A stretch of 64,000 nt of DNA from Sabellastarte sp. h YS-2021 (Eukaryota > Annelida > Polychaeta > Sabellida > Sabellidae), in assembly GCA_964017235.1 (NCBI GenBank), contig OZ024933.1, positions 91,975,432 through 92,039,431 of the forward strand. Reading direction: 5' to 3'. The translations under genes and the position numbers were made by a program. Under the pieces are notes generated by a model that did not search any database, was not told the DNA's origin, and saw only the letters and a list, made by a program, of their open reading frames with translations. Positions 1-64,000 of the stretch are shown here, piece after piece; within the stretch, counting starts at the first letter, position 1; the number at the start of each line of letters is the position of its first letter.

Positions 1-311
1 TAACCTGCCAAGTTAAGGAACATCAGTAACTCAGGATCCATATGCAACTCTAACTTGGATCAAAGGTTAGATTGATGAAAGGTGAAAGTGAATAGTCGGT
101 AGGGGTAACCCGGGTCAGCCTGACACAGCTTATCCCGATTACTCTAAGGCCTACATCAATCCAACAGGAGACCTCCATTGTACTGGGACAAGGTCACAAG
201 GGGTCACAGCCAAATAGGGTAAACCAAGCTCAATTAAAACCCTAACTTGCCAAGTTAAGGGAGCTGTAAATTACTGCTACCCATCATACCTGTCACAGGG
301 TGGGATGGTGG
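1..311. other. Non-coding; probable A2-B2 spacer of YR element E1
   Basis: No gene is visible. A stretch near 92-125 (GGGTCAGCCTG core) resembles the spacer between the A2 and B2 repeats of the related element E3 near 26524-26560, so this is probably the equivalent spacer of E1, with its B2 repeat left of the window. The phrase TGCCAAGTTAAGG occurs twice (about 7 and 245). Confidence 0.4.
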
Positions 312-514
312 TTTCAAATCCTGTGTTAACATGTCCGTTTCCAATACAAAAGTGAAGACGGAGGTGAATTCAAATCCATAAAACCAACTTCTTATTGGGT
401 CCTAGAACAATAGGTTCCTAGAAATAGGTGACATACCCAAGAATTTGAGGTAGAACAAAACATTGAATGTAGGGCCAACTGCCCCTACAGGGTTCTTAAC
501 CGCCCTGCTCTACA
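312..514 (-). repeat. E1 terminal repeat A2
   Basis: Direct repeat of 5661-5872, sharing long blocks such as GGGTCCTAGAACAATAGGTT and the run ending GCCCTGCTCTAC. Several substitutions and a short indel separate the copies, so E1 is older than E4. On the minus strand it lies at the 3' side of the coding region. Confidence 0.85.
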
Positions 515-704
515 CAGTTGGGCCCGAAACAGTTGAAAGGTGAAGTTACTATTATGACCTTGGTCAAAGTGATGGTAAAGTTAAAGTCAAATTAATAATG
601 ATAGATGTAAAACAAGATTGAGGGTTTTTATTTACATGTTAGAAAAGATGTTTAAATCTTACATTAAAATGAAGGTTTAAAAATTGCACCAAACCCAAGC
701 TAAA
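515..704 (-). repeat. Probable B1 region of E1
   Basis: Non-coding segment between the recombinase end and A2. Its right end (CACCAAACCCAAGCTAAAAGG, about 690-710) matches the corresponding positions of E3 (about 26917-26935) and the fragment at 10440-10790, which identifies it as the common 3' non-coding end of this retroelement family. Its partner B2 is not in the window. Confidence 0.5.
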
Positions 705-885
705 AGGTAGTAGGGATGTGAGCAGAAAAGGTGAGTGGAATAACTGAGGCAGCCTCTGAGGAATTCTGGAGGTATGTCCACACAGCAGAGCTACGCCAGA
801 GGCCATCAGACATTTTGCAATGAGACATGCTTGTTAAAGCAGAAGGTGGTTTCCGACCTCCTGAATGTGTGGAACCCGTATCCTG
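705..885 (-). pseudogene. Tyrosine recombinase C-terminal end (E1)
   Basis: Reading the minus strand gives a segment starting FHTFRRSETT and, one frame over, LWRSSAVWTYLQNSSEAAS. These align with the C-terminus of the E4 recombinase (LHTFRRSGAT ... DCVWRYIVQDQTAS). The HxxR box and the catalytic tyrosine (in VWTYL) are recognisable, with one frameshift between them. Everything N-terminal to the HTFRRS box is missing: the recombinase joins directly to RNase H near 885-895. Confidence 0.75.
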
Positions 886-889
886 CCCC

Positions 890-2070
890 CATACATGTAA
901 AGCAGGCATCCAGAATCAGGGTTTCTTGGTAAGACACGGAAATACACTGGAATATGGTAACACTGTTAAATTGGGGTAAAAATTTAACAAACCAGTCACG
1001 ATCTGCATAGAACTTAGCAGTAAGTTATATTTTCTTCCTATTGGTAGAATATCTGAGGAGGACCAAGATCCTGTGTGGCCAAGATCCTGTGTGGATACAA
1101 ATGAGCTTGCCAATGAGAGACTGGAGATCTTTTTTGGTCAAATATTTCTTATGTTGACTGCTAAGACATTCCAAATAGATTGTATGCAATTTGTCAGGTT
1201 TAATACTAATGGCAGCATTAGGTATGTCTATTTGTGTGCCTAAACAAGTGATAACTTCTGAAGGTGGGGTCTTCTTGTCCGCATTCATAGGAAGGCCCAG
1301 TTCCTGCAATAAATTACTCAAAGCATCAACATATTCATGTGCAAATTCAGGGGCAACAACCACATAGTTATCAATGAAGGCATGGACCTTGCAGCCTAAC
1401 TCCTTCATCATGAAGGCAATGGTATCTGACGTCATCTGAAACACCACACTTCTGTGCGTCCAGCTGAACGTGATGCTCAAATCAATGTAAAATTGTCCCT
1501 TCCAGGATATGCCAACTTTGACGGCATCAACTGGGTTGACGCATAAGTTCTAAAAAGCAGGGACCACATCAATCTTGAAGATGACATGGTCATCAGTATC
1601 AATTATATCTTGGACAATATCATCCACACTTGGAAAATTAAGGGTGAAACACCTACCGTCAAATTTGAACTTGTTAACCTGGTCATTTACAGAGAAGCCA
1701 TATGGATGCGAAAGGTTAAGTATTATACGCCTGTTATCTATGTCCGTTGGGCGAGTAAGAAGAGGAGAACAGTGATAATGCTTGTTATCTATGCTACTTA
1801 CAGGACCTAACATAGCTCCCAATGTTGTTTCCTTGTCCAAGTAGTCCTGTACTGCTGAAAGGTGAGCCAGAGATGAATGATAGTTTTTGATATCTGAGTT
1901 ACAGAGAAAATGAGGTTCCACTAATGAGAGGGTGAATCCAAACTTTAAACATTGAAATAAGAAGTTTTCTGGATACTGTAGTAGCCTGTACTTCCAGGCC
2001 TGAAGATTAAGGCCAGAACTAAGTGGAATTCTAGCCTGTAATTAGGAAGCCCCCTGCTTGTAATTATATC
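890..2070 (-). pseudogene. Reverse transcriptase and start of RNase H (E1)
   Basis: Two frames (1550-1921 and 1025-1480) carry RT sequence: HYHCSPLLTRP and RRIILNLSHPYG match KFHISPFMTRE and RRVIIDLSFPKG of the E4 RT, and the polymerase box is FIDNYVVV instead of YIDD, so the second catalytic aspartate is lost. After the RT thumb (KDLQSLIGKLI) the frame shifts into an RNase H start (WFVKFLPQFN ... LDACFTCMGAG, about 890-1020) that carries the first catalytic Asp and then stops at the deletion joining it to the recombinase. The upstream part (about 1945-2070) aligns with the RT N-terminal extension. Non-functional because of shifts, active-site loss and the missing RNase H body. Confidence 0.8.
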
Positions 2071-2291
2071 GGTCATGTGCAAATATTGTATATTATCAAT
2101 ACAAATAACATTCCTGTCCGGGCCTACAGATGAAAAGTCTGCAGAGTGATGGTTAAGAGAACCCCTATCTTTATCTGTGATGACAAAGTCACTGTGGACG
2201 CCAGAGTCGAAATTGAAGTAAGGGTCTACAAGATTGGCCCTGATACCATTGGGAATATTTGTATTTAAAACAGCTTCATCCTCCACCCCAG

Positions 2292-3170
2292 TTATATGAT
2301 ATTATCAACAATTACACAAATATAGTCCACAAAAGACAAACCATCTCGGTCATAAGATAAACAGTCTCTCACATAATTATCAAAAACATCAGCAGGTGAA
2401 TATGACATAAGTTCATGGGATTTGTACCTGTCATAAAAGTGAATTTGTATATCATGGGTGGCCATTACATAAATTTCACCCTCAGGGATTTGTCTGCACT
2501 TTTCAACGATAACCACGTTTGGATAGCAGTAGATATAATGGCAGAAACCAAGGCAGTCCTGCATTTTGTTTTGTTTATTTATTTGGGGTTTTACGTCGCT
2601 TTCAACACTGTATAGGTCATATCACGACTGGTAGTTGAAAGGGCAGAGGAAACCAGTACATACAGTTCATCAGGGTTCTATACTGTAAAATGCCGACCAA
2701 CAGCAAGCAACTACCAGCTTTCCCACTTGAGGCTGTGCCAGGAACCGAACCCCGGCCTCAGAGGTGGGAGGCGAGAGTGTTACCACTCTGCCACCATGAC
2801 TCCCCCCCTGCATTTTGTTTTGATGAATATAAATAAAATAATTGTACATTACTACCCTGACCATCCACAATCTGGATAAAGTCCAGTGTAAATTCTGATT
2901 TATCTCCAGCAACAAAATCTGAATCATTAAGTATCCAATAAGTGGATCAGCCATGTCAACTTGTGTACCCCTATTATTAAACAAAGTACTAATATCAACA
3001 CACGAACCGTCAATATAACTCTGATGCATGTAATTATGACACCGGCACTGAAACCACTGTAATTTTTTTTTCTGTGCATAAGGCTCAACACACGTCAGTA
3101 AATTGACGAATATAATAATGGATGGAAACAATAGAACACACGTTTCGATTATACAAACAAAAAGAATCAT
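2292..3170 (-). pseudogene. Unidentified ORF of E1, split by a SINE
   Basis: Between gag and RT the minus strand has an open frame from 3170 with a very hydrophobic start (MILFVCIIETCVLLFPSIII, like a signal peptide or membrane segment), then a Cys-containing stretch (WFQCRCHNYMHQSYIDGSC). Removing the SINE at 2574-2806 and one 16-bp duplication restores one continuous frame of roughly 205 residues across the junction, ending at 2292. A second frame over about 2830-2950 also reads well, so a frameshift is possible. I recognise no family. It could be an element-encoded protein, an RT N-terminal extension, or captured host sequence. Confidence 0.4.
2574..2806 (-). mobile_element. tRNA-derived SINE, 16-bp target duplication
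   Basis: On the minus strand it begins with a tRNA-like head: an A-box-like TGGCAGAGTGG and a B-box-like GGTTCGGTTCC about 35 bp later. A conserved body follows and it ends ...GCGACGTAAAACCCC plus AAATAAATAAA. The direct repeats CCTGCATTTTGTTTTG at 2558-2573 and 2807-2822 are a target-site duplication, as expected for LINE-driven retroposition. It is inserted in the unidentified ORF of E1. Several more copies are in this window (8531, 9813, 12184, 22726, 27680). Confidence 0.93.
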
Positions 3171-4429
3171 TTCCAGAGCAGAGCTTCTGTAACCTTGGTT
3201 TCAAGTGGGTCCCCCTTCACCCGTCTTGTTTACAGTCCAAGAGGTGACCAAGATGGAGGAAGTGACAGATGCAGGAGTGTGTGGAAGTTCAGTAAAGCCG
3301 CAAGTGCGGAAAAATATAAAAAAATTTATTTGAAAAATTTTTAAACACAGTCAGTACACCAGTATTAGCATATGTTAAACATTACTTCCTAAACATTTAA
3401 ACTACATTACTACTCGTACAAGCTACTTGCAAAAGCTCCATACCTGGACATGTGACCAGGTAAACACATTTTAAACTTCATCATATATATTGTTACTATT
3501 ATAAACAGACCATATTACTAAAATAACAAATAAAATATGTTTTCCTTTAAGACGCAATAAATCTAAAATATATAATACTGTATTTTATACATAGAATACA
3601 AGTTCTTAATAATACTGATTTCTGTTTTGAAAGCTGCCAACTCTGGCAGTTGTCACTACTTCCACTGACCTAGCTGGAGCAAGGGTATGTTAACTGAAGG
3701 TAAACCAACCTCAAATTAACCTGATGTTACATGAATCCAGACTGATCACACAATTATTACACACTGCAACTTAAGAGCTAATGTACACCCACGACCTTTG
3801 GTGGTGGAGGAGTTGCGAGTTAATGACATGTTAACCTTTTCTCACCACACTGTAACAGATTGATTGAAGAAAACACTTGAGAGGGCACACAGGCCAACAG
3901 CTGTCACTGAAAGAAGAGGGAGTAAAGGGTGGGGTTCAAAAATAGTTCTTAACTTCTTAAAATCTAAACAAAGAGTCGCGCCAATTCCTGGCTGGGGGGC
4001 TTTTATACTCGAGAAGCCAGGTGTAGTAATATTGAAATAAAGTTCCAGGAAATAAAATAAGAACTTGAGGGGGGATACTGTGAATAAGCAAGGGGGGTCA
4101 CCCCTTGGACTGAAACCCGTTGCCCCAAGTTGCAATTAATTCACATTGTAAGGACCCAGATGCAATGGCATCTCACTAGTATGACTAGGAATTTTAACCC
4201 CAATATCTGTACAGGAACTCTGGGACAAGTTGTAAGGTTTTTTATTTAAGCAATCAAAGTGATAATATACTTGTCTAACTAAACTGCTAAGAGTGTCTTC
4301 AATAACACTCTTTAAAACTTTCAAGCTTAACAGTTATTTGATTGCCCTTGGAAAAACTTGGCTGTTGAATAGGCAGATGTCCATCCTATTTACTGGTTGG
4401 ACCCTCCTGGGTCCTCAACTTTATATTAC
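3171..4429. other. E1 internal non-coding stretch
   Basis: No convincing gene. Roughly 3300-3800 is very AT-rich. The minus-strand open frames at 3842-4135 and 4136-4324 show no family features and start or stop without relation to the flanking gag and RT, so I treat them as chance frames. The stretch is longer than the gag-RT spacing I would expect, so it may be an insertion. Confidence 0.4.
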
Positions 4430-5596
4430 ATTTCTCTTCCAGGTGAGCCAGGATCCTTCCTGATTTCGCACAAAATGAACAGTGGTGTCTAAAGTTGACA
4501 TGATTCGAGTCGTAGGAACATGAATCTTGATTATGATATCTACAGATCCTGTCCTTCCTTTAGGAGCTTGCCATGGCAATCTGAGATGCAGATAATCGGT
4601 TAAGTGACCACTGAACGCTATCCTCCCATGTAAGGGTGCCCTGCTCCACCTTGTGCATGAAGTGCATGCTTAGCAGCAGTTGGGTCATGAATATGGAACA
4701 CATTGTATAATTTCCCTACTGCCCACTCAGGTAAAGATAACTCATCATTACCTGATCTCTTCTTTCCACTGACCCCTAGGTAGCCCTCATTGGGCTACCT
4801 TGCCTCTGGGACTGCAGTTACAGTGTCTGTGGTGTTTAATCTACCAGACTTCTTAACTCGGGCAGGATTACCATGGATGGACTCCTGACGTGTCTTAGCA
4901 TCATACGTTGATAGTATCTGTGACACAGACTGAGAAATACACGGATTATGACGAAAAACATGAAGATCTGGAAGTATACTGTCATTTAAAACCCGTTGAA
5001 TTGTATCTTGAGCAAGTGCAGCAGCTTGACCACTTGACATGACAGCGGCTGGTTGGCTGTGTGTTTGATGCAGTATTGATGCATGGTTAACATCACGCAA
5101 CCTCGGGTGCATCTGAATGTCAGGATTGGTTGTGTCAGTAAAACCACGGCTGGATGTAGCTTGGCTGCCGGATACCGTGGCAGTTAGTTGGTGGAATGCC
5201 TGATGCATTGCTGATGCTGAATTTAATACCCAAATTTAGTTGTGGGTTCGGAGACTCTGTTGATGCTGCTACAGGGTTGGAATTATGATAAGGTCTATTT
5301 GCCTCCAAGTCCTGAACACGCTTGAGCAGAGCTTCATTTGAAATGTCAACTTTCCGCAAGTAAGCTAGGATGGTAGCAGAGTCAGATGAGGCGTCAGACA
5401 AATGCACAGGTGAACAGTGAAGTGCTGAAAACGCATTGCTACTTACTGATTGAACGTTCTGTGGTGACAAAAGAGGAGAACCAGCCATGTCAGAACTAGC
5501 ATTAAGGTCTCCTTAACCACCACCAGCCGGCACTGTCAATTTCGCTGACTTCTTCTTGGGAGTGTCTTTTGTAGCCGTTTCCCCTATTTTCACCAT
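4430..5596 (-). pseudogene. Gag-like ORF1 with zinc-knuckle end (E1)
   Basis: It starts at the ATG at 5596 (MVKIGETATKDTPKKKSAKL), meets an in-frame TAA after about 27 codons, continues as MAGSPLLSPQ (from 5488), shifts frame near 5200-5225 and runs on through a helical segment (SVSQILSTYDAKTRQESIHG) typical of DIRS-order gag proteins. The C-terminal part (about 4440-4560) has a Cys/His pattern DRICRYHN...CSY...HHCSFCAKSG...HLEEKC, like the nucleic-acid-binding knuckle of such gags. Its probable role was packaging the element RNA. Broken by one stop and at least two shifts. Confidence 0.7.
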
Positions 5597-5660
5597 GATT
5601 ATATGTAACTAAGATCCCAAACTAAAATTCTAAAAATTTGTATAAATAAACAATCTTTAA

Positions 5661-5872
5661 TTTCAAATCCTGTGTTAACATGTCCGTTACCAACACAGAA
5701 GTGAAGCCTGTTACGATGGAGGTGAATTCAAAACCATGAAGCTCCCTTCTGATTGGGTCCTAGAACAATAGGTTCCTAGAAATAGGTCACATACCCAAGA
5801 GTTTGAGGTAGAACAAAACATTGAATGTAGGGCCAACTGCCCCAGCAGGGCCCTTAACAGCCCTGCTCTACA
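5661..5872 (-). repeat. E1 terminal repeat A1
   Basis: 5' terminal direct repeat of E1, about 65 bp upstream of the gag ATG. It matches 312-514 with scattered substitutions. It probably holds the element promoter, by analogy with the family; no core promoter motif was identified with confidence. Confidence 0.85.
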
Positions 5873-6387
5873 AATCTGGGAGATTTGGGTAATGCCCTGG
5901 GGTCCGAAATCTAATAATCTTGATGGATATTTAAATCTCAGAGATTTAGGTATGCTCTGTGTACCAGAATGTAATCTTTGTAGAAATTCAACATAAGCTT
6001 GAAAAAAGTCAACTGAAATACAAAAAGTGGGTCTTCTATACAGAAAAATCTATCATTCAAGCAAGGTGCAGCTTTCAGACATGAAGAAAATGCATTTTAA
6101 ACATATTATTTATTAAACATGACAGAAACTGAAATTTTCAGTCTATTTCAAGAATTTTACAATCAACATCAAATCCCATTTTCAAGGGAAATCTGTAATA
6201 TGGGTGTTACTGATGTAAGGGATAAATGTCCTGTAAGAAGTGTCATACAAACTACGGCTGCAGCTAATAAAATTTTGACAGCAGTTACTTCTTACATTGC
6301 ATTTAGTTGTGCAATTAACACCTATGCTTCTGCAGCAGCATTTATTAGATTTCGGACCCCAGGGCAATACTCAAATCTCCCAGATTG
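5872..6387. mobile_element. Inverted-repeat element (MITE-like), 46-bp arms
   Basis: 5872-5917 and 6342-6387 are inverted copies of each other: AATCTGGGAGATTTG at the outer end, GGGGTCCGAAATCTAATAA at the inner end, with about two mismatches in 45. The 516-bp unit has no transposase. Its left edge coincides with the 5' end of E1. The plus-strand frame at 6119-6403 runs through the right arm and is probably not a gene. No target duplication could be defined. Confidence 0.65.
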
Positions 6388-8530
6388 GACTTTCAACCGG
6401 TAGAAACTCGAATTGGACTTTCTGCCAAGTTTATCTTACCGTAGTTATATTACATCATAGTTACAGTAGGTTGTTGATTATGTATAATACCAGTATGATG
6501 ATGATTATGGGCAACATGATGCTAACAGAACAGAACTCTAAAAATTTAATGAGGATTAAGTTACATGAAATAAAATAATGAATGCCTTTTAATAGTGCAT
6601 GTAAAACAAAAGGTATTGACAGTGACAAGGTTTAGGAACAGTGACCAGTAAAAACAGACTGCCACTGATTTATAACTAAACAGAACTTCATGAGTTGATG
6701 TACTCTTTACCGTCTTTGTGGACTGCGGAAATAGGCTGTTACTTTCACTTATTTTGTTATAACTTCGTAAGTTGATTCAAGAACATCCACTCTTTTCCAT
6801 CAATTTTAATATTATCCACGCTGCATGTACTACTGTATATTGGGTTTCCCTTTGTATACTCCAGGGTGACTTATTTTTATTTGGGATATTGATATATCAA
6901 TCTACCAACCATAAACATTACTTATACACAATATACTTTCTCCATTTGAAAAGAAAATCAAGTACTTTAAACAGTTGCCATTCATCATACTTTTGTCCAG
7001 TGATGCACACAAATATGTTGACATTACCACAAAAACGTACAAACATAACAGGCACTTTTGTTAACAAACTTTCTTAGTCTTTGCCTGGGGGCTCACCCAT
7101 AAGTCCAAAATAGCACGTGTATATTTCTATCTACCACATCATCTTTTCACTTTATCAGTCTCAGTGGCCTACTAGGTCTCATAAATGGACTAGGCATTTG
7201 AGTAACAATAACCTAAGAGAATCTACACCAGAGATCTATTTTTGATTTGATTTATCCCATTTGATTCCCAGTACTGCTAATGCCAATTGGTCCTCAGGTT
7301 ACCTACAAATTTATCATTCCCCTGTTGTCAAGCAAAGTAACACGGGCATGGTTTTATGTATGCTATTTCTACTGAAATTCTTTATTTGGCACACTGTATT
7401 TATAATTTATATTGTATATAAATTATCTAATTTAAGTGTACTTCTCTGGAAGAAGGATGGACATTTACATTGTTGGTCACATTCTTCCCAATAAGTCAAG
7501 ATATAATATCTTGGTCAAGGGGTCACAGTCCTGAGTCAAACCAAAGGTTTGCTATGGCAAATCCCTCAAGACTAAAATTTAGACTTTGTGAGAAAAGTAT
7601 TTGCCACAGAACCATAACGCCACTTCAAAAGCCCACTCATGGTTAAGTGGAAGGGCTAGATAGCTGGAAGAATATGAGCAAAAGGTGAGTGTATGTCACC
7701 CAAACAACAAAGGTCTATTGGTTATGGACTGCTGTAAGGCAAGAAACACAGGAGACTTGTGGGGACATGTGGGGAGGTGTTACTGATAAGTAAAACCATA
7801 CTTCATCCATCTTTCTTGTGCCTTGCCTCATCATGTGTTAGAGTGCAACACTATGCTGGTGCCCATTAAGTCTCAGCTTGCCAACAGATTTATTTCTCCA
7901 GTTTTTGTTTCTCAAAACTTAGACTTTCTTAGACGGTTGCATACTTTTAATGGCATGCTTGTCAACGGTGGGGGGTGGTGATCATCGATCAAGCTTCTCA
8001 TCTGCTAATGTTACACAAGTTATACAGAAGTTATCTGAAGGTGACTGAAGGCACTGCATCTGTCACGAGTCTGTTGTCAAAGGTTTTTTGAAATACTGAT
8101 CCACACGACAACCTTATTTGGTAAATAGGGTATGCTCACTGATAGACGTGTCTTTATTCGGGTGGCCATTTTGGAAACTGTGGTGGAAACTTGGAAGCAG
8201 GAACTTTTTAATTTTATTTTTACAGACTCTTATTTTGGAATTTAACTCTTGTAAATATTACATAACATGCGGAGGACCAAGAAGTCTGTTTACACTTGAA
8301 AAATGCGATTGCCATTGATCATGAAATTTCAAACATTTGAAATTGCATTGGTGTACAAGACACCAACCCATAGTGTACCAGGCCGATTTGTGGTGAAGCA
8401 GGTGACTTGGGGCCTGATGGGGGCCCACACCTGTAATATTGTACAGGAAAACTCGCCCTTGAAATCACAGCTAACACTAGGGGTGATGGTACCATGGGTA
8501 ACAACACTAACTATGTATTTGATGAATATT
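6388..8530. other. No gene recognised
   Basis: AT-rich sequence without splice-bounded open frames, tandem repeats or family matches that I can support. The short open frames (for example 6772-7077 and 7261-7494) have no domain features. Confidence 0.5.
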
Positions 8531-8776
8531 GGGGGGTCACGATGGTGCCGTGGTGACACACTCGTCTCCCACGTCAGAGATCATAATTTGGAATCCCAAC
8601 CTGGCCTCAGTTGGAAAAGCTGGTAAGTGCTGGCCGTTAGTTGGCAGTTTACAGCACAGAACCTTGATCAATTGTACGTACTGATTTCTTCTGTGCTTCC
8701 CAGTACCCGTCACAATTCAACTAATACAATGGCACTAGGCGTGATGTAACACACTCAATAAACAAATAAATTGATT
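8531..8776 (+). mobile_element. Diverged tRNA-derived SINE
   Basis: Same SINE family as 2574-2806 but older: the head GGTGCCGTGGTGACACACTC, the GGAAAAGCTGGTAAGTGCTG body and the GTACGTACTGATTTCTTCTG segment are all recognisable with many substitutions. The tail ends in AATAAACAAATAAATT. No target duplication seen. Confidence 0.75.
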
Positions 8777-9190
8777 AATAGTATACCTAAAAACCCATTA
8801 AATAAGACCTACCTATTATCTTGACACACATGAAAGTGAAATTTCTGGCATGTTTCAGTTAAACAGTGGAAACACCTTCGAGTTGATTCACTAACTGCTG
8901 ACAGTTTATTCACAAGTACAGTGGCAGAACAATACACATTGTGCACGTTCAAGGTTTGGAATTACCTGAGGGTAAAGGGAAATTTCATTATTTTCACATA
9001 CCTGGAGGCACTAGAGCCACAATTTCTTTGTGTGGCAGGATACCTGGCGGTCTACTCATCTTGGTGGTTCATACTAATAGACAAAGAGTCTGTATCACAT
9101 GATAGTAAAGAAAATGGGCAAGATATGATAGATCCAAAGTTGCAAATGAAAAGTATGAACCAAAACTGTGTGGTTAAACATTGATTTAAA

Positions 9191-9765
9191 ATGTCTTGTG
9201 TCCTTTATATACAATGCAAAATTAATGGCATTAGTAAACAACAAAGGTCTCAACCTAGTGAAATCAGTTATTCGAAAGTGGAAATAAATGCACGAATGAA
9301 TCAAAATGTCAATGTGCCTAGCATTGATTGTAACACACAATTAAACAACACCAAACAGCATAGTTCAGGGCATGTCCAAACGGACCTAGAGGCTAATTTT
9401 CACAAGTACACTGGTGAGGGTTTTGCAGGAGAAGACATATACATTCCCCAAAAGTCCCGTGGCCACACACCTATGCAGGCTAATGAATTTGAGTTTATAT
9501 GTACTGACAGGCCGCCATAATTAAGAAGTATGCACCAGTACCTTAAAATATCTGCAACCGTTAGAACAGGTCTCCAAAATTACAAGAAAGCCAAAATAAA
9601 TATATCAGGATTGAACCTGGATACTTAGGGGCATCAGAATGCCAAAAACTTAACCAATACCCATATTTCCAATCATTTTCGGCACTTCAGCACAATACAA
9701 AATTATAATACTTAAATAAAGAGAAGTCATTAAGGGCAATACCAGGAGCTATGGATTTTATGACT
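9191..9765 (+). pseudogene. RT N-terminal region of YR element E2
   Basis: An open frame from 9191 ends at a TAA at 9518-9520 but continues in the same frame as LQNYKKAKINISGLNLDT (about 9570-9625), matching the segment before the RT core in E1 and the general SGLNL-K-W box of DIRS-order RTs. A shifted frame then gives NHFSALQHNTKL and KSLRAIPGAM (about 9660-9755), matching the NHFSAL...LGAM region. It is the 5' end of the same copy whose RT palm lies at 10800 onwards; a SINE and an opposite-strand fragment separate the two. Confidence 0.65.
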
Positions 9766-9812
9766 TATGATCATTTTTATTTCTTAATAATCTTAAATCT
9801 GCCTTATCCTTA

Positions 9813-10043
9813 AGGGGCCATGGTGGCAGAGTGGTAACATTCTCGCCTCCCACCTCTGAGGCTGGGGTTCGGTTCACGGCCCTACCTCAAGTGGGAAAGC
9901 TGGTAGTTGCTTGCCGTTGGTTGGCAGTTTACAGTACAGAACCTTGACCACCTGTATGTACTGGTTTCCTCTGCCCTTTCAACTACCTGTCATGATATGA
10001 CCTGTACAGTGTTGAAAGCGACGTAAAACCCCAAATAAATAAA
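9813..10043 (+). mobile_element. tRNA-derived SINE, 8-bp target duplication
   Basis: Well preserved copy: GGTGGCAGAGTGGTAACATT head, GGGGTTCGGTTC B box, TTGAAAGCGACGTAAAACCC end and an AAATAAATAAAT tail. TATCCTTA occurs at 9805-9812 and 10044-10051. It lies inside the E2 retroelement remnant. Confidence 0.9.
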
Positions 10044-10439
10044 TATCCTTATGGAAACTCTTAAAATGACCTTTTAGATAAGCAGAAGTTTGATCACAGC
10101 AAATTCAATTTCCAATCTCCACAATCGAAGACATTACTCAGGAAACCATGAACATAGAGAAGGAAACAGGCAGTATTGGCCAAGTTAGACGTGGTAAATG
10201 CCCATTGCCCCCGGGTCATATCAGGTTAAATGAAATTTAAGGTGATAGTAAAAGCGCCAATGGGGATATTTATAGGATACGTTTGATTGCAACTTGAGGG
10301 CACCTTAAGTAGATCAAGAAAAAGTGAATAGTTTGTTGTGGCTCTAGCCCCACCTATAGGGACAAAGGCCACCCTAAAGTTAGTTATTTTAATTTTTATT
10401 TCAAGCTTCGGTTGAGGTGGCCTCAAATTGAATTTAAGT

Positions 10440-10790
10440 TAAATTTGGTATTTAGGATATACTAAAATTTCAACACTGGTTACTGGGGTGTACAAATGTA
10501 TGTAAATGAGATGAAAACATCACAGAATGTTGAATTAAATATACATGACTGAGGGGTTGTAAAAAGTTGTTAAAATGAACATTGTTTGGCAAAGACAGAC
10601 CCAAAACCCCAACTAGGAGGTAGTGGGAAGGTGTAGATGTTTTTGGAAGTTCAGGGCTACTTGTTCAGAGGCGTCATAATCTAAGGTGATATATTTCCAA
10701 ACACAATCTGAGGTCCAGGTCCCATGACTCATAATTTCTTGCAGATGGAGATTCAAATTAAAGGCAACTGAAGGATGGAACCAGCTGACG
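10440..10790 (-). pseudogene. Recombinase C-terminus and 3' end, inverted fragment
   Basis: The minus strand over about 10615-10780 reads VAFNLNLHLQEIMSHGTW then TSDCVWKYITLDYDASEQVA, an excellent match to the C-terminus of the E4 recombinase including the catalytic Tyr (VWKYI) and the upstream SHGTW box. It is followed by the family 3' non-coding end. It is oriented against the surrounding plus-strand E2 RT, so it is either a separate inserted fragment or an inversion. Confidence 0.8.
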
Positions 10791-10799
10791 CTTTGAAAT

Positions 10800-12065
10800 A
10801 AGAATAAAATGGGAAGACTACTACTCTCACAATACAGTGATTGGATTCAGTTGGGCCACAGCAATTTGCCCTTCTGATGCTCTCTGACACTGTCACATAC
10901 GTCGTGGCTAAGTGTCAACACAAGATATTTGCTCACATAGACGATTACATCAACGGCAGGGCTACAATTGCATTCATTGACTAATTCTACCTGCTACAGG
11001 AACTAGGGCTCCCCAATCAATAATGATAAGCTCAGCTCACCAGCTCATATGCACCAGCCTTGAGAATCATCCACTCAGAATTGACCAGGGGTAAAAATTA
11101 AAAGTATATACTCAGAATGCATCAAATTTAGCAACAAAAAATATGTCAACAAAAAAAGCTTTCAATCCCTTCAAGGAAAGTTAATTTGTTTGCATAAATG
11201 TTTTAAACTAACTAAGATGTTTATTAATTATATGCTGAAAATATTTAGAAACAGAAATGACTAGAAAAGATTTCGCTAGCCAAAAACTTCTCAAAAGATT
11301 TAGTTTGGTTTACAGTTTTCTTGCCAGAATTCAAAGAGGAACATACATCAACAAAACTGTCATACTGGAAGATGGCGTACTGCAAATATTTGCTTCACTC
11401 ACGTGCCTGGGAGGGATTAATGCAACCCGCTATCACGAATTGACCTAAAATAGTCGATCTTGAGTTGCTAAATATCTAGAAACAATTCTGGTCACATTAT
11501 AGAGTACATATATTTTGCGACAACATGGTTGTTACCCAGTTGGTAGTATGAGGCAAAACTACAGACCCATATTTAAGCACATTTTTTATATATATATATG
11601 GCTTCTCACAGCTACATATGATATTGAGTTGATATTGAAACATATCCAGAGAGTCAAAAACATCATAGACGACATTATGACAAGGTTATACTCCAAAAAG
11701 GTCACAGATATCCAGTTATTAACTTATCTCCAGAGTAATTTTATTCGGGAAAAAGTTAGTATCGAAGATCTCGAGCTTGATTTCTGTATATAATTTAAGG
11801 TGCTTCTGGTTCGCTCAATATCTCTACTTTGGCTAGGCATTGGAGAAAGTTCAGCAGGCTTGCAGATCATCTGCAGCTGTCTCTCACCAAAGACAATTTT
11901 AGACATTTCTTGCCTCCAAAGTACTTCTGGGCCTTTCAGCTAGTATTAACAATATCCTTACATTTCTGGAATGCTTACATCAACATAACATATCCCTTGC
12001 TGAAGGCTCAAGTTTCTTTGCAGTTAGGGAAATTTTTTAGTTCAGATAATGGAGTTTCAGTTTCT
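10800..12065 (+). pseudogene. RT palm, RNase H and recombinase start of E2
   Basis: Plus-strand remnant with many stops and shifts. LSDTVTYVVAKCQHKIFAHIDDY (about 10880-10945, quoted in parts: TVTYVVAK, HIDDY) contains the polymerase aspartates. KKSFQSLQGKLICLHK (about 11150) matches the RT thumb. KDLVWFTVFLPEFK and LTCLGGINATRYH (about 11285-11440) match the RNase H start. WLLTATYDIELILKHI and KNIIDDIMTRLYS (about 11600-11695) match its C-terminal part. LTKDNFRHFL and INNILTFLECLHQHNIS (about 11890-11995) match the N-terminal core-binding part of the recombinase. The gene order RT-RH-YR is as in E4. Confidence 0.7.
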
Positions 12066-12183
12066 ATAATGTACTTGTACATGTACTGACTTTTATAGCA
12101 GCATAGAGATAAGAGAAAGAGCCTTTGCTTGAAGTCAAATCCTCCTAGCCCTGCCTCTTACTGGATATACTACATGCATTCTG

Positions 12184-12399
12184 CAAGGGCCACGGTGGCA
12201 GAATGGTAACACTCTCGCCTCCCACCTCTGAGGCCGAGGTTCGGTTCACGGCTCTACCTCAAGTGGAAAGTGCTTGCCGTTGGTTGGCAGTTTACAGTAC
12301 AGAACCTTGACCAACTGTATGTACTGGTTTCCTCTGCCCTTCCAACTACCCGTCGTGATATGACCTGTGCAGTGTTGAAAACATACATAAATAAATAAA
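12184..12399 (+). mobile_element. tRNA-derived SINE, 13-bp target duplication
   Basis: Head GGTGGCAGAATGGTAACACT, B box GAGGTTCGGTTCACG, and the usual body with a short internal deletion after AAGTGG. The tail is ATACATAAATAAATAAA. TACATGCATTCTG is duplicated at 12171-12183 and 12400-12412. Confidence 0.92.
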
Positions 12400-12412
12400 T
12401 ACATGCATTCTG

Positions 12413-13500
12413 TTTTCTTTATATCCACAAGAGCATAACATAAACAAGCCACATAGTGAGTTAATGTGACCTTTTATCTCCACAGACCCAGATCACAGCA
12501 AATGTGTAATATAACACCTAGTAAAGTGTACCTGTCTTCACAGTATTGCAATAAAACTGATGCTGCTTTTCGTGGTATAAGTTCTTTGTAAATTTGATTC
12601 TGCTTTTCTGTGGTCTAAATTCTTTTCTGCACTTTGTGAAATGTTGACTTTGAAATATTTTCTTTTTAGAAATTATTAATGAAATACCCATTAATTCTTA
12701 TGAATACTATTGCAAAAAAGATTTTACAAACTTTTGTTACACCAACAACCAACTTTCCCAAAGTTGTATCACACAGAAGAATTAAGAAATTATATTGTTT
12801 TGTAAATTATTTTCATTCATCATTTTCATCTGCTGATAGCTGTGATAGAAATCTACTTCATCACAGTGCAACCAAATATTAATTTTAAATTTTATATGAA
12901 TAATCAAGTATAAAGGGTATCATAGTAGTCTGAAGGCCAAGGATAAATAAATATTAAATAAACTAGAAAGTACTCATGGAGTGCATACCTCCACCAATAG
13001 TGTTTTTCTTTCCCAAATGTAATAACTACATATCCATATAAATGCAGAAAGAACTATTCATTATTTTTGAGTCACTAGGAACACAGAGTAAGGGGGTAGT
13101 TCCCCTGGAGGCGTCCCTACAACCAACCCTATTGCTTCATGGAGTCGGTTAGCTGAGTTGGGGATTGGGGACAAAGTCCAGAAAAAAGTGTGGGAGAAAT
13201 ATTTGTCAATTTCACCTGCCCAATCAGACGTAATACATCCCCAGCTTGTCTGGATTCAGATCCTGACCAGAATAGGGACCGGGTACTTTTCTCCATAAAA
13301 GACAGGTACAACAGACAATTTGTAGGTCATCATGACAAGATGATGTTGAAATAGGCTAGGAATTTTATTATTGCGTCAGACTTCTTAAGGTTGCTTAATA
13401 TATTACAGAATACAAGTGGACCTTTTCCACCTGTTAAAAAAACTTTAAGATTAAGATTACATGTACTGTTTTTCCCAATTTTAATATATATATATTAAAA
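12413..13500. other. No gene recognised
   Basis: AT-rich, with no supported coding exon. A short (TA) stretch ends near 13495, next to the SINE fragment. Confidence 0.5.
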
Positions 13501-13650
13501 GTCGGCCCGGTCGCTTCCGATGCCTGGTGATTTACAGTGCAGAATCTTGACCAACTAGTATGCACTGGTTCCTCCACCCGTAAACTACCCGTCAGAATAT
13601 CACCCTGGTTGTCAAACGTGATGCAAAACCAAAGTAAGTCTAAATCATTT
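13501..13650 (+). mobile_element. 5'-truncated SINE fragment
   Basis: The 3' half of the same SINE family: GATTTACAGTGCAGAATCTT, GACCAACTAGTATGCACTGG, ACTACCCGTCAGAATATCAC and GATGCAAAACC are degraded versions of the family body and end. The tRNA-like head is absent. Confidence 0.65.
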
Positions 13651-16278
13651 TAAGATAATTTCTGTCAATATTTTTACTTCACAATGTACTGGAAATGGAT
13701 TGCATATGAGCAAGACTTGAGTAAAAAAACAAGTCGGTTTCATGATAGAATCAGAATTAAAGTGACAAGGACAAAGAATGTTATTGACAAGAACAAGACA
13801 GGAAGTGACAAGACAAAACTGAAAATGATTAGGACAAGATGGGAAGTGACAAGGACAAGCCAGTTTCCAGGTGAGCGGAGCCACAGTTGGGGTCAAGAGT
13901 CAGGGAGTGTCGGTGAAATATCAAACATGTTTGATATTTTGCCTACCCAACTCGACAAGCCAGGAAACTACAACTGACCCTAACTGACTCTGTAAACATT
14001 GTTCAGCACCCTTGAAAAATGCTAAGTTACCAACAAGATTGCTCCAGTGGAACACCCCAATCCGACGGACAGACAGAGAAACAAACATAACTTCCTAATG
14101 CAGGCAAATATACATAAATGTCCTTATAAAATATGAAATATATATCATTAAACTATCCCGTGTAATTCTTAATTACCCATTCTATTTTATAATCTTTCTG
14201 CCATCAAAACAAAATCTAATTCTCTCAACATGGTTGAATAACAGAGGCTGAACTCTAAATTTAGTTTGCAAATTTTAGATTTTGACACATTTTTGTTGTT
14301 TCTGAAGGAATATGTTTTTAGATCCTATTTCAGACATTGTCAATTTAAACTGGCCTTAGGTAAAAATTTTCCTTAGAATCGAGTATGTGAGTTTGAAATA
14401 ACATTTAGTGTGTGTGTTTGAAATCGGCTTCCTCTCAGTATTGTGTGATTGTGATTGTGAACACATTGCCTTGATATATAAGGCAGGAGGTTAAATAATT
14501 TATCATAATGAAATAAATTTTAAAAGTAAACTAAGCAGGTTACAAAAAGAACATTATCTCAAATAATGAAATACTTTTTGCTTTTGAAAATACTTATGAG
14601 GTGAGAGAACAAGATCATTGAATAACCTTTTATCTATGATTGTCACTTCAAGTGGGTTAACCACATCAGTATGCATTACAGAGTATACAGATGCCTTGCT
14701 GTGCATGTCATAAAACACACATATGGTTTCAGTTGACTGGAGTTTGGGGAATACTTCCCACAGAAGACAGCCTCTCAGTCATTTGGTAGTCATGGTAATG
14801 GGGGATTGCAAAGCTGAACCGTCTCTGCAAAGTTTACAAGGCTCTCTGTCTGATTAAGTTCTATTTCTTAACATGTATGAGTGCTTTATAAATACCAAAT
14901 ATCTGTGTGCATGTTTGAAAAGAAATCATGCAAATTTGAGCCTTAAGCAGTGCTAGGCCACTCCATCCAACTGCACTATTATTTGTCAACAATTTCCGTC
15001 CATTTAATCAGGTGATTGACAGATATATTAGAGATGCATTGAAGAAAAGTACTGAGGCACAGAAATATATCTACCCAGGGTCATGGATTTCACACCTTTG
15101 TAGGTCAGGGTGACCATGGCCTTTGACAGTAATATATTTCTTCAGAACCAAATGTCCCACAGCTTGTGAGCTCAGTGGTATGGAATACTTTCAATGCTTC
15201 TACAGCCCCCATTATAGTACCAAATACATTTGCTTCCCTCATTTGCCTTTGATGGGCTCGGTGCTTTTAAAACTTGCTAAATATACTTAGCTTATAAAAT
15301 GCCCTGAAATATTGTTTTTCTAATGTATACTAACATGTAAAATAAATTCTCAAACTGTGTTTCTTACTGCCTTTACAAAGTCTTGGCCTCAGATTTGAAT
15401 CCTGCCAGCTGATAACTCAGTATCAGTGGCACTTACTACGACTCATACAGTAATAGCTAATGAGCTAGCTATATCTTCTGCATTAAGTCATTCTATTTTA
15501 ACGCATCTGCAATGCCTTGTAACCAGAGTTACTTCTAAGTCAAACATATGCAAGGGTTCATTTGAATTGTTAAAGCTTTTTTCTTCCTATGAAATAAATC
15601 CTATGGTCCCTAGGTTGTGTAAATCTAAAATTTTAACAGTGGTAATCAAATGTGGCTATGATTTTTAACTGAGTTGTGCTACAGCTTTCCCTGCTCAAGA
15701 CATTCACTGTCCAAGCTTTTCTTATAATTTATGTCTTTCTTCTTCCTTCAAACATTCTTGTCTGAAAGCTAAAGCCCTGTTTTTTATTTATTATAAAAGA
15801 CAGATCCTGAATTATCTACAGACCCATGATAATTATTCTGTAACAAGTGGAACTATCATTTGGCAAACCTGGAATGGATCAGTATTTGCGCTGAGAGTTA
15901 TTTTTATCACTCATTAGTAAATTTTAGGATGTATCACTGCTATGTTTCCATTTTAAAATGTTTAGGGTACCCAGTTGGTGTAAATAGTATCAAGATTAAA
16001 TTTTGCTAAAACAATATTGCATGATATGTGCAATATAGATAATGCAATGACAATGATAGCAACAATAATAAAGCAATGTTTTTGTATAAAATGATGCACT
16101 TATAATCATTATATTTTTAAACTTTGTAGATGAAATTTATTATGATCAGTGCTCATGTAATTCTGCAATTGGTTCACTAACTTCAAAACATTTTTACTAC
16201 ATTTCATTCTTTGGCATATGTAATTTAACCGATGCATTGAAAAAATATTTACATAAATTAAAGATAAAACAATGGTTT
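13651..16278. other. No gene recognised; region 3' of FkbM exon A
   Basis: This is where exon 2 of the minus-strand FkbM gene A would be expected to begin. I looked on the minus strand for the motifs of that exon (AVEP, KIDIEGNE) and did not find them. A purine-rich imperfect repeat with GTGACAAGGACAAG units lies at about 13760-13860. The plus-strand frame 15426-15668 has no recognisable features. Confidence 0.5.
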
Positions 16279-16319
16279 CTAGAAATTGAGTAATGTACCA
16301 GTGTGAAAATATTGCTTAC

Positions 16320-16755
16320 CAATATTCGCACCAATGTCAATAAAACCAGCCTCAGGTTTTTTATGTAACTGACTCAAAATGCTTTGAGTTATATCTTTCT
16401 CCCAACTTCCAGTGGCATAGATCGACAAAGACACATGGATATCATTCTCCACAGGATGTATACAGATATTAATTTCTGGCTCAGTATTTGTTCCAACACA
16501 GGTAATATCAGCCTCATCTTGATTGTACTTTGCTGCAAAAGTATGCAGCTTACAGAAGGTAATCTTTGAATTGATATTCCTTGGTTTTTTCTTTGGCATT
16601 TGCTTTGGCAAATAAAAGCCCATTGATTGTTTTTCTTTTTGTGTTCTATTTGGTTTATCAGCTACCAATATATTTTGATTATAAATGACAAAGCTCCCAA
16701 ACATGATACAGAGCAGAGGTAAAGCTCCACAGCAGCATTTCTTAAACAGCGCCAT
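16320..16755 (-). CDS. FkbM-family methyltransferase A, first coding exon
   Basis: The ATG at 16755 opens a protein with a short cytosolic start and a single hydrophobic segment (about residues 10-26, ALPLLCIMFGSFVIYNQ), which suggests a type II membrane anchor, then a lumenal stem. It ends at FIDIGANIG, the SAM-binding motif I of the FkbM (Methyltransf_21) family. The exon stops at a donor G|GTAAGC (GT at 16319-16318) one base into a codon, the same position and phase as in the paralogue at 32246. The two exons share TEPEINICIHP versus TEPEVRICIHS and GSWEK. No second exon is seen in the 16 kb downstream: either the intron is longer than that or the gene is broken. Confidence 0.75.
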
Positions 16756-18531
16756 ACCTTAATTTATTGCAAAAATAACAATGTCTCCTCTGTGTTAACG
16801 GCAGCAAATGTGATACTCATTTGCTCAAAGATGTTGGACATTTTCATCTGTGCCTGCATAACTCTTTCTTAAAGGCTCTAAACAATATAACAGAAATACT
16901 TCGTCATTTCAATCAATAACTCTAGTTTCACTTAATGGCAAAAATATCTTTGTTATCATCTTATGACAATTGTGAAAATTTGTTAATTAAAATATAACAA
17001 AGATATTTCGAAGATGTAATTTAAAGTCTTTTATTCTTTCCTCCTTAGATACTTATTTATATTAGAGTAATTAAAAGTCCAATAAATTTAAATCAATTGC
17101 TTCTGTAGGTGGGTGTACAATGCCTGTGATCTAAATGCTTTGCATCTGAGAAAACAATTGACATTCAACTCAATTAAAGAATGTTTATGAATCACATATT
17201 CAATATCATATCATATAGGTTTCTGAGTATATGCGTTTCCCTTTTAGCTTAGGTTTATTAATTACATTTTGTAAATTCTATTTAAAAATGTATGGTATAT
17301 ACTGAAGAAGTAAATTATTATTAAAATTTTTCTAACTTTACACAGATTTCAGGGCGACCATTTGACCGGAAAATGTTTTTCTTTTGGGCTGATTTGACTA
17401 GGGTAATTTTTACTGAGACTGATTTGGCATATGGCTAATTTTGACTATGATTTCTTATCAAGGTCTTGGCAATCTCAGAACTTGAAGTAATTTAAACAGG
17501 TAATCCTACATATTTCAAATCCTTTATTTACAGCATAATTAACAATATTATTTAGTGCTGATGGTGTTACCTTTATGTAGAGAGATTTCTCAGTTTAATG
17601 TTTGCAAAAGGTTAAAGTTGGGGTTTTACATCCAGTTCAACCGCCAGGGTCATATTCGGACAGGTTCTTCACACTTGTGGTTATGTCCATTAGGGTGCTG
17701 GAATTCAGAAGAGGATGTCCAAGTTTGATCTACAGTCGTGGAAACTGCAAACATTACACATGTGCCCATCCTTATCGAGAGCACAAATGGGTACCAATAC
17801 AATTTAGTAGATAAATCTCCAACAGGCTCGCATCCTGTTCAGCTATATGGAAACAGTCTTAGTTGACCTATTTAAAAAAATTGGAAATAAGCACTGGTTA
17901 CATGAGCAACTAGGTACAAAAAAAGAATGACTACTTTTTAAGATAGAATGTTGAAATTATTCAAAGGTAAAAATAAAAGATAGAATCTGCAAGATGCCAC
18001 ATACTAGCAAAATCATAAACTTAATGATAAAACAATTAAATAACATGGGAGTACAAGTGATTGAGCTCTCTAGCTCTCTGTAATTACCAAAAAAATTTCA
18101 AACATATTAATGTGTTATTGCACGGCTGTTTTCTGCACAGATTCATTTTGCTTGTAGTATTTGATCAAAAGTGACAGCTTGCAGCAGTGTTTTATATCAT
18201 ATGATTGTAATAAGATAGAAGCCTTAAAAGTAATAGAGCCTACTCATCATTGTCTATTGTGGGCAGTAGTCAGGTTGAACAACACAAAATCAATCATTCA
18301 GGGAAACTATTAAATGTGTATTCACGTTAATACGTTTTTAGCTATACATAAATAGATCTAGTTTTGATGTAGATCTCTGTAACACTGTGAAACCTATGAG
18401 TGAGAAACCTAAAAAAGTGATACACTGCTAGATACCTATCACACCCTAAAAACTGTCTGAAACTGACGATTTGTTGACATATGAGGAGTTCAAAGATGGC
18501 TTAACACTTCCAGATGATGTTTAAATTAAGG
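16756..18531. other. No gene recognised; possible old SINE trace
   Basis: Upstream of FkbM exon A. On the minus strand, 17625-17680 contains a degraded GGGGTTTTACATC...GGTCATATTCGGACAGGT that resembles the 3' end of the SINE family of this window, but the rest does not align. Otherwise AT-rich and featureless. Confidence 0.4.
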
Positions 18532-18580
18532 TTTTTATTATCCATCATGAGCGATATTTGGCCTAAATAGAGGGATACAC
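18532..18580. repeat. Terminal motif of a small interspersed repeat
   Basis: TTTTTATTATCCATCATGAG followed by CGATATTTGGCCTAAATAGA. Near copies start at 32725 and 33857, the latter being one end of a 301-bp inverted-repeat element. Here it lies just 3' of the Harbinger transposase. Confidence 0.55.
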
Positions 18581-18629
18581 ACAGACCGGGAAATATTTAT
18601 TTTGTATTCCACAACACCACTTATTAGTT

Positions 18630-19621
18630 TTACAAATCTTCCTCCCCAGGCTGCTGACCACCAGGTTGACTTTGATACTGGCTTCTCAGTATGTTGTGTA
18701 GAACCACACAGTAAATACCACTTCTCTGACTGTTTCTGGGGGAAGTTCAATGGTGGTCCTCATCACTCTGAATCTTGAGACCAGGATGCCAAAAGCGTTT
18801 TCAACACCTCTCCTGCCCCTTGATATTCTGTTGTTGGCAATCCTTTCCTCTCTGGTTAACATCCTTCTGCCATAGGGTTTCATGAGCCAGGTCTTCAGGG
18901 CAAAGGCTTCATCTGCCAGAATGAAGTAGGGAACATCTCGACCACCCTGGGTTATAGGTGCTGAGTCAGGGAAGCCTATCCTGTCATCCTCAATCCTCCT
19001 CTTCAGCTGAGAGGTATTAAATATCTGGGCATCTGAGCAAGATAGAGCTGTAGCAGCATCCACCCATCTAAACTTATACTGTCCATCTACCAGGGCCAAC
19101 ATTACAATGGAAAAGAACCCCTTGTAGTTGTGGAACAGGGCTTCAGTGTTCTTGGGTTTCTTCATGGCCACATGCTTTCCATCAAGGGCTCCCAGGGCAT
19201 GTGGAACATTCCACCTGATCCTGATTTCCCTCTTCAGTTCTTTTCACTCATCTGGAGTAGTAGGACATCTAAGGTACTCTCTGCTGAACTCATCCTGGAT
19301 GGCCCTGCAGACCTCTGGTAGAAACTTGGAGATGGTGGATCCGCCAACCCTGAACTGACAGGATAATGATGTGTATGACTCTCCAGTGGCCAGATATCTG
19401 ATGGTGAGGGCTAACTTCTCCCCAACACTGATTGGAGCTCTGTAGTTGGTGGCCTGCCTGGCTAGACGTGGTTCCAGTCTGGTCTTCATCATTTCAAAGA
19501 ATTCTGGGGCCATCCTCATGTAGTTGGTGAATCCTGGAATGTCTGTGGCATACAGTTCAGCCATAATGTTGTGGTAGGCCCCTCTCTCCTCTCTCTGTGG
19601 TAGCCATGGCCTGACCCACAT
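18630..19621 (-). pseudogene. PIF/Harbinger DDE transposase, two lesions
   Basis: Cut-and-paste transposase of the PIF/Harbinger superfamily (DDE_Tnp_4 type). In order: WVRPWLPQREERGAYHNIMA near the start; a helix-turn-helix-like part (LSCQFRVGGSTISKFLPEV); the first Asp in ALGALDGKHVAMK; NYKGFFSIVMLALVDG; the second Asp in YFILADEAFALK; and the acidic Glu in SRGRRGVENAFGILVSRF. One in-frame TGA follows PTTPDE (about 19242), probably from a Trp codon, and a 1-base shift near 18710 separates VREVVFT from VVLHNILRSQYQ. The end is the TAA at 18630. The start is taken as the first Met, 19621; coding-like sequence may extend upstream. The second Harbinger protein (Myb/SANT-like) was not found. Confidence 0.88.
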
Positions 19622-19873
19622 GTTGTGCCTGCCTTCTTCGAGGTCTCTTTATGGGTGCTGGTGGTGGTTGAGGTGCTGGTGGTTGCTATGGTCGACGTAG
19701 AAATAGGAAATACATCATTATATGTAACTGAATAAAAACCAAAAAAGCCCTAAGTTGTTGTTGAAGCTGTCTTCCATTAAAAGGTGGCATCCTGCTGTGT
19801 TCCTAGAAAAGTAATGATAATTAGATAGCGGATTTTATATATATATATATATATCCAGAAAATGCAGCTATTC

Positions 19874-20563
19874 TGCAAAACAAGAATCAGCCATCTTGGT
19901 CTAAGGAAGACTGAGGAGGCCTGAGGACACCCGAGGACGCCGGGACTTAATCGGGGGTTAGTCCCAGGAGGCCTGAGGCGTTCTGAGACCCAGTCGGTAT
20001 GTGTACAACTGGATCGTGGTTGAAACTGACCAGAAAAATGGCTTAGTCGGTTCTTAGTCCCAGACCAGTTGGGGACTGTCTGGGGCCGCCTGGGGCCTCC
20101 TCAGGCTTCCTGAGGCCGATCTGTAGTTAATCCCACACTTCAATACTGATTCAGTATTCCTGCCCATTTTATCTTTTTTTTCACCGACTGTCCACGATTT
20201 ATGCCCTTGTTCCACCAAAGGATTAAGCCCCGATCCTGTCGGCGACCCTTAATCGTGGACAGTCGGTGAAAAAAAAAAAAAAATGGGCGGGAAAACTGGA
20301 TCGGTTTCAAAGTCTGGGATTAAGTACAGATCTGGGTGGCCCCAGACAGTCCCTAACTGGTCTGGGACTAAGAACCGACTAAGCCATTTGTCTGGTCGGT
20401 TTGAACCACGATCCTGTCGTAGACAAACCGACTGGGTTCCAGGACGCCTCAGGCCTCCTGGGACTAAGCCCTGACTAACCCACGACTAAGTCCCGACCCC
20501 ACAAGGTGTCCTAAGGTGTCCCCAGGCGTCCCCAGACCGAGATAGCCGATTCTTGTTTTGCAA
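19874..20563. repeat. Foldback element: large inverted repeat
   Basis: The left arm (from TGCAAAACAAGAATC at 19874 to about 20198) and right arm (about 20253 to GATTCTTGTTTTGCA at 20563) are inverted copies of each other, about 310-325 bp each with substitutions and small indels, around a loop of roughly 55 bp. The arms are G/C-rich compared with the flanks and built of phrases such as GGCCTGAGG and CCTGGGACTAAG. There is no coding capacity. It lies about 250 bp upstream of the Harbinger transposase, so it may be a related or independent foldback transposon. Confidence 0.8.
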
Positions 20564-20565
20564 TG

Positions 20566-20915
20566 GGATTGAGGGTCGCAGGAGGCCTGGGACTAAGGTA
20601 CTAAGGGTCGGGGACTAAGGGTCGCAGGCGGCCTGGGACAACATAGGACTGTGTAAATTTGGTCCGAGGAGGCCTGGGGAAGCCTGGGACTGGACCTTTT
20701 GTTTATGGCGGGAAAAAAATAAACGGTTGGGGTCGGGAGAAATATCAAACAACCGACCACAACCGACCCTTACAGGACGCCTGGGACTAAGCAAATTTTT
20801 GAAACCGACCCTCAAAAACCCTTAATCGGGAGCCTTAGTCGTGTGGTGGAACACCCACATAAGGGTCGCTGACAGGGTCGGGGCTTAGTCCTTTGGTGGA
20901 ACAGGTGCATAAGAG
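20566..20915. repeat. Further inverted pieces of the foldback
   Basis: 20855-20912 contains the inverted complement of the loop of the neighbouring foldback (GGGTCGCTGACAGGG, CTTAGTCCTTTGGTGGAACA), and a second variant of it at about 20835-20870. GGCCTGGGACTAAGG phrases recur at 20588-20640. It looks like a partial second copy in the opposite orientation. Confidence 0.6.
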
Positions 20916-22725
20916 ATAAATTACATTTCAAGTGGACGTGTTTATCATATTAGGTTTTAGCAATACGTCAATATAAAGGAATGAAGGTCAACGTAGTTTC
21001 TTTGATGTACTACAAAACAAGCCTGCTTTGTAAATATGCCTCTTGTATGTATATGGCAAAATATTGTGAACTGAAACTTTACAAAAATATGATGCACATA
21101 TTTATCTACCTGTGGGACTGTAAAATATTTATTTGTATCATGTAGTTTTTTAAATAAAATAGATAGGGGTGAGTGAAATACGCCAAATACGCTAAAAATC
21201 ACCTGATACACATCTACTACTAACGTAGATAAGTTTGGGTTTACGTTTTGATAGCCAAAACATATCACTAAACCTCTCATATGCCTTACTGTGTCATATC
21301 TTGAGCTATTATGCATAATGTAATATAAGGTACTAATGTAAATGTCATATATCTCCAGCTAATCAGTTATATATTTTACAGTGAATTTGTGTAATCAGGA
21401 AATTCGCGAATTCCCTGAACATTTTTAGGGAATTCGCAAAATGCCTAAAGGGACCAGGGAATTTGCGAATTCCCTAAAATCTCTAGGGAATTCGTGAAAT
21501 CCCTAAAGCTTTAGTAATTTTTTTCACAAATTCGTTGAATGTTTTTTAGGGAATTTGTGGAATTACTTTTATTGTGCATTAGTCAATAATTGTGCACTTC
21601 ATTTAAGTTTTTGTATAAACTAATGGGATTTTACAACAAACCTTTTTAGTTTTAAAATGACCTTGTGTGTCATGCACAGTAATTCTGATTTTCTTTTTTG
21701 TTAAAGTCTTCTTAACTGATTAAATTTAGGAAATTTGTGAAATTTTGTTTTTGAAAATATATTATTTGTCTTAATTAGTTCAGGTTTTGAAAAGACAAAT
21801 ATGATTTCTAACTGATCTTTTTAGTCTTTCGCAATATTATTGTGTGGAAAACAAAATAATTTATATTACAGTAATAATTGATTTTTATTTAAGTCTAAAT
21901 TTGAATGTATTTTTTTACTTTAAAATTTAAATGTAATTTTAAGTATTTTTAATAGTAATTTATCTTGCTTGGATATTATTATACAGCTTATAATTAGTAA
22001 CTTGAATATACCAGATACCAGCTTGTATATTCTTGGTTGAATAAATGACTTTATATATGTAATGTACAAGTTGAGATTTTGTACAAGTGTCTTGTACAGA
22101 TTTCTTGTACAAGTTACATGTACGAATTTTTGACCTGTATGAGTTACAGCTTGTGCAAGCTCCATATTTTATCGATTAAACAATGTATTTTAATGAATTA
22201 ATACATAAGAATTAATAGAATCAATATATTTATACTTCTAAGATGAGAGACTAAACTGTCGATCTTAATTTTTTATAATTTGGTTTTGCAAACTTCAATG
22301 TAAATTTAATGCATACATTTATATTACTGTTGGAGTCACACTGGCCTAACTGAAGCCTGTATCTGACTTTAGGCTTTGTTGTTGCTGCTAAAATTATAAT
22401 TTCTGTTCATGTTATCTGTCAAGAATTATTACAAATTTATTTATTCTGTGACAAAGGGATTAATAAAATTGATTCTTTTATGATGATTTAACGGAATGTG
22501 AATGTTAAGATGATGCAATAAATGTGATCAGCCAGGGTTTTATTAGTAAAAGACATACATCATTTGTAACTACACACACGGTCATCTGTCCTTTGATACT
22601 ATCACTTAACTACTTATGATTCATGAGGTAAATGGCAGAATATCTCTCAAACATAATCTAAATTTTAAGATAGTGTTTTTATTAATGAAAGACATGTATC
22701 AATTACCAGCTATGCATATAGTGTT
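20916..22725. other. Non-coding, with short palindromic repeat clusters
   Basis: No gene. 21390-21560 holds about eight variants of a near-palindrome of the form AGGGAATTCGCGAATTCCCT. 22064-22135 repeats TTGTACAAG-type palindromes. The rest is AT-rich. Confidence 0.55.
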
Positions 22726-22956
22726 GGGGGCCATGGTGGCAGAGTGGTAACACTCTTGCCTCCCACCTCTGAGGCCCGCGGTTTGGTTCCCGGCACGGCC
22801 TCAAGTGGGAAAGCTGGTAGTTGCTTGCCGTTGGTTGGCAGTTTACAGTACAGAACCCTGACAAACTGTACTGGTTTCCTCTGGCCTTCCACTACTCATC
22901 ATGATATGACCTGTACAGTGTTGAAAGCGACGTAAAACCCCACATAAATAAATAAA
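22726..22956 (+). mobile_element. tRNA-derived SINE
   Basis: Full-length copy: GGTGGCAGAGTGGTAACACT head, GGTTTGGTTCCCGG B-box region, TTGAAAGCGACGTAAAACCC and an AAATAAATAAATA tail. The flanks ATATAGTGT (before) and ATATACTGT (after) may be a target duplication with one mismatch. Confidence 0.9.
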
Positions 22957-23344
22957 TATACTGTCGTCTGTCCTTTGAAGTTTCCCTCACCCACTCATGG
23001 TCCTAGTTTGTTTCATTGAGGTGAATCGCAAAATTTCCCTGATGCTACAGGAAGCCACACCAAGACAATTGATTTAGAAGATGTCTATTTCTTACTTATT
23101 ATTATTTTTAAAAGAAAAGAGACTCCATTTTACAGTGCCATAACCGAATGAATACAAAGCTAGTCTACAAGGATCAATAAGCCGCAGCACCCATTCAAAT
23201 TGGATTTATGTACATGTGAGACATTAAATCTATTTGGATATTTATGTACATAAGATAAGATATATTTACAACAAAATTGTTAATTTAACCAAAATTTATT
23301 TTAAATCCAACTTGAACGAGTTGCAACATGTACAAGATCTCAAC

Positions 23345-24465
23345 TTGTAAATAACCTTGATGGTCCTTTTCTTTTTTCGTTGTATACCACACCTTTGAGC
23401 AAAGTAATCTCTAAACATACAGATGTCAAATTTCATTTCTATGCTGATGACACCCAGCTGTTTATTCACCTGACACACAAAAATGCAAAAATTGCCTTCG
23501 ATCGGCTAGGAAAGTGTCTCGAAGATGTCAAACTGTGGTTGTGCACAAATAAACTAAAGCTGAATGCCGATAAGACCGACTTCATTATATTTGGCTCCAA
23601 GTCTCAACAAGATAAGTTAAACCCATTCTTTCCAGTAAACATATTGGGTAAATAACTGATACCTTCAGATGCCGTTAAGAATTTGGGTGTCTGGTTTAAC
23701 TCAGACTTTTCCTTCACCAAACATGTTAAAAGTGTATGTAAACTTTGTTTCATCCAGATGAGGGATCTTAGACAAATTCGACAGTACTTGACTCGTGATG
23801 CTGCTCTTATGGCTGCAAATGCACTTGTGGGGAGTAGACTTGACTACTGTAACTCCTTGTTTAGGGGTCTATCTGTTTCTAACCTATGCAAGCTACAATG
23901 CATTCAAAACAGTCTGGCCAGAATTGTTTGTAGAGCCACTTGTCTTTCTCATACCACTCCACCAAGAAAAGCCCTTCATTGGCTACCCATAAGGCACCGT
24001 TGCATCTTCAAGACTGCCTTGCTGGTGTACAAATACCTACATACTAACTGTCCAAAATATTTCAGCCCATTCCTCAAAGTTAGACAATGTGCCTATAATA
24101 CTCGGTTGAGTCAATCTGATGGTATAATGCTACATGTTCCTCAATACCAACCATCTATTTACAAATCCACAAAGCAGTTTGGTCTAAGCTTTGCATATGA
24201 TGCTCCCAATATATGGAATGAACTCCCGGATGATGTACGATCTGCCACTTCTATTGCTTCCTTCAGAAAAAAACTTAAGGCATACCTATTCTGCCAAGTT
24301 TATCCTGCTTAGTATTTTCCACCCCATATGGCGTTCTCCGTGATGTCGACCATTGCTATGGATAAGCACAATGATTTTTTGTGACTATGCTTATGATGTT
24401 GCGCCTTAGAGTCTGTCACTTTGGCAGAGATTAAGCGCTATAAAAGTTGAATTGGAATTGGAACA
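23345..24465 (+). pseudogene. 5'-truncated L2/CR1-type LINE, RT end
   Basis: It starts inside the reverse transcriptase (GPFLFSLYTTPLS), carries the polymerase box FYADDTQLF (about 23437) and continues through KLKLNADKTDFIIFG, VKNLGVWFNSDFSF, SRLDYCNSLFRGL and KALHWLPIRHRCIFK to PNIWNELPDDVRSATSIASF and a stop at 24312. These are hallmarks of the CR1/L2 group. One in-frame TAA at 23653-23655 splits an otherwise continuous frame. The 3' UTR ends with AAGCGCTATAAAAGTTG and a GAATTG repeat, as in L2-like elements. The endonuclease and ORF1 are missing, as is usual for incomplete reverse transcription. Confidence 0.88.
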
Positions 24466-25302
24466 CATATACCTATTAATAAAGCATATATTTGACCGAG
24501 AGCTCCGTATTTTTGACATAAGATTGAGGATTAGTTTGAACATACAATGCTTGACAGATGTTGCTGTAAAGTTGATATCAGTTTATCAGTTCTGTTATTC
24601 TCTCTTCCTTGTAGAACTCCCTTATAGCATTTAACTACACAACACCAATAGAACATGCTTCAAACGGGCTTAATAAAAATGTTGGGTTGTGACCAGACCT
24701 GGCCACGAGCTTCAGTTCTGACACCAGATGAGTAATTGCATTGTGGGTGGAAGATTTCTCACCACACTCTTGAAATTTCGGATTAGTAACAAGAATTTGC
24801 ATCCACCCTTATTTTCTTAAATTATATGCTATTTCTTAAGTTAAGTTTATTTCCTCCCTTATAATTTGTAGTTCGGAGAGATGCATAGCTTGTTTTGTGT
24901 AGATCTATGTCTTATAATAATTGTTGATTCAAATTCTCGACAGTGACTTAACTTTGTGTACCTAACTTAAGCTCTTAATACTTATGTCATTGCCATAATT
25001 GTGAACTTGCCATTACTTTTATCATTTAGTTTTGTAACACATGTGTATATACAGAGATAGTTTCTAGTCATTTTCTGTTCTTATGTATTCAATTGTATAT
25101 TTTAAGTGTCATTTACTGCATTAACTTGGATGTGTAGTGTTATAAGCTGACTGCTGTGCCGGTGATTATGATTGTGCTTGGACTTTATCATTTATATAAT
25201 GCCAGCTGTGCAGTTCTTATTTTTTAGATGCTGGGGTGTTTTTACTGCCTCTTCATACTTACAAGTAATAATCTCATCAATTATCAGTGGAGAGATCACA
25301 CA
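24466..25302. other. No gene recognised
   Basis: AT-rich sequence between the LINE and a pair of small inverted-repeat structures. No splice-bounded frame or repeat was found. Confidence 0.5.
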
Positions 25303-25440
25303 CTGACATAGGGTCACCTCGTCTTCATGTACTTTTATAAACTTTCTTCGAATTCCATCTGTTATTCAATTTGAATAACCATTTTAAGTTAAATTATATG
25401 TTTATCTTTTGTCATTCCATTTAAGTTGACCCTATGTCAG
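25303..25440. mobile_element. Small element with 14-bp inverted termini
   Basis: CTGACATAGGGTCA (25303-25316) is perfectly inverted as TGACCCTATGTCAG (25427-25440), enclosing 110 bp of AT-rich sequence. This is MITE-like size and form. No target duplication is evident. Confidence 0.5.
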
Positions 25441-25451
25441 TATTATTATAG

Positions 25452-25566
25452 GAATATAGCATTCAAAAGCCGTCTAAACGCAGAATTTTAGGCGGGTTGG
25501 CGTGGTATAAGATCATGCCAACCAGTCTAAAATTCTGCGTTTAAACGGCTTTTGAATGCTATATTC
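25452..25566. repeat. Long hairpin, 50-bp arms
   Basis: Arms 25452-25501 and 25517-25566 are inverted with 47 of 50 matching positions by my count and a 15-nt loop. Flanking TTATTATA and TTATTCTA may be a diverged 8-bp target duplication. It could be a minimal foldback or MITE, or give a hairpin RNA if transcribed. It lies only 11 bp from the neighbouring inverted-repeat element. Confidence 0.7.
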
Positions 25567-26069
25567 TTATTCTAACGTGACTGTTTAAAATAAAGTATCT
25601 GAAACACTTGCAAGATTGAAAAAAATTATCCAAGTGAACACAACAGGACTCCGCCATATTGGCTGATCCATCAATTAGAGAGGGATGATTTTTTTCTCTC
25701 CAAAGATATACTTTTATTCACTGGGGCATAGTATTTTAAATATAATTATGAAAGCAAACTTATAGACTATTGTTTTTCAGTCAATAATTATGCATCGGGA
25801 AGTTGGTGTAACAGCCGTAATGTTTATGCAGAATTTTAGATGGCTTAGAAATCGCTCTCGACTAGAATGACGAACACATCCATGTCATGTTAGAATATTG
25901 ACTTTAAACTGTAATCTAGATTGTAAATAATATTAGTGCTCTTAGAAAGAATTAAAGAAGTATTACCTGCAATGCTTCTTTTAAATATGTTCTCTTATAG
26001 GTCAATTATCTTGACCTGTGTCGTCCTAAAGGTCAAATTTTGATCTGATCTGACTGGTGTTGGGTACTG

Positions 26070-26229
26070 CAGTTCCCCAGTTCAAATTAGCTAGGTCAAA
26101 GGTCAGGAAAGGGGGTAAAATTTGGTTAAAGCTGAAGAAAAAGTTTAAGGACGTTTTATTTACAAGTTAGTAAGTATGTACAAGGGTAAAACTTTAAAAT
26201 TTTCAAGACTTTGAAAAATTTAAAAGCAA
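26070..26229 (-). repeat. E3 repeat B2
   Basis: Shares CCCAGTTCAAATTAGCTAGG, GTCAGGAAAGGGGGT and TTTATTTACAAGTTAGTA with 26763-26922. It is the outer 3' copy of the B repeat on the minus strand. Confidence 0.75.
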
Positions 26230-26635
26230 CATACAACAGCAAAAGTTATCACAATCTGACATACAGCAACTAGTGCATTAAGACACCGCAGAAAATGAAG
26301 ACAAACGTATCTTATTACAGCAAATTGTGCTACAAATTGACTTTAATTATGCGTGACTAATAATTTATAACCAAGTTTACAATGTCAGTTAAACTCAAGA
26401 GGGAAGCCAGGCCTTGTTGGCTTAGCCTAATGTAGAAGTTGGAAGTGAGAGAGACAGAGAGGAGGCTACCATGGTAATGCCTGGCCCATCCTTGCTCCAC
26501 AAACTTTGTGAACTGCTATAGTCAAAATCGATAGGGGGTCACCCAGGGTCAGCCTGGAGCCGCCTAACTGCCCCGTCAGGCAGAAAGTCAAACACGTCTC
26601 TAAGTGTACCATGGATGGAAGGGGGAAATAAAATC

Positions 26636-26762
26636 TTGAACCCTACAAAAGCCTTAATTGGCAGTAACCCCCGAAGAATTAATGGGTCAATAAAAGGTGA
26701 TGTGAGTTTAAGGTAGGGAGGAAACTGAGGCAGCAGGCTCCTACCAGGCTGTGCTGGGCATA
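26636..26762 (-). repeat. E3 repeat A2
   Basis: Direct repeat of 29257-29384: AATTAATGGGTCAATAA, GAGTTTAAGGTAGGGAGG and AAACTGAGGCAGCAGGC are shared. It abuts B1. Confidence 0.8.
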
Positions 26763-26922
26763 GTTTCCCAGTTCAAACTAGCTAGGTCAAAGGTCAGGAA
26801 AGGGGGTGAAATTTGGTTAAAGCTGAAAAATAAGTTTGAGGTATTTTTATTTACAAGTTAGTATGTACACGGGTAAAACTTAAAAATTTTCAATACTTTG
26901 AAAGAATTAAAAGCACCAAGCC
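26763..26922 (-). repeat. E3 repeat B1
   Basis: Inner copy of the B repeat, directly after the recombinase end and next to A2. It matches 26070-26229 with scattered differences. Confidence 0.75.
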
Positions 26923-26944
26923 CAACTAAAGGCGGGGAGGAATG

Positions 26945-28115
26945 ACAGAGGCAAAGGTGAGAGGGGTGATGGAGGGAGACTGTGAGGAATTCTGGAGGTA
27001 GGTCCAAACCGTTGAGCTCCTCCAAGGGCCATGAGCCATAATATGTTGGAGGTCAACATTATTGTCATAAGCCGAAGTCACCTTCAAAATGTGTGGAACC
27101 CATGGCCTGTGAGAGGAATACCAAGGTGGGTCAACACTTTCTTCAAGCCATCTCTGATGGTAGTGTCAATAACTGGTTGAAAGGGTGGACTTTTGTGAAC
27201 AAAGAGGGGAGAAGTAGGGGAGAGGGGTCAAGAATCCAACAGATCATGGGGAGCCAATACAGGGCACAAGGTCCGATTGACGAGCAGTGGGATCTGAACA
27301 AAATGATGGGAGGAAGTGTCCTGCAAAGTCTTAGTCCATCTAAGGAGGACATGCACTCCTGGATGACGGAAGATAATATCCTGTCTAAGGAAATGTTTAG
27401 TAGGATCAAACTTGAGGAGCCACATTATACATTCTCAGAAATGCAAAGAATATCAGCAAGAAGGCACCTTTATACAGGGGGAAGGGGATCATCCAAAATG
27501 TTACAGGTAGTAGAAATCAATGCTAATATTCTGATAGAGGAATTGACTGGAATACTTTTTGTATAAGACTGGATCAAATGGTGTGGAAAAAAATCTTGAT
27601 TCTACTAGTATTGCCCAGCTGCTGACTTAAGGGAGGATAAATAATTCAGTATGACCTTATGAGATAACAGGTTACTATATTTATTTATTTATTTGGGGTT
27701 TTACGTCGCTTTCAACACTATACAGGTCATATCACGACAGGTAGTTGGAAGGGCAGAGGAAACCAGTAGTACAGTTCATCAGGGTTCTGCACTGTAAACT
27801 GCCAACCAACAGCAAGCAACTACCAGCTTTCCAACTTGAGACCGTGCCAGGAACCGAACCCCGGCCTCAGAGGTGGGAGGTAAGAGTGTTACCACTCTGC
27901 CACCGTGGTCCTTAACAGGTTACTATAAAGATACTCAAGGAATGCCAACAGGAAATGAACTGTCAGATCACTAGGAAGTGACAAAAACACGAGAAATGAC
28001 AGATAAGTCCTGATATGAGCAAGGTGAGCTCTTCTGGTGGAAGGTCTGTAAGCGATCCTGGTCCTCTGGAGGGCAGCAGTGATGAGACGGGATGAAGGAA
28101 GGTTCAAACCTGAAA
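26945..28115 (-). pseudogene. Tyrosine recombinase of E3, interrupted
   Basis: The N-terminal core-binding part at 27930-28110 (RTRIAYRPSTRRAHLAHIRT ... LLAFLEYLYSN) matches QRTRSAFRPATQASYRQKFR of E4. After the SINE, FFAFLRMYNVAPQ (about 27430-27470) holds the first catalytic Arg region, HVLLRWTKTLQ the Lys region, and LCPVLAPHDLL the segment before the C-terminal lobe. The end (about 26950-27100) reads VDLQHIMAHGPWRSSTVWTY with the catalytic Tyr, but the HTFRR box is damaged to HTF plus altered residues. Several frameshifts. The antisense plus-strand frame at 27093-27566 is not a gene. Confidence 0.8.
27680..27913 (-). mobile_element. tRNA-derived SINE, 14-bp target duplication
   Basis: Minus-strand SINE, well preserved, with tail TTTATTTATTTATTT as seen on the plus strand. 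AACAGGTTACTATA is duplicated at 27666-27679 and 27914-27927. It splits the E3 recombinase and is younger than E3. Confidence 0.94.
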
Positions 28116-28189
28116 TTAAAGATGGAGATCCAGGTCAAAATAAGTATTGGGTATGTGTTCGCTGATATACTGGTCTTTTAATTTTGTGA

Positions 28190-28746
28190 GAATCTCCTCA
28201 TTCACTGTGCTACTAGAATATATTCTAGGCAATGAATCTGCTATGATGTTATGACACCGTGGTATATGAGATATCTGTAAATCAATGTCATGAGGGGCTG
28301 TCAGCAGCCATATATTCCTAACACATAAGGCTAGGAAGGGGTCCTTGGTTTTGGCCGGTCTTGACCACCAAGACCACCCCTAAGTTATCACAGTAAACTG
28401 TGATGGTCGAGTGACATCAAAAACTGGCCCAAGTCCTCAAGGCTATGACTATGTTTAGCATCTCAAGATGCACAATCTTCAGGTTCAAACCCCCAATGTT
28501 CTGAATGGGGGTGGCATAGACACGATCACGCCAGACAGCTCCCATGCCAGTAAGGCAAGCATGTAGATATAAAGACTGAACAGGGTTAACTGCATAAATT
28601 TCAATGAATGAGATGCCATTATATGAGGGCAGAAAGGTAAAAAAATGAATTTCTTTGTAAAAGTCAGGTGTAAGGTAGATCTTTTTTAGGTGAGAACTGT
28701 TTTGAAGCCAAGATTCTATTAACAAAAATGCGGAAAGGTTTAACAC
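28190..28746 (-). pseudogene. RNase H domain of E3
   Basis: FYKEIHFFTFLPSYNGISFI, LHACLTGMGAVW and IVHLEMLNIVIALRTWASF match the E4 RNase H. The first catalytic residue is His (LHAC) where E4 has Asp (LDAC). The later part in other frames gives WLLTAPHDIDLQISHI and HNIIADSLPRIYSS, matching the C-terminal catalytic Asp region. Degraded by stops and shifts. Confidence 0.72.
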
Positions 28747-28749
28747 ATT

Positions 28750-29151
28750 TTGGAATATAAAGTAATTTACCTAAAAGGGATTGAAACGACCTTCTAGAAA
28801 GCCAAGTTCTAGTACAGTTATACATTCATTGTGAATGGCCTGTAGCTTCTTCTCTGAAAAACTCATAGTGTTGGTGTCAATGTCAATATCAATACCCAAG
28901 CATGTATTCAATCTGATTCAACATGGTCAAGGTGGCTTGTCCTGTTGATGCTGATATGTTGGTTTGCTCAGAAATTTAAATAGTACTTACAGGTGCTGAA
29001 TATGACTCATGAGACTTAAGGTATCAACTGTCATTCTCCACAGTGACCGTCTTTTTCTGGCAGGTTTTTTGACAGAAGCACAGGCCTTATCTTATGCCCT
29101 AGTCTTGCTCTTCCCTTCTGTAGCTGGGAATTTTTCTTTAGAAGAACGCAT
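28750..29151 (-). pseudogene. Gag start joined to RT end (E3)
   Basis: From the ATG at 29151 the frame reads MRSSKEKFPATEGKSKTRA with a stop, then a basic stretch (VKKPARKRR), as in gag N-termini. Near 28915 it passes into LGIDIDIDTNTMSFSEKKLQ, which matches the RT C-terminal CLGVSINTEDFTVSVPSEKLQ of E4, and then the RT thumb. The rest of gag and the whole RT palm are absent, so an internal deletion joins the two ends. Confidence 0.6.
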
Positions 29152-29256
29152 GTTGACCTATAACACTAGAACACCAAAATAAAATCTTCAATACTTCTTG
29201 TTGATTCAAATGACAATTTCAAAATGGCCCTCCAATTCAAAATGAGGCTAGGATAT

Positions 29257-29384
29257 CAAACCCCACAAAAGCCCTGATGGACAGTGACCCCAGACAAATT
29301 AATGGGTCAATAAGAGGTGATGAGAGTTTAAGGTAGGGAGGAAACTGAGGCAGCAGGCCCCTACCAGGCAGTACTGGGCATAGG
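29257..29384 (-). repeat. E3 repeat A1
   Basis: 5' terminal copy of the A repeat, about 100 bp upstream of the gag ATG; it matches 26636-26762. Confidence 0.78.
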
Positions 29385-29781
29385 CAAAATGAGAACATTA
29401 AAAATTCAATATTTTCCGTCACCAGATATTAATATGTGGACAGGAACAGGAATAGAAAAGCATTTGGTTATCATGAAGAACTGCTAACACTGACAGTTCC
29501 TTGGGAAGACATTTCTGGCTTTCCAAAATACATATTTAAGACCCAGTTTTTTATATCCTTAATGTCCAGAAAATATTAGGACAGCCAAATTAAAGTGGCT
29601 GAAAAAGTAATCTTGTAGATCAATATATAAATACTCCCCATTGTACAAAGAAATATGAGTTAAAGAAATATTCAGTTACAAATACTGCACCAAAAATTAC
29701 AAATATTCCCCATTGCACAGAAAAATAAGTTGCAGAAATATTCAGTTACAAAATACTCGAACATAAATTGCAGAGGTAAAG

Positions 29782-30344
29782 TTAACCACTGTATTTCCAA
29801 AATATATTTTTAGGCCAATCTTCTATGTCTTTTTCGTCCAATGAGTGTCCACTGGCAAATGGTTTAAATTTGTGACGAGTTAAAAATAAAATCAAATCTA
29901 GGACAGTTTCTTTGTACTCGTGAGAGACAAGCAACATTTTCATGAAGGTCCATTCCATAAATATGCAGTGGATTTTAATGTGAGTGAATAACTTCTCTGC
30001 ATAAACCAGAGCCTTGGCTTCATTCCCCTCAATGTCTATTTTCATGACTGCTTCTTTGAATGTGATGGCATCCAGTAAATCATCCATCAAGATGGTTGAA
30101 ATGGTCTCTTTTTTGCCTTTTGTACTTTTGAATATACTGAATATGCTAGTTGCTCCCACATTTTTGGGTTTGACCATAACTTCGACAGGTGCTCTGATGT
30201 CAGATATGGCATTTCTCACTAATATATAATTTGATGTTAGATTATTTAACAGTACACTTTTATGGAGCCTTATGATGTTTGTCATCAGAGGTTCAACTGC
30301 CACAACTGGTCTGCCAGTTTTTGCAACAACAAGGCTGTGCATGC
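29782..30344 (-). CDS. FkbM-family methyltransferase B, exon 2
   Basis: Second coding exon of the gene whose first exon is 32246-32618. An acceptor (TTTCAG ending at 30345) precedes GCATGCACAGC; joined to the last G of exon 1 it completes GANIGMHSLVVAKTG in frame. The exon carries VVAVEPL (after SAM motif I), IRLHKSVLLNNL and MKIDIEGNEAKAL, the KIDxEGxE signature of FkbM/Methyltransf_21 enzymes, and ends at 29782. Together 373 + 563 bases give 311 residues, normal for the family. The role is probably SAM-dependent O-methylation of a glycan or small molecule in the secretory pathway; the substrate is unknown. The 1901-bp intron holds an old SINE. Confidence 0.88.
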
Positions 30345-30587
30345 CTGAAAGGATACAATATTTAAAGATAATTATGAGCATGAAAGTATATTATATTCAG
30401 CATTCTCCCTGATGATATTGAATTTTACTGTGTCATGATTAATCATAGGACCTTGGAAAGTTTAAACTAACAGTGCTGCTGTGACAGACCGAGTATTAAC
30501 AAATTGACAAACTATATAATTTTTGCGGAATGAATTTATATTTAACTAGACTTTTAGTCAGACCTAGCACCTTTGTTTTGGCTATTT

Positions 30588-30780
30588 TGTGATAGATAAC
30601 AGGAATGGTGGAGGAAGACAGTACATACAGTTGGTCAAAGGTCTGTACTATAAACCTTTAACCAAAAGCAAGGAACAATCCATTTGTTCCCACTTGAATT
30701 TAGGGCAGGATCTCAACTCCGTACTCGAGTTGAGAAAAGAGAGTGGGTCATCACTGCACCAATGTGGCCTCCTTCTTCTT
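30588..30780 (-). mobile_element. Old SINE in the FkbM intron
   Basis: Degraded minus-strand copy of the window's SINE family: GGAAGACAGTACATACAGTT, GGTCAAAGGTCTGTACTATA, CCCACTTGAATTTAGGGCAG and ATCACTGCACCAATGTGGCC keep the order of the family body and tRNA-like head. Confidence 0.65.
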
Positions 30781-32245
30781 AGTGAAAAGACTGGTTGTAC
30801 CATCAGAAAGATCAGCTAGATGACTGCTACTATTCATACATATGATAACATTAAGTCCTAACTACTCTTCGGGTACTACTCTTTAGATTACTCCTGCAAC
30901 TAATCTTCCATTTTATTTGCCTGCAGAGTCTAGGCATGTCCTATGTACAGGAGACAGACAGCACTTATAAGGAGCTTAAAAAGTTATGAGGGCAAAATAT
31001 AATGTTAAAGTCTATCTGCCAATGCAGATAGGACAATAATGTAAAATTACATATAATAATCAGTTGCAGTAATCCAAAGGGTTTAGGATAGGAGTAATTT
31101 GTCTCAATATAGTTGTAGAAATATGTCAAGGTCAAAGGTTTCACACCAGCTAAGATTTTGAAGGTTAAAGTCACTGGAGCAAGGTCAAAAGTCAAATAAA
31201 GATAATGTCATGGTGTTTCATAAATACAACCCCAACCAATATCCTGACTGAGTATCAATTTGCCCTGACCAAAATGGCTGCACAGTCTTCAAAGTCTGTA
31301 GGGTAAAAATTATCTGGTATTAATAAGCTTAAAGGTAAGCTCATGTATAATTTGCTGAAGTAATAAAGACATAAAGTGACTAGAAGTAAAACTTGCTGAT
31401 TTTGTGGAAAAGCAATCTTAATTTCTGGAATGGATGTCCAGCATATATTGTTAGCAGTATGTGTTAATTGTGGGTTTCTAGATCAATTTTAAAACTTGCC
31501 TATGTTAGCTTTTGAGAAACTTTCTGTAGATTTAGACATCATGAAATGAAATAATCATTCTAAGTATGGTCTCCTAGTTAAAATGCATACACATTTTCCT
31601 CATAGTCTTTTGTAACTAACTGTACATTGGAAAGCTGCCTACTTGAAAATAAAATGTAGATTCACCAAAGATAAGATATTTAGACTTTAATTGACATAAA
31701 AATCATAGTAACCATTACAGCCTAAATCCACCCCAAAAGTAGTAAACTGCCGGATACAATCACAGTTCAGATACAAAAGATGGCTTCGAAAAAACTGTTT
31801 ACTTCTTGGTACAGGCCATATTTCTATATACTGTTCTTGTGGTTCAGTTGGCCATTTGGGATCCCTTATTACCACAGTGTCTAATTAGGACCTATGTTTG
31901 TGAAACATTCTGTTGTTCGGCCATAAATTTTTCCCATCTTCCCTATTTGTTCAAACTGGCATGCCCACTATAGCCACCCCTCCTGGGTGGACACTGAAGT
32001 AACAACCTCTACCAGATTTGGGATTTTCCTTTTTTGGACTTGCATTACAGGAAATTTTCATTAATTTTGTTCTTTACGAATGTGTCTATTCTATTCTTTA
32101 AGAGTGAATCATAATCTCTATTTCCTATCCATGACAGTGTTGTTTTGCAGCCTTTCACCCTTCAACTTCCTCCTTCACCCCTACCTTGTTAAACACTATA
32201 CCAAATTCTGCATCAGAGAAGTAAACTCAGTGAACTCAGCATTAC

Positions 32246-32618
32246 CTATGTTTGCACCAATATCAATGAAACCAGCCCTAGGGTTTTCATCCAGTTCCTT
32301 CATGATAGCAAGGGTTATATTTTTCTCCCAAGATCCTTCCATGTAAATCGATCGAGACACACGTTCATCATGATTTATTGAGTGGATACAGATTCTTACT
32401 TCTGGTTCAGTTTTTGCTGGGACACAGAATATATCCTTCTGTTGAACTGTTACTGCTGTAAAATTGTGAAGATGACAAAACTTGCCACTCCTTGTATTTT
32501 TCAGGAGTATCCTTTGCCTTTTTATTCCCACATCACTCCTCATTTGTTTGTTGCCATAAATAAATAATAAGATGATACTGATCAAACACAACAATAATAA
32601 ACAATGATTCCTTCCCAT
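32246..32618 (-). CDS. FkbM-family methyltransferase B, exon 1
   Basis: I start at the ATG at 32618 (MGRNHCLLLLCLISIILLFI), which puts a hydrophobic anchor at residues 6-22, as in the paralogue at 16755; an upstream in-frame ATG at 32708 would place 30 residues before it and fits less well. After the anchor come a basic stem and the segment TEPEVRICIHS ... GSWEKNITLAIMKEL shared with gene A. The exon ends inside FIDIGANIG at donor G|GTAATG (GT at 32245-32244), phase 1, matching the acceptor at 30345. A type II membrane enzyme of the Golgi or ER is the likeliest reading. Confidence 0.85.
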
Positions 32619-32724
32619 TGTCCCGATGGTGACAGTGTTAAGAGTTGATTTGTACAGTGCATGTATAATTACACTTGCCATATGTTGATCTGTATTGTAA
32701 TTATACACCTTTAATACAAAATAT

Positions 32725-32775
32725 TTTTATTATCCACCACGAGCAATATATGGCCTATATAGGGGAACATGCAGA
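32725..32775. repeat. Terminal motif of a small interspersed repeat
   Basis: TTTTTATTATCCACCACGAG then CAATATATGGCCTATATAGG, a close copy of the motifs at 18532 and 33857. It may pair with the inverted GTGGACAATA at about 34548. Confidence 0.55.
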
Positions 32776-33860
32776 GGTGGGGTAATACCTGTATGTGCTC
32801 ATGATTAGCACTACAAATCCATCAACAGGGGCTGAATTTTTTTGTGAATACAATACATGCAGAAATTTTAGCCAGAAGAAAATTTCACTAATTCCCAAGT
32901 TTTAAGATATTTAATGCATGGTAAGTTTGTACTTCAATGATAAATACAGATTTAGAATTTCACTTGGAATCAGTTTTAACTATCCAGGCCCATTAGCCTA
33001 AAAAGTTAAAATAAACGCCAAGTGAAAACATCCCACTTATACAGTACTTCATTGGCTTTGTAACTCACAAATATGTTATAAACATCATTAGAAAGGTATT
33101 TTCAAAGAGCTTCTGCAAAATGCATTCCAAGTTATGTTGGATTGCACCCTAACTAAACGTGAATCCCACCAAATGAATCCTCCTGCCCAAATACGAGACT
33201 TTTTCTTGTAAGTTGTGACCCTTGCACAGACAGGTGTGACTTAGGGATAAAATTTGTCAACAAGTGAAAAAAATAGTTACAAAACCAATAGCTACAAGTC
33301 TTTAGAGTGATTCTTTTTTTTAATGTCCCTCTATGAAAAAGACTTATCAAATCGTCTGTTTTCTGTATTTAGAAAATATATTTTCATGTCTGTTACCTGA
33401 TGAGAAAGTCCAAGGATTTCATTCATGTACAAAATGTATCTTTCAGACACTTTATTTCACATTTAGCTTATAAGATACAAATCAATAACCAAACAATATA
33501 ATATAAAACAAATTAAATGCTTTCAATATTTATCAGTGGATGTTCTTCTTGTGAAGTTTCTGTAACACTTTCATCATGAGCTGGTATCACAGTTAATGCA
33601 TGTATAGGGAATTGATGTAAAGTCAACAAAACACACAATAAACTCATTTACGAGATGTTCTGTGCTATTCCTTGAACAACACATGTAATTGTAATTATAT
33701 TTACATAAAATAGACATGAGGTTATTGTAACATACACATAAACAAAAAGGAGAAACATTTACATTTTCTTAAGTTATGAAATATCTGCAACTGGACAATT
33801 ATATCATCATATTAATATGATATTTTATTATGGCCAAATTTTATCTAAATAACAGGTATT

Positions 33861-34161
33861 TTTTATTATCCACTGCACGCTATATTTGACCCATATAGGG
33901 GGATATATGGAGTAGGATATAATTTATTTGTATACCACTGCGCCTCTGTACCATGGATTATTAGTGTCAATAACTTTCAATATTTATCAATTTTTTTTTT
34001 ACTAATATCTCGGAAACAAATATGTGTTATATATTACTAGAAAGGGCTTTAAACAGCACTTCTGCTTGTTTGTGTTACACAAAAATCTAAATACATTCTC
34101 ATTCTCTCTTTAAATATTGAATTATTTACTTATATATCATACAAAATGGTGGATAATAAAA
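33861..34161. mobile_element. 301-bp MITE-like element
   Basis: TTTTATTATCCAC (33861-33873) is inverted as GTGGATAATAAAA (34149-34161). The inside is AT-rich and non-coding. The left subterminal sequence (GACCCATATAGGGGGATA) is shared with 18532 and 32725, so this is a multi-copy family. Confidence 0.6.
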
Positions 34162-35092
34162 GTAAAACACCCCTCATTAGACATATATAGAAACAATATA
34201 TCACTCATGTATAATATTATCTTCATTCGTAATATATTTTTCCTTTCAGGAAGTTTTCCTATTATACCACAGGGTGCCACAAACTATGCATAAGTAATAT
34301 TATGGATATTTTTCAACAATATTTTTGGCATTTGCTTGGTACATATGGACTTAGCTTATTATTGGAGCAAAACTGTGCAAAAGAAAAGTAAAACTAATTA
34401 GCATTACAGATTTGTCAAACAGTGGCAATTTTTTTTGTAAATATTTCATTAACTTTGTAATTGTAACATTATGGCTATTTTTAAAGCTATTTTTGGCATT
34501 TGCTTGGTACATATTGACTTTATTTGCTTGTTTGTGAAGCAAAATGGTGGACAATAAGGGTAAAACATAAGCAAAAATATATCACTCATGAAGATGAACA
34601 ACAAAATACTCATGCTACACACTCTTTCTTCTGTTATCTTTGTTTGTGATTTATGTTTTTGTATATGTCATTCAGGAAGCTTTCCTGTTAGTATAAGTAT
34701 ATTTCTTGTTGCATGCTGTGGACATAAATCAAAATAGTGTACAATCTGGACACTACATCACCTGGCATATTGAAGAAATCACTTGAACCATTAGCATAGA
34801 TAGAACTAAAAATATTTGTCCATGATAAAAATTTTGGATAATGAGCAGCATCAGTCTTCAGCAACCTCTAAGCTGCTATAGTTCTTACTGTTTCCAAGAT
34901 TAGTCTGGTTTTTGAATAATACTTTTTAATCAGAAAACAAGCAATCAGTGCCCCTGAATGGGCTCTGTGTCAGCTGACTGTGTGTTTTCAGTTTCTGAGC
35001 TGAAGTGAAAGAAGAAAAGGACACAAAATTTGTGTCCTGCATATGATATCCAGAAATAAAGTACCAAGTTAATTGTTAAGGTGTAAAAGGTA

Positions 35093-35271
35093 GGTTGAAC
35101 ACATATTTAAGCAAAATACTGTAAATGCAATGGTTTTTGAGTCACAAATGATTTACTCAATAGTGAGAATGTCAAAGCAATTTTGCTCAGCTATGCAATG
35201 AGCTACAGGTCTGCAATTTTTACTTTGGTATAACTGACTCAAAAGTACGTGAATAACATATGTAAACATAA
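35093..35271. repeat. About 155-bp satellite, left remnant
   Basis: One unit with CTCAGCTATGCAATGAGCTA, CAGGTCTGCAATTTTTACTT and AATACTGTAAATGCAATGGT. It continues at 42472 after the inserted 7.2-kb element, and the two edges join smoothly. Confidence 0.8.
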
Positions 35272-35344
35272 CTAGAGGATCGCTCGCAAAAAAAAAGATA
35301 ATGTTTTTGCATAGCAAAAACAAAGCGTCCCGAAAAGGATATAA

Positions 35345-35688
35345 AGGTGAGTGCTAAAGTATTAAGAAAATGCTTCGTTTCTAGCCTTATACTGTTGTGG
35401 CAACCAAAGTCAGCGCAGTCTGCTCTATCTAGCACGGTTTTCAAGATATAAGCATTTTTGTGTTTTGCAAAAAATAAAAAAAATTAAAAATGTCCGCTAT
35501 ATTTGGCGAGACAAAAATATTTTGAAAATTGGCATGGCTACTCTGCAGAGATACCCAGCAGGTCCAAAATTTTGTTGAGTTCGCTCCATATAGCACGGTT
35601 TTCGAGATATAAGCATTTTTGTGTTTTGCAAAAACTTTGAAAATTCAAAATGGCCACCATTTTTGGGGAGACAAAATTTTTTGTCAAG
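35345..35688. repeat. About 169-bp satellite, left part
   Basis: Two diverged units marked by AGCACGGTTTTCGAGATATA and AAGCATTTTTGTGTTTTGCA (35429 and 35596), with the AAAATGGCCACCATTTTTGG block. It is interrupted at about 35688 by the 133-bp array and resumes at 40975. Confidence 0.85.
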
Positions 35689-38600
35689 ACCACTGCCACG
35701 GTGTGTATCTCCCGCCGGGCATTAAAGCAGAAGAAATAGCTTTTCTGAGATATTCACAATTTTTCATTTTCGTGTGTGAAAGCTCTTCCAAAAGTAGGTG
35801 AATGAGTTATTTGAGAAAAATTGGCTATCTGCAATACTTTTAGAGATAATTCGCATTTACTCATTTTGAGTAGGTGAGTAATTAGCTATGGGTCTGAAAC
35901 TTCACCATGTGAAAGCTCTCCCACAAGTAGATGAATGAGTATTTGATAAAAATTGGGTATCCGCAATACTTTTACAGATAATTAGCATTTACTCATTTTG
36001 AGTAGGTGAATAAATAGCTATGGGTCTGAAACTTCAGAGTGAAAGCTCTCCCAAAAGTAGGTGAATGAGTTATTTGACAAAAATTGGCTATCTGCAATAC
36101 TTTTAGAGATAATTCGCATTTACTCATTTTCAGTAGGTGAGTAATTAGCTATGGGTCTGAAACTTCACCAAGTGAAAGCTCTCCCAAAAGTAGGTGAATG
36201 AGTTATTTGAGAAAAATTGGCTATCTGCAATACTTTTAGAGATAATTCGCATTTACTCATTTTGAGTAGGTGAGTAATTAGCTATGGGTCTGAAACTTCA
36301 CCAAGTGAAAGCTCTCCCAAAAGTAGGTGAATGATTAATTTGAGAAAAATTGGCTATCTGCAATACTTTTAGAGATAATTCGCATTTACTCATTTTGAGT
36401 AGGTGAGTAATTAGCTATGGGTCTGAAACTTCACAGAGTAAAAGCTCTCCCAAAAGTAGGTGAATGAGTTATTTGAGAAAAATTGGCTATCTGCAATACT
36501 TTTAGAGATAATTAGCATTTACTCATTTTGAGTAGGTGAGTAATTAGCTATGGGTCTGAAACTTCACCAAGTGAAAGCTCTCCCAAAAGTAGGTGAATGA
36601 GTTATTTGAGAAAAATTGGCTATCTGCAATACTTTTAGAGATAATTCACATTTACTCATTTTCAGTAGGTGAGTAATTAGCTATGGGTCTGAAACTTCAC
36701 CAAGTGAAAGCTCTGCCAAAAGTAGGTGAATGAGTTATTTGAGAAAAATTGGCTATCTGCAATACTTTTAGAGATAATTCGCATTTACTCATTTTGAGTA
36801 GGTGAGTAATTAGCTATGGGTCTGAAACTTCACAGAGTGAAAGCTCTCCCAAAAGTAGGTGAATGAGTTATTTGAGAAAAATTGGCTATCTGCAATACTT
36901 TTAGAGATAATTCGCATTTACTCATTTTGAGTAGGTGAGTAATTAGCTATGGGTCTGAAACTTCACCAAGTGAAAGCTCTACCAAAAGTAGGTGAATGAT
37001 TAATTTGACAAAAATTGGCTATCTGCAATACTTTTAGAGATAATTCGCATTTACTCATTTTGAGTAGGTGAGTAATTAGCTATGGGTCTGAAACTTCACC
37101 AAGTGAAAGCTCTCCCAAAAGTAGGTGAATGAGTTATTTGAGAAAAATTGGCTATCTGCAATACTTTTAGAGATAATTCGCATTTACTCATTTTGAGTAG
37201 GTGAGTAATTAGCTATGGGTCTGAAACTTCACCAAGTGAAAGCTCTCCCAAAAGTAGGTGAATGATTTATTTGAGAAAAATTGGCTATCTGCAATACTTT
37301 TAGAGATAATTTGCATTTACTCATTTTGAGTAGGTGAGTAATTAGCTATGGGTCTGAAACTTCACAGAGTGAAAGCTCTCCCAAAAGTAGGTGAATGAGT
37401 TATTTGATAAAAATTGGGTATCCGCAATACTTTTAGAGATAATTCGCATTTACTCATTTTGAGTAGGTGAGTAATTAGCTATGGGTCTGAAACTTCACTA
37501 AGTGAAAGCTCTCCCAAAAGTAGGTGAATGAGTTATTTGAGAAAAATTGGCTATCTGCAATACTTTTAGAGATAATTCACATTTACTCATTTTCAGTAGG
37601 TGAGTAATTAGCTATGGGTCTGAAACTTCACCAAGTGAAAGCTCTGCCAAAAGTAGGTGAATGAGTTATTTGAGAAAAATTGGCTATCTGCAATACTTTT
37701 AGAGATAATTCGCATTTACTCATTTTGAGTAGGTGAGTAATTAGCTATGGGTCTGAAACTTCACCAAGTGAAAGCTCTCCCAAAAGTAGGTGAATGATTA
37801 ATTTGAGAAAAATTGGCTATCTGCAATACTTTTAGAGATAATTCGCATTTACTCATTTTGAGTAGGTGAGTAATTAGCTATGGGTCTGAAACTTCACCAA
37901 GTGAAAGCTCTCCCAAAAGTAGGTGAATGAGTTATTTGAGAAAAATTGGCTATCTGCAATACTTTTAGAGATAATTCGCATTTACTCATTTTGAGTAGGT
38001 GAGTAATTAGCTATGGGTCTGAAACTTCACAGAGTAAAAGCTCTCCCAAAAGTAGGTGAATGAGTTATTTGAGAAAAATTGGCTATCTGCAATACTTTTA
38101 GAGATAATTCGCATTTACTCATTTTGAGTAGGTGAGTAATTAGCTATGGGTCTGAAACTTCACCAAGTGAAAGCTCTCCCAAAAGTAGGTGAATGAGTTA
38201 TTTGAGAAAAATTGGCTATCTGCAATACTTTTAGAGATAATTCGCATTTACTCATTTTGAGTAGGTGAGTAATTAGCTATGGGTCTGAAACTTCACCAAG
38301 TGAAAGCTCTCCCAAAAGTAGGTGAATGAGTTATTTGAGAAAAATTGGCTATCTGCAATACTTTTAGAGATAATTCGCATTTACTCATTTTGAGTAGGTG
38401 AGTAATTAGCTATGGGTCTGAAACTTCACAGAGTAAAAGCTCTCCCAAAAGTAGGTGAATGAGTTATTTGAGAAAAATTGGCTACCTGCAATACTTTTAG
38501 AGATAATTCGCATTTACTCATTTTGAGTAGGTGAGTAATTAGCTATGGGTCTGAAACTTCACCAAGTGAAAGCTCTCCCAAAAGTAGGTGAATGAGTTAT

Positions 38601-40974
38601 TTGAGAAAAATTGGCTATCTGCAATACTTTTAGAGATAATTCGCATTTACTCATTTTGAGTAGGTGAGTAATTAGCTATGGGTCTGAAACTTCACCAAGT
38701 GAAAGCTCTCCCAAAAGTAGGTGAATGATTAATTTGAGAAAAATTGGTTATCTGCAATACTTTTAGAGATAATTCGCATTTACTCATTTTGAGTAGGTGA
38801 GTAATTAGCTATGGGTCTGAAACTTCACAGAGTAAAAGCTCTCCCAAAAGTAGGTGAATGAGTTATTTGAGAAAAATTGGCTATCTGCAATACTTTTAGA
38901 GATAATTAGCATTTACTCATTTTGAGTAGGTGAGTAATTAGCTATGGGTCTGAAACTTCACCAAGTGAAAGCTCTCCCAAAAGTAGGTGAATGAGTTATT
39001 TGAGAAAAATTGGCTATCTGCAATACTTTTAGAGATAATTCACATTTACTCATTTTCAGTAGGTGAGTAATTAGCTATGGGTCTGAAACTTCACCAAGTG
39101 AAAGCTCTGCCAAAAGTAGGTGAATGAGTTATTTGAGAAAAATTGGCTATCTGCAATACTTTTAGAGATAATTCGCATTTACTCATTTTGAGTAGGTGAG
39201 TAATTAGCTATGGGTCTGAAACTTCACAGAGTGAAAGCTCTCCCAAAAGTAGGTGAATGAGTTATTTGAGAAAAATTGGCTATCTGCAATACTTTTAGAG
39301 ATAATTCGCATTTACTCATTTTGAGTAGGTGAGTAATTAGCTATGGGTCTGAAACTTCACCAAGTGAAAGCTCTACCAAAAGTAGGTGAATGATTAATTT
39401 GACAAAAATTGGCTATCTGCAATACTTTTAGAGATAATTCGCATTTACTCATTTTGAGTAGGTGAGTAATTAGCTATGGGTCTGAAACTTCACCAAGTGA
39501 AAGCTCTCCCAAAAGTAGGTGAATGAGTTATTTGAGAAAAATTGGCTATCTGCAATACTTTTAGAGATAATTCGCATTTACTCATTTTGAGTAGGTGAGT
39601 AATTAGCTATGGGTCTGAAACTTCACCAAGTGAAAGCTCTCCCAAAAGTAGGTGAATGATTTATTTGAGAAAAATTGGCTATCTGCAATACTTTTAGAGA
39701 TAATTTGCATTTACTCATTTTGAGTAGGTGAGTAATTAGCTATGGGTCTGAAACTTCACAGAGTGAAAGCTCTCCCAAAAGTAGGTGAATGAGTTATTTG
39801 ATAAAAATTGGGTATCCGCAATACTTTTAGAGATAATTCGCATTTACTCATTTTGAGTAGGTGAGTAATTAGCTATGGGTCTGAAACTTCACTAAGTGAA
39901 AGCTCTCCCAAAAGTAGGTGAATGAGTTATTTGAGAAAAATTGGCTATCTGCAATACTTTTAGAGATAATTCACATTTACTCATTTTCAGTAGGTGAGTA
40001 ATTAGCTATGGGTCTGAAACTTCACCAAGTGAAAGCTCTGCCAAAAGTAGGTGAATGAAATATTTGAGAAAAATTGGCTATCTGCAATACTTTTAGAGAT
40101 AATTCGCATTTACTCATTTTGAGTAGGTGAGTAATTAGCTATGGGTCTGAAACTTCACAGAGTGAAAGCTTTCCCAAAAGTAGGTGAATGAGTTATTTGA
40201 GAAAAATTGGCTATCTGCAATACTTTTAGAGATAATTCGCATTTACTCATTTTGAGTAGGTGAGTAATTAGCTATGGGTCTGAAACTTCACCAAGTGAAA
40301 GCTCTCCCAAAAGTAGGTGAATGATTAATTTGACAAAAATTGGCTATCTGCAATACTTTTAGAGATAATTCGCATTTACTCATTTTGAGTAGGTGAGTAA
40401 TTAGCTATGGGTCTGAAACTTCACCAAGTGAAAGCTCTCCCAAAAGTAGGTGAATGAGTTATTTGAGAAAAATTGGCTATCTGCAATACTTTTACAGATA
40501 ATTCGCATTTACTCATTTTGAGTAGGTGAGTAATTAGCTATGGGTCTGAAACTTCACAGAGTGAAAGCTCTCCCAAAAGTAGGTGAATGAGTTATTTGAG
40601 AAAAATTGGCTATCTGCAATACTTTTAGAGATAATTCGCATTTACTCATTTTGAGTAGGTGAGTAATCATCTACGGGTCTGAAACTTCACCATGTGAAAG
40701 CTCTCCCAAAAGTACATGAATGAGTTATTTGATAAAAATTGGGTATCCGCAATAGTTTCTGAGAGAATTAGCATTTACTCATTTTGAGTAGGTGAGTAAT
40801 TAGCTACGGGTCTGAAACTTCACCAAGTGAAAGCTCTTCCAAAAGTAGGTGAATGAGTTATTTGAGAAAAATTGGCCATCTGCAATACTTTTAGAGGTAA
40901 TTCGCATTTACTCTTTTTCAGTAGGTGAGCAATTAGCTATGGGTCTGAAACTTCACCAAGTGAAAGCTCTTTGG
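35689..40974. mobile_element. Nested satellite element inside the 7.2-kb element
   Basis: It begins with CAAG, then GTGTGTATCTCCCGCCGGGC at about 35699-35718, the same edge pattern as the element at 57601 (CAAG, then TTATCTCCCGCC), and consists almost entirely of the 133-bp array. It interrupts a 169-bp unit: host ...ACAAAATTTTTTG before and TTGGGATAGCTGCTCTGCAG after. The other terminus, with the GC-rich palindrome, is missing at 40974, so this copy is truncated or rearranged there. Confidence 0.55.
35770..40970. repeat. 133-bp satellite array, about 39 copies
   Basis: Exact 133-bp spacing (for example GTGAAAGCT at 36172 and 36305, 37502 and 37635). The consensus contains AAAGCTCTCCCAAAAGTAGG, GGCTATCTGCAATACTTTTA, CATTTACTCATTTTGAGTAG and GCTATGGGTCTGAAACTTCA. 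Variant monomers recur 2394 bp apart (18 x 133): CTCTACC at 36977 and 39371, GGGTATCCGC at 37416 and 39810, AGAGTAAAAG at 36435 and 38829. This shows a block duplication of about 36170-37770 onto 38564-40160. No coding role. Confidence 0.95.
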
Positions 40975-42085
40975 GATAGCTGCTCTGCAGAGATACCCTG
41001 AAGATAAAAAAATTTCGTCGAAATCGCTCTATGTAGCACGGTTTTCGAAATATTAGCATTTTTGTGTTTTGCAATTTTTGCGCAAAAATTCGAAAATTCA
41101 AAATGGCCGCCATTTTTGGCAAGATAAAATTTTTTTGAAAATTGGCATGGCTACTCTGCAGAGATACCCTGTGGGTCAAAAATTTCGTCGAAATCGCTCT
41201 ATCTAGCACGGTTTTCGAGATATAAGCATTTTTGTGTTTTGCAATTTTGCGAAAAATTCGAAAATTCAAAATGGCCGCCAATTTTTGCGAGAAATTTTTT
41301 GTTTGAAAATTGGCATGGCTACTCTGCAGAGATACCCTGTGGGTCAAAAATTTCGTCGAAATCGCTCTATCTAGCAGGGTTTTCGAGATATAAGCATTTT
41401 TATGTTTTGCAATTTTTGCGAAAAATTCGAAAATTCAAAATGGCCGCCATTTTTGGCGAGACAAAATTTTTTTGAAAATTGGCATGGCTACTCTGCAGAT
41501 ATACCCTGTGGGTCAAAAATTTCATCGAAATTGCTCTATCTTGCAGGGTTTTCGAGATATAAGCATTTTTATGTTTTGCAATTTTTGCGAAAAATTCGAA
41601 AATTCAAAATGGCCGCCATTTTTGGCGAGACAAAAATTTTTTGAAAATTGGGATAACTACTGTGCAGAGATACCCTGCGGGTCAAAAATTTCGTCGAAAT
41701 CGCTCTATCTAGCACGGTTTTCGTGATATAAGCATTTTTGCGTTTTGCAATTTTTGCGAAAATTTCGAAAATTCAAAATGGCCGCCATTTTTGGCGAGAC
41801 AAAATTTTTTTGAAAATTGGGAAAAGTACTCCGCAGAGATATCCTGCAGTCAAAAATTTTGTCGAAATTGCTCTATCTAGCACGGTTTTTGAGATATAAG
41901 CATTTTTGTGTTTTGCAATTTTTGCGAAAATTGCGAAAATTCAAAATGGCCGCCATTTTGGGCGAGATAAAATTTTTTTGAAAATTGGGAAAACTACTCC
42001 GCAGAGATACCCTGTGGGTCAAAAATTTCGTCGAAATCGCTCTATCTAGCACGGTTTTCGAGATGTAAGCATTTTTGTGTTTTCC
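40975..42085. repeat. About 169-bp satellite, right part
   Basis: About 6.5 units; the AGCACGGTTTTCGAGATATA box recurs at about 41034, 41206, 41372, 41541, 41711, 41879 and 42048 (spacing 166-172). Each unit has AAAATGGCCGCCATTTTTGG, itself a palindrome-like core. The open frames within it simply follow the periodicity. Confidence 0.92.
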
Positions 42086-42471
42086 TTATTTGGAAAATTC
42101 GTAATGATTAATTAATCATTAATTACTCGGCCATTTCTTGACCAATCAATGCCAAAATCTAATGATTTCCAGATTTTAATAGAATGAATGTATTTGCCAA
42201 GTTTCAGGTGAATTGATAAAATTCCTTTCAAGTTATCATCCGGACAAGCTTCCCCATCGAAAAAAGACATTTTTGGTCATGTGACCTCTCTGATTGGTTG
42301 AAATGTCACTGCAGCATATTCAAAAAAATTCCCCAAGGCTACTGCCTAAACCTGCCAAATTTGAAAAGAATCCGCCTAACGGTTACAGAGTTATAAGGAA
42401 AACAAAATGCGGAGCCGGCGGAGCCTGAAGCTCTCCCATACACAAACAAGCGTCCCTTGCGGGACGCTTAA
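42086..42471 (-). other. 5' terminal region of the 7.2-kb element
   Basis: Unique sequence between the satellite core and the terminus, ending in the AAGCGTCCC palindrome. It includes AATGATTAATTAATCATTAA (a palindrome at about 42102-42124) and GCGGAGCCGGCGGAGCC near 42410. No coding frame. Confidence 0.6.
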
Positions 42472-43205
42472 TACTGTAAATCCAATAGTATTCAAGTTGC
42501 AGGTGATTTACTCAACATTAACAACCTGAAAGTAGCCATTGCTCAACTAAGTAATGAGCTACAGGTCTGTAATTTTACTATATGATAGCTGACCCTAAAG
42601 TAGCTGAATAACATACTGAAACAAAATATTCTAAATGCAATAGTTTTCAAGTTATAACTGATTTACTCATTAGTGAAAACTTGAAAATAGCTATTGCTCA
42701 GCTATGCCATGAGCTACAGGTCTGCCATTTCACAATGTTATAGCTAATTCAAAAGTAGATGAAAAACATATTAAACAAAATACTCTAAATGCAATAGTTT
42801 TGAAGTTACAAACAATTTACTAAATAGTGATAACCTCAAAGTAGCTATTATTCGGCTATTCAATGAGCTACAGGTCTGCAATTTTACTATGTTATAGCTG
42901 ACCAAAAAGTTGCTGAATACCATATTTATAAAAAAAATATCTAAATACAATAGTTTTTGAGTTACAAGTGATTTTACTCATTATGAAAGGTACTGAAAAG
43001 TCAGAAAGTAGCTATTACTCACTAAGCTATTGGGATAGACACCCAAGTTACTCACCATGTTGTAGGTATGGAAAAAGTAGCTGAATAGCATATTTTAACA
43101 AAATGCTCTAAAAGAAATACATTTCAAGGTATAGGTGATTTAGTGCATGGTTTCATGAATTTTAATGCATTAATTTTTTTAAAAAAAAGTCATAAAAATA
43201 AATTT
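42472..43205. repeat. About 155-bp satellite, right part
   Basis: About 4.5 units; AGCTACAGG recurs at 42557, 42712 and 42866. The last unit grades into GATTTAGTGCATGGTTTCAT...TTTTAATGCATTAA (about 43138-43175), a block also found at 43550-43605 and 57690-57775, next to Helitron-like ends. Confidence 0.85.
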
Positions 43206-43243
43206 AAAAAGATCCAGGTCTCATACTTACACAAGGGAATCTA

Positions 43244-43488
43244 CTACTGCCTTGCTACCAATTATCACCGGGTACCAATTATCGCAAGCAGAAAATGAAA
43301 TGTTCCTATTTCAGTAATGGTCATATGTTTTGAAAGCCTTTTGTTGTGCATGTGTTCCGCTTGTTTTGGAAATGGTTCTTCCTTATTTACTACTTCGGGT
43401 GTGTTTTTGGTCAAGTTATGTCTATTTGAATTCTGTCTGGCGATAGTTGGTACCCGGCGATAATTAGTAGCAACTAGCAAGGCAGTAG
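43244..43488. mobile_element. 245-bp MITE with about 42-bp inverted termini
   Basis: CTACTGCCTTGCTA at the left is inverted as TAGCAAGGCAGTAG at the right (43475-43488); the homology continues inward (ATTATCxCCGGGTACCAA) with a 7-bp indel. The related sequence at 47672-47720 lacks it and reads GGGAATCTACTTGTGGCC, so an unoccupied site is present in the window. The minus-strand frame inside has no meaning. Confidence 0.82.
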
Positions 43489-44390
43489 TGGCCTAGTATA
43501 TAAAATAAAGAGAAGAGAGAAATCCCTGCAATAGTCAGTGAGAAAATAAGTGATTTAGTGCATGAATTTTAATGAATTAAAAATTATTTTGAAAATTCAT
43601 AAAAAAACTAGATTGGGCCAACTCGGCGCCAACATATCCCCAGACAGGTCATCACTCACGCCACAGGTTTTGATCGGGAATTTTTAAAAACATAATTACC
43701 CATTATTATATGAACTTCAGCACATCAATCTACTCTGTTTATATCTTCCAAGGAAGATGGTGTATCCCCAGACGCCGAATACATAACTCAAATTATATTT
43801 TCAATCTTCCTGCAATGATAACTCTAAACCTATTTTCAAAGTATTTAAATGATTGATGATTGAATGTCCATTCTAAAATAATAATCCCAAAAGAGCATAT
43901 CTGTTTCTATATTTGTTGACAAATAAAATATTATTTTTAACTCAACTCATCATACTTTTCAATCTTCCTTCAAAGTATTTAAATGATTGATGATTCAATG
44001 TCCATTCTAAAATTCATAATCCCAAAAGCGCATATCTGTTTCTATATTTGTTCACAAATAAAATATTACTTAAAAAAAAAATTATTTATATTATTATTTT
44101 ATTATATTATTTTTAGAATTTGCAAATTGTTTTCAGTTATTCATTTCCTCTATACCTATATATGTGGTCCATATATATGCAACCTAAATATGTGACACAA
44201 TCTCAGTTCTGACTCCCCTTTGTGTTATATGTAATGAAGCCCACCACCTCCCACCCCCACCCCTCTCCCCTTCTCCACACCTCTCTCACTATTACACAAG
44301 ATCTGCAACCCCATTGAGTTCTTTGTTTCTCATCTGATATCATTAAATACCTTTGTTTATTTAGTGTCACTCAATATAGCTGGAGGTCCC

Positions 44391-45530
44391 AGAGGTGGGT
44401 GGGGGGAATCCGGGTGGGGGATGTGGGTTGAGCATAAATGGTAAACAAACAATCTATATAAAAGGGGTACTCAAATACAAAAAGAATTGAGAATTTTAAG
44501 TATGTGATTATCAACTGAAATGAGTTCATAACTGTAGGAGCTGTGCCAAAATTAACTGAGGCAAGTTGAATAAAACTGGGCTAGTTGAGGGTTAAAAATG
44601 CCCTAGTTTTACTACATAAGGATATAATTTCATTAATATTGGGACTTAAAGCTCACTTAAAGTGTCCATTTTGTCTACTTCAATATGTTTCACCAGTTTC
44701 ATTTTAAAAAGTGAAAAACTCAGCAAGCAGAGGTGGGTGGGGGGAATCCGGGTGGGGGATGTGGGTTGGGACTTAGTTTAGTTTATTAGTTTATTATAGT
44801 GACATGTATTATGTTGACAAGGATTATGCAAAAACTATTGAAGTAATACCCAGCCCTATATGGGCTTATAAGTCACTTTAAATAGAGAGTTAATAACAAA
44901 CAGAGCAAACATATTTTGAGGTAAGATACAGTAAATAAAGACAGCAATTCAATACATAAAAATTAACAATATAATTTACTTTTTCTTTCTTGCCACAAAT
45001 CAAAAATAAAATTAATAACCATATTGACATTCATATGAGTTAATACCCTTGATAATTGATCTATTAATAATTCAGATTTATCTATATTTAAAATTTTGAA
45101 ATATTTCATACGAATCAGCTCTAAAGCTGGACAAACACAAACAAAATGTATCTCATCTTCTACATCTTTTTTACACAGTTTACATGTTCTCTCAAAGATA
45201 TGGAGTGCTACAGCAAAAATGGTAAACAAACAATCTATATAAAAGGGGTACTCAAATACAAAAAGAATTGAGAATTTTAAGTATGTGATTATCAACTGAA
45301 ATGAGTTCATAACTGTAGGAGCTGTGTCAAAATTAACTGAGGCAAGTTGAATAAAACTGGGCTAGTTGAGGGTTAAAAATCCCCTAGTTTTACTACATAC
45401 GGATATAATTTCATTAATATTGGGACTTAAAGCTCACTTAAAGTGTCCATTTTGTCTACTTGAATATGTTTAACCGGCGTTTAACCAGTTTCATTTTAAA
45501 AAGTTAAAAACTCAGCAAGCAGAGGTATAA
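44391..45530. repeat. 338-bp tandem duplication with a LINE scrap inside
   Basis: 44391-44728 (starting CAGAGGTGGGTGGGGGGAAT) is repeated from 44729. In the second copy the link between GATGTGGGTTG and AAATGGTAAACAAAC is replaced by about 475 bp holding a LINE fragment, after which the duplicate runs on to about 45530. Copy 2 of the element has one unit only. Confidence 0.75.
44770..45219 (-). pseudogene. LINE RT C-terminal fragment
   Basis: The minus strand reads HIFERTCKLCKKDVEDEIHF then VCVCPALELIRMKYF, with the CxxC...H...C zinc-binding pattern found after the RT of many LINEs (zf-RVT type), followed by about 60 residues and a stop at 44963. Only this C-terminal part is present, as in a 5'-truncated insertion. 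The upstream residues of the open frame belong to the flanking element. Confidence 0.65.
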
Positions 45531-45599
45531 CACACAAAAATAAGTTCTTAAAAGACTAAGATAGCCATAACATTATTAATATTCAAAATTTAAATAGAC

Positions 45600-47470
45600 A
45601 GGCATTTCCTTTTAAAAATTCAAAGATTTCAGCTCTATAACCCACATAGTTTGACAGTTACTGGGCTTTAAAGTGGCATAATGTCCATAAATTGGGTTTC
45701 TGTGGGAATTTTACAATTGTTAGAGACCTTAGCAATTAAACTACAGATCTGAAACTTTTTGGGGGACATACATAACAAACAAAAATTATATATAATACAG
45801 TTTAAGACTTGTCACACTAAGCATTTCCAAATAACAGGGCAAAATACGGAAAAAATGTCCAAAAAGGCACTTGGGCGAGTGTCTATGGCCCTCATACACA
45901 GGTTAAATGTCTACTAAAAACCTTGATTTTCGCCATATGTAAAAAGGACATAATAATGCATTCCCAGATGGGATTTCAGCTCCATCAATCACATAGTTTA
46001 ACAGTCACAGGGCTTAAAGGTGGCAAAAAGTCCAAATATTGGGTCTCTGTGGGCCTTTTAGAGATCTCGATGTGGCTTTCAAATTAAAGCTTCAGACTTA
46101 AAATTTGTTACATACTAAGATTACACATAGAATATGTATCTAATAAAGTTTGAAACTTCTCAGACTTACCATTTCCAAGTTACAGAGCAAAATATGTGAA
46201 AAATGTCTTAAAAGGGTCACTCAGGTGGGTGTTTAAGGTCCTCATACACAGGTTAAATGTCTACTTGAAGCCTTGATTTTTGGCACATGTAAAAAGAACA
46301 TAATAATGTATTCCCAGATGAGATTTCAGCTCTATCAGTCACATAGTTTAACAGTCAAAGGCCTTAAAATTGGCAAAAAGTCCAAATACTGGGTCTTTAT
46401 GGGGCCTTCTAGAGACCTAAATGTGGCCTTCAAATTAAAGCTTCAGACTTAAAATTTGTCACATACTAAGATTACACATAGAATATGCATCTAATACAGT
46501 TTGAAACTTCTTAGACTTACCATTTCCAAGTTACAGGGCAAAATATGTGAAAAATGTCTAAAAATGGTCACTCGGGTGGGGATTTATGGTCCTCATACAC
46601 AGGTTAAATGTCTTCTTAAAGCCTTAATTTTTGGCACATATATAAATAACATACTAATATCTTCCCAGATAGGATTTGAGCTCTATCAGTCACATAGTTT
46701 GACAGTCACAGGGCTTAAAAGTAGCAAAAAGTCCAAATATTGGGTCTTTGGGAGCCTTTTAGAGACCTCAATTTGACCTTCAAAATTAAAGCTTCAGACT
46801 TAAAATCTGTTACATACTAAGATTACACACAGAATATATATCTAATACAGTTTGAAACTTCTCAGACTTACCATTTCCAAGTTACAGGGAAAAAGATGTG
46901 AAAAATGTCTTATAAGGGTCACTCGGGTGGGTGTTTATGGTCCTGATACACAGGTTAACTGTCTATTAAAGGCCTAAATGTTGGGGCACATATAAGAAAA
47001 CACATAGATATATTCCCAGATGATATTTAACTTAGATGAGAGACATAGTTTTAAAGCTACAGTGCTTGAAAGTGGCAAAAAGTGCATAAATTGGGTCTCT
47101 GTGGGCACTTTTGAGACCTTAAGTCGACCCCTTTGGGTAAACCTACAGCCCTAAAATTTTCTACAGACAAGGATTACATATCAAAGTTATACCTAGCACA
47201 GTTTGAGACTCATCAGAATTACCACTTCCAAATTATAGGGCAAAATATGTGAAAAGTATAGCAAAAAATCCCTAAGTGGGGGTATTTATGGGCCTCAAAG
47301 ACAATTTTCTCCTCAACTTAAAGTCGTGATTTTCGGCACATGTACTAAGAACATATTAATGTGTTGTCAGGTAAAATTTCAGCCAGCTGAGCATCATAGT
47401 TTGTGACCTACAGGGCTCTAAGTGGCCAAAAGTCCAATTTCTGACCTTAAGGTGGCCATAAGTTCTTTTT
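45600..47470. repeat. 351-bp satellite core, copy 1
   Basis: AGACTTACCATTTCCAAGTT recurs at about 46163, 46514 and 46865 (351 bp apart), with diverged outer units. Each unit appears to be two related halves of about 175 bp (GTCACATAGTTTAACAGTCA half and CTTACCATTTCCAAGTTACA half). Confidence 0.85.
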
Positions 47471-47665
47471 TACTGGGAGTTCAAGGTCACCTTAAAATAG
47501 GGATCTTCCTTTGGGCACCCTTAACATGTGTACCAAGTTTGAAAAAAAAATATTAATTTGTTTTTGAGTTATCGCGTCCACAAGGAAATTTCTACGGCGG
47601 CGGCGGCGGCGGCGGCGCGACGGACCTGAATCCAATATATCCCCGACTTTCGTCTGGGGATATAA

Positions 47666-48590
47666 TAAGACAGATCCAGGTCTGATACACAAGGGAATCT
47701 ACTTGTGGCCTAGTACATATATGCAAGATATGAGAGAAATGCCTGCAATAATCAATGAGAAAATTGTGATAAAGTGTTGAAATGTTCACACTTTTGGTGG
47801 AGGTACCTCCCTTGTAATGGCTATAGCAAACAGACAGACAGATTTGCATGCCTTGAACAATTTTTCATCCTCGTTAAATAAGGTATCTTTAAAAAGACAG
47901 CATGTCTCTGGGCCTTGTACTTTTGGAGGAGAAGTTATTCAAGCGTACCTGTATGCAGACACCGCAGAGTGATGTCATAATGTTAGCTGACTGACAACTC
48001 ATCTGACATGAAAATTGCCACCCAAAAATTACAAAATATATATTTTAATCATTTACATGATGACTGTAAAACATGTATTCTAATAAAAATATATGTTGAA
48101 TTTATACCAGGATCCTATACCATTCATATACAACATATCTGACAAACATGATCAAGAGGTATGGAAACATGCCCAAAACAAACAAAAAAAATGCAAGATC
48201 CATGGTTGCAACATGCCCTAGATAAATTACTACCAGTGAATAATCAATACACAAGATTTCAGAGCAAAATTGGGAGAAAAAATGTTGAAATTTTCAAAGA
48301 AAAGTAAGTAGGCACATCAGTTTGAACAGCAATAGACATCCATTATTCATTCACTAGCAAAACTATTCGAATATCATTTGACAACAACAGATATTTGGTA
48401 CAACAAAACAGGGTTCCCATTTTCTTAAATGCATTGAAACAATTTTCAAGAAGGTGGGCAGACTATTGATCCAATACACCTAATATAAGATGCCTACATT
48501 TAACATTTGCAACCTTGGTTAAAAACTCTGCCCAGTGATTGATTATTACCCTAAAAAGTAGCTGTATCAACATTTGATAATCCGAGGTTC
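47666..48590. other. Intergenic; flank duplication next to the element
   Basis: 47670-47790 (GATCCAGGTCT...GGGAATCTACTTGTGGCCTAG...AATCAATGAGAAAA) is a diverged copy of 43209-43560 on the other side of the element, minus the 245-bp MITE. The remainder, up to the last exon of the unidentified gene, is featureless; it probably includes that gene's 3' UTR. Confidence 0.55.
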
Positions 48591-48760
48591 TTAATATTCT
48601 GTTGCTTCAACTATCTGCAAATCATTTATGAGTTGACCATCAACAAGCATCACTGGAACCTGCTTTGCAAGTTCCACTTGGCCACTGTCCATCAGTATTT
48701 GCCAAAACACATAAAGAGTGTGATATGTAGACGCCCTGTAAATATGCTCTAAAATGCTCT
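48591..48760 (-). CDS. Last coding exon of an unidentified host gene
   Basis: A strong polypyrimidine tract (T17) and GCAG acceptor (AG at 48762-48761) precede an open frame reading ESILEHIYRASTYHTLYVFW, then QILMDSGQVELAKQVPVMLV, to a TAA at 48591. Its phase fits exactly the exon at 53304-53480. Codon choice and amino-acid composition look like a real protein (helical, no repeats). I do not recognise the family. The intron between the two exons is 4543 bp, most of it taken up by a Helitron-like element. Confidence 0.72.
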
Positions 48761-48892
48761 CTGCAAAAAAAAAAAAAAAAACATTTAACAAAATTAAAGT
48801 TAAATTGCATAACACTGCCAATTTTGCTTCATATTATCACCCCTAAAACCCTTGGCATGCTGCACAAAGTTTTCTGCAATCAGTTAAAAACA

Positions 48893-51800
48893 CTAGATAG
48901 GGCCAACTCGGCGCCAACATATCCCCAGACAGGTCATCACTCTTACCACAGGTTTTGATCGGGAATTTTTTATGTAAGCCATTTGTTGTATGCCATAAAT
49001 CTTGGGAAAAGTTATATGAACTTCAGCACATCAATCTACTAAATTTATATCTTCCCAAGGAAGATGGTGTATCCCCAGACGCCGAATACATAACTCAACA
49101 GAGCATATTTTCAATCTTCCTGCAATGATAACTCTGAACCTATTTTCAAAGTATTTAAATGATTGATGATTGAATGTCCATTCCAAATTAATAATCCCAA
49201 AAGAGCATATCTGTTTCTATATTTGTTGACAAATAAAATATTATTTTTAACTCAACTCATCATACTTTTCAATCTTCCTGCAAAGGGTGACTCTGAACCT
49301 ATTTTCAAAGTATTTAAATGATTCATAATCCCAAAAGCGCATATCTGTTTCTATATTTGTTCACAAATAAAATATTATTTAAAAATTATATATTATTTAT
49401 ATTATTATTTTATTATATTATTTTTAGAATTTGCATTGTTTTTCAGTTATTCATTTCCTCAATTCCTATATATGTGGTCCATATATATGCAACCTAAATA
49501 TGTGACACAATCTCAGTTCTGGCTCCCCTTTGTCTTATTAGATAATGAAGCAAACCCCATCTCCCAACCCCACCCCACCCCTCTCCCCTTCTCCACACCT
49601 CTCACTGTTACAGAAGATCTGCAACCCCACTGAAAAGTCTGGTTCTTTGTTTCTCATTTGATATCATTCAATACCTTTGTTTATTTAGTGTCACTCAATA
49701 GCTGGAGGTCCCAGAGGTGGATGGGGGGTGGGACTAAATACAGCACAAATGGTAAACAAACAAAAGGGGTAATCAAATACAAAAAGCTCAGTTAATCTTA
49801 TCACTAAAATAAAATCAAATATACAAATAAGGAATGTCCAACAGGAAAATTATATACCTCCAGAATTAAATATAAATTATCAAACCACAAGAACAGATTT
49901 ATAATAATAAGTCAGAATTGAGAATTTTAAGAATGTGATTATCAACTGAAATGAGTTAGTAACTATAGGAACTGTGTCAAAATTAACTGAGGCAAACTGA
50001 ATAAAACTGGGCTAGTTGAGGGTTAAAAATCCCCTATTTTTACTACATAAGGGTATAATTTCATTAATATTGGACTTATAGCTCACCAGAAAATAACAGT
50101 GTCCATTTTGCCTACTTGAATATGTTTAACCAGTTTCATTTTAAAAAGTTAAAAACTTAGCAAGCAGAGAGATAACACACAAAAATAAGTACTTAAAAGC
50201 CTAAGATAGCCATAACATTATTAATAAAAATTTAAATAGACAGGCACTTCCTTTGAAAAATTCAAAGATTTCAGCTCTATGACCCACATAGTTCGACAGT
50301 TACAGGGCTTTAAAGTGGTATAATATCCATAAACTGGGTCTCTGTGGGCATTTTACAATTGTTAAAGAGACCTTAGCAATTAAACTACAGAACTGAAACT
50401 TTTTGGGGGACAAACATAACAAAAAAAATTATATATAATACAGTTTAAGACTTGTCACACTAAGCATTTCCAAATAACAGGGTAAAATACGGAAAAAAAT
50501 GTCAAAAAAGGTCACTTGGGTGAGTGTTTATGGCCCTCATACACAGGTGAAATGTCTACTAAAAGCCTTGATTTTCGGCACATGTAGAAAGGACATAATA
50601 ATGCATTCCCAGATGGGATTTCAGCTCCATCAATCACATAGTTTAACAGTCACAGGGCTTAAAGGTGGCAAAAAGTCCAAATATTGGGTCTCTGTGGGCC
50701 TTTTAGAGATCTCGATGTGGCCTTCAAATTAAAGCTTCAGATTTATAATCTGTCACATACTAAGATTATACATAGAATATATATCTAATAAAGTTTGAAA
50801 CTTCTCAGACTTACCATTTCCAAGTTACAGAGCAAAATATGTGAAAAATGTCTTAAAACGGTCACTCGGGTGGGTGTTTATGGTCCTCATACACAGTTTA
50901 AATGTCTACTTGAAGCCATGATTTTTGGCACATGTAAAAAGAACATAATAATGTATTCCCAGATGAGATTTCAGCCCTATCAGTCACATAGTTTAACAGT
51001 CACAGGGCTTAAAGGTGGCAAAAAGTCCAAATACTGGGTCTTTGGGAGTCCATCAGAGACCTCAATGTGGCCTTCAAATTAAAGCTTCAGACTTAAAATT
51101 TGTCACATACTAAGATTACACATAGAATATGTATCTAATACAGTTTGAAACTTCTCAGACTTACCATTTCCAAGTTACAGAGCAAAATATGTGAAAAATG
51201 TCTAAAAAGGGTCACTCGGGTGGGGATTTATGGTCCTCATACATGGGTTAAATGTCTATTAAAGGCCTAAATTTTGGAGTACATACAAGAAAAACATATT
51301 GATATATTCTCAGATGATATTTGAGAGACATTAGATGAGAGACATTGTTTGAAAGCTACAGTGCTTGAAGGTGGCAAGAAGTCCATAAATTGGGTCTCTG
51401 TGGGCAATTTTGAGACCTCAAGTCGGCCTAACAGGTAAACCTACAGCCTTTAAATTTTTCACAGACAAGGATTACATATAAGAGTTACACCTAGAGCAGT
51501 TTGAGACTCATCAGAATTACCACTTCCAAATTATAGGGCAAAATATGTTAAAAATCTAGGAAAAAAGTCCTAAGTGGGGTCTTTATGGGCCCCAAACACA
51601 ATTTTCTCCTCAACTTAAAGTCTTGATTTTCGGCACATGTACTAAGAATATATTAATGTGTTCTCAGGTAAAATTTAAGCCAGATACGCCTCATAGTTTG
51701 TGACCTAGAGGGCTCTAAGTGGTCAAAAGTGCAATTTCTGACCTTAAGGTGGCCATAAGTTCTTTATTATTTGGAGTTTAAGGTCACCTTAAAATAGGGA

Positions 51801-51955
51801 TCTTCCTTTGGGCATCCTTAACATGTGTACCAAGTTTGAAAAAAAATATTAATTGGTTTTTGAGTTATCGCGTCCACAAGGAAATTTCTACGGCGGCGGC
51901 GGCGGCGCGACGGACCTGAATCCAATATATCCCCGACTTTCGTCTGGGGATATAA
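48893..51955 (-). mobile_element. Helitron-like satellite element, copy 2, intronic
   Basis: Second copy of the 43608-47665 family, same orientation: start palindrome at about 51927-51953, (CGG)n at 51892-51906, 351-bp core, inverted start copy at 48919-48930, GGCGCC hairpin region and CTAG at 48893-48896. It lacks the 338-bp duplication and LINE scrap of copy 1. It lies in the intron of the unidentified gene. Confidence 0.72.
50180..51800. repeat. About 350-bp satellite core, copy 2
   Basis: AGACTTACCATTTCCAAGTT at about 50809 and 51158, with diverged units on both sides (CTAAGCATTTCCAAATAACA at 50460, GAATTACCACTTCCAAATTA at 51512). Same dimeric unit as in copy 1. Confidence 0.85.
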
Positions 51956-53303
51956 TTAAACAGCCTTCAAGCTGTTAACAACATAGACAACTTTTATGTG
52001 TAAAATTATGCACATGTTGCAGTCTATTTCATCAATTTTCGTTTGGTATGGCCAGAACAATTGATCACTAACATTTTGATATGAGAATCTTTGTAGTATT
52101 TCTGCAACTATTTCATATTTAACTAAGACTGAACAACAGGGCAGGTATACAGAAAAAATTCCAAACTCCATTGCAATCTCAAATATAATTCCTGAATGTA
52201 GCTTTTAAACCCTAACTTTGAAATTAAACTCAAGGTCAAACTCAAATTTGAGTTAAAACTCAAACTCAAATATAATGCTTATTCTCAAGTGACTATACAC
52301 CTAAGGTCAGGTTCAAAATCCTGTGTGCTCCCTATAGTTATTGATTACGTTTATGTTTGCATGAAAGGGGTATTAAATGTTTGAGATGACGGCTGGAGTA
52401 ATTTTGTTTGACCATGTTTTTTATTTGAGATTGAATATACACTACGTAGGTAAAATTTCAGCAGAAAATGCTAAGTTTGAGTTTATACTCTGTAGGATTG
52501 ACTTTTGTGAGTCTTGACTTTGAGCTTTAGTTTGAGATGTTTTTATGTATATCAGCCCAGAAAAATCAAGTCGAGTTTTAACCTTATTTTCACAAAGTAA
52601 TTATATTCAACATAAAGGCAAATATGTTGATTGCCCAAATGTTTACTTGTATTGGTCAAGTTTAAAATTAGGTTAATCGAAATATACATTTAGAGTTACT
52701 ATTTTTGAAATTGCACAATGATTTCCCATGATAAAGTGCATCTTAACAAAGTTAGTATACTGTGATTGGTATTCATAAAAAATTTCGAACTCAAACTCAG
52801 ACTAAAACTCAATCACAGTCTCAAACTCAACCTAATGTAAGTATAAACTCAAGTGAAATTCTACCTAAGTAGCATATGCTCAAATTCAAATTAAAAACAT
52901 AGTCACACAAAGTTTAAAAATTTAAAAGCATAAAACATTTGAGCCTAATTGTAAGTACATACTTACACAAAAATAGTCACTATATTTGAGTTCGAGTTTA
53001 AACTTAAATTTGAGTTTAAGTTTAAACTCCATTTTAGGATTTAAACTCTAAATTACAGGGATTATTACCTCTGTAAAGGAGGCATTAAATTCATGACCAT
53101 TTATTTATCTGTCCGTTTGTCTGTTTTTGTTTGTTAGTGGGAAATAAGTTCCGGTATAGACTATACATTGAGTTTAAGAATTTTTTTTGTGAATACCAAT
53201 CATGGTCTGATAAATAACTAATAAGTTCAACTTAACTCATATATAGTTTGTATATTCTTCTAGGTAAAATAAAGAAATTGTGGCTCTCTACTGTATCACC
53301 TAC
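51956..53303. other. Intron remainder, rich in AACTCA/TGAGTT motifs
   Basis: Between the Helitron-like element and the penultimate exon. 52190-53050 contains dozens of AACTCAAA and TTTGAGTT words on both strands (for example CTCAAACTCAAATTTGAGTT-like stretches near 52225-52270 and 52985-53040). No exon seen. Confidence 0.5.
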
Positions 53304-53480
53304 CAGCAACATGAAATGGCCCCAAATCATGCATGCTTCTCCTCAGGGTTTCCCATGATTGTCTGGGTATTTTACCAGCACTTTTTAATTTACTGAGAAC
53401 TAATTCCACATGTTTCATTTGGCTGAACTCGGTATGCCATTTTTCAAGATCCATGATGTGCCCAGCATGTACTTCTTGGT
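53304..53480 (-). CDS. Penultimate coding exon of the unidentified gene
   Basis: Acceptor TTTTTTTAG (AG at 53482-53481), then an open exon reading QEVHAGHIMDLEKWHTEFSQ, MKHVELVLSKLKSAGKIPRQ and SWETLRRSMHDLGPFHVA, to a donor G|GTAGGT (GT at 53303-53302). The phases (two bases finishing a codon at the start, one left at the end) fit the exon at 48591-48760 exactly, giving HVAESILEH at the junction. Too short for a typical ORF scan. The helical, charged sequence is of a family I cannot name. Earlier exons must lie beyond the E4 retroelement, which therefore sits in an upstream intron. Confidence 0.7.
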
Positions 53481-53567
53481 CTAAAAAAAGGAAAGAATAA
53501 CATTAATCAAAATTCATAAAGCTATTTGTAAAATACAATTATAAGGAACAATATAATGTGAAAATAT

Positions 53568-53747
53568 TGGGAGGTAACGCATCGGCGATACGGGCTTCAG
53601 TGCACCTCTCGTGAAAGCTATTCTTGTTTTACACATGGCGAATTTTGATTGGACGAGCAGTTGACCTCTAGAATCGTGGGGTCACATCCTTTCTTAGTTC
53701 ATTCGACATTGCAAAGTTAAAAGGGCAACATGTTTTAGAAAGATTTT
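53568..53747 (+). repeat. E4 repeat A1
   Basis: Direct repeat of 62377-62556; both hold GCATCGGCGATACGGGCTTC and TGATTGGACGAGCAGTTGAC. Only two mismatches were seen (T/C near the start, A/G in CTCTCRTGAAAG). Confidence 0.93.
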
Positions 53748-54070
53748 TACTGGACTACAAACTTATATTTTAGATGAAGTGTTTTTTATTGCCCCCAATG
53801 TCGGATAGTCACAGTTGTTAGTCCACTGTTTTGTGATTGCTGTGTCGACCTGTCTTCTGATACCTACCTGATGGTTATGTAGCACTAGATCCACGGAGGC
53901 GGATTGTGCTTTAAACAACGCGAGTTCTGCTCTGGGATAACTGGGGCCACGTGTACAGGGATGAGTTCTCTTTAATTTCATATTTTAACCAATTTATTTA
54001 CGTGAATATAGGGTTATAGATTTAATTTCGAGAGCTCATACTGTGCAGGGACACGTATTGTTGGGTATGC

Positions 54071-54586
54071 ATGTGTCCGTCCGTCGGTGGAGCCGTTCAA
54101 ACTGACACTAAACATGATACTATAAAACAGATAAAAAGTGGTTCAGGTAACAAGGTTCACAGCCCAGTTACACAATTCTCTGTCATGTTTAAAAATGTCA
54201 AAAATGGCAAATATTGTTCACCGGCAAAGTCAGTCTCAGAGGTTAACAGGGCAGAAGCAACTGTCAAGTGTTTTAACCGGTTCCAACCCCTTGAGGATTG
54301 CATAGACACTGATAGGTCAACGTCAGAACAAGACCTCAGTCAGAAAGGTCATGAGGTAGACCATCCTAGAGAGATCAAAACTAGTAGATCACATCTTACA
54401 AACAACCAACATAGGGGTAGTTCCACTGATCTGGAAACATTGTTGCATGTCCCGGACGACAAGTATGACCTGGCAAGTAAGTCAGAAACAAAAATAAACA
54501 AAAAATGCAATGGCAAAAAGCAACTCTACCTTTCAAAAATGGAACCAGCAGAATGTGGAAAAGTTTGGCTTCACCCCTTTGAATGA
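54071..54586 (+). CDS. Small hydrophilic ORF upstream of E4 RT
   Basis: 171 codons from the ATG at 54071, overlapping the RT ORF by 77 bases in another frame. The product is charged and rich in Ser, Lys and Asp, with no zinc knuckle, no membrane segment and no gag-type helix that I can see. It occupies the place of gag in E1 and E3. It could be a reduced ORF1 or a chance frame; a proper gag is absent. Confidence 0.35.
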   Translation: MCPSVGGAVQTDTKHDTIKQIKSGSGNKVHSPVTQFSVMFKNVKNGKYCSPAKSVSEVNRAEATVKCFNRFQPLEDCIDTDRSTSEQDLSQKGHEVDHPREIKTSRSHLTNNQHRGSSTDLETLLHVPDDKYDLASKSETKINKKCNGKKQLYLSKMEPAECGKVWLHPFE

Positions 54587-55643
54587 CTTACTTATACCCC
54601 AGATAGACAAGAGTATTGATAAGGGCACTGACCCAATTGAGCTTTATAATTGGGCAAAATCTAACCAAGGTTATAACTTTATAACAGGTCAATATGTGGT
54701 CCCCTCCCAGCTGAACTTCAAAGTCTGGGCTAATCTGTTGGGAGATTATTGGGACAAGCAACTCCCATACTTGGTAAAATACGGTTTTCCCCTTGATTTT
54801 GATCACAATACCAGTCTTCAAGCAAATGTAAGAAATCATAACTCGGCGAATGCATTTCCTCATGATGTTAGAGCCTATCTGCAAGAAGAGATTGAACTTG
54901 GGGCCATACAGGGCCCATTTAAAGACCCCCCTTTGAATAAGTTTCATATATCACCCTTTATGACAAGGGAGAAGCCGGGTGCCCCACATAGGCGGGTCAT
55001 CATTGATCTGAGTTTCCCAAAGGGTGGAGCAGTAAATTCTAACATAAGTAAAGACTCATATCTGGGCACCGAATTCGTTCTTACCTTACCTTCAATAGAT
55101 CTCATTACAGATAAGGTCAAAAAATTCGGAAAAGGTTCAAAATTGTTCAAAATTGACATTAAACGAGCGTTTAGACATGTTAGGATTGATCCAAGGGACT
55201 ATTGTCTCCTAGGACTACAGCATAATGATTACTTTCTCGATACTTGTCTTCCTTTTGGTTACAGACACGGATCTGGAATCTTTCAGAGACTTACAGATGC
55301 AGTTAGATTCATTATGAGGAAGCGAGGTTATGACGTCATAAATTATATTGACGATGTCATTGGGTTTGGCACAGTTTCAACTGCAAATCCGGCTTTTCAG
55401 TGTCCATATCAACTATTAGAAAATTTAGGCTTTGAAATCAGTAAAACCAAATTGGTGGCTCCCACGACAAAAGTCACATGCCTAGGGGTCTCGATTAATA
55501 CAGAAGATTTCACAGTCTCAGTTCCTTCTGAAAAATTGCAAAATATTTCTCACCTGTGCCAAAAATGGGCATCTAAAAATGGTGCACCAAGAAACAACTT
55601 CAATCTTTATTGGGCAGTTTACTTTACATTTCAAAATGTGTAA
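54510..55643 (+). CDS. Reverse transcriptase of E4
   Basis: 377 codons. An N-terminal extension with PSQLNFKVWANLLGDYWD is followed by the RT core: EIELGAIQGPF, NKFHISPFMTRE, HRRVIIDLSFPKGG, FKIDIKRAFRHVRID (first catalytic Asp), DTCLPFGYRHGSGIFQRLTD, NYIDDVIGFG (catalytic DD pair) and KVTCLGVSINTEDF. It copies element RNA into cDNA. The frame should run into the thumb and RNase H, but after NNF a single missing base (about 55600) shifts it, and it ends as NLYWAVYFTFQNV at 55643 while the other frame continues SLLGSLLYISKC. Very likely a disabling 1-base deletion: no canonical slippery heptamer is there. Confidence 0.92.
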   Translation: MAKSNSTFQKWNQQNVEKFGFTPLNDLLIPQIDKSIDKGTDPIELYNWAKSNQGYNFITGQYVVPSQLNFKVWANLLGDYWDKQLPYLVKYGFPLDFDHNTSLQANVRNHNSANAFPHDVRAYLQEEIELGAIQGPFKDPPLNKFHISPFMTREKPGAPHRRVIIDLSFPKGGAVNSNISKDSYLGTEFVLTLPSIDLITDKVKKFGKGSKLFKIDIKRAFRHVRIDPRDYCLLGLQHNDYFLDTCLPFGYRHGSGIFQRLTDAVRFIMRKRGYDVINYIDDVIGFGTVSTANPAFQCPYQLLENLGFEISKTKLVAPTTKVTCLGVSINTEDFTVSVPSEKLQNISHLCQKWASKNGAPRNNFNLYWAVYFTFQNV

Positions 55644-56215
55644 GACAATCACGTTTCTTCCTAAATCGCATGTTGGAATTACTTCGAGCCCATTTCGGTC
55701 AAGGAAAAATACAATTAACGGATGATTTTCATCGTGATTTAAATTGGTTTCTCAAATTTTTACCTACATTTAATGGGGTTTCTTTCTTTAAACATGTATC
55801 AATACAAGCGACTATTGAATTGGATGCCTGTCTTCAAGGTTTGGGCGCAGTTTGCAATAATCAAATATATGCAATAAAAATTCCACCAAATTTTCAAAAT
55901 TACACAATAGTTCACTTGGAAATGCTCAATGTGTTAGTCGCAGTGAGGTTGTGGAGGTATTACTGGAAACAAAAGAGTATACTAATAAAATGTGATAACC
56001 AAGCTGTTGTTTCGGTCCTAACCTCTGGTAGGACTCAAGACAGGATCCTGGCTGCAATAGCCAGGAATATATTACTGGAATTGGCTGTATGCGATATCGA
56101 ACTCAAGGTCATTCACGTGTTGGGTAAAGATAATCCCATAGCAGATCTCTTATCCAGATGGTTTATCACAGCCAATCCTCATCAAAAATTAAAAAAACTT
56201 CCTAAGTTGCCCTGA
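55610..56215 (+). CDS. RT thumb and RNase H of E4
   Basis: It starts in the RT thumb (SLLYISKCVRQSRFFLNRML) and continues into an RNase H domain: IELDACLQGLGAV (first Asp), IVHLEMLNVLVAVRLW (Glu), LIKCDNQAVVSVL (Asp) and VLGKDNPIADLLSRW (last Asp), so the D-E-D-D set is complete. It removes template RNA during reverse transcription. In an intact element it is fused to the RT; the ATG at 55610 is merely the first in the shifted frame. It ends 36 bp before the recombinase ATG. Confidence 0.9.
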   Translation: MGSLLYISKCVRQSRFFLNRMLELLRAHFGQGKIQLTDDFHRDLNWFLKFLPTFNGVSFFKHVSIQATIELDACLQGLGAVCNNQIYAIKIPPNFQNYTIVHLEMLNVLVAVRLWRYYWKQKSILIKCDNQAVVSVLTSGRTQDRILAAIARNILLELAVCDIELKVIHVLGKDNPIADLLSRWFITANPHQKLKKLPKLP

Positions 56216-56251
56216 GTGGCTCCACCCACACCCCAATATTACTGACATTAA

Positions 56252-57265
56252 TTGGTTTATATAACAGGTGTTCCAAGGACAGTGAGACAGTTGGCGATAC
56301 GAGCTGGACAACGGACTAGGTCGGCCTTCAGACCAGCTACCCAGGCCTCATATAGACAAAAATTTAGACTATTCTTAGCTTTTTGCTGTTTCACAAAAAT
56401 CGAGTTGTCCAGTCTCACTCCAGTGGTGGTTCTTTCTTTCCTGGAATTTTTGTATGAGAATAAAGTCTCACCGTCAGCCATTGCTAATCATATTTCGGCA
56501 ATTAAAGCTAGCTTAGCCTTGCATGGTCTTTCAACACACTCATTTCAGGATCAAAGGGTAGCTTATTTTCAAAGGTCCCTGGCCCTGAACCAAAAATTTG
56601 CTTCTACTATCAAAAAAGTCATTGACATTGAATTATTGCACAAAATTGTCCAAATTTGTGACTCTATGTGGATGGGCCAGGTTTATAAGGCAGTTTATCT
56701 CACAGCCTTCTTCTCCTTTCTAAGAGTTTCAAACTTAGTACCACATGCTGAAAAATCATTTTCCCCTGCTGAACAGTTGGCAAAGGGTGACGTTATTACC
56801 TCCTCGGATGCTGTGTTTTTGATCATTAAGTGGTCTAAGACCATGCAGACCAGAGATTCGGTTAAGATCATCAAACTTCCAAACTTGCTCCAATCTCCAA
56901 TCTGCCCAGTCAGGGCCATCAATAATATGTTAATCTTAGCTCCAGGCCAAGAAAACCACCCTTTATTTCAAGTCAAAAACGAAAACGGCAAATGGGTGCC
57001 ACTCACCGATACAAGACTTAGACATAATTTTGCCCAAATCCTTTCAAGGCTGGGTCTTCAGACCTCAGGTATCTCTCTCCACACCTTCAGGCGTTCAGGT
57101 GCCACTTTGGCTTTCAATTCAAATGTCGCTATTCAAAACATTCAGAGCCATGGCACCTGGACGTCTGATTGTGTTTGGAGATATATAGTCCAGGACCAGA
57201 CGGCCTCCCAGCAGGTGGCTGATACTTTTCAAAGACTACTGGCTACTCCCCCTACTACAAGTTAG
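56252..57265 (+). CDS. Tyrosine recombinase of E4, apparently intact
   Basis: 337 codons. N-terminal SAM-like core-binding domain (RSAFRPATQASYRQKFRLFL; VVLSFLEFLYENKVSPSAIA), then the catalytic lobe: FFSFLRVSNLVPH (first Arg), FLIIKWSKTMQTRDS (Lys region), SLHTFRRSGATLAF (HxxR) and SHGTWTSDCVWRYIVQ (His/Trp position and nucleophilic Tyr). It would integrate circular cDNA by site-specific recombination without target duplication. No stop or shift; the length is normal for the family. The only fully open retroelement gene in the window. Confidence 0.93.
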   Translation: MVYITGVPRTVRQLAIRAGQRTRSAFRPATQASYRQKFRLFLAFCCFTKIELSSLTPVVVLSFLEFLYENKVSPSAIANHISAIKASLALHGLSTHSFQDQRVAYFQRSLALNQKFASTIKKVIDIELLHKIVQICDSMWMGQVYKAVYLTAFFSFLRVSNLVPHAEKSFSPAEQLAKGDVITSSDAVFLIIKWSKTMQTRDSVKIIKLPNLLQSPICPVRAINNMLILAPGQENHPLFQVKNENGKWVPLTDTRLRHNFAQILSRLGLQTSGISLHTFRRSGATLAFNSNVAIQNIQSHGTWTSDCVWRYIVQDQTASQQVADTFQRLLATPPTTS

Positions 57266-57273
57266 CTGGGGTT

Positions 57274-57600
57274 TGGTCGAGGTTTGCATCTACCTCAATC
57301 TAGTCGGTAAAATACCGGTAATAATAACGGTAATCAATAAAGGTCACCCTATCTTAAACCATTTTAATGTCTTCATATACATACTTTCACATGGCTACCT
57401 TAAAGTCAGTAAATCTCATTTTAAGATAACCTTAAAGTGTTCTTATCAACCTTAATTGAAATGTCTCCAACTTAATGCGACAGTAAATTAAGGTAGCATT
57501 ATATATACTTAAAGTCACATTTACTTTAAGCTGACCTTATCTAGATATACATATACATGTAACTAAAGATGCTTTTAGTATTGTAACAAAAGAAGTAGAA
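57274..57600 (+). repeat. E4 repeat B1, left part
   Basis: Nine bases after the recombinase stop. It matches 63308-63634 with two substitutions; the rest of B1 is at 62300-62376, beyond the inserted satellite element. Confidence 0.93.
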
Positions 57601-57785
57601 CAAGCATTCTGACGCATGCATTTATCTCCCGCCATATAAATTAGATGTACTAAAGATAACATATTTTAACAAGGTGCTCTAAATGTAATACTTTTCAAGT
57701 TATATTTGATTTAGTGCATGATTTCATGAATTTTAATGGATTAAAAATTATTTAAAAAATTCATTAAAAAAATTTAGCATGTGAA

Positions 57786-59420
57786 AGCTCTCCAAAATGT
57801 AGGTGAATGAGTTATTTGAGAAATATTGGCTATCTGCACTACGTTTAGTGATAATAGGCAGTTACTCATTTTGAGTAGGTGAGTAATTAGCTACGGATCT
57901 GAAAATTCACTAATTGAAAGCTCTCCAAAATGTATGTGAATGAGTTATTTCAGAAATACTGGCTATCTGCAATACTTGTAGAGATAATTCTCATTTACTC
58001 ATTTTGAGGAGGTGAATAATTAGCTACGGCTCTGAAAATTCACCAAGTGAAAGCTCTCCCAAAAGTAGGTGAATGAGTTATTTGATAAAAATTGGCTATC
58101 TGCAATACTTTTAGAGATAATTCACATTTACTCATTTTCAGTAGGTGAGTAATTAGCTACGGGTCTGGAACTTCACCATGTGAAAGCCCTCCCAAAAGTC
58201 GATGAATGAGTTATTTGATAAACATTGGATATCTGCAATACTTTTAGAGATAATTCACATTTACTCATTTTGAGTAGGTGAATAATTAGCTACGGGTCTG
58301 AAACCTCACCAAGTAAAAGCTCTCCCAAAAGTAGGTGAATGAGTTATTTGAGAAAAATTGGATATCTGCAATACTTTTACAGATAATTCACATTTACTCA
58401 TTTTCAGTAGGTGAGTAATTAGCTACGGGTCTGGAACTTCACCATGTGAAAGCCCTCCCAAAAGTCGATGAATGAGTTATTTGATAAAAATTGGATATCT
58501 GCAATACTTTTAGAGATAATTCACATTTACTCATTTTGAGTAGGTGAATAATTAGCTACGGGTCTGAAACCTCACCAAGTAAAAGCTCTCCCAAAAGTAG
58601 GTGAATGAGTTATTTGAGAAAAATTGGATATCTGCAATACTTTTACAGATAATTCACATTTACTCATTTTGAGTAGGTGAGTAATTAGCTACGGGTCTGG
58701 AACTTCACCATGTGAAAGCTCTCCCAAAAGTAGATGAACGAGTAATTTGATAAAAATTGGATACCCGCAATACTTTTAGAGATAATTAGCAATTACTCAT
58801 TTTGAGGAGGTGAATAATTAGCTACGGCTCTGAAAATTCACCAAGTGAAAGCTCTCCCAAAAGTAGGTGAATGAGTTATTTGATAAAAATTGGCTATCTG
58901 CAATACTTTTAGAGATAATTCACATTTACTCATTTTCAGTAGGTGAGTAATTAGCTACGGGTCTGGAACTTCACCATGTGAAAGCTCTCCCAAAAGTAGA
59001 TGAATGAGTTATTTGATAAAAATTGGATATCCACAATACTTTTAGAGATAATTAGCATTTACTCATTTTGAGTAGGTGAATAATTAGCTACGGGTCTGAA
59101 ACTTCACCAAGTGAAAGCTCTTCCAAAAGTAGGTGAATGAGTTATTTAAGAAAAATTGGATATCCCCAATACTTTTAGGGATAATTCACATTTACTCATT
59201 TTGAGTAGGTGAGTAATTAGCTACGGGTCTGGAACTTCACCATGTGAAAGCTCTCCCAAAAGTAGATGAATGAGTTATTTGATAAAAATTGGATATCCTC
59301 AATACTTTTAGAGATAATTAGCATTTACTCATTTTGAGTAGGTGAATAATTAGCTACGGGTCTGAAACTTCACCATGTGAAAGCTCCCCCAAAAGTACAT
59401 GAAGCAGTTATTTGAGAAAA
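57786..59420. repeat. 133-bp satellite array, about 12 copies
   Basis: The same monomer as in 35770-40970 (AAAGCTCTCCCAAAAGTAGG, CAATACTTTTAGAGATAATT), with its own variants such as GCTACGGGTCT in place of GCTATGGGTCT and alternating CACCATGTGAAAG/CACCAAGTGAAAG units, suggesting a two-monomer (266-bp) higher-order unit. Confidence 0.93.
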
Positions 59421-59429
59421 ATTATGTCA

Positions 59430-62090
59430 TTATTTTGCTACAAATAAGAAAATAGCTATTACTCACTTATGGCATGCAATAGAACCCCAAACTATATGCA
59501 TTTACCCTACAGTCACAATTTCAAAGTAGGTATTACTCGGCTATCCAATGTGCAACAGGTCTGAAACTTTACTATGTGATAGGTTATTAAAAACTAGATG
59601 AATAACATATTTGAAAATATTTCCCTAACTTTAATACTTTTGAAGATATTTGACATTTACTTATGTTGTTATTTTGCTACAAATAAGAAAATAGCTATTA
59701 CTCACTTATGGCATGCAATACAACCCCAAAATATATACCATGTTATAGTTAAGGACAAAGTAGCTGAACAACATATTTGAAGAAAATGCTGTAACTGCAA
59801 TAGTTTTGGAGTTACAATGGATTTACTCAACAGTCACAATTTCAAAGTAGCTATTACTTAGCTATGCAATGTGCAACAGGTCTGAAACTTTACTATGTGA
59901 TAGCTTACAAAAAAGTAGATGAATGACATATTTGAAAAGAATTCCCTAACTTTAATACTTCTGAAGATATTTGACATTTACTTATGTCATTATTTTGCTA
60001 CTAATAAGAAAATAGCTATTACTCACTTATGGCATGCAATAGAACCCCAAACTACATGCCAGCTTATAGCTAAGGACAAAGTAGGTGAACAACATATTTT
60101 ACGAAAATATTGTAACTGCAATAGTTTTGGAGTTACAATGGCTTTACTCAACTGTAGAATTTCAAAGTAGCTATTACTCAGCTATCCAATGTGCAACAGA
60201 TCTGAAACTTTACTATGTAATAGCTTATGAAAAAGTAGATGGATAACATATTTGAAAAGAATTCCCTAACTTTAATACTTTTGAAGATATTCGAGATTTA
60301 CTTATGTCATGATTTTGCTACAAATAACAAAATAGCTATTACTCACTTATGGCATGCAATAGAACCCCAAACTATGTACCATCTTATAGCTAAGGACAAA
60401 GTAGCTGAACAACATATTTTAGGAAAATACTCTAACTGCAATAGTTTTGGAGTTACAATGGCTTTACTCAACAGTTTCAAAGTAGCTATAACTCAGCTAT
60501 CCAAGGTGCAACAGGTCTGAAACTTTACTATGTTATAGCTTACCAAAAAGTAGATGGACAACATATTTGAAAAGATTTCCCTAACTTCAATACTTTTGAA
60601 GATAATTGACATTTACTTCTTCTGTTATTTAGCTACAAATGAGAAAATAGCTATTACTCACTTATGGTAAGCAATAGAACCCCAAACTATGTACCATCTT
60701 ATAGCTAAGAACAAAGTAGCTGAACAACATATTTTAGGAAAATACTCCAATTGCAATAGTTTTGGAGTTACAATGGCTTTACTCAACAGTCAGAATTTCA
60801 AAGTAGCTATTACTCAGCTATCCAAGGTGCAACAGGTCTGAAGCTTTACTATGTCATAGCTTACCAAAAAGTAGATGGACAACATATTTGAAAAGATTTC
60901 CCTAACTTTAATATGTTTGAAGATATTTGACATTTACTTCTTTTGTTATTTAGCTACAAATGAGGAAATAGCTATTACTCACTTATGGCAAGCAATAGAA
61001 CCCCAAACTATGTACCATCTTATAGCTAAGAACAAAGTAGCTGAACAACATATTTTAGGAAAACACTCTAACTGCAATACTTTTTTAGTTACAATAGCTT
61101 TACTCAACAGTCAGAATTTCAAAGTAGCTATTACTCAGCTATCCAAGGTGCAAGAGGTCTGAAACTTTACTATGCCATAGCTTACCAAAAAGTAGATGGA
61201 CAACATATTTGAAAAGATTTCCCTAACTTTAATACTTTTGAAGATATTTGACATTTACTTCTTCTGTTATTTAGCTACAAATGAGGAAATAGCTATTACT
61301 CACTTATGGCAAGCAATAGAACCCCAAACTATGTACCATCTTATAGCTAAGAACAAAGTAGCTGAACAACATATTTTAGGAAAACACTCTAACTGCAATA
61401 CTTTGTTAGTTACAATAGCTTTACTCAACAGTCAGAATTTCAAAGTAGCTATTACTCAGCTATCCAAGGTGCAAGAGGTCTGAAACTTTACTATGCCATA
61501 GCTTACCAAAAAGTAGATGGACAACATATTTGAAAAGATTTCCCTAACTTTAATACTTTTGAAGATATTTGACATTTACTTCTTCTGTTATTTAGCTACA
61601 AATGAGAAAATAGCTATTACTCACTTATGGCAAGCAATAGAACCCCAAACTATGTACCATCTTATAGCTAAGGACAAAGTAGCTGAACAACATATTTTAG
61701 GAAAATACTCTAACTGCAATAGTTTTGGAGTTACAATCGCTTTACTCAACAGTCAGAATTTCAAAGTAGCTATTACTCAGCTATCCAAGGTGCAACAGGT
61801 CTGAAACTTTAGTATGTGATAGCTTACCAAAAAGAAGATGGACAACATATTTGAAAAGATTTCCCTAACTTCAATACTTTTGAAGATATTTGACATTTAC
61901 TTCTTCTGTTATTTAGCTACAAATGAGAAAATAGCTATTACTCACTTATGGCATGCAATGGGACCCCAAACTATGTACCATCTTATAGCTAAGGACAAAG
62001 TAGCTGAACAACATATTTGAAGAAAAAGTTGTTACTGCAATAGTTTTTGAGTTATGAGCCCTTTACTCAAAGTAGCTATGATTGCTATTA
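59430..62090. repeat. 321-bp satellite array, about 8 copies
   Basis: Exact 321-bp spacing in the right half (ATGGACAACATATTTG at 60875, 61196, 61517, 61838). Each unit is two ~160-bp halves related to the 155-bp satellite; one half (GGTCTGAAACTTTACTATGT ... AATACTTTTGAAGATATTTG) is also clearly related to the 133-bp monomer. As 321 is a multiple of 3, every unit shows a similar 60-95 codon open frame; this is periodicity, not a gene. Confidence 0.93.
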
Positions 62091-62217
62091 CTCACTTATC
62101 TTTAGGCCTAAGTCAATAAAACCAAAATTTTTTTCAAGGGCATGAAAATTCATTGGGACAATTAATTTACAAAAAATCTGTAGCTGTAGTAGTTTTGGAG
62201 AAATCTGCGTGACTAAC

Positions 62218-62251
62218 TAACGCACGCACACACGCACGCACGCACACACAG
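62218..62251. repeat. CA/CG microsatellite
   Basis: ACGCACGCACACACGCACGC and related CACACACA units, just inside the terminal hairpin of the Helitron-like element. It occupies the same relative place as the (CGG)n tracts of the 43608 and 48893 elements. Confidence 0.85.
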
Positions 62252-62299
62252 ACATCATTTCATAATCTCCCTCCCGGGCTACAGCCCGGCGGGAGATAA

Positions 62300-62376
62300 A
62301 AATAGAATAAAAATAATAAATCCCATTGGTGTCTGTTATTGTATATGTAAATTTCAAAACCAGAGTAGGGGCACTG
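62300..62376 (+). repeat. E4 repeat B1, right part
   Basis: Completes B1; matches 63635-63710 with one 1-base indel (CCCATTGG against CCCATGG). It abuts A2. Confidence 0.9.
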
Positions 62377-62556
62377 TGGGAGGTAATGCATCGGCGATAC
62401 GGGCTTCAGTGCACCTCTCATGAAAGCTATTCTTGTTTTACACATGGCGAATTTTGATTGGACGAGCAGTTGACCTCTAGAATCGTGGGGTCACATCCTT
62501 TCTTAGTTCATTCGACATTGCAAAGTTAAAAGGGCAACATGTTTTAGAAAGATTTT
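62377..62556 (+). repeat. E4 repeat A2
   Basis: Second copy of the A repeat, directly after B1; see 53568-53747. Confidence 0.93.
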
Positions 62557-63307
62557 CCTCCCACCCGCCCAACTCTCCAGGAGTAGGAGCAAGTTGCAGG
62601 AGGAGGTGGGGCTGAGACTCTAACTTAACACCCTCTTTGGCGCAGGGGAGGGGGTGAGTGTGAGGTATGTGCCCCTGGCTCGTTAACAATGGGGTTCACA
62701 GCCGACTCACTTGTTAGTTATTAGCCTTTCCTTCTCCTTGTCTCCTTGGGTCATATCACACCTCTAAGGCACCTCCTGGTCATTATTGGGGGGGTCTAAA
62801 TCTGGGGCTAAATTCGGACCACAGTCTTTGAATCGGCCTGTGCTTGAATAGTTTTCACTATAATGTATGTTTGCAGGTGGTGGATGTAGTTGGCATGACC
62901 AGATCATTAATATATATTTTAACATTTCAGGTTGTACATATCATACGTATTACTCTATCAATATTTTAGGTGTAACTTGGTATTAACAAGGTGTTTCTAG
63001 TTTCAGGTGAATGGGCCTGAAAATGGGATCGGTGAAGTGTGGCAGTCATAGGAAGTCGAGAGAACAGCCAACTTCATATTGTACATAATGTCTCGATTTC
63101 AATGAAAACATTGTAATTTAGGGGCTAGTCAAAAATGTAACCACGCCCAACTGCTTATTGTTAGGCCTAAGGGGCTGAAGGACAGTCACCTAAGGTTTGA
63201 GTCTAGATAGGCTGATCGGGACTGTTGTTTTAGACGGGACTTTATTATTCAACACTAAGCTAAGGTTTTAGTCTCTGAGCTGAGGGGCGTTGTTACCCAT
63301 GTTTTAA
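62557..63307 (+). other. A2-B2 spacer of E4
   Basis: About 750 bp without a gene between A2 and B2. E3 has a comparable spacer of about 400 bp. In textbook Ngaro elements A2 and B2 are adjacent, so the spacer may be a feature of this lineage. Confidence 0.6.
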
Positions 63308-63710
63308 TGGTCGAGGTTTGCATCTACCTCAATCTAGTCGGTAAAATACCGGTAATAATAACGGTAATCAATAAAGGTCACCCTATCTTAAACCATTTTA
63401 ATGTCTTCATATACATACTTTCACATGGCTACCTTAAAGTCAGTAAATCTCATTTTAAGATAACCTTAAAGTGTTCTTATCAACCTTAATTGAAATGTCT
63501 CCAACTTAATGTGACAGTAAATTAAGGTAGCATTATATATACTTAAAGTCACATTTACTTTAAGGTGACCTTATCTAGATATACATATACATGTAACTAA
63601 AGATGCTTTTAGTATTGTAACAAAAGAAGTAGAAAAATAGAATAAAAATAATAAATCCCATGGTGTCTGTTATTGTATATGTAAATTTCAAAACCAGAGT
63701 AGGGGCACTG
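63308..63710 (+). repeat. E4 repeat B2, unbroken
   Basis: 403 bp, from TGGTCGAGGTTTGCATC to AGTAGGGGCACTG. It carries the uninterrupted site GTAGAAAAATAGAAT at about 63629-63643 and so records the state of B1 before the satellite insertion. Confidence 0.93.
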
Positions 63711-64000
63711 AGTGCTATGTATTGATCAATACTATGCAATATCAAATAACAATATACTTTTGTATGTCATACTTAGTCATTAATCTGAGTTCCACAATAC
63801 CAAAACCATACCATACTTAATGCTCAGTGTAACTTGGTGTAAAATATAAATTTTAACCTTTCTTAATAATTCTCCTTTAGCTTTGCCCCACTGAAGTTAG
63901 ACATGCTTTACAAAGGGCTTGATTGCAGCCTCTGTGTTACACATTTAACTGGCTGGCAAATCTTATGCTGTACTTATGGCTGGACCTCACACCTGTAACT
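63711..64000. other. No gene recognised
   Basis: Host sequence right of E4, presumably still the intron of the minus-strand gene. A minus-strand exon near 63890-63990 could not be supported. Confidence 0.4.

What the first reader, a model, noticed from the sequence alone, without database searches (positions are those of the whole stretch)
57601..62299. A compound satellite array moved as one unit, proven by an in-window empty site
The B1 repeat of retroelement E4 is broken by 4699 bp; its twin B2 is unbroken. Aligning them defines the insertion to within two bases. The insert is almost all satellite (12 x 133 bp, then 8 x 321 bp) yet has element-like ends: an inverted TTATCTCCCGCC terminus, a GC-rich hairpin at the 5' side and a small hairpin plus CTTG at the 3' side, in a T^T target. 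So two different satellites were dispersed together by what appears to be a Helitron2/Helentron-type mechanism, after E4 inserted. Because A1/A2 and B1/B2 are about 99% identical, the event is young.
Basis: partly seen in the sequence, partly recalled or inferred. Interest (0 to 1): 0.88.

Follow-up and report, generated by a model that had tools for sequence, protein, structure and literature searches.

The report
Satellite-carrying rolling-circle-type transposon
A block of tandem repeats that interrupts an older mobile element is itself a mobile element, one of a family with thousands of end-sequence matches in this genome, and its relatives show how such elements can land inside their own repeats and turn into new composite elements.

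Summary
Window 57601-62299 (4699 bp) splits repeat B1 of a tyrosine-recombinase retrotransposon (E4); B2 is the unbroken twin (401 identities, 2 mismatches, 1 gap). On the minus strand the insert has the anatomy of a non-autonomous Helentron (HINE): 12-bp subterminal inverted repeats, strong 5' hairpin, GT/GC-rich stretch, 321-bp array, 133-bp array, weak 3' stem, CTTG, insertion at TTD^TT without visible duplication. The genome holds 2715 exact 5' ends and 3105 3' ends (<=1 mismatch); reversed controls 0. Of 21 copies (20 fetched, all from contig C1, plus the window) all carry 321-type arrays and 19 also 133 arrays, in one order and orientation. Compound satellites do move as one unit; this kind is known (Cg_HINE, pearl). 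Corrections: the two satellites are diverged relatives; the autonomous partner was not found. Beyond the finding: the 133-bp monomer is itself an insertion site. Five of the 21 end at the 3' end of a mini-element nested in their array; locus L069 keeps the nested state with monomers on the far side. Genome-wide, 180 places match the 5' nesting junction, 38 the 3' one.

The parts
57601..62299 (-). whole insert: non-autonomous Helentron-type element (HINE), subfamily A (my label), 4699 bp
   Evidence: empty site B2; same ends in 20 fetched copies, chosen for those ends
62265..62297 (-). 5' hairpin: the 5' subterminal repeat pairs with an adjacent inverted repeat
   Evidence: DNA fold -13.9 kcal/mol, z -5.1
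62288..62299 (-). 5' subterminal inverted repeat TTATCTCCCGCC, at the very 5' end
   Evidence: with GGGC added it occurs 2715 times in the genome, reversed control 0
62220..62253 (-). GT/GC-rich simple-sequence stretch of the 5' module
   Evidence: read by eye; length varies between copies
62074..62299 (-). 5' module, 226 bp
   Evidence: present in 21 of 21 copies
59501..62054 (-). 321-bp array, 8.0 copies; each unit is a diverged dimer of about 160 bp
59423..59430 (-). 321/133 junction, shared by subfamily A
   Evidence: aligned in 9 of 9 copies
57781..59423 (-). 133-bp array, 12.4 copies; 8 monomers match the strict target pattern, all 8 with TTTTT
57601..57768 (-). 3' module, 168 bp
57622..57633 (-). 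3' subterminal inverted repeat (GGCGGGAGATAA on -)
57601..57621 (-). 3' tail: short GCAT/ATGC stem and terminal CTTG
   Evidence: 33-mer with at most 1 mismatch occurs 3105 times, control 0; fold weak
57274..57600 (+). B1 of E4, left part, ends AA at the target
62300..62376 (+). B1 of E4, right part, begins AAA
63308..63710 (+). B2 of E4 = in-window empty site
53568..53747 (+). A1 of E4
   Evidence: 178/180 to A2
62377..62556 (+). A2 of E4
54510..57265 (+). E4 reading frames: reverse transcriptase 54510-55643, RNase H 55610-56215, tyrosine-recombinase-like 56252-57265

Best explanation
The insert is a non-autonomous Helentron (HINE) whose body is almost entirely satellite arrays. Presumably Rep/helicase/endonuclease of an autonomous Helentron acts in trans: one strand is peeled from the 5' subterminal repeat/hairpin, synthesis proceeds through the arrays, stops at the 3' subterminal repeat + stem + CTTG, and the product joins at a T-rich TTD^TT site with no target duplication. 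The whole compound array is copied as one unit; copy number of each array drifts afterwards or during copying. Because the 133-bp monomer contains TTTTT, the arrays are landing pads for their own family. A mini-element landed in such an array; descendants were then mobilised from the OUTER 5' end to the INNER 3' end, losing the rest of the host, which gave chimeric subfamily B; crossing-over between the arrays on either side of a nested copy gave a 3-kb higher-order repeat. Shown here: borders, two empty sites, shared junctions, dispersal, nested and chimeric states. Inferred: rolling-circle biochemistry, partner enzyme, direction of synthesis, the order of events from nested to chimeric, crossing-over.
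For: Empty site B2. 2715/3105 ends, controls 0/0 (5, 13). Of the first 100 listed 5' ends, 45 have a same-strand 3' end downstream within 16 kb (68 of the 100 listed 3' ends entered); strand-shuffled mean 23.3, maximum 34 in 2000. 20 fetched copies, 3540-7738 bp; the printed 30-base flanks differ up to the same border base. 5' module - 321 - 133 order and orientation constant in 19 of 21 copies, the other 2 (L041, L052) having a 321-like array instead; array hits 321 about 3-12, 133 5-37. Internal junctions shared by 9/9 subfamily-A and 4/4 subfamily-C copies. In 7 of the 9 A copies 133 monomers are as alike between as within elements (0.916/0.913); best match of 321 monomers lies in another element 40/40 (85). 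Target: 3' flank T 33/33 then T 32/33; 5' flank -3 T 29/29, -2 T 26/29, -1 A13/T14/G2 (54; 29 rows hold 26 distinct flanks, one of them L002 of another family). Second empty site: 240 uninterrupted monomers read CCAATTTTT[CAG]TCAAAT, none with another T number, against CCAATTT[element]TTCTCAAAT in L048. Nesting: B junction 5/5 (57); L069 with both sides, left array 97-100% collinear with 4 of 5 B copies for about nine monomers, with L042 for four; 180 against 38 junctions, controls 0; 9 of the first 100 5' junctions have a 3' junction within 20 kb. HOR units L023=L024 3033/3033, L024/L025 2986/3033.
Against: No autonomous element with these ends was found (parts of 6 of 24 Rep loci read). The 3' stem is weak and not better than shuffles. 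The 5' repeat starts at the terminus and the 3' repeat lies 21 bp from the end, where the mite HINEs have 2-4 bp and about 38-60 bp. The 20 copies were chosen for exact end motifs and all come from C1, so end identity in them is by selection; only flanks, module order and junctions are independent of that. About half of the 45 pairs would agree in strand by chance. The 3' junction pattern misses monomers reading TTATC (57 of 240; 114), so 38 is an undercount. L069's upstream side differs from subfamily B, so it need not be the direct ancestor. For 133 monomers the excess of best matches in other elements (66 other, 13 same, 25 tie; 85) is about what the larger number of candidates would give.
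Confidence: 0.92

Rival explanations
1. A MITE-like cut-and-paste DNA transposon with a 2-bp TT target duplication and imperfect terminal repeats.
For: On sequence alone 'TT on both sides' can be read as a 2-bp duplication, because the element begins with TT; pearl elements were first described as MITEs (passages).
Against: Only the 5' repeat is terminal; the 3' copy lies 21 bp inside and is followed by a different tail. Outer-5'/inner-3' chimeras fit a 5'-to-3' copying process that stops at the first terminator better than end-pair synapsis (inference).
Confidence: 0.06
2. Satellite expansion in place: the arrays grew inside E4 or invaded B1 by recombination with satellite elsewhere, without transposition.
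For: Array lengths vary widely between copies; tandem amplification involving the arrays does occur (3049-bp units).
Against: The empty site is clean to the base; unique 5' and 3' modules and both internal junctions are shared by copies with different flanks.
Confidence: 0.02
3. Assembly error joining a satellite contig to B1.
For: Repeats are assembly-prone; read data were not available.
Against: The same element with the same ends sits at other loci with different flanks, and both E4 sides of B1 are present with exact target arithmetic.
Confidence: 0.01
4. Subfamily B arose by homologous recombination between elements, not by nesting and use of the inner 3' end.
For: Arrays offer homology; the oyster paper proposes recombination among other routes for double arrays.
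Against: The mini-element starts exactly at the family's TTT^TT target in the monomer, is complete at both ends, and L069 keeps the monomers on its far side with the left array collinear for about nine monomers in 4 of 5 copies.
Confidence: 0.12

Closest known systems
Cg_HINE elements of Crassostrea gigas (PMC7492417; abstract, sections 7, 9, part 1 of 10 and passages seen)
   Same: 5' subTIR with adjacent complementary IR, microsatellite, satellite-like arrays, 3' subTIR, palindrome, T-rich target, no TSD; two of the eleven elements carry two consecutive arrays; autonomous partner likewise not linked
   Different: Arrays here are longer (133-bp hits up to 37; oyster mostly up to 5 monomers, longest 29); compound arrays in 19 of 21 copies of this sample; one subfamily has a piece of a third satellite; nested and chimeric states are caught here, whereas the oyster paper offers recombination, junction-fragment capture or filler DNA as possible origins of double arrays
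DINE-1 / HINE and autonomous Helentrons (PMC4067079, passages seen)
   Same: subTIRs, 5' IR hairpin, 3' stem-loop, TT target, central tandem repeats
   Different: subTIR here is at the very 5' end and 21 bp from the 3' end; no partner sharing these ends found; base -1 of the target is A, T or G
pearl / CvA / DTC84 and the BIV160/Cg170 satellite superfamily of bivalves (PMC5139131 and PMC7492417, passages seen)
   Same: about 160-bp central repeats in a modular element; the 321-bp unit here is a diverged dimer of about 160 bp
   Different: sequence relation to BIV160/Cg170 not tested; species of this genome not identified
Helraiser / Helitrons (PMC4778049, passages seen)
   Same: 3' hairpin acts as a transposition terminator; new 3' ends arise naturally
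   Different: Helitron class; there new ends arise by truncation or read-through, here an inner 3' end supplied by a nested relative is used (inference)

Membership tests
HINE (non-autonomous Helentron) | identical subterminal inverted repeats of 11-15 bp near both ends | tested here: met
   TTATCTCCCGCC / GGCGGGAGATAA, 12 of 12; also in the 20 fetched copies, which were selected on these ends
HINE (non-autonomous Helentron) | inverted repeat next to the 5' subTIR, forming a hairpin | tested here: met
   z -5.1, 0 of 200 shuffles
HINE (non-autonomous Helentron) | palindrome/stem-loop near the 3' end | tested here: inconclusive
   GCAT/ATGC stem present but not better than shuffles (z -0.3; z -0.6 for the tail alone); a related 3' end has a stem of different sequence, ACCAC/GTGGT (z -1.5)
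HINE (non-autonomous Helentron) | insertion at TT in T-rich DNA, no target-site modification | tested here: met
   two empty sites; flank statistics; a 2-bp TT duplication cannot be told apart by sequence alone
HINE (non-autonomous Helentron) | microsatellite and/or central tandem repeats | tested here: met
HINE (non-autonomous Helentron) | shared ends with an autonomous Rep/helicase/endonuclease element | tested here: inconclusive
   24 Rep-domain loci in the genome (a lower bound); parts of six read, none with TTATCTCCCGCC within 2 mismatches on the Rep strand; three of these pieces do not reach their family's 5' end, and 18 loci were not examined
canonical Helitron | 5' TC, 3' CTRR, insertion between A and T | tested here: not met
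   5' TT, 3' CTTG, TTD^TT; definition from a passage of PMC4067079
E4 as tyrosine-recombinase retrotransposon with split direct repeats | A1-[RT, RNase H, YR]-B1-A2-B2 (layout recalled) | tested here: met
   for the third frame only a recombinase N-terminal (SAM-like) model passed its cut-off, the catalytic-domain model PF00589 gave no listed hit, but PF00589 is listed for several of its relatives

The most novel reading that the evidence does not exclude
Satellite arrays inside these elements are self-made landing pads: monomers offer the family's own target, relatives nest in them, and re-mobilisation from outer 5' end to inner 3' end mints new compound elements, while crossing-over between the arrays flanking a nested copy starts new higher-order satellites. 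This would be a general route to multi-satellite Helentrons and to new long satellites.
Probability: 0.5. Interest if true: 0.68.

Novelty: new member of a known kind. Interest (0 to 1): 0.5.

Why it matters
How satellites spread and how new ones begin is a long-standing question. Here one element family shows several stages at base resolution: clean insertion, dispersal of compound arrays, nesting in its own monomer, a nested state beside its chimeric relatives, and a 3-kb higher-order repeat around a nested copy. It offers a concrete candidate answer to a question left open for oyster HINEs: how one element comes to carry more than one array.

Tried and rejected
Autonomous partner: PF14214 gave 24 loci (its loci were not cut out). 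I read parts of six: L059/L064/L065, L060, L061, L062/L066/L067, L063, L068. None has TTATCTCCCGCC within 2 mismatches on the Rep strand. L060, L061 and L063 are relatives of L059 and start inside the region alike between them, so they do not reach that family's 5' end; in L064 that family probably begins at another hairpin (AGGCGGGTTG..CAACCCGCC). Two places in L067 match the 3' repeat with 2 mismatches; one is a degraded piece of the 5' module downstream of its last frame, judged an old fragment. A pattern for 3' ends with foreign upstream sequence gave 1 place, an ordinary subfamily-A copy with a short deletion; it needs the 28-base tail exact and would miss a partner with the usual upstream bases. 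Species: the YR protein search gave 365 relatives, of the 120 listed all with source 'ena' and no name, so the organism stays unidentified. Other E4 loci as further empty sites: the search never got through. Array homogenisation within elements: not seen. Own error mended: one search counted the window insert twice (248 monomers); one search gives 240. Papers: seven searches ran. The terminus letters are in no paper of the library (which cannot see figures or supplements); no paper holds all of 'Helitron', 'satellite DNA', 'nested', 'central repeats'; in two satellitome papers six chosen words (nested, composite, chimeric, junction and two phrases) gave nothing. That the nested-to-chimeric route for HINE arrays is not in print rests on these narrow searches only.
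Full report
WHAT WAS CLAIMED AND WHAT IS THERE. The coordinates check. B1 (57274-57600 + 62300-62376) with the insert set aside aligns to B2 (63308-63710) with 401 identities, 2 mismatches and 1 gap; A1/A2 differ at 2 of 180 positions. The interrupted element has RT, RNase H and recombinase-like frames between split direct repeats A1..B1-A2-B2, the layout of Ngaro/PAT-type retrotransposons (name and layout recalled). The insert holds 12.4 x 133 bp and 8.0 x 321 bp.

ANATOMY. The element reads on the minus strand. 5': TTATCTCCCGCC, which folds with the following inverted repeat into a strong hairpin (-13.9 kcal/mol, z -5.1), a GT/GC-rich simple stretch, then the 321 array, the 133 array, an AT-rich 3' module, GGCGGGAGATAA, a short GCAT/ATGC stem and CTTG. 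The 3' stem is weak (z -0.3). A related 3' end met elsewhere keeps subterminal repeat, stem and CTTG with a different stem sequence (z -1.5). The 133 and 321 monomers are related (local score 119 against at most 57 in 200 Markov shuffles), so the 'two satellites' are old relatives.

A GENOME-WIDE FAMILY. In the 1.786-Gb genome the 16-base 5' end occurs 2715 times and the 33-base 3' end, at most 1 mismatch, 3105 times; the reversed patterns 0 times. The 16-base end is shared with at least one other family (L002), so not all 2715 need be this element. Of the first 100 listed 5' ends (all on C1) 45 have a same-strand 3' end downstream within 16 kb, though only 68 of the 100 listed 3' ends were entered; with strands shuffled the mean was 23.3 and the maximum 34 in 2000 trials. 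Their lengths run from 3540 to 7738 bp and their printed flanks differ right up to the same border base. All 20, and the window, carry the 5' module, 321-type repeats and the 3' end in one orientation; 19 of the 21 also carry the 133 array after the 321 array. By structure (labels mine): subfamily A, 9 copies with the window (5'-321-133-3'); B, 5 copies; C, 4 copies; L041 and L052 carry another 321-like array instead of the 133; L040 is a variant. In A both internal junctions are shared by 9 of 9; C has its own 321/133 junction, shared by 4 of 4; B has about 140 bp between the arrays, the same in 5 of 5, of which some 70-76 bp match the window's 169-bp satellite at 75-77%. L047 and L057 have long inserts with 169-bp arrays in their 133 arrays. 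The compound array thus travels as one unit while repeat numbers drift. In seven of the nine A copies (the two interrupted ones left out) 133 monomers are no more alike within an element (0.913) than between elements (0.916), and all 40 of the 321 monomers find their best match in another element; for the 133 monomers (66 other, 13 same, 25 tie) the numbers are about what the larger choice of other elements would give. Mean K2P distances over end modules: A 0.029, B 0.011, C 0.001.

TARGET. The first base after CTTG is T in 33 of 33 distinct flanks, the second in 32 of 33. Before TTATC, position -3 is T in 29 of 29 rows, -2 in 26, -1 is A 13, T 14, G 2 (three rows repeat others: L003=L039, L006=L040, L007 and L008 share a flank; leaving 26, one of them L002). 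Near-identical subfamily-C copies differ at -1 (L048 T, L050 A, L051 G, L055 A), so that base belongs to the target. The site is TTD^TT (or one or two bases further, since the element starts with TT). B2 is one empty site. A second is the 133 monomer: 240 uninterrupted monomers in the window and the 20 copies read CCAATTTTT[CAG]TCAAAT, none with another number of T (one search gave 248 because it counted the window insert twice), against CCAATTT-element-TTCTCAAAT in L048.

NESTING AND CHIMERAS. In all 5 subfamily-B copies a complete 263-280-bp mini-element sits at exactly that monomer site, and the copy ends at the mini-element's CTTG, with five different 3' flanks. Locus L069 shows the nested state: a 267-bp mini-element, 265 of 267 identical to those of L049 and L053, between 133 monomers on both sides; four more monomers follow and, some 280 bp later, a different 3' end with its own CTTG. 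Its left array is collinear with four of the five B copies at about 97-100% for nine monomers or more (L042 for four), where other monomers are about 89-95% alike, so the insertion event is very probably shared, although L069's upstream part differs and it need not be the direct ancestor. Genome-wide 180 places carry the exact monomer-to-5'-end junction and 38 the exact 3'-end-to-monomer junction, reversed controls 0; of the first 100 of the 180, nine have a 3' junction within 20 kb (21 of the 38 entered, those in the stretch covered), three of the nine in one cluster. The 3' pattern misses the TTATC monomer variant (57 of 240), which would not account for the whole difference. In a cluster at C1:16.98-17.0 Mb, three 3' ends 3049 bp apart are each followed by a 133 array; two units are identical over 3033 bp, the next differs at 47 of 3033: a higher-order repeat around a nested copy.

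MECHANISM. Shown: precise insertion, constant ends, no detectable duplication, array transport, nested and chimeric states. Inferred: replicative rolling-circle transfer driven in trans, and the order nested-then-chimeric. A hairpin acting as terminator in Helitrons, and new 3' ends arising in nature, are reported for Helraiser (PMC4778049, passages). Using the outer 5' end with the first terminator met explains subfamily B simply. Autonomous Helentron-like elements exist here: L059 encodes Rep and PIF1 helicase domains, with a C-terminus that looks endonuclease-like by eye only (no Pfam hit there); upstream lies a different hairpin that is probably its 5' end. The partner with matching ends was not found.

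KNOWN OR NEW. The oyster Cg_HINE elements have the same plan, two of eleven with consecutive double arrays, and no linked partner either (PMC7492417, sections 7, 9 and part of 10). The window element is a new family of a known kind. What adds to the literature I could search is the set of states that show how compound elements can be built, where that paper lists recombination, junction fragments or filler DNA as possibilities.

AGE. The insert came after E4. E4's repeats differ by 2 of 403 and 2 of 180 positions, so the event is recent relative to that; without a mutation rate no years can be given. The window copy differs from the subfamily consensus at 6 of 380 positions; most of that probably predates the insertion (inference from small numbers).

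Noticed in passing
window 35685-40970: 39 copies of the 133-bp repeat on the same strand end in a second kind of 3' end (GGCGGGAGATAC, stem, CTTG at 35685) and lie between stretches of a 169-bp array; no 5' module on the other side and no TT after CTTG: looks like a truncated relative nested in another satellite.
   Followed up: partly
window 40971-43200: 169/337-bp array, then a stretch with a GC hairpin near 42450 (by eye) and a 154-bp array related to the 321-bp monomer: probably further satellite-carrying elements nested together.
   Followed up: partly
window 45264-47673 and 49914-51963: Two copies (87-89% identical) of a unit with a 350-bp array.
   Followed up: no
window 43600-44406 and 48885-49728: Duplicated 0.8-kb stretch, about 88% identical.
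   Followed up: no
G000:C1:16979579-16998000 (L023-L026, L048): Cluster with 3049-bp higher-order units, two of them identical over 3033 bp, made of a 133 array plus the element's 3' end.
   Followed up: partly
L007 and L008 (G000:C1:5613482 and 5619245): Two element 5' ends 5.8 kb apart with the same flank: probably a tandem duplication including the element.
   Followed up: no
L059, L064, L065 (G000:C3:168.66-168.68 Mb): Autonomous Helentron-like element with an open frame of over 2100 residues (2245) and probably its own 5' hairpin end; relatives at 98-99% DNA identity on C2, C11 and C4.
   Followed up: partly
window 53568-63710: E4: tyrosine-recombinase retrotransposon; its recombinase frame has a relative with 98% identity in a public record without a name (P0001).
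   Followed up: partly
L002 (G000:C1:2211953): A further family that shares the 16-base 5' end but has a different hairpin and body; only stretches of 86-92 bp match the window's 133 array at 93-97%.
   Followed up: no
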